Part shown: positions 1 through 21,577 of the stretch, piece by piece
How positions within the stretch are numbered: position 1 is the first letter of the stretch
How the letters are laid out: every line of letters begins with the position of its first letter
Source of the DNA: a virus
Length of the DNA stretch: 21,577 bases
Strand: one strand, 5' to 3'
Virus record (IMG/VR): IMGVR_UViG_3300021085_000262
Coordinates: 1-21,577 of that record
The notes under the pieces: model-generated
Databases searched by the model: none
What the model saw: the letters and a program-made list of their open reading frames with translations, nothing else
What the model was told of the DNA's origin: nothing
Program-made: the position numbers and the translations under genes

Positions 1-93
1 CCCCCAGAGCAGGGAGCGCGGATAGCCAAGGGCATGGTGTGCCTGCTTCACTATCATCAATTTCACTATCATCGCGAGCGTAGCGAGCGGTGT

Positions 94-128
94 GCGCGAA
101 CCACGAACCGAGGATCACGAATCATGAC
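94..128. repeat. heptamer repeat array A
   Basis: Five consecutive 7-base units: GCGCGAA, CCACGAA, CCGAGGA, TCACGAA, TCATGAC. The third unit supplies a Shine-Dalgarno-like GAGGA and the last supplies the ATG at 124. Related arrays occur at 1590, 2170, 9792, 11517, 13126 and 16022. The register is read directly; any function is inference. Confidence 0.6.
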
Positions 129-291
129 TCGTCAAGATATATCAAGAAACATCAAGCTATACACCTTAATCAGCCTGTCAAAAATCTTTGAGCTCGCAGG
201 TAAGTTCTGCCTGAAAGCCAACACATTCTTCTTCAAGTGCGATATCTGGTGCACAGCCAAATCAGCAAAATACAGGAGAGTATTCATATGA
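124..291 (+). CDS. hypothetical 55-aa protein
   Basis: I do not recognise this protein. The frame is open upstream to an ATG at 34, but the ATG at 124 is preceded by GAGGA at good spacing, so I prefer it. The product is basic, with three cysteines in its second half. Its stop overlaps the next start in an ATATGA junction (288-291), the coupling used by most genes that follow. The first 123 bases of the window hold no other gene I can support. Confidence 0.4.
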   Translation: MTRQDISRNIKLYTLISLSKIFELAGKFCLKANTFFFKCDIWCTAKSAKYRRVFI

Positions 292-536
292 CTGACTACT
301 ACCAAGAATTCCCGTTCAACGAACTACGCACCCCGACCGGTGACTACTACAGCAACCGCTTTGAAATGGAGTTAGCAGGTTTTGAAGCAACCCAGATGTG
401 GTCAGTTGTCGAATCCGACGGCCAATACTCGTTCGGACCGCCACACCACATCGTCAACCTACTCGGGTACATCGCAACCGCCGAGCATCACGACGGCAAC
501 ACTTACTACCACGAGCCAAAAGAGGACCACAGCTGA
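288..536 (+). CDS. hypothetical 82-aa early protein
   Basis: The start at 288 follows AGGAGAG and overlaps the preceding stop. The product is acidic and rich in Tyr, His and Glu, with no membrane segment or signal peptide. The central stretch around MWSVVESDGQYSF looks like a compact folded domain. Function unknown. It begins a chain of small co-oriented genes typical of a phage early region. Confidence 0.7.
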   Translation: MTDYYQEFPFNELRTPTGDYYSNRFEMELAGFEATQMWSVVESDGQYSFGPPHHIVNLLGYIATAEHHDGNTYYHEPKEDHS

Positions 537-772
537 TGTATTACATAACTCAACCTGACAGCAGCTTCGCTTATATGGAAAAGACCTTGGGTAAGTTTGC
601 AGCCAAGCAAGCACGTTTCGCCCCTGACGGCACTGAGTACAGCGTTTATCGCAGCAAAGCAGCGTACCGAGAAGGTTTCGACTTCACCAGTTATGAGCTG
701 CGTGACGGCAAACTCAAAAAATCCAAAGCCCAACCCATCGTAGAACTTAACCGATTACTCCTTGGAGGCTAA
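536..772 (+). CDS. hypothetical 78-aa early protein
   Basis: The start at 536 shares one base with the previous stop (TGATG) and has AGAGGA upstream. The product is basic (many Lys and Arg), soluble and without a recognised domain. The closing sequence is RLLLGG. Tight coupling to both neighbours supports a real gene. Confidence 0.68.
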   Translation: MYYITQPDSSFAYMEKTLGKFAAKQARFAPDGTEYSVYRSKAAYREGFDFTSYELRDGKLKKSKAQPIVELNRLLLGG

Positions 773-774
773 TC

Positions 775-963
775 ATGCGCTTCGTCACATACAAACACGA
801 CCTAGACCTGGTCAAACAAGCCATCGCGTCACTGCACGTCGATCTCAAAGACAACCAGGTACATGAAGTTGCAGACCTTTTGCAATATGTACCAACAGAA
901 ATCCTCAAGTCCTACATCATCGATGCGGATCTTCAAGAATTCTGGGAGGACAAACGATCTTGA
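775..963 (+). CDS. hypothetical 62-aa early protein
   Basis: A strong SD (TTGGAGG) lies 7 bases before the ATG. The small protein is probably mostly helical (LVKQAIASLHVDL, VADLLQYVPTEIL). No known family recognised. Its end overlaps the TTG start of the next gene. Confidence 0.65.
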   Translation: MRFVTYKHDLDLVKQAIASLHVDLKDNQVHEVADLLQYVPTEILKSYIIDADLQEFWEDKRS

Positions 964-1157
964 GAGCCGTGTATCGATACACCATCACAGACAGAGCAAT
1001 TGCATTACTTAACGGCGGCTATCGTGAAGACGAAGTCGTCTCCAACTTAACTGTCGAGTTCACCTTCGACGAATTCCAACTCGAAGACTTACCCAAGCTA
1101 GTAAGTCTTATCAACCAGAAAAGGATCAAAGCCAATGACAAGCAAGGAAGCTCATAA
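960..1157 (+). CDS. hypothetical 65-aa early protein, TTG start
   Basis: The frame has no usable ATG. The TTG at 960 sits nine bases after GGGAGGA and overlaps the preceding TGA (TTGA), so it is the likely start; a GTG at 969 is the alternative. The product is acidic in its middle, with a run of alternating Phe/Asp/Glu. It overlaps the next gene by 23 bases. Function unknown. Confidence 0.6.
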   Translation: MRAVYRYTITDRAIALLNGGYREDEVVSNLTVEFTFDEFQLEDLPKLVSLINQKRIKANDKQGSS

Positions 1158-1332
1158 CATCCGAACGCAGCTGTATGTGTCATCGCAGCTAATCGCAAAC
1201 CTGTATGACGACTGCCCAGAGTCCATCTGCATCAATCTAGCCGCCGACAAAATCGACGACGTTATAAACCTAACAAACATGTTCCTAGACGGAATGATCT
1301 TCGACGACGACAAACAGAGTATCAGCCGATGA
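1135..1332 (+). CDS. hypothetical 65-aa early protein
   Basis: AAAGGATC lies upstream of the ATG. The small acidic protein has two cysteines (CPESIC). Its last third is rich in Asp/Ile/Leu and somewhat resembles the preceding product (acidic, hydrophobic C-terminal half). No family recognised. Confidence 0.62.
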   Translation: MTSKEAHNIRTQLYVSSQLIANLYDDCPESICINLAADKIDDVINLTNMFLDGMIFDDDKQSISR

Positions 1333-1481
1333 ACCATAACTACATAGTTACTTGGCGCATCGAGCTTACCGCTGCAACACCTCGCGAAGCAGCTAAACAA
1401 GCCCGTGAAATGCAACTCGATCCAGAAAGTACTGCCACTGTTTTCGAAATAGCCATCGACGTAGATGTTAATGAGGACTAA
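1329..1481 (+). CDS. small conserved hypothetical protein, 50 aa
   Basis: ATG at 1329 overlaps the preceding TGA (ATGA). Translation begins MNHNYIVTWRIEL and continues through PREAAKQAREMQLDPESTATVFEI, then ends in an acidic tail. The pattern (strand, AA-rich helix, DPxSxATVFxI strand) resembles a small family found in bacteria and their phages, usually listed as hypothetical. I infer a beta-alpha-beta mini-fold; the function is unknown. Confidence 0.6.
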   Translation: MNHNYIVTWRIELTAATPREAAKQAREMQLDPESTATVFEIAIDVDVNED

Positions 1482-1483
1482 CC

Positions 1484-1609
1484 ATGATGCCTTACCCCTT
1501 TGATTGCCCCAAGTGCGGCCAGCGCTATTGGGAAGAGCAATCAGTGGTCTACAACAAAGACTACGACGACACTATTTGCTGGCAATGTGACGAGGAACAC
1601 GAATCATGA
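1484..1609 (+). CDS. zinc-ribbon-like 41-aa protein
   Basis: Starts at the first of two ATGs (1484, 1487). It contains two CxxC knuckles, C8-P-K-C11 and C32-W-Q-C35, separated by about 20 residues: a minimal zinc ribbon. Such small zinc proteins in phage early regions can bind nucleic acid or host proteins, but which applies here cannot be told. The stop overlaps the next ATG. Confidence 0.6.
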   Translation: MMPYPFDCPKCGQRYWEEQSVVYNKDYDDTICWQCDEEHES

Positions 1610-1631
1610 ACAACGAATCACGCACCATCAA
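1590..1631. repeat. heptamer repeat array B
   Basis: Consecutive 7-base units: ACGAGGA, ACACGAA, TCATGAA, CAACGAA, TCACGCA, CCATCAA. The array spans the stop of the zinc-ribbon gene and the SD and start (1606) of the next gene. Its last two units are degenerate. Confidence 0.55.
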
Positions 1632-1800
1632 GACTGAGCATGACGTTATGGTCACTCTGCTTTCTTACTTACATCACCACTATTTAAAAGTCAGTGAGAC
1701 AGACGAAGCCCACGTAACCATATCTGTTGACCCCGTAGAACTAACGCAATGCATCGCTGTGCTAGCACGCGCCCAAACAATGAGGAGCATCCAGCCATGA
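1606..1800 (+). CDS. hypothetical 64-aa early protein
   Basis: The ATG at 1606 follows GAGGA within a heptamer array. The product has a His-rich stretch (SYLHHHYLKV) and no recognised domain. It is coupled to both neighbours by ATGA overlaps. Function unknown. Confidence 0.62.
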   Translation: MNNESRTIKTEHDVMVTLLSYLHHHYLKVSETDEAHVTISVDPVELTQCIAVLARAQTMRSIQP

Positions 1801-2021
1801 TTTATCCAGTCCCAGACATTAACGTAGGGCTTAGCCTAAGTCCGCTTGAACTAAATTTCCTGCAAGTTGCAGTCGATCACCTTATCGACGTGCAACGCGA
1901 CGTAATTAAAGACTGCGCTAACCAATCCGAAGACTTAGACATAGAGCCTATCTACGAAGCAATTGAACGATTGCGCGCAGGTGTAGACCTCAAGCACTCG
2001 CTGGAGATATTTAACCCATGA
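1797..2021 (+). CDS. hypothetical 74-aa early protein
   Basis: The ATG at 1797 is preceded by TGAGGAG and overlaps the previous stop; an upstream in-frame start at 1749 lies inside the previous gene and is less likely. The protein is mostly helical and acidic, with a central helix beginning FLQVAVDHLIDV. No family recognised. Confidence 0.65.
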   Translation: MIYPVPDINVGLSLSPLELNFLQVAVDHLIDVQRDVIKDCANQSEDLDIEPIYEAIERLRAGVDLKHSLEIFNP

Positions 2022-2203
2022 GCAATAAAGACCAGGCGAGCAACGGTGCAGCAATGACCTTCGACCAAATAGGTAAAGAAATAGGTCTCACCCGCAACGG
2101 AGCAAAACACGTCTACATGCAAGCACTCAAGAAACTAGAAGGAGACAAACGCCTACAAGACTACGCTGACCACGAACCCCGAACCGAGGACAAAGAACCA
2201 TGA
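2018..2203 (+). CDS. sigma-region-4-like HTH protein, 61 aa
   Basis: Residues 13-42 read MTFDQIGKEIGLTRNGAKHV followed by YMQALKKLEG. This is the helix-turn-helix pattern of sigma70 region 4 (the -35-recognition helix family), where the usual text is like TLEEIGKxxGVTRERVRQI. No region 2 is present, so it cannot be a full sigma factor. By family resemblance it should bind DNA or the RNA polymerase flap, and so may redirect host transcription (inference). The start at 2018 overlaps the preceding stop; an internal ATG at 2054 lacks a good SD. Confidence 0.65.
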   Translation: MSNKDQASNGAAMTFDQIGKEIGLTRNGAKHVYMQALKKLEGDKRLQDYADHEPRTEDKEP

Positions 2204-2204
2204 G
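2170..2204. repeat. heptamer repeat array C
   Basis: Five units: CCACGAA, CCCCGAA, CCGAGGA, CAAAGAA, CCATGAG. As in array A, the CCGAGGA unit forms the SD, and the ATG of the last unit starts the next gene (2200). Confidence 0.6.
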
Positions 2205-2361
2205 CCGCATGCCATGCAGCATCACCGACGACCCATACAACGACTACTCAGACTACATCGAACAGAAAGGTGTCTACAAACCATACGTCGAACCAGACCC
2301 AGACGAGGCTTACGAAGAACAACGCCAGAAGGAGCTCGATGAATCAACCAAATCTGACTGA
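2200..2361 (+). CDS. hypothetical 53-aa acidic protein
   Basis: The start at 2200 has GAGGA upstream and an ATGA overlap. The product is very acidic and Tyr/Asp/Glu rich, with little predicted fold. Such acidic peptides can mimic DNA or bind host enzymes, but nothing here proves it. It overlaps the next gene by 23 bases. Confidence 0.6.
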   Translation: MSRMPCSITDDPYNDYSDYIEQKGVYKPYVEPDPDEAYEEQRQKELDESTKSD

Positions 2362-2485
2362 TGAGCAAATCATAGATTTGTTCGACACACACCCAAACCT
2401 ATTTCTCAGTGAAATAGCCACGTTAACCGGCAAAACAGTGCCCGAACTCAAGAAAATATTATTAGGGAGCAACAAATGGAATTAG
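2339..2485 (+). CDS. hypothetical 48-aa HTH-like protein
   Basis: A strong AAGGAG lies five bases before the ATG at 2339. Residues 23-41 (LSEIATLTGKTVPELKKIL) fit a short helix-turn-helix. DNA binding is inferred from this pattern only. It overlaps the next gene by ten bases. Confidence 0.58.
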   Translation: MNQPNLTDEQIIDLFDTHPNLFLSEIATLTGKTVPELKKILLGSNKWN

Positions 2486-2829
2486 TAGCACTTAACCAGT
2501 TCACTGGATCTCAAACTTTCACTCGCTGGACGCCAATCTCCAACAGTGTACTCACCGAAGGTGCATTATACGTAGCTGATCAAGCAGGTGCGTACTGGCT
2601 GTTCGACGCCATCCAAAGCCATCTTGACGAAACAAAAGCTGACTGGGCTCAAACAGTTCTTACTGTAAACGACGACGACAGCGCCGAGTTAGTCATGACA
2701 AATGGCAACAACGACCCACTCAGCTCGCAAAAAGTCCCGTTCACCGACTTCCCACAGAAACAAATCACGATTTGGTCGGTACGCAACGAGCTCAATGCTC
2801 ACACCCACATGCTGCCATCGGAGTACTAA
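2476..2829 (+). CDS. DUF6876-like protein
   Basis: The 117-aa product has NQFTGSQTFTRW near the N-terminus and VLTEGALYVADQAGAYWLFD around residues 25-44. Together these resemble the DUF6876 family (FTG...YTDG.KYLA..AGAYWL.D), found in phages and mobile elements. The family function is not known. SD GGGAGC is upstream of the ATG. It is soluble and about the usual length. Family assignment is from memory of the motif. Confidence 0.65.
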   Translation: MELVALNQFTGSQTFTRWTPISNSVLTEGALYVADQAGAYWLFDAIQSHLDETKADWAQTVLTVNDDDSAELVMTNGNNDPLSSQKVPFTDFPQKQITIWSVRNELNAHTHMLPSEY

Positions 2830-2831
2830 TT

Positions 2832-3077
2832 ATGGACAGTACGACACATAAAACCATTGCAGTAACAGCTGTCATGGAAACAGACCTCGTCACGTATATA
2901 AATGTTCCTATAAATGTTAACGATGACGACCTCTGGACATTTATACGCGATGGAAACATCGACGGTGGAGACATGGCAGAAGCTGGCAGCGGTGACTGGC
3001 GTTGGCAACAGCCCTACGAAACTGATTTCAGTGACTTGCATGATGACTATTCAAAGGAAGTTAAAAATTATGACTGA
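2832..3077 (+). CDS. hypothetical 81-aa early protein
   Basis: The ATG at 2832 has GGAG nine bases upstream. The product is strongly acidic. Its centre (DDDLWTFIRDGNIDGGDMAEAGSG) resembles the end of several small phage proteins of unknown function. No membrane segment. Confidence 0.6.
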   Translation: MDSTTHKTIAVTAVMETDLVTYINVPINVNDDDLWTFIRDGNIDGGDMAEAGSGDWRWQQPYETDFSDLHDDYSKEVKNYD

Positions 3078-3258
3078 CACAACCGTTCTACTTCAACCCG
3101 TGGGAATCGTCCACACACCCAAAGATCTAAACGAACTTGAATCCTATATCAATAAGTTCAGCAGCGGAGAACGTATGGTTGCCTTCACCTGCGCCTACAT
3201 GGCCTGGAACTTAGCCGCCAAACTTACCAACCCAGAAGGGAGGTCAGCTAATGACTGA
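3070..3258 (+). CDS. hypothetical 62-aa early protein
   Basis: The ATG at 3070 follows GGAAG and overlaps the preceding gene by eight bases. The product is moderately hydrophobic in its second half (MVAFTCAYMAWNLAAKL), which could be an amphipathic helix. No known family. Confidence 0.6.
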   Translation: MTDTTVLLQPVGIVHTPKDLNELESYINKFSSGERMVAFTCAYMAWNLAAKLTNPEGRSAND

Positions 3259-3604
3259 CATATATGCAAATGAGTTCATGGAAGCGTTCGCCCGACTAAT
3301 CAAGGAAACAACCGCAGAGGCACTGCTGATACACGACACTAAGCTCGAAGATCGAATCGATGACCTCGAATCGCAAGCCTCGGACCACGACGATCGCATC
3401 GAAGTCATCGATGGAGCTTTCACCGACGTAGAAGAGCACGGCGAACGTCTCGACAATATTGAGCTATTTGAAGAGCGGATCGAAACGCTAGAAAACCAAC
3501 TGCGACAAATAACTGATCTCGATAAACTTGTAGAAAGAAAAATTCAAGAAATGATCAGTCAGAATCGCCTCAAACTCTACGTTGCATCGCCACCGCCGCA
3601 ATAG
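3251..3604 (+). CDS. coiled-coil protein, 117 aa
   Basis: A GGGAGG SD lies just before the ATG. The N-terminal 30 residues are helical; from about residue 30 to 105 the sequence is rich in Glu, Asp, Arg and Leu with heptad spacing (LEDRIDDLESQASDHDDRIE, ERIETLENQLRQI). This is a long coiled coil, likely oligomeric. It is the last gene of the first early block; a promoter follows at once. Function unknown. Confidence 0.7.
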   Translation: MTDIYANEFMEAFARLIKETTAEALLIHDTKLEDRIDDLESQASDHDDRIEVIDGAFTDVEEHGERLDNIELFEERIETLENQLRQITDLDKLVERKIQEMISQNRLKLYVASPPPQ

Positions 3605-3607
3605 TAG

Positions 3608-3636
3608 TTGAACTAATATATTAGAATTAGTACTAT
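3608..3636 (+). promoter_or_regulatory. sigma70-like promoter with operator palindrome
   Basis: TTGAAC (3608-3613), a 17-base spacer, then TACTAT (3631-3636). The spacer contains the 12-base palindrome CTAATATATTAG (3613-3624). An imperfect ATATTAG-N5-CTAATAT element lies at 3618-3636 (12 of 14 arm bases match). It precedes the DUF3310/polymerase operon. The same palindrome recurs at 6378, 8919 and 11351. Confidence 0.6.
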
Positions 3637-3658
3637 TTCGCTGACTTAGGAGAGTACA

Positions 3659-3985
3659 ATGACTATAAACAAAGCGACACCCCAGGAATGGGACCGAGTA
3701 CGAATAAAAGTAAACCCTGATTATGTCGACCCATACGACATCCAACCTAACGACCCAGTTAACAGCCCTAGCCACTATAACTCTGGCGACATTGAGTGCA
3801 TTGATGCAATCGAAGCATCTATGTCACCCGAAGCATTCAAAGGGTATCTCAAAGGCAACGTAGAAAAGTACGTGTGGCGCATGTCTTACAAAGGCAAGCC
3901 GGTAGAAGATCTACGCAAAGCACGTTTCTACCTCGACCGACTCATCTCGACAGAACTAGGCGAGCCGTCAGTGAAAAAGTCATGA
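3659..3985 (+). CDS. DUF3310 family phage protein
   Basis: The 108-aa protein contains PVNSPSHYNSGDIECIDAIE (about residues 32-51) and GNVEKYVWRMSYKGKPVEDL, followed by RKARFYLDRLI. These are the hallmarks of DUF3310 (PF11753), small proteins common in phage replication regions. They are sometimes labelled nucleotide kinases, without strong evidence. AGGAGAG precedes the ATG. It heads the operon that carries the DNA polymerase. Confidence 0.85.
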   Translation: MTINKATPQEWDRVRIKVNPDYVDPYDIQPNDPVNSPSHYNSGDIECIDAIEASMSPEAFKGYLKGNVEKYVWRMSYKGKPVEDLRKARFYLDRLISTELGEPSVKKS

Positions 3986-4197
3986 CCACACCCTTCACTG
4001 ATGTAGATGCAGCAGTTGAAGAAGGTCATTTCATACAAAACACACTAAACAAGACCGCGTACCTAGTATGTGACGTTCACCGTGATATCTATGTACTTAC
4101 TGAGGATCAGTACGCCCATAAAAAGTGGGCTGATCACACAGTACTAGAGATATTTCATCCAGGAGGATGCAATGGAGACGAAAGAGTACCTCGATAG
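3982..4197 (+). CDS. hypothetical 71-aa protein
   Basis: The ATG at 3982 overlaps the preceding stop (ATGA). There is no good SD, so expression probably depends on coupling. It is soluble, with a middle segment of likely beta strands (TAYLVCDVHRDIYVLTEDQY). Unknown function. Confidence 0.58.
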   Translation: MTTPFTDVDAAVEEGHFIQNTLNKTAYLVCDVHRDIYVLTEDQYAHKKWADHTVLEIFHPGGCNGDERVPR

Positions 4198-4378
4198 CCT
4201 GTCTAGCCTCAAAGACGACCAAATACACCCCGAGTTCCATACCTTTACTACTGTATGGATGAAGTCGCGAATGCCCGAACGATATGCAGAGCTCATGTCT
4301 CAATACCGAGCCATTGAAGGCGAAATCTACGCGCAATACCAATGCGACGATGCTAATTCACCGGAGATACCATTCTAA
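4172..4378 (+). CDS. hypothetical 68-aa protein
   Basis: A near-perfect SD (AGGAGG) precedes the ATG at 4172, inside the end of the previous gene. The protein is helical and acidic. Its stop and the polymerase start share one base (TAATG), so the two are probably co-translated. Unknown function. Confidence 0.65.
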   Translation: METKEYLDSLSSLKDDQIHPEFHTFTTVWMKSRMPERYAELMSQYRAIEGEIYAQYQCDDANSPEIPF

Positions 4379-6183
4379 TGTTAGTTACCCTGGACTTTGA
4401 GACGTACTTCGACACCAAAGTGTCGTTGTCAAAGCTAACGACTATGGACTATGTCCGACACGAGAAATTCAAAGTGTGGGGCGTAGGCATCAAAATTGAT
4501 GACGGACCCACTGAATGGTTTGGTGAAGACGAAGCAGAAGTCGCCATCAGCGAGATTGACTGGAGACAAGCGACAGTCATCTGCCACAACACACCATTCG
4601 ATGGTTATATTTTAACCAGGTACTACCGCGTCACCCCCGCGTACTACATTGACACCGCAGCAATGAGCCGTGGCTTATTCCCTGGTCAATCAGCTCGTCT
4701 CAAAGACTGTGCAATCCGTTGCTTTCCAGACGACGAAACTATGCGCAAAGGTGACGAGCTCATCGATGCTAAAGGTATCTATGATCTTGACCCCGAAACT
4801 GAGCAAGCCCTGGGAGGCTACTGCATCCAGGACGTTGACCTCACCTGGGCGCTATACCAGCAGATGATTGATCAGATGCCCCAATCAGAAATGGACATCA
4901 TCGATCTAACCTGTCGTATGTTCTGCGAACCAAAGCTGACCGTGGACCTCGATTCACTCATCGCGTTCCGTGATGATCAGATCGCAGCTAGTGAAAAAGC
5001 GATCAATGATGCAGGTATTGATCGGAAAATCCTCAGTTCTAATCAGCAGTTTGCTGAGTATATAAAGACTGACCTGGGCCTGGTGCCACCCACTAAGCGC
5101 AGCCCAACCACAGGCAAAGACATTCCTGCCCTTGGTAAAAACGACAAGGCATTCACCCAAATGCAGAGAATGTACCCAGAACACGAACCTATCTGGGCAG
5201 CACGCAAAGCAGTTAAGAGTCGAATCAACGAGACTAGAGCTCAACGCTTCATCGATGCAGCTCACGACGACGGCACCATCTCAGTCCCGCTGCGCTATTA
5301 CGCTGCACACACCGGACGGTTTGGTGGGACAGAAAAAATCAACATGCAGAACATGCCTCGCAACTCCCCACTACGCAAAGCACTGTATGCACCCAAAGGT
5401 CAGCTCGTATTCGTAGCTGACTTATCAAACATTGAAGCACGTATGCTTGCCTGGCTTGCAGATGAAGATGACTTACTCGAGCAGTTCCGCAACGGCGACG
5501 ACATCTACAGCAACCTGGCAACAAAAATCTATGGCAGACCCATCAATAAGACAGATGACCCAACAGAACGATTCGTTGGTAAGACAGCTGTCCTTGGTCT
5601 TGGGTATGGCATGGGTGCAGCAAAGTTCCAATCAACCCTGGAAGCGGGTGCGATGGGACCACCAATGAAGTTCACCACTGAAGAAGCCTTTGACGTAGTC
5701 AATACATACCGCAGTACGTATTCAGGTGTACAACTTCTTTGGAGCAAGCTCGAGCTTAAATTAGCTAACACTATTAACCCAAGTTACGACGAGCACTGGC
5801 ATGGCCTCCGTTTCCACCGCGGCAAGATTCATCTGCCCAACGGTATGGCTCTGCACTACAACAACCTCCGGTACGAGGGAGGTCAGCTTACCTACGACTC
5901 ACGAGCAACGGAGTCTACATGGGGTGGGCGCATCACAGAAAATGTGGTGCAAGCGCTATCTAGGATCATCGTCACAGATTCTATGTTGCGTATACAACAA
6001 GACGCATCTCTTGATGCACAAGTCGTTCTGACTGTCCACGATGAAATCGTATTAATTAGCCAAGCTAATAACCCCGATGCTACAATGGGAAAGCTTATAG
6101 CACACATGTGCCAACCGCCTTCGTGGGCAAAAGATATACCCCTCGACGCGGAGGGTGGTTATGACTTTAGTTACAGTAAATGA
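4378..6183 (+). CDS. family A DNA polymerase with 3'-5' exonuclease
   Basis: The 601-aa replicative polymerase copies phage DNA and proofreads. The N-terminal exonuclease has D6-F-E8, H70-N71-T-P-F-D75 and Y148-C-I-Q-D152, the three DnaQ-like metal-site motifs. The polymerase domain has motif A D348-L-S-N-I-E-A-R355, motif B K402-x3-L-x3-Y410-G, and motif C H554-D-E556. All catalytic residues are present, and the length fits phage polymerases lacking the 5'-3' nuclease domain. It is coupled to the upstream small gene and overlaps the CsrA-like gene (ATGA). Primase-helicase and nucleases follow, so this is the core of a self-encoded replisome. Confidence 0.95.
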   Translation: MLVTLDFETYFDTKVSLSKLTTMDYVRHEKFKVWGVGIKIDDGPTEWFGEDEAEVAISEIDWRQATVICHNTPFDGYILTRYYRVTPAYYIDTAAMSRGLFPGQSARLKDCAIRCFPDDETMRKGDELIDAKGIYDLDPETEQALGGYCIQDVDLTWALYQQMIDQMPQSEMDIIDLTCRMFCEPKLTVDLDSLIAFRDDQIAASEKAINDAGIDRKILSSNQQFAEYIKTDLGLVPPTKRSPTTGKDIPALGKNDKAFTQMQRMYPEHEPIWAARKAVKSRINETRAQRFIDAAHDDGTISVPLRYYAAHTGRFGGTEKINMQNMPRNSPLRKALYAPKGQLVFVADLSNIEARMLAWLADEDDLLEQFRNGDDIYSNLATKIYGRPINKTDDPTERFVGKTAVLGLGYGMGAAKFQSTLEAGAMGPPMKFTTEEAFDVVNTYRSTYSGVQLLWSKLELKLANTINPSYDEHWHGLRFHRGKIHLPNGMALHYNNLRYEGGQLTYDSRATESTWGGRITENVVQALSRIIVTDSMLRIQQDASLDAQVVLTVHDEIVLISQANNPDATMGKLIAHMCQPPSWAKDIPLDAEGGYDFSYSK

Positions 6184-6377
6184 CATCAATGCCGCGACTA
6201 GTACTAACAAGGAAACTCAACGAGAAAATCATCCTTCATGATGATGACGGTGTTCTTGCTGAAGTAAAGATATCAAAAGTCGATAGGAATCAGGTCCGTC
6301 TTACATTTGAAGCGGACGAAAGCATCAAAATTGATCGACAAGAAATATTTAATAAGAACGCCGATCCTACTAAATAG
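6180..6377 (+). CDS. csrA: CsrA/RsmA-like RNA-binding regulator
   Basis: The 65-aa protein (or 62 aa from the ATG at 6189) contains RLVLTRKLNEKIIL, VKISKVDRNQVRLTFEA and IKIDRQEIF. These align along the full length with CsrA (LILTRRVGETLMIG..., V-KGNQVRIGV-AP, V-VHREEIY). The two residues most important for RNA binding in E. coli CsrA, L4 and R44, correspond to L9 and R53 here and are conserved. CsrA dimers bind GGA in RNA loops and usually block ribosome access or change mRNA stability. The gene lies between DNA polymerase (4-base overlap) and the primase-helicase. I infer control of phage or host translation during infection. The C-terminal tail is short. Confidence 0.85.
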   Translation: MTSMPRLVLTRKLNEKIILHDDDGVLAEVKISKVDRNQVRLTFEADESIKIDRQEIFNKNADPTK

Positions 6378-6396
6378 ATATTAGTCATGCTAATAT
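6378..6396 (+). promoter_or_regulatory. operator palindrome and extended -10 promoter
   Basis: ATATTAG-TCATG-CTAATAT: seven-base perfect arms with a five-base spacer. TGC followed by TAATAT (6388-6396) forms an extended -10 inside the right arm; the -35 region is weak. It lies in the only gap between the CsrA-like gene and the primase-helicase gene. Confidence 0.6.
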
Positions 6397-6401
6397 AAGC
6401 T

Positions 6402-6417
6402 GCTCTGTAGGAGGAGC
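6402..6417 (+). promoter_or_regulatory. small GGA-loop hairpin over the primase-helicase SD
   Basis: GCUC pairs with GAGC, leaving the loop UGUAGGAG, so the SD AGGAGG is partly in the loop and partly in the stem. GGA in a hairpin loop is the preferred CsrA target. A CsrA-like gene ends 25 bases upstream. The stem is only 4 bp, so this is suggestive rather than proven. Confidence 0.35.
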
Positions 6418-6418
6418 C

Positions 6419-8917
6419 ATGCACTTAACTTTTTTAGAGGCCGCCAACGGACAGCGGCTCAGCAAACGTCACTGTCCTAAAAACGGATTCACCCCTTATC
6501 CACATGTAAAAAGCGTAACATCACACCAATACGACATCCCAACAGACGGAACTGGGTTGTCAATGCTAGAAAAACTTATTCGCGATCACGGTAAACAAGG
6601 CCACTGCCTTCTTAAAGGTAACCTCAAAAGACCCATACAAAACGAATCGCGAGCTGGTAAGACAGATCGAATTGGCTACTCAAATCTTTTAGTACTTGAT
6701 ATTGATGGCATCGTAATCCCTGGTCATACCAATCCTAAAACCTTTACAGACAAAGATGTCAGCACATTAGCGAAAGCTGTGATGCGTGAGCTGCCACCTC
6801 AAGTGCAAGACTGTAGCTTCATAGCACAAGCATCAGCCAGTCTAGGTTTAAAAGGCGACAAAGTTTCCCTACACATCTTCATCCTGTTATCACATGCAAT
6901 GCCTGCAAAAGCAGTCAAGCTGTGGTTACAAGACAGTAATTTTGAGTCTCAGCTGTTTTCATCGCAGTTAGAGCTGTCCAGTAACGGACACTCTTTAAAG
7001 TATCCTCTGGATGCTAGCGTAGCTGACAACTCAAAGCTCATCTTCATTGCGCCTCCTACCTTTGAAGACGGAACCCACGATCCGTTCAGATCTAGTTCTG
7101 AGCGGATCGTGCGCGTTTCGGGTATATCGGAGACGCTAGATCTTGCTGGATTAATGGCTGACATCAGTCCAGAAGTAGTCCATCAGAAGAGCAATGTATA
7201 TAAAAACAAACTGCGTGTAGCCCGTGGCTTCAACGCTAAGAAAGAACGGTTGACCATCGCCACTGTAGACAACAAGTCAGAAGAAATACTGACTAACCCT
7301 GACCGCATGTCAATACAGATCACAGACGATACCAACCCACCGTACATACGTTGCAACGTCAATGGTGGGGACAGCAATGCCTACTACTTTAAGATTGAAG
7401 ACCCCACCTACATGTACAACTTTAAGGGTGAGCCGATCTGGTCAATAGAGCAGGCAGACCCTGACTTCTACAAGTCTTTGTTTGATCACTACCAAGAAGA
7501 AATGGAGAAAGAAGGTCGAGCTAATTTCCCTGTAGCTATGCGTGACTTCTATACAGACACCTACTACAACGGAGTATTCGACCCAAACTTAAACCAATTC
7601 AGTAACGAGTTCCCACTAATGCCTTGTTCATCAGCAAGTATCGAAGGCTTCATGCGATCGCATGGTCGTAGCAAGCCTGACTATATACCTGATGCACGGG
7701 TTGTATTCGATCCTGCCTCAGACGATGCAGCAGTAAACCTGGCTAACGTGCCATACCACATCAACATGTTCCGTAAGACAGAGTACATGCTGTCGAACCG
7801 TGAGCACGAACCGCTAAGCATGGGTGACTCAGCAAAGATCGCGGACTCTTGCCCGCTGATCTACAAACTCATGACTCACATTCTTGGTGGGCAGAACCTT
7901 GAGGTTGAGCACTTTACTAACTGGCTGGCATACATCTTCCAGACCAAGCGCAAAGCAATGACTGCTTGGGTTCTACAAGGTGTACCAGGCACAGGTAAAG
8001 GTATCTTCTACACCAAGGTACTCAGACCATTGTTTGGTAACGAGCATGTACCAATGCGTGCGTTACAAAACATAGAAGAGCAGTTCAACTTGTACATGCG
8101 CCAGGCATTGTTCCTGGTGGTCGATGAGTTTCATATGGCTTCAGCCAACGCTGGCACTATGAAGATTGCGGACAAACTCAAGAACGCGATCACTGAAAAC
8201 ACAATGACTATTCGTGCAATGCGCTCTAACCAGGTAGAAATGCCTAACTACACAAACTTTATCTTCCTTACCAACCGTATGGATGCTGTAAAGATTGAAG
8301 AGGGCGATCGTCGTTACAACATCGCACCTCGCCAAGAACAAAAGCTCGAGCATGTGTATCCAGAAGTTATTGATGGCATCGATGACATCAGCACTGAGCT
8401 ACACAAGTTTGCTGCGCTACTGCGTAACTACAAAGTCAACAAGCAGCTCGTTCGTACACCTATTGCTAACAACGCCAAAGCACAGATGGCTCAAGTCACT
8501 ATGTCTGTAATGGAAGAGTTCTTTGCAGCAGTACGACACGGCAAGCTTAGTGTGTTCCTAGATATATTAGACATCAGTGTGACTAACGTCATGCAGGGTC
8601 AAGAGATTACTACTGCACAACGCTTCGTTAAACAGTGGGTAGCAGAGTCACAATGGCCACACTCAGTCATTCCAATGGAGCACCTCCGTGTTGTGTACGG
8701 TGTACTAACCGATGACCGCTTGTCTCAACGCGAGTTCCAAAAGAAAGCAGCACGCTGTGGTGTTAGTAAAGAACGTAAGCGTGTACATGGTGCCTCAAGA
8801 CACGCAAATACAGTAATGGGTGTAGTAACGACTTGGAAATTAGAAGCTGACATTTTCAACGAAGTTACTGACAAGTACTTCGACGACAAAGACCGCAAGC
8901 TGCTAGCCGTCAGCTAA
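6419..8917 (+). CDS. primase-helicase (AEP-like primase plus SF3/D5-type helicase)
   Basis: An 832-aa protein. The N-terminal part has a primase-like pattern: L-D94-I-D96-G (motif I, DxD) and S150-L-H152 (motif II, SxH), typical of archaeo-eukaryotic primase folds. The C-terminal part is an SF3/D5-type helicase close to DUF5906: Walker A GVPGTGKG (about 521-528), Walker B LFLVVDEFH (about 564-572), an asparagine sensor within FIFLTNRMD, and an arginine-finger-like GDRRYN (about 629-634). It should prime and unwind phage DNA for the polymerase encoded upstream. A very strong SD (TAGGAGGAG) precedes the ATG. A candidate promoter/operator and the GGA hairpin lie immediately upstream. No zinc-finger primase domain is seen. 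Confidence 0.88.
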   Translation: MHLTFLEAANGQRLSKRHCPKNGFTPYPHVKSVTSHQYDIPTDGTGLSMLEKLIRDHGKQGHCLLKGNLKRPIQNESRAGKTDRIGYSNLLVLDIDGIVIPGHTNPKTFTDKDVSTLAKAVMRELPPQVQDCSFIAQASASLGLKGDKVSLHIFILLSHAMPAKAVKLWLQDSNFESQLFSSQLELSSNGHSLKYPLDASVADNSKLIFIAPPTFEDGTHDPFRSSSERIVRVSGISETLDLAGLMADISPEVVHQKSNVYKNKLRVARGFNAKKERLTIATVDNKSEEILTNPDRMSIQITDDTNPPYIRCNVNGGDSNAYYFKIEDPTYMYNFKGEPIWSIEQADPDFYKSLFDHYQEEMEKEGRANFPVAMRDFYTDTYYNGVFDPNLNQFSNEFPLMPCSSASIEGFMRSHGRSKPDYIPDARVVFDPASDDAAVNLANVPYHINMFRKTEYMLSNREHEPLSMGDSAKIADSCPLIYKLMTHILGGQNLEVEHFTNWLAYIFQTKRKAMTAWVLQGVPGTGKGIFYTKVLRPLFGNEHVPMRALQNIEEQFNLYMRQALFLVVDEFHMASANAGTMKIADKLKNAITENTMTIRAMRSNQVEMPNYTNFIFLTNRMDAVKIEEGDRRYNIAPRQEQKLEHVYPEVIDGIDDISTELHKFAALLRNYKVNKQLVRTPIANNAKAQMAQVTMSVMEEFFAAVRHGKLSVFLDILDISVTNVMQGQEITTAQRFVKQWVAESQWPHSVIPMEHLRVVYGVLTDDRLSQREFQKKAARCGVSKERKRVHGASRHANTVMGVVTTWKLEADIFNEVTDKYFDDKDRKLLAVS

Positions 8918-8918
8918 A

Positions 8919-8937
8919 ATAATAGCTATACTAATAT
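8919..8937 (+). promoter_or_regulatory. operator-like palindrome with -10 element
   Basis: ATAATAG-CTATA-CTAATAT: matches the ATATTAG-N5-CTAATAT consensus at 13 of 14 arm bases. TATACT (8927-8932) is a good -10; no convincing -35 is seen. It fills the gap between the primase-helicase and the Fe-S nuclease gene. Confidence 0.5.
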
Positions 8938-8964
8938 CTCTACTTATCACTACTAGGAAAGTAA

Positions 8965-9714
8965 ATGATTAAGTTGACACAAGCTACACGACCTGACGAT
9001 GTAGTCGACTTCGAAAAACCAGAAAAACTAGGCGACGTTAGAGCCTGGAGCTACTCAGCTCTCAAGGTCTACGAAGAGTGCCCTTATCGTACCTACATAG
9101 GTCGCGTTAAGGGCGTCAAAGAACCTAGTGGCCCTGCTGCAGACCGCGGCACCGAGATCCACCAATACGCTGAAGACTATGTCAACGGCACTATGGGTGA
9201 GATGCACGACACCCTTCATAAATTCAAAGATGACTTTGAAGAACTGCGGCAGCTTTTCATCGAAGCAAAAGTAGAACTAGAAGGTGAGTGGGGCTTTGAC
9301 CTGGACTGGGCACCAGTCGGTTGGATGCAGAAAGAAACCTGGGCTCGTATCAAACTCGATGCCCTGGTCCAAGAAGACGACACCTCTGCACGCGTCATCG
9401 ACTACAAGACCGGTAAGAAGTGGGGTAACGAAATAGCCCACGGTCAACAAGGTCTGCTCTATGCAATCGGTACGTTCTTCAGATACCCACACTTGCAGTT
9501 TGTGCAGGTTGAGTTCTGGTATCTCGATAAAGGTGAGACAACCAAGAAGACGTACACACGCGACCAGGCAATGGTATTTGCACCAGGCTTTCATCGTCGT
9601 GCAATCAAGATGACTACCGAAACAGACTTTGATCCAACACCCAGCAAAGACAGTTGCAGGTGGTGTTCGTTCCGTAAAGGTGACGAGCCCGAATGCACCT
9701 GGGGTGTCGGCTAA
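8965..9714 (+). CDS. PD-(D/E)XK exonuclease, Cas4/RecB-type with Fe-S cysteines
   Basis: A 249-aa nuclease of the PDDEXK_1/RecB-Cas4 group. Seen: WSYSALKVYEECPYR at the N-terminus, RGTEIH with H66, D132 in KLDAL, D146-Y-K148 in VIDYKTGK, and Q161-Q-G-L-L-Y166 (the QxxxY motif). Four cysteines, C39, C231, C234 and C244, are placed as in AddB/Cas4 4Fe-4S nucleases. Members resect DNA ends 5'-3' or 3'-5'. In a phage it would process replication or recombination ends, or degrade host DNA (inference). SD AGGAAA precedes the ATG. It is the last gene before a strong terminator. No other CRISPR gene or array is present, so it should not be called a CRISPR protein. Confidence 0.85.
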   Translation: MIKLTQATRPDDVVDFEKPEKLGDVRAWSYSALKVYEECPYRTYIGRVKGVKEPSGPAADRGTEIHQYAEDYVNGTMGEMHDTLHKFKDDFEELRQLFIEAKVELEGEWGFDLDWAPVGWMQKETWARIKLDALVQEDDTSARVIDYKTGKKWGNEIAHGQQGLLYAIGTFFRYPHLQFVQVEFWYLDKGETTKKTYTRDQAMVFAPGFHRRAIKMTTETDFDPTPSKDSCRWCSFRKGDEPECTWGVG

Positions 9715-9741
9715 CTAATTCACAGCTCCCCCTGTGTAGTT

Positions 9742-9768
9742 GCCCCACCTAGGTGGGGCTTTTTTATT
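9742..9768 (+). terminator. rho-independent terminator
   Basis: The palindrome GCCCCACCTAGGTGGGGC (9742-9759) folds as a 7-bp GC-rich stem with loop CTAG and is followed by TTTTTTATT. It lies 28 bases after the stop of the nuclease gene and closes the replication operon. There is no T-run on the other side, so it acts on + strand transcripts only. Confidence 0.92.
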
Positions 9769-9791
9769 CCCGATCGGAATTCAAATGATCC

Positions 9792-9812
9792 TCACGAAAC
9801 ATGAAACATGAA
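9792..9812. repeat. heptamer repeat array D
   Basis: Three units, TCACGAA, ACATGAA, ACATGAA, followed by GAGAGAAT, which serves as the SD for the gene at 9825. It is almost the same as array E at 13126. Confidence 0.65.
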
Positions 9813-9824
9813 GAGAGAATCCCT

Positions 9825-9998
9825 ATGAAACTATTCAAGACCCTATGCAGCAATGCGCTTATGTTCATCGTAAGTGTACTTGCTGTCTTACTTACCCTAT
9901 CTGTCCTCGGACAAGCCCTCGCTCTCGGTTTCTACGCGCTGCTGCTCACTGCAGTCGTGGGCCTTGTTGCGTTCTTATATTTCAGGAGACCTACGTGA
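9825..9998 (+). CDS. small membrane protein, 57 aa, two TM segments
   Basis: GAGAGAAT lies before the ATG at 9825; an in-frame ATG at 9801 lies within the heptamer array and is less likely. After a short basic N-terminus (MKLFKTLCSN) come two hydrophobic helices, about residues 11-29 and 33-51, and a basic end (YFRRPT). This suggests a hairpin in the inner membrane. It is the first of three co-transcribed membrane genes; function (exclusion, holin-like, membrane anchoring of replication) cannot be decided. Confidence 0.6.
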   Translation: MKLFKTLCSNALMFIVSVLAVLLTLSVLGQALALGFYALLLTAVVGLVAFLYFRRPT

Positions 9999-10123
9999 TT
10001 CAAGCAGTACTCACTTTACTCAGCCTTTACGAAACACTTTTTCTAATCGCAGCCATTATTGGAGTTACCTATGATTTTTGCAGGTCTACTTTCGGCGCTC
10101 GGCTTACTGTTCCTAATCTTTAA
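9995..10123 (+). CDS. small membrane protein, 42 aa, GTG start
   Basis: The GTG at 9995 overlaps the preceding TGA (GTGA) and has AGGAG six bases upstream, so it is a well-supported start. Residues 1-25 are strongly hydrophobic (VLTLLSLYETLFLIAAIIGV): one TM helix or signal anchor. The C-terminal half overlaps the next gene by 53 bases. Unknown function. Confidence 0.5.
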   Translation: MIQAVLTLLSLYETLFLIAAIIGVTYDFCRSTFGARLTVPNL

Positions 10124-10361
10124 GTTCGGCATACGCCGCGTCATTGCCTACGACATACCTATCGACATCACCGTTACAGCTTTTCTCATGTACGCATTCG
10201 CCGGTACATACAGCGGCATGATTGCTGCAATGGTCGGCGGTCTTATTGTCTCCGTCACCTTGTTCATCATGAAACGCACCATGCGTCGCGAAGAACTACA
10301 ACTTGTCAAAACCTCAAACTTTCCATATCGCGCCGTGCGCTGGATAGGAGTCCAACCATGA
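10071..10361 (+). CDS. membrane protein, 96 aa, about three TM segments
   Basis: TTGGAG lies before the ATG at 10071. Hydrophobic segments: about residues 2-18, 33-51 and 53-69, with basic loops between (FKFGIRRV) and a basic C-terminal tail (MKRTMRRE). This indicates an inner membrane protein with its C-terminus probably in the cytoplasm. Similar small membrane proteins occur in phage replication regions. Role unknown. Confidence 0.65.
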   Translation: MIFAGLLSALGLLFLIFKFGIRRVIAYDIPIDITVTAFLMYAFAGTYSGMIAAMVGGLIVSVTLFIMKRTMRREELQLVKTSNFPYRAVRWIGVQP

Positions 10362-10579
10362 TTGATTACAAAGAGCTGCTTTGCGGCCACTTAAAGGAGA
10401 TGTACGGAAATGCAGATGTTCTACAAACGCGACGGGTGGCTAGTCGAATACAAGCTCGTTACAGACCCAGCGGAAGCGATGTACTGGACTACACACCGTT
10501 TGAAGAAATCAGAGATCAGGATTATGACGCAGTGCGATCGCGCAACAGCAGCTCAACTCAGACAGGAGATACTCGATGA
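10358..10579 (+). CDS. hypothetical 73-aa protein overlapping the next frame
   Basis: The ATG at 10358 follows GGAG and overlaps the preceding stop (ATGA). Its own stop overlaps the start at 10576 (ATGA), the pattern of real genes here. However, most of its length (10410-10579) lies under a second, better-looking reading frame. The second half is rich in Arg, Asp and Ser and looks less like a folded protein. Either both frames are used or this one is only a leader. Confidence 0.4.
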   Translation: MIDYKELLCGHLKEMYGNADVLQTRRVASRIQARYRPSGSDVLDYTPFEEIRDQDYDAVRSRNSSSTQTGDTR

Positions 10580-10628
10580 CATCCTCAGTAGAGAACCTAA
10601 TCCCACTAAAAGAAAAGCGGCCAGCTAA
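10410..10628 (+). CDS. hypothetical 72-aa protein
   Basis: AAAGGAG lies upstream of the ATG at 10410 (a second ATG is at 10416). The sequence starts MQMFYKRDGWLVEYKL and is followed by acidic and helical segments, with codon choice like neighbouring genes. It overlaps the previous frame by 170 bases and the next gene by 53. No family recognised. Confidence 0.5.
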   Translation: MQMFYKRDGWLVEYKLVTDPAEAMYWTTHRLKKSEIRIMTQCDRATAAQLRQEILDDILSREPNPTKRKAAS

Positions 10629-11331
10629 GCTGCTCAGCAGAGACAGCAACACTAAGCTCATCAAGACTGCTAAGAACCAACCCGTTGTCTTGGCGGGTCT
10701 GTCGATGATGCCAACGCCTGAGCTGTGTCCTTCATCTAAAATTGCTAAATGCTTTGATCCCTGCCTCAAGCATAGTGGGCTCGCCCAGGTGTACAGGAGC
10801 ATCAATGACGCACGTCAGCGCAAAACGGATTACTTTTTGCAGCAGACAGATGAATTTATCAGCCACCTCAACAGAGAGCTTACTAACCTCAGTGCCTACG
10901 CTGCTAAACACAGCAAGCGCGCAGTTGTTCGACTCAACGTTCTGTCAGATGTAGCCTGGGAAAACTATGGTGTTATCCAGAACTTCCCTGACATTTTGTT
11001 CTATGACTACACCAAACGCGCTGCCCGTCTAAGCAAAACACCGAGCAACTACCATCTCATGTTTAGCTACAGCGGCGCTCCTAAGTACCAAACCCAAGTC
11101 AACATGGCGCTAAAAACTGACGTACCCATCACTGTAGTCTTTAGGAATGGACTGCCCTCTAAGTTCCTGGGACGTGATGTTATAGATGGCGACAAATCTG
11201 ACCTGGATAACTTAAAAGCCCGAAACAAAATTGTAGGGCTGCGCGTCAAAGGCAACGAAGCTAAACAATCAGACAGTCCGTTTATCGTAGATTCGCAGAC
11301 GTGTCCTGTTCCACTATTACTTGCTGCTTAA
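10576..11331 (+). CDS. DUF7227/gp88-like phage protein
   Basis: The 251-aa protein resembles a conserved phage family of unknown function (DUF7227/gp88-like). Seen in order: NTKLIKTAKNQP; a cysteine group CPSSKIAKCFDPC (C-x7-C-x3-C); VVRLNVLSDVAWE; FPDILFYDYTKRA; NYHLMFSYSG; VDGD-like VIDGDKSD; VGLRVKGNE. The cysteines could bind a metal or Fe-S cluster. The fold has been compared to barrel-type enzymes, but no reaction is established. AGGAGA precedes the ATG. It ends just before the promoter of the helicase gene. Family assignment is by motif memory. Confidence 0.6.
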   Translation: MTSSVENLIPLKEKRPAKLLSRDSNTKLIKTAKNQPVVLAGLSMMPTPELCPSSKIAKCFDPCLKHSGLAQVYRSINDARQRKTDYFLQQTDEFISHLNRELTNLSAYAAKHSKRAVVRLNVLSDVAWENYGVIQNFPDILFYDYTKRAARLSKTPSNYHLMFSYSGAPKYQTQVNMALKTDVPITVVFRNGLPSKFLGRDVIDGDKSDLDNLKARNKIVGLRVKGNEAKQSDSPFIVDSQTCPVPLLLAA

Positions 11332-11340
11332 TACATCCAT

Positions 11341-11369
11341 TTGCCCCGATATATTAGCTATGCTAATAT
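11341..11369 (+). promoter_or_regulatory. sigma70 extended -10 promoter with 21-bp operator
   Basis: TTGCCC (11341-11346), a 17-base spacer, then TAATAT (11364-11369) with an upstream TG (11361-11362). The -10 is embedded in the perfect palindrome TATATTAGC-TAT-GCTAATATA (11350-11370), the best copy of the operator family. A repressor there would block RNA polymerase directly. Confidence 0.72.
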
Positions 11370-11394
11370 ACTAAACCATCAATGAGTGATGACT

Positions 11395-12732
11395 ATGTAC
11401 GAACCTTTCGAGCATCAAAAGATCACGACGGACTTCATTCTCGCCAACCCTCGTTGCCTCATCACATCTGACCCAGGCACAGGCAAGACACGATCCGTAC
11501 TAGACGCGATCGTGGGCCGCGAATCACGAACCTTAGTTCTCGCACCGTTGTCCATCCTCGAAGCATCATGGGGAGATGACATCGACAAGTTCACTCCTAA
11601 CCTTACGTACGCAGTTGCGTACGCTAAGAATCGTGAGAAAGCATTCGCTGGTACAGAAAACGTAGTCATCACTAATCATGACGCAGTCAAATGGCTCGCT
11701 AAAAATCTTCATGTACTTGCCGACTTCGATACCCTGGTCATTGACGAGTTCACTGCATTCAAGAACCAAAGCAGTCAGCGCAGCAAAGCATGCAAGAAGA
11801 TCGCAGAAGCATTCACACATCGCATTGCTATGTCTGGCACACCCAACAGCAACGGTATCCTCGACGTGTGGCACCCAACGCTAATCGTAGACGACGGACA
11901 ACGTCTCGGGCATCGCTTCTATAGCTTCCGCTCGTCTGTCTGTACACCGCGTTTCAATGGCTTTGCCAACGAGTGGGTACAAAAAGATGACTCCGAAGAA
12001 GTAGTAGCTGCTGCGCTCAGTGACATCAACATACGCTTCGAGCTAACCGAATGTATCGACATGCCACCGCAAAGCGTACAGACCATGTACGTATCGCTGC
12101 CTAAGAAAATCATGCAGCAGTACCAGCAGCTTAGCGAAGACTCTGTGTTGTACACCGGAGAAGCAACCATCAACGCTGTGCACGCTGGCAGTAAAGTCAA
12201 GAAGCTACTTCAGTTGTGTACCGGCGCTGTCTATGACGAGAACGGTGACACACAACGCATTCACAAAGAACGGTATGACATCGTCATGCAGCTCGTTGCC
12301 GAACGTGCGCAGTCACTTGTTGCATTCAACTGGAAACACGAGCAGCGGTACATGGTTGAGCTAGCAGACAAGATGGGTATCAAGCACGCAACGATTGACG
12401 GCAGTACAGCAGCACACAAACGCAAAGAGATTGTTGACCGGCTACAAGCGGGGCAGCTACAGGTTGTGTTCTGTCACCCACAGTCAGCAGGTCACGGCTT
12501 GACCATGACCAAAGCAAAGACAGTCATATGGGCGTCGCCTACATACAACGCAGAACATTATCAGCAGTTCAACCGTCGCATCTATCGAGCCGGTCAAACT
12601 GAAAAGACTGAGGTCATACAGATCGCCGCACGCAACACCTGGGAACCAGAAGTGTATGAGAAGTTGCAAGGCAAGGTCGATCGTATGGACCAGTTACTCG
12701 GAATACTAAACAAACTAAAGCAAGCAGCCTAA
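11395..12732 (+). CDS. SNF2-type superfamily 2 DNA helicase
   Basis: About 445 aa from the ATG at 11395; in-frame GTG 11386 and ATG 11389 are alternatives, and none has a strong SD. Numbered from 11386, the motifs are Q-like EPFEHQ, Walker A DPGTGKT (29-35), motif II D120-E-F-T, motif III MSGTP (149-153), and in the second RecA domain GLTMTKAKTVIW and QQFNRRIYRAGQ (motif VI). This is the compact phage SNF2/DEAD-like helicase group, which moves along double-stranded DNA and may assist replication fork restart or recombination. It has its own operator-controlled promoter. The expected leader is only 10-20 bases, so initiation may be unusual. Confidence 0.88.
   Translation: MYEPFEHQKITTDFILANPRCLITSDPGTGKTRSVLDAIVGRESRTLVLAPLSILEASWGDDIDKFTPNLTYAVAYAKNREKAFAGTENVVITNHDAVKWLAKNLHVLADFDTLVIDEFTAFKNQSSQRSKACKKIAEAFTHRIAMSGTPNSNGILDVWHPTLIVDDGQRLGHRFYSFRSSVCTPRFNGFANEWVQKDDSEEVVAAALSDINIRFELTECIDMPPQSVQTMYVSLPKKIMQQYQQLSEDSVLYTGEATINAVHAGSKVKKLLQLCTGAVYDENGDTQRIHKERYDIVMQLVAERAQSLVAFNWKHEQRYMVELADKMGIKHATIDGSTAAHKRKEIVDRLQAGQLQVVFCHPQSAGHGLTMTKAKTVIWASPTYNAEHYQQFNRRIYRAGQTEKTEVIQIAARNTWEPEVYEKLQGKVDRMDQLLGILNKLKQAA
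11517..11530. repeat. heptamer repeat array F (short)
   Basis: Two units, CCGCGAA and TCACGAA, inside the helicase coding region, followed by CCTTAGT. This is the shortest copy of the family and could be chance. Confidence 0.35.
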
Positions 12733-12753
12733 ACCCACCAAGAGAAAACTACT

Positions 12754-13119
12754 ATGACTATAAATGAACTTATTGAACTCAGAGCAACTGTCAAAGATGA
12801 CATTGCTGACCTCAACGCCCAACTCAAGGTGTTGAACAAATCTAAAGAAGAGCTTGATTGGCAGCTCTTGAACCAATTGGACGAGCAGGGTTTGTCACGT
12901 ACCGCTAATGACAAAGCCAGCGTGTCCATTAACCAAGATACTGTACCTGACGTGACTGACTGGGACGCTCTTTATGAGCACATCAACAGCACTAAAGACT
13001 ACAGCCTCTTGCAAAGACGGGTCTCGTCGACTGCATACAAAGAACTTCTAAAGCTTGGAGAAGAAGTCCCTGGTCTGCAGCCCCGTGAAATTCGACGCAT
13101 TAACTTTCGATCCCTTTAA
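12754..13119 (+). CDS. conserved phage protein, coiled-coil N-terminus, 121 aa
   Basis: Residues 1-48 form a coiled coil (LNAQLKVLNKSKEELDWQLL). Residues 55-121 carry VSINQDTVPDVTDWDALYEH, a LLQRRVSSTAYKELL helix and a VPGLQPREIRRINF end. This pattern is common in phage proteins encoded next to helicase and single-strand-binding genes; function unknown. GAGA lies upstream of the ATG. It is probably co-transcribed with the helicase. Confidence 0.65.
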   Translation: MTINELIELRATVKDDIADLNAQLKVLNKSKEELDWQLLNQLDEQGLSRTANDKASVSINQDTVPDVTDWDALYEHINSTKDYSLLQRRVSSTAYKELLKLGEEVPGLQPREIRRINFRSL

Positions 13120-13125
13120 ACCTAA

Positions 13126-13146
13126 ACATGAATCATGAATCACGAA
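13126..13146. repeat. heptamer repeat array E
   Basis: Three units, ACATGAA, TCATGAA, TCACGAA, followed by GAGAAT and then the ATG at 13160. It mirrors array D in sequence and in position before a start codon. Confidence 0.65.
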
Positions 13147-13159
13147 GAGAATATATATT

Positions 13160-13846
13160 ATGCCTAAATCAGCAGTAGCAGTAGCAACCAGCCTCGTAGC
13201 ATCCACTGACACTTTGCCAGCGCACCTCAAAGCTGTACAAGGTTCCGGTCGAGGCAACGAAAACGTAGGTCAGAACGTCACGATTCCTCGTGTCAAACTC
13301 CTGCAGAAAATGTCTAACGAAGTCGACAAGCACCACGCGGCTTATGTTGAAGGCTGTGAGCCAGGTCACCTGGTCAACACGCTGAACAATCATAACTACG
13401 GTAATGATTTGTACTGCATCTCACTCACCTTCAAGCTTGAGTACGTTGTATGGCGTCAACTAGACGCAGGCGGCGGTTACGGTGGTGCATTCAGCTCAAT
13501 GGCTGACGCAGAAGCCTACGTCAATCAGCAAGACAAGCCTTCCGAGTGGGACATCAACGAGACTCATGCTCACGTCCTTCTTATCAAAGATCCTGAGACA
13601 GGTGAGCTCGAGCGTTCACCAGCGATTATGGATTTCGCTAGCTCCAAGCTGCGTGTATCCAAAGCATGGAACTCTCAGATCGGTATGAAAGGCGGCGACC
13701 GTTTCGCAGGTCTTTGGAAAGTTTCTGGCGTACCTACCGAAAACAAGATGGGCAAGGCATTTATGAATTGCGAAGTCTCGTTTGTTGGCTGGGCTCAGGA
13801 AGAAGACTACAAGGTAGCTGAGTCGCTGTACGAACAGTACAGCTAA
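13160..13846 (+). CDS. conserved phage protein, possibly single-strand DNA binding
   Basis: The 228-aa protein begins with a low-complexity Ala/Ser/Val segment, then a folded domain from about residue 42 (IPRVKLLQKMSNEVDKHHAA) through LYCISLTFKLEYVVWRQLDA to SPAIMDFASSKLRVSKAWNS and RFAGLWKVSGV. It is likely beta-rich and ends in an acidic, Glu/Tyr-rich stretch. This set of features and the neighbourhood (helicase, nuclease, polymerase) fit a phage single-strand-binding protein. I know no decisive motif, so the function is inference. An SD (GAAGAGAA) from the heptamer array precedes the ATG. Confidence 0.6.
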   Translation: MPKSAVAVATSLVASTDTLPAHLKAVQGSGRGNENVGQNVTIPRVKLLQKMSNEVDKHHAAYVEGCEPGHLVNTLNNHNYGNDLYCISLTFKLEYVVWRQLDAGGGYGGAFSSMADAEAYVNQQDKPSEWDINETHAHVLLIKDPETGELERSPAIMDFASSKLRVSKAWNSQIGMKGGDRFAGLWKVSGVPTENKMGKAFMNCEVSFVGWAQEEDYKVAESLYEQYS

Positions 13847-13924
13847 CTAGATAGGTCAAGGGCGAGAGTGGTCGTCCTATAGTACCGGCTTGGCCCACCG
13901 TAGACCGAAACGGGCTCCTTATTT

Positions 13925-14359
13925 ATGAACGAGCACAGCTTCATCCGAAGCATACATAGGTTCCTTTCTCCTGACGTATACGCGTGGAAAATACACGATA
14001 AGTTTGCAGGGGGCGTACCTGACGCTTGTTACATTGGACCTGCAGGGCTGTTATTTGTGGAATACAAATACGTCAAGTCCCTACCTAAACGAGATGACAC
14101 TCTAATACGTCACTCGCTATCTGAATTACAACTTCAATGGTTAAACCGTGTCAGTGGCCCAGCTACTGCTGCTCTAATTATTGGTGTAGAAAATACGGCG
14201 CTAATAATACCTAGTGACTTTTCAGCTAATATTAGTAAGATGAACTATATAGAAGAAAGTATATCGCGACGAGAAGTCGCAGATTGGATATATTCAATAA
14301 CGCACTCAGGACGAGCAGATGAAAAAGGAACTCCCTCTGGCGGTAAAAAACCTACGTAA
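13925..14359 (+). CDS. VRR-NUC-like PD-(D/E)XK nuclease, 144 aa
   Basis: Seen: E3 near the N-terminus, G-G-V-P-D33, and F-V-E46-Y-K48, then LSELQLQWL with Q71. This is the compact VRR-NUC/Holliday-resolvase-like arrangement (E, PD, ExK, Q). Such phage enzymes cut branched or flap DNA. No good SD is seen. The 78-base gap before it (13847-13924) has GC-rich inverted segments but no convincing terminator or promoter. It overlaps the repressor start by 41 bases, so they may be co-transcribed. Confidence 0.72.
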   Translation: MNEHSFIRSIHRFLSPDVYAWKIHDKFAGGVPDACYIGPAGLLFVEYKYVKSLPKRDDTLIRHSLSELQLQWLNRVSGPATAALIIGVENTALIIPSDFSANISKMNYIEESISRREVADWIYSITHSGRADEKGTPSGGKKPT

Positions 14360-14918
14360 AATTTGGGAAATAAAAAAAGTAGAAATGCAGTTTACTCAAG
14401 TTAAAGCGGCCAAAGAACTAGGATGGTCGCAAGGCGCAATCTCGCATTACTTAAACAACATTACTGATCTACGAGCACCAGCCGTGATTAAGTTTGCTAA
14501 TTTTCTCGGGGTAGACCCCTTAGAAATTGATCCAGACATCACTGAATGGCTACCACATGTTCGAACACGAATAGTAAAGTACGACGTACAAGATTTAACA
14601 AAAGTCGTCGACATCAAAATTTACGACACAGATCCAGCTTCTGCTTTCTGGGTAAAAACCCATCCCACTGCATTTGCGTACTTAGACGATTATGTTAACG
14701 AATCGACAGACTTCGAACATTATGTTGACGCTGAGTGGTTTACAAAAGTTTGCCCAGTTAAAGACTTTCCAAAAGCAAAAGCTTTTCTTATTCAGCTTAA
14801 AGGAGAAAAAAGCGCGCGAGTTTATCGAGGGAATAACTTGCCGCCTGCAAACAAGATGTCAAAAAAATATGCAGTGTTAGAGACAGAGATAAGCAATAGT
14901 ATTACTAATATTACTTGA
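14319..14918 (+). CDS. XRE/CI-like HTH repressor
   Basis: A 199-aa protein. The HTH (about residues 24-63) reads MQFTQVKAAKELGWSQGAIS with HYLNNITDL and LGVDPLEIDP, a typical XRE (lambda CI/Cro type) DNA-binding domain. The C-terminal 120 residues are compact, but I do not see the Ala-Gly cleavage site or the Ser/Lys pair of S24 (LexA/CI) repressors. Induction may therefore not use RecA-driven self-cleavage (inference). It lies co-directionally after the nuclease, with no divergent cro-like gene. Likely ligand: the ATATTAG-N5-CTAATAT operators. A weak operator-like match at 14893-14911 lies at its 3' end. The region is more A+T-rich than the replication genes. Confidence 0.8.
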   Translation: MKKELPLAVKNLRKIWEIKKVEMQFTQVKAAKELGWSQGAISHYLNNITDLRAPAVIKFANFLGVDPLEIDPDITEWLPHVRTRIVKYDVQDLTKVVDIKIYDTDPASAFWVKTHPTAFAYLDDYVNESTDFEHYVDAEWFTKVCPVKDFPKAKAFLIQLKGEKSARVYRGNNLPPANKMSKKYAVLETEISNSITNIT

Positions 14919-14943
14919 AGTATTATTTTAACTTTAATAGACT
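14915..14943 (+). promoter_or_regulatory. candidate promoter before the excisionase-like gene
   Basis: TTGAAG (14915-14920), a 17-base spacer, TAGACT (14938-14943): four of six matches in each box. It is in the 94-base gap between repressor and excisionase-like gene. Confidence 0.35.
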
Positions 14944-14957
14944 CTATTCTGTTAAGC

Positions 14958-14979
14958 AATGTAACGTTTTCCTTACATT
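14958..14979. repeat. inverted repeat AATGTAA-N8-TTACATT
   Basis: Perfect seven-base arms with an eight-base spacer, just downstream of the candidate promoter at 14915 and 34 bases before the excisionase-like gene. It has no T-run, so it looks like a protein-binding site rather than a terminator. A smaller repeat, AATAG-N3-CTATT, lies just upstream (14936-14948). Confidence 0.45.
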
Positions 14980-15012
14980 CAACACCCCCCCAGACATAGG
15001 AAGTCAAAAAAG

Positions 15013-15234
15013 ATGTTAGAGGTTCTAATCAACCAGTACGGCCCGTTTATGGATTTAGCCGATCTTGCTGACTTACTTAAAATCAAAAGAGAGTCCCTGT
15101 ATCAACAAATCTACAGAGATGGTTTAAACATTCCACACGTAAAGCACGGGAAAAAATATCTTTTCCCTACACCTGAAGTTGCCAACTACTTTACATCCCA
15201 GCTAGATCTTCAGCGCGAAGGTTCACGTACCTAG
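15013..15234 (+). CDS. excisionase-like HTH protein
   Basis: The 73-aa protein has DLADLADLLKIKRESLYQQI and then HVKHGKKYLFPTPEVANYF, the winged-helix HTH_17/MerR-like pattern of excisionases and AlpA-type regulators. AGGAAG lies upstream of the ATG. It converges on the integrase gene and overlaps its 3' end by 44 bases. By family and place, it may bind the attachment region and steer integrase toward excision; it could also act as a transcription factor. Confidence 0.65.
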   Translation: MLEVLINQYGPFMDLADLADLLKIKRESLYQQIYRDGLNIPHVKHGKKYLFPTPEVANYFTSQLDLQREGSRT

Positions 15235-16189
15235 AAAGCTGATCCAAGGTGCGGTGTCCAGACACGACCCGCACTTGTTCAACCCTCATCCCTCGCTCAA
15301 ACATACGACTAATTGCTTCATGACGTAAGTCGTGGAACCTCAAGTCGTCTATTCCTAGTTTCGCCGTCATCCTGGCAAACTTGTCTGAAATTGATGCTGC
15401 TCGCTTTACGCTAATAAGGTTTGGCCCTTGCCCAAGTACGTTTGACGAGCGTAGCAACGCCTCTCTCACGCCTTGAAGTAGAGGTATATCGCACTTAGAT
15501 TTACCCCCTTCAGCGCCTTTATCTTTCCGCATTAAGTGGATGACGCCCTTGTTTTCATCTATGTCCGACCACTTCAACGCATGAATCTCACCTTGACGCA
15601 TGCCAGATTCCACTGCTAGATCTATCGCAGCACTAATCCAGTGTCCTTCTGCAGCTTTCATCAAAGTTTCGTACTCGCCTGGTTCCAATCGCCTGTCTCT
15701 TCTGACGCTACCCATAATCAACTTCTTTTTCTTAAGCTCATCGATCGCCATATCTACTACAGGCTGCTCAGTTTTTATCCTGCTGTTTGTGACGGCTTGC
15801 TTCAGATAATACATTTGAGTCTGTAGTGTGCTTGCAGCAATGGTCTCTAGCCGAAATGCAGCAAAATCCAACACGTCATCAAAAGTCAGATCGTGTATCG
15901 AGACACCGTGAAAGTATTCTTTGATTTGATTTAGCTGCCCCAGCTTGGGTCCAGCAACTTCTAGCCCAAACCTTTCATACGAGTAGACCAGGTCATCAAC
16001 TATGTGCTCGATGAGCACGGACCGCGATTCACGAGCATCGATCCACGAACCGTTGTCCATGCTCATTTCTACGCGTCGTGACCACGCTGTAGCCGCTGCT
16101 TTCGTGTGGAATGTTTTAGTTTGGGGAGGGAAACCTTTCTTGCGGATCTGAGTGTGCCAGAGTCCACCGCGCTTTCTTATTGTTGCCAT
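15191..16189 (-). CDS. int: tyrosine recombinase/integrase
   Basis: A 332-aa phage integrase. The N-terminus has an arm-binding-like segment (RKRGGLWHTQIRKKGFPPQT). The core-binding domain spans about residues 55-160. The catalytic domain has R198 (SGMRQGE), H286-D-L-R289 (FHDLRH), H312 (VSGHR) and Y321 (LSRYVNL): the full R-H-R-H-Y set. It catalyses site-specific recombination between attP and attB. The SD is weak. Upstream, 16190-16500 holds repeats fitting attP arm sites. The integrase is transcribed in the same direction as the tail genes and convergent to repressor/excisionase. An internal heptamer array lies at 16022. Confidence 0.93.
   Translation of the reverse strand: MATIRKRGGLWHTQIRKKGFPPQTKTFHTKAAATAWSRRVEMSMDNGSWIDARESRSVLIEHIVDDLVYSYERFGLEVAGPKLGQLNQIKEYFHGVSIHDLTFDDVLDFAAFRLETIAASTLQTQMYYLKQAVTNSRIKTEQPVVDMAIDELKKKKLIMGSVRRDRRLEPGEYETLMKAAEGHWISAAIDLAVESGMRQGEIHALKWSDIDENKGVIHLMRKDKGAEGGKSKCDIPLLQGVREALLRSSNVLGQGPNLISVKRAASISDKFARMTAKLGIDDLRFHDLRHEAISRMFERGMRVEQVRVVSGHRTLDQLSRYVNLRAEDLAGM
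16022..16049. repeat. heptamer repeat array G
   Basis: Four units on the + strand, CCGCGAT, TCACGAG, CATCGAT, CCACGAA, inside the integrase coding region (about residues 47-56). Two of the units are degenerate. Confidence 0.45.
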
Positions 16190-16317
16190 TGTGCCGTCCG
16201 TGTGCCTGAGACTCTCATCTTACTGAAAAATCTAGGCACATCAAGGACTTACATGTATGGCGGAGAGAGAGGGATTCTGTGCGCCGGATTGCAAATTCCC
16301 GTTCTATTTCAATAGGT

Positions 16318-16384
16318 TAAGTGCTACTTACTACTACTTATCCTACAGATGCTAGAATCCCTAAGTGCTTGTTTCTACTACTTA
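16318..16384. repeat. pair of 23-bp direct repeats, 44 bp apart
   Basis: TAAGTGCT-N5-CTACTACTTA at 16318-16340 and again at 16362-16384. All 18 fixed bases match; the five middle bases differ. The offset of 44 bases is about four helical turns, which fits protein dimers binding the same DNA face. Confidence 0.7.
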
Positions 16385-16405
16385 ATTTAATTTACTTATA
16401 TCTTG

Positions 16406-16424
16406 AGTGTGCCGGTGGCACACT
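16406..16424. repeat. palindrome AGTGTGCC-GGT-GGCACACT
   Basis: Perfect eight-base arms. It contains two GTGTGCC elements head to head and touches the stop codon of the microprotein. No T-run on either side, so a protein-binding site is more likely than an intrinsic terminator. Confidence 0.55.
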
Positions 16425-16488
16425 ACAGTAAGTCCTGTTTGGCTATCGCCCCTAGTGCTAAAAGAACGAACGCTATTACGTACAACAT
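16423..16488 (-). CDS. 21-aa membrane microprotein
   Basis: ATG at 16488 (minus strand), preceded by AGGGGG six bases upstream. The peptide starts MLYVIAFVLLALGAIA and ends with a short polar tail KQDLL, i.e. one TM helix. A perfect TATAAT lies 29 bases upstream of the ATG. It resembles small phage or toxin-like membrane peptides in size only. It may instead be a leader peptide for the integrase transcript. Confidence 0.4.
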   Translation of the reverse strand: MLYVIAFVLLALGAIAKQDLL

Positions 16489-16516
16489 GGTGTGCCCCCT
16501 ATATGAAAGAGGCGCA

Positions 16517-16560
16517 ATTATACGGGGGGTCAGGTCATGAATCTAATGCATTAAATTCAT
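16517..16560 (-). promoter_or_regulatory. promoter -10 with upstream 24-bp palindrome
   Basis: On the minus strand, TATAAT (16522-16517). At the -35 position is a near-perfect 24-bp palindrome (16537-16560): arms ATGAAT...ATTCAT around a central TAATGCATTA, one mismatched pair. The -35 hexamer itself is poor, which suggests the palindrome binds an activator or repressor. Transcription would run toward the microprotein and integrase. Confidence 0.5.
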
Positions 16561-16565
16561 AGAGG

Positions 16566-16799
16566 TTATGCAAATCGGTACGCGCCGCGGTTCTTCTTTC
16601 GGCTTACCACAGCAACATTTTTGCTGCTGTTATTCTTAGGATTTCCATCCTTATGGTGTACGTCTTTTTTGTCACCTTTCTTTACCTTCCCCTGTGCCAG
16701 AGCAGTACGACGTGCCTTGTTACGGGCAGCACGACGCTTCTTCTGAGCATCAGTCTGGTGATACTTATACTCTTCTTTATAGTCGCGTTTAGTAGCCAT
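16566..16799 (-). CDS. HNH-like protein, 77 aa
   Basis: The highly basic N-terminal half (KKRRAARNKARRTAL) is followed by a compact HNH-like motif D46-V-H48-H49-K-D-G-N53-P, then NNSSKNVAVVSRKKN. Small HNH proteins of this shape are found in tailed phages near structural or packaging genes, and some assist terminase cutting. At 77 aa it is a minimal domain, so activity is inferred. The SD is modest. Its start overlaps the end of the upstream 32-aa gene by 11 bases. Confidence 0.7.
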   Translation of the reverse strand: MATKRDYKEEYKYHQTDAQKKRRAARNKARRTALAQGKVKKGDKKDVHHKDGNPKNNSSKNVAVVSRKKNRGAYRFA

Positions 16800-16887
16800 A
16801 GGTCTTCTTACCCTTTTTAGCTTTCTTCTTTTTCTTTGGCTTATCCTGTTGATTCAGGACACATTGCTTACCTTTACCTACGTGCAT
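16789..16887 (-). CDS. Lys-rich 32-aa peptide
   Basis: A strong SD (AAAAAGGAG) precedes the ATG at 16887. The peptide starts MHVGKGKQCVLNQQ; then DKPKKKKKAKKGKK makes it extremely basic, with one Cys. It probably binds nucleic acid or acidic protein by charge. Similar tiny Lys-rich peptides occur in marine phages without assigned function. It lies between the tail chaperone and the HNH gene, coupled to the latter. Confidence 0.6.
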   Translation of the reverse strand: MHVGKGKQCVLNQQDKPKKKKKAKKGKKTYGY

Positions 16888-16900
16888 AAGTTTCTCCTTT

Positions 16901-17344
16901 TTAGCCTGGCGGTGTTGGCCAGGACACATCATCTAGTGACTCTATATCTTGGTTGTTTGCAGGCACATCGCGCAGTGCCTGCCTGTAAGTTACCCAATCG
17001 GCTTTATCAGAATCGGACAGCGGGCTGTCGTTAAACTGTGTCCAGTCGGATTTAGCTAACTTGTAATCACGTAACGAACGCATCTCGGCTTCTAAAGCTG
17101 CAGTATCGAGAGCCCATGCGTAATCTACCCAGTTGTAATACGGCGAGGGTCTTTCAGGTTTGTTTTTTACCCAACCGTCTCGCCAGTACCATTCATTTAG
17201 GACTGTAGTATCAGACACTTCATATTCGAAACTATGCGCTGTTTCAGTACCTACGGTTTCACCCTCGCTGAACATGTTGTCGTCCGCAGGGTGAACAATA
17301 GATAGGACTTCTCCGTTAGGTGCTACGAATGCAAATTTATTCAT
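16901..17344 (-). CDS. tail assembly chaperone / tail fibre assembly-like protein
   Basis: The ATG at 17344 overlaps the preceding stop (ATGA), giving 147 aa. The C-terminal third has LRDYKLAKSDWTQFNDSPLS, then WVTYRQALRDVP and a WPTPP end. This is the signature of the phage tail assembly chaperone/fibre assembly group (Phage_tail_APC/Caudo_TAP-like): a helix that shields and folds tail fibre proteins. The N-terminal part is beta-like. It directly follows the tail tip/fibre genes, which fits the role. Confidence 0.78.
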   Translation of the reverse strand: MNKFAFVAPNGEVLSIVHPADDNMFSEGETVGTETAHSFEYEVSDTTVLNEWYWRDGWVKNKPERPSPYYNWVDYAWALDTAALEAEMRSLRDYKLAKSDWTQFNDSPLSDSDKADWVTYRQALRDVPANNQDIESLDDVSWPTPPG

Positions 17345-18099
17345 ACAACATATCCCACCATCTCTGTTCTGTGGCCCTCCCAAACTTTTGTAAACGTCCC
17401 ATTGGTATACCCCGCTTGGCCACCGACGCTTGTAGTAACGGTTTGTATCCGCGCGTTTTGGTAATCCCATCGTAGTAATCGAGAGGTGCTTGTATACTCG
17501 CGATCCGCTGCTGGTCCAAACACCTCATACCTCAATGCTCCATAACCCATAGCTAAGCCGTAAATGTCCTCAAGGTCTGTGCTATCTACACCGTTGTACC
17601 AAGTTGCTGCCCCAGTACTACTTGCTGTGACATTGTGATGTCTTGCCGCTTGAACGCGGAAAGTCGGTTTCTCAGTTGTAAAACTCAGTGTGCCATCCGA
17701 TTGATAAACATTTAACCCATAGTTAGGGGGAGTTTGGCCGCTGATAAGGCCATCATTAAACTCGCTGCAGCGTTGGATAATGGCGTAGTCTGCGGCTTGC
17801 GTGGCTAACACAACGGACCCGTAAGCAAAGTTCATAAAACACCGTCGAGTCCGAACACCACTGTTGTTCGTAGTGTCGCTGTACCTAGCATACAATCTGT
17901 AATCTACGTTGGTGTTTGGGTTATGCGGCTTAGCCACAATTAAAATATCGTCTGGATAACTACTAGGGATCGTCACTGAGTTAATAGAACTCGCACCACT
18001 CGCAGCCACAGTCCCAGTGGCTAACACTTGGAAGCTCTGTGTTGTATCGTCGATTTGTGTAAACCCCGACTCGTTTTCTACCCGAATGCCATAAGTCAT
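17341..18099 (-). CDS. tail-associated protein (DUF6453-like), 252 aa
   Basis: Starts MTYGIRVENESGFTQIDD, the opening of a family (DUF6453-like) encoded after J-type genes in siphoviruses. The rest is beta-rich with many Thr/Ser/Tyr. No enzyme motif is seen. Start and stop are coupled to its neighbours (TAATG, ATGA). It probably decorates the tail tip or assists receptor binding. The family name is from the N-terminal pattern and is not certain. Confidence 0.6.
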   Translation of the reverse strand: MTYGIRVENESGFTQIDDTTQSFQVLATGTVAASGASSINSVTIPSSYPDDILIVAKPHNPNTNVDYRLYARYSDTTNNSGVRTRRCFMNFAYGSVVLATQAADYAIIQRCSEFNDGLISGQTPPNYGLNVYQSDGTLSFTTEKPTFRVQAARHHNVTASSTGAATWYNGVDSTDLEDIYGLAMGYGALRYEVFGPAADREYTSTSRLLRWDYQNARIQTVTTSVGGQAGYTNGTFTKVWEGHRTEMVGYVV

Positions 18100-18797
18100 T
18101 ATTGATTCAACTTAAATATGTTGACGCGCCACTGAATTGTGCCGTCAGTACTACTTACAATGAACTGATTGGATGATGAAATAACTTTTAAATCGTAATC
18201 GATGGGAGTCACATCAATACCCCAATCACCATTGGTAATGTCATAACCGCCACCGACAGAAACAGTAGTAGTGCTGCCAGAAGTGATACTCCCCGAATAC
18301 GAAGCGTAGTGCATAACCTGCTTATCTTTTGTGTCTAATCTCGGCAGAGATGAGTTGCTCGGATGCCAGACCTGGAGCCCCATATCTGTGGAGCTACCAG
18401 ACCCACCAGACCCACTTCCAGAAGACCCAGTAAACGAGCCACTAATTGTAAACTCAGCCTGCTGGTGGTTGGTGGAAGGGCCACCATACTGATGCCCGCC
18501 AGGGAGGTAGTACACGAGCACCCCGTTGCACGAATAATTTGAGCCTGATGTTGTCGGCGTGATTGTAAACGTGGCGCGGTTCTTAACACTTGTTGGTGAA
18601 ATTGTGCAGTTAACCAGGGTAAATACGATATTGTTGTCTTCGTTATCCAGATAGCCTTGTTGCGTACTACCGTTAGTTTGCTGGTCAAAGTCAGCTGTTA
18701 TGGTATCACCAACCGTCAAATTTTTAGTTGAAGTAGCCGTGCCACCATAGGGTAGGGCCGATGAACTAATAGTCAAATTCTCTGCATATACAGTCAT
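18099..18797 (-). CDS. tail-associated protein with Gly/Ser linker, 232 aa
   Basis: The N-terminal ~125 residues are beta-rich and Ser/Thr-rich. Then a flexible linker (SGSGSGGSGSS, about residues 130-145) leads to MGLQVWHPSNSSLPRLDTKD and a beta-rich end. That second segment starts like the DUF6453-type pattern of the following gene, so the protein looks like two modules joined by a linker. It overlaps the J-like gene by one base (TAATG). Receptor-contact or fibre accessory role is inferred from position. Confidence 0.6.
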   Translation of the reverse strand: MTVYAENLTISSSALPYGGTATSTKNLTVGDTITADFDQQTNGSTQQGYLDNEDNNIVFTLVNCTISPTSVKNRATFTITPTTSGSNYSCNGVLVYYLPGGHQYGGPSTNHQQAEFTISGSFTGSSGSGSGGSGSSTDMGLQVWHPSNSSLPRLDTKDKQVMHYASYSGSITSGSTTTVSVGGGYDITNGDWGIDVTPIDYDLKVISSSNQFIVSSTDGTIQWRVNIFKLNQ

Positions 18798-21577
18798 TAC
18801 AGGTTACCCAGTTTAATCCGTATAGCACCGTTCGAATCATAGACCTTAATAGAGTCTGATTTTATTTCCATTCGAGCACCAGACGCCGATGACTTTAGAT
18901 CGATACCACTTGTTACACCCTCAATATTGATCTGAGATGCATCAATCGTCCCGCCAGAAATTCTATCTGCGGATATCGCTCCCGCGTTTATAGTATCTGC
19001 GTTTACCGACCCAATCTGAGCCGCAACAATGGAGGCATTTTTTATAAAAGCGGCATCCATGTAGACGCCAGCAGGGACGTTAACACCATTTACCGTAGTA
19101 GCAGTGGCCTGAACAACGAACGGGGTAACAGCTGCTGTTGTATCGCTACCACCACGCATGATGGCAAAGCGGTCAGCATTAACATAAAACTCGCTCGTGT
19201 TGTTGCCGGAAGCTGTAGTTGTGCTTGCTAATCCAAAACCTCCTACAGCTCCATTCGCATCAATCTTAACGGTGTACTGCGCTTCTAGTCCGTTGATACT
19301 TGATGCTTGAACTTCAACGGTAGCTTGAGTTGCCTTAAGGTCGGTGACTTCTCGTATCGAAAACCCTTGGATATCCCAATGACCAGTTGCATTGCTATAG
19401 TTATCAAGAAACTCAGGTTTGAAATACTGAACACCTGTCTGCCAATCGCTACTGTCCCAAGTAAAAACATACTCACCCCACTGATCAGTGCCCGCATATG
19501 TGGTGTTGTGATCCGAACGCAGGAAGCCAGAGGGCTTATATGGGGATCGACCACCATTGCTTGGACCTGCGGTGCCTGTGTCATTGGTGAACTGGCGGAG
19601 ACTAAAGTACAAGCGACCGCTACAATTTGAAGAAGGCTTTGCCCAGAACTTAACTTCATATTTCTTGGTTGGGTCAATTGCTATGTAATTGGGCTGGCAA
19701 GGATACCCCCCTGCTCCTGCTAGACGAAGCGCTTTTACGCCAACTTTGCCATCAGTTATCGTTACTATGGATTGACCGTTTAGAGTCCACAGCTCAAACG
19801 GCTGAGCAAGATTAGCTGATTGTGCATAGCTCGTGACTCCTGACAAAGACGTTGCTGCAGAAGTCGCCGAACCTGCAGCGTTTGTAGCTGAAGTTGCAGC
19901 ATTTTGAGCAAAAGTCCCAGCTCCTGACGCAGAGGTCTGTGCATTCGTAGCTGAGGTTGATGCCGTACTCGCTGACTGCCCAGCCGCTGTTTCGCTGGCT
20001 CCCGCAGTGGTGGCACTGGTTGCGGCAGCTCCAGCGCTGTTCGCCGCGTTAGTTTCGCTAGTACTCGCAGCGGTCTGACTTGCAGAAGCTGCGTTGGCTG
20101 ATGTCCCTGCAGCACTTGCCTGAGTTGAAGCTGTCTGAGCGCTGGTATTCGCTGCGCTCGCACTGTTGCCCGCTGCCGTAGCTGAATTCGCAGCATTAGT
20201 TGCACTGGTCGAGGCAGAGGAGGCTGACCCTGACGCGTTCGTTTCGCTAGACGCAGCGTTGGTTTCTGCGGTTTCCGCACCACTTCTAGCTGTTTGGGCA
20301 TCAATTCTGTCCGTGCTAGCTGCACTTGCGCTTTGTCCTGCAGCAGTCTGACTTGCGCTTGCTGCGTTTGCGCTGGTAAGAGCTGCACTGGCAGAGCTTG
20401 CTGCATTAGTCTCCGCGCTCTCCGCATTGGTCTCTGCCGTTTCAGCTGCGGTCTGTGCCGCAACAGCTGCTAGCCTAGAGTTCTGGCTGGCAGTAGATGA
20501 TGTGCCTGCTGCAGTAGCGGATGTGGCTGCATTTGTTGCGCTAGTGGCAGCTGCACCTGCGCTGTTTCCTGCCGCTGTCGCAGAGTTAGCTGCCGTTGTG
20601 GCAGATGAAGAGGCAGTCGATGCAGATCCAGCCGCATTTGTGGCACTGGCTACGGCGTTAGTCTCTGCGGTCTCAGCGTTCGACTCGGCTGTCTCCGCAG
20701 CGAGCTGAGCCGCTTGAGAAGCAGATGCTCCCGTACCCGCTTGAGTAGCGTATGTATTTGCGTCAGTTGCGCTTGAGGCTGCAGCAGTAGCTGAGTTCCC
20801 AGAAGCTGTAGCAGAGTTAGCCGCAGCAGTAGCAGAGTTAGACGCGTTAGATGCTGATCCAGATGCATTCGTCGCACTAGTAGCACTGTTCGTCTCAGCC
20901 GTTTCTGCGTTTGCTTCGGCAGTCTCAGCGGCTATCCGAGCAGTATCCGCTGCTGTTGCACCCGTACCTGCGCTTGTAGCAAACGTCGACGCGTCAGATG
21001 CGCTTGTTGATGCGGCTGACGCGCTGTTGCCAGCAGCAGTCGCGCTATTTGCTGCTGTCGTAGCAGATGATGATGCACTTGATGCTGACCCCGCAGCGTT
21101 TGTAGCGCTCGCTGCAGCATTCGTTTCAGCGGTCTCGGCATTACTTTCAGCGGTTTCAGCGGCAAGTCTAGAATTTTGGCTTGCCGTTGAGGCTGTCCCT
21201 GCCGACGTAGCAGATGTGGCAGCATTAGTTTCGCTTGTGGCGGCGGCTGTAGCACTGTTCCCAGCTGCAGTAGCACTGTTTGCTGCAGTTGTAGCAGATG
21301 TAGACGCGGTAGATGCAGAACCCGCGGCGCTAGTAGCACTGCTTGCTGCATTTGTTTCAGCAGTCTCTGCGTTTGCCTCGGCAGTTTCCGCTGCAAGTCT
21401 GGAAGTTTCAGCAGCAGTAGCACCTGTTCCTGCGTTAGTCGCATAAGTCGCGGCGTCCGACGCACTGCTCGAGGCGGCAGAGGCGCTGTTCCCAGAAGCT
21501 GTTGCCGAATTTGCAGCGGTCGTAGCGGATGAACTGGCTGCAGAGGCAGAGCCGGAGGCATTAGTCGCGCTTGAGGC
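18797..21577 (-). CDS. tail tip J-like/tail fibre protein, C-terminal 926 codons (partial)
   Basis: The frame is open to the right edge, so the N-terminus is missing. A TTG at 19846 is not a start: the frame continues upstream. The order seen is: (1) about 570 Ala/Ser/Thr residues (21577-19850) with SRLAAETAEANAETAETNA-type motifs, like the Phage_fiber repeat of lambda Stf; (2) a beta-sandwich, carbohydrate-binding-like segment (YEVKFWAKPSSNCSGRLYFS; IQGFSIREVTDL); (3) the DUF1983/J-like block (EAQYTVKIDANGAVGGFGLA, EFYVNADRFAIM, VPAGVYMDAAFIKNASI); (4) a repetitive strand motif (IVAAQIGSVNADTINAGAIS) and the end IKLGNL. This combination indicates a host-recognition fibre at the tail tip. It heads the visible late gene string read toward the integrase. 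Confidence 0.85.
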   Translation of the reverse strand, partial: ASSATNASGSASAASSSATTAANSATASGNSASAASSSASDAATYATNAGTGATAAETSRLAAETAEANAETAETNAASSATSAAGSASTASTSATTAANSATAAGNSATAAATSETNAATSATSAGTASTASQNSRLAAETAESNAETAETNAAASATNAAGSASSASSSATTAANSATAAGNSASAASTSASDASTFATSAGTGATAADTARIAAETAEANAETAETNSATSATNASGSASNASNSATAAANSATASGNSATAAASSATDANTYATQAGTGASASQAAQLAAETAESNAETAETNAVASATNAAGSASTASSSATTAANSATAAGNSAGAAATSATNAATSATAAGTSSTASQNSRLAAVAAQTAAETAETNAESAETNAASSASAALTSANAASASQTAAGQSASAASTDRIDAQTARSGAETAETNAASSETNASGSASSASTSATNAANSATAAGNSASAANTSAQTASTQASAAGTSANAASASQTAASTSETNAANSAGAAATSATTAGASETAAGQSASTASTSATNAQTSASGAGTFAQNAATSATNAAGSATSAATSLSGVTSYAQSANLAQPFELWTLNGQSIVTITDGKVGVKALRLAGAGGYPCQPNYIAIDPTKKYEVKFWAKPSSNCSGRLYFSLRQFTNDTGTAGPSNGGRSPYKPSGFLRSDHNTTYAGTDQWGEYVFTWDSSDWQTGVQYFKPEFLDNYSNATGHWDIQGFSIREVTDLKATQATVEVQASSINGLEAQYTVKIDANGAVGGFGLASTTTASGNNTSEFYVNADRFAIMRGGSDTTAAVTPFVVQATATTVNGVNVPAGVYMDAAFIKNASIVAAQIGSVNADTINAGAISADRISGGTIDASQINIEGVTSGIDLKSSASGARMEIKSDSIKVYDSNGAIRIKLGNL
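20429..21577 (-). repeat. five 77-residue (231-bp) tandem repeats in the tail fibre
   Basis: Units by + coordinates: 21353-21577 (short by two residues at the edge), 21122-21352, 20891-21121, 20660-20890, 20429-20659. Each runs from NAxxSATNAAGSASxAS through TTAANSATAAGNSA to LAAETAExNAETAET. Downstream of 20429 the repeats shorten (one interval of 56 residues) and decay until about 19850. Protein similarity is high while codons differ at many wobble bases. Confidence 0.85.

Follow-up and report, generated by a model that had tools for sequence, protein, structure and literature searches.

A promoter-overlapping palindrome as the predicted operator of a lambda-CI-like repressor in a group of uncultured temperate phages

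In bacteriophage P1, a single repressor, C1, acts at 22 operators that are dispersed over the genome and include its own promoter region (PMC8546580). The Rep protein of the cluster A mycobacteriophage L5 has 20–30 asymmetric stoperators of 13–14 bp, to which it binds as a monomer and at most of which it stops elongation (PMC6550527, PMC9283540). In the SPbeta prophage, about ten promoter regions contain SPBRE and are bound by the master repressor MrpR (YopR) (PMC10516654). The dispersed-operator layout is known from a few other phages and, as far as we found, is apparently undescribed for the uncultured group treated here; a search of the literature, covering little of the subscription literature, yielded no description of regulation in this group.

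The window analyzed here is the whole 21,577-nt stretch of the IMG/VR record IMGVR_UViG_3300021085_000262, a 21.6-kb fragment of an uncultured phage. Judged by its helicase, primase and capsid, it is closest among named phages to KPP25/phiR18 and phiA008 (28–51% identity). The first part of the + arm encodes a nucleotide-kinase-like protein, a family A DNA polymerase, CsrA, a DUF5906/VapE-type primase-helicase and a PD-(D/E)XK nuclease; the later part encodes an SNF2-type helicase, a Gam-like protein, a Pam3 gp34-like protein, a small protein, the repressor (14319–14918) and an HTH_17 excisionase-like protein (15013–15234, + strand). The small protein, which we take to be VRR-NUC-like, matched weakly a PHROG labelled DNA helicase and had no Pfam match. 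The – strand carries a tyrosine integrase (15191–16189) and tail genes, including an open-ended tail protein (18797–21577) with a long repetitive Ala/Ser/Thr/Asn-rich stretch. A small HNH_3-type endonuclease gene (1.1e-6; 16566–16799, – strand) lies near the integrase, and repressor-less relatives have small proteins like it at the same junction. The CsrA homologue (6180–6377; Pfam CsrA, 6.3e-13), located between the DNA polymerase and the primase, is kept in most relatives with 49–98% identity and is a post-transcriptional regulator carried by the phage. The interval between the nuclease and helicase genes contains a cargo-like insert (9715–11331) with a terminator hairpin at 9742, two small presumed membrane proteins and a phrog_1617 protein, for which no defence family match was found; it occurs in only a few members of the group (the window, L158–L161, L181, L191 and L207). 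The hairpin (9742–9769, + strand) is intrinsic terminator-like by consensus match only; it lies 3' of the nuclease gene and marks a transcription-unit end.

We scanned the window for the pattern ATATTAG-N5-CTAATAT, scoring the arm match out of 14 bases and allowing at most two or at most three mismatches. The preliminary description had listed four such palindromes, all of which are present at the positions and with the arm matches given there; its count was incomplete, having overlooked an overlapping fifth site at 3601 and a weaker pair at 14893/14908. With at most two mismatches, the five sites of the window are those four and the site at 3601. The latter, predicted operator 1a (3601–3619; ATAGTAGTTGAACTAATAT; 13/14), shares 2 bp with operator 1b (3618–3636; ATATTAGAATTAGTACTAT; 12/14), so that the two form a tandem with a centre-to-centre distance of 17 bp. 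The spacer of 1a contains the -35 element of the kinase-gap promoter (TTGAAC, 3608–3613), and the -10 element (TACTAT, 3631–3636) lies in the right arm of 1b, 17 nt past TTGAAC. Operator 2 (6378–6396; ATATTAGTCATGCTAATAT; 14/14) is located right after the csrA stop codon, ahead of the primase-helicase gene, and includes an extended -10 element (TGCTAATAT) without a -35. Operator 3 (8919–8937; ATAATAGCTATACTAATAT; 13/14) precedes the PD-(D/E)XK nuclease gene and has a central candidate -10 element, TATACT (8927–8932); its -35 is weak in the window, and TTG is present in most relatives. Operator 4 (11351–11369; ATATTAGCTATGCTAATAT; 14/14) lies ahead of the helicase gene, where the promoter reads TTGCCC (11341–11346), 17 nt and TAATAT (11364–11369), with the TG of an extended -10; as had been proposed, this site can be extended to 21 bp by one more T-A pair flanking the arms. 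The weaker tandem pair (14893–14911 and 14908–14926; 11/14 each) is a probable operator 5, situated where the repressor gene ends, between it and the excisionase-like gene. The consensus of the palindrome is ATATTAGYNNNRCTAATAT.

These sites are far more frequent than expected by chance. With at most three mismatches, nine matches were found in the window, compared with 0.71 ± 0.86 in 100 dinucleotide shuffles (maximum 4; none of the 100 reached 9). When the AT-rich gaps alone were resampled, 0.027 sites with at most two mismatches were expected per 951 bp, and five were observed. Chance AT-rich palindromes are ruled out by these two tests. The placement in gaps of the + arm also held, the five best sites all being gap-centred, although gaps account for only 3.9% of bases 237–15234 (the early arm, by our own gene list).

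A search based on the repressor retrieved six viral contigs with three to nine sites each at no more than two mismatches, compared with zero or one for a reversed control pattern. When the viral collection was scanned with the palindrome alone, blind to any gene, at least 119 stretches matched, and at least 11 contigs among the matches listed belong to this phage family, as judged by contig names from separate helicase or repressor searches. For comparison we assembled 124 non-redundant loci, found mainly by the helicase, and tabulated site positions in the first 86. Across loci, the palindrome precedes the same genes: the kinase (in tandem, at -58/-41), the primase (about -41), the nuclease (about -46) and the helicase (-35). 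In the excisionase gap it was variably present among the first 86 loci. The half-site derived from 252 distinct sites is ATATTAGY. In fuller relatives, a site is also found ahead of the major capsid gene, internal-virion-protein, tail and other late genes, and a gene that we presume to encode the small terminase because it directly precedes that of the large subunit. The preliminary picture needs correction in two respects: the 3601/3618 sites form a tandem operator, and relatives also have a site before late genes.

We then oriented the sites by their downstream genes and compared the gene strand with the opposite strand across relatives. In the helicase gap, TTG followed after 17 or 18 nt by the right-arm hexamer TAWTAT was present in 54/60 cases on the gene strand and in 5/60 on the opposite strand. 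For the kinase gap, a TTG was located 17 or 18 nt upstream of that hexamer position in 18/19 relatives (0/19 on the opposite strand). For the nuclease gap, the same spacing leads to TATAnT in the palindrome centre (18/31, compared with 0 on the opposite strand), a register that was picked after inspecting the spacing counts and is partly post hoc. Elongation-only sites had been suspected in this gap, where no -35 stands at the usual place, and the suspicion was dropped when TTG-17/18-TATACT was found in the palindrome centre. In the primase gap, an extended -10 was observed in 17/26 relatives (4 on the opposite strand), and no -35 was seen in the aligned relatives. Phages such as L168 and L173 retain the -35 despite changed arm sequences. 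Scanning for promoters at a fixed TTGACA/TATAAT cut-off gave none at the expected positions because the -35 elements are TTGAAC, TTGAGC or TTGCCC and the -10 elements are TAATAT, TATTAT or TACTAT; we therefore relied on the geometry aligned across relatives. Since promoter elements occur mainly on the gene strand and at fixed spacing, the palindrome overlays promoters, as expected of an operator. Thus, the overlap with a -10 or promoter spacer claimed in the preliminary description holds and is strand-specific in relatives; in the window's own copies at 6378 and 8919, the -35 is absent or weak. The promoter enrichment that it proposed to seek by a wider motif scan is likewise seen, the site recurring in same-gene gaps across about 120 relatives.

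Relatives of the helicase are also present in bacterial genome contigs. The locus in Motiliproteus coralliicola has a divergent CI-like gene and a cousin operator, TATTAGC-N3-GCTAATA, which corresponds to the inner part of the window palindrome with the Y/R positions fixed. In this 4.2-Mb genome, all 17 matches to the cousin operator with at most one mismatch fall within one 60-kb prophage (1,362,364–1,422,531 of one contig); 14 of the 17 are in gaps, and both arms are represented. Similarly, 12 of 13 cousin sites of an Endozoicomonas genome lie on the prophage contig. Within a single phage genome, one site recurs ahead of many units and does not recur elsewhere, with 17/17 sites inside the Motiliproteus prophage.

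The protein encoded at 14319–14918 (+ strand, 199 aa), which had been called an XRE repressor, has an HTH_3 DNA-binding domain that is of the lambda CI type by sequence and by predicted fold, followed by a beta-rich C-terminal domain. A profile of 28 repressor relatives matched lambda CI chains at 2.5e-8, and the predicted fold aligned with lambda CI fragments at TM scores by target of 0.68–0.78, so that sequence profile and predicted fold both place the CI-type HTH domain in the lambda CI family. The segment W[ST]QGAISHYLNNIT of the recognition region is near-invariant in the closer operator-sharing phages, even at about 40% overall repressor identity. The C-terminal domain was modelled confidently as beta-rich (pLDDT 87); its model had no match in the PDB (best E 0.57), no S24/LexA-type self-cleavage domain was detected by Pfam S24 or by LexA/S24 fold comparison, and no conserved Ser/Lys pair was seen in the repressor alignment. 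Because this domain has neither a solved-structure match nor an S24 signature by sequence or fold, RecA-driven self-cleavage as the means of relief is unsupported. No divergent cI/cro switch was found around the repressor; the surrounding genes are co-directional without a divergent neighbour before it, and a co-directional run beginning at operator 4 ends with the repressor gene. In L214–L222, the repressor is shrunk to 85–86 residues, a Cro-sized protein consisting of the DNA-binding domain only, with no xis or int match, and the helicase operator is ATATAAG-N5-CTAATAT or close to it.

We also compared the presence of the repressor gene with that of the site. The helicase tree implies at least seven switches between presence and absence of the repressor gene. 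The helicase-gap site was lacking in 13 of the 18 loci judged repressor-less and present in 75 of the 92 with a repressor; in several of the repressor-bearing loci without it, an inserted gene has displaced the palindrome to a position about 210 bp further upstream. The five repressor-less loci that keep the site belong to two lineages (L206; L296/L297/L304/L314). The clearest sister pair is L200, which has the repressor and sites in several gaps, and L203, in which no repressor and no helicase- or nuclease-gap site was found. In a tree-corrected paired test of joint loss, too few pairs were available for significance and no pair ran in the opposite direction; we accordingly rejected joint loss as formal proof. 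Relatives without a detected repressor include L203, L206, L212, L227, L279, L307 and L335; the first four, as inspected, also lack xis and int, and structural genes follow. These are probably virulent lineages descended from temperate ones.

The covariation between operator and recognition region was weak (partial r 0.16, p 0.04; C-terminal domain, r 0.10, p 0.01); it is not specific to the DNA-binding domain and was set aside as proof. Two single cases are suggestive. ATAATA-type operators accompany a Thr-Pro-Leu or Val-Pro-Leu turn in L168, L173 and L192, with L181 as an exception to this pairing. In L363, another palindrome, ATAGTAT-N5-ATACTAT, stands ahead of the nuclease and helicase genes (at L363:61 and L363:1180) together with a changed recognition helix (HYIVDIISL), a combination that could possibly reflect a switch of immunity specificity.

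The sites, their conservation, the promoter geometry, the prophage confinement and the association with a CI-like gene were all computed directly. Judging from these patterns in the genomes, the palindrome is very likely the operator of the CI-like 14319–14918 protein, a single master repressor with dispersed, promoter-overlapping operators. From the same patterns we infer binding by this protein as a dimer, repression and autoregulation. Operator copies would overlap host sigma-70-type promoters of separate early units and, in fuller relatives, of late units as well (major capsid, terminase and tail). A repressor dimer on each dyad would mask the -10, in many cases along with the -35, and exclude RNA polymerase, so that every unit would be silenced at once in the lysogen with no divergent cI/cro switch of the lambda kind. 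As the final gene of the operator 4 run, the repressor probably limits its own synthesis. That one repressor silences several units through a repeated operator, as first suggested for the window, is supported by same-gene conservation and strand-specific promoter geometry, and further by the confinement of the cousin operator to a prophage, by the co-occurrence of the sites with the CI-like gene and by the joint loss of both in most relatives lacking that gene.

Like L5 Rep, the repressor might instead work mainly by stopping polymerase that is already elongating between genes, not by blocking promoters. The sites do lie in short gaps of long co-directional gene runs, late genes included, the primase gap has no -35, and L5 stoperators also occupy short intergenic spaces (PMC9283540). 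However, most sites are overlapped by strand-specific promoter elements, and they are symmetric, whereas those of L5 are asymmetric 13–14-mers oriented with transcription (PMC6550527); we consider this explanation very improbable. Another possibility is a promoter sequence that is symmetric by accident, with a TAATAT -10 and a mirrored spacer and no repressor involved, and the right arm does double as the -10 in several gaps. A -10 does not need the mirrored left arm, yet both arms are kept; its location in the palindrome differs by gap (right arm for the helicase, centre for the nuclease); and most repressor-less relatives lost the palindrome but kept the genes. We give this explanation hardly any credence.

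The palindrome could also be bound by another regulator, such as the Xis-like protein, the integrase or a host factor, with the repressor as a bystander. Because xis and int are usually lost along with the repressor, joint loss alone does not single out the repressor. For that reason the L214–L221 loci matter: they retain the repressor domain and the site and have no xis or int match, a combination that points to the repressor rather than to Xis or Int, as far as gene content indicates. Nor does a host regulator fit well, since its site would not be expected to be missing from the Motiliproteus genome outside the prophage, as the cousin operator is. Binding by another regulator thus appears very improbable. 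Returning to the master repressor, we advance a wider reading tentatively, at a little short of an even chance: this uncultured temperate group, distant kin of KPP25/phiR18, would have no cI/cro switch, and one autoregulated repressor, combining a lambda-CI-type domain with a C-terminal fold unseen in solved structures, would directly shut early and late promoters through 5–17 dyads, with repression lifted by a route that does not involve RecA-driven self-cleavage.

If true, these phages carry an immunity code that can be read from the genome across a large uncultured group; the operator would predict the promoters silenced in the lysogen, the phages possibly sharing immunity and the relatives that lost lysogeny. 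The operator variants, the repressor-less lineages and the 85-residue form with only a DNA-binding domain would offer natural experiments on dispersed repressor–operator evolution, and M. coralliicola would be a sequenced host for testing the dispersed-operator model.

Compared with lambda CI, the repressor has a homologous DNA-binding domain and predicted dyad operators over the -10 and -35, two of which stand in tandem at an early promoter; in contrast, no divergent cI/cro region was found, sites precede many units instead of forming two tripartite operators, and the C-terminal domain has no LexA/S24 fold match. The contrast with the lambda switch drawn in the preliminary description stands for the circuit layout, although the DNA-binding domain is itself of the lambda CI type. 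As with P1 C1, one repressor is predicted to act at many dispersed operators, although those of P1 are asymmetric 17-mers (PMC8546580) and those here 19-bp dyads. L5 similarly has many sites in short intergenic spaces, among early and late genes, whose sequence drifts with the phage (PMC6550527); the sites here are instead symmetric dyads with the half-site ATATTAGY that overlap promoters, and not of the asymmetric L5 type. The likeness to MrpR is that of one master repressor at many promoter regions of one prophage, whereas MrpR descends from a tyrosine recombinase (PMC10516654) and the repressor here is a lambda-CI-type helix-turn-helix protein. With no divergent cro and with dispersed sites like those of P1 C1, L5 and MrpR, the arrangement is, as originally suggested, closer to the multi-site repression of these temperate phages than to the divergent lambda switch.
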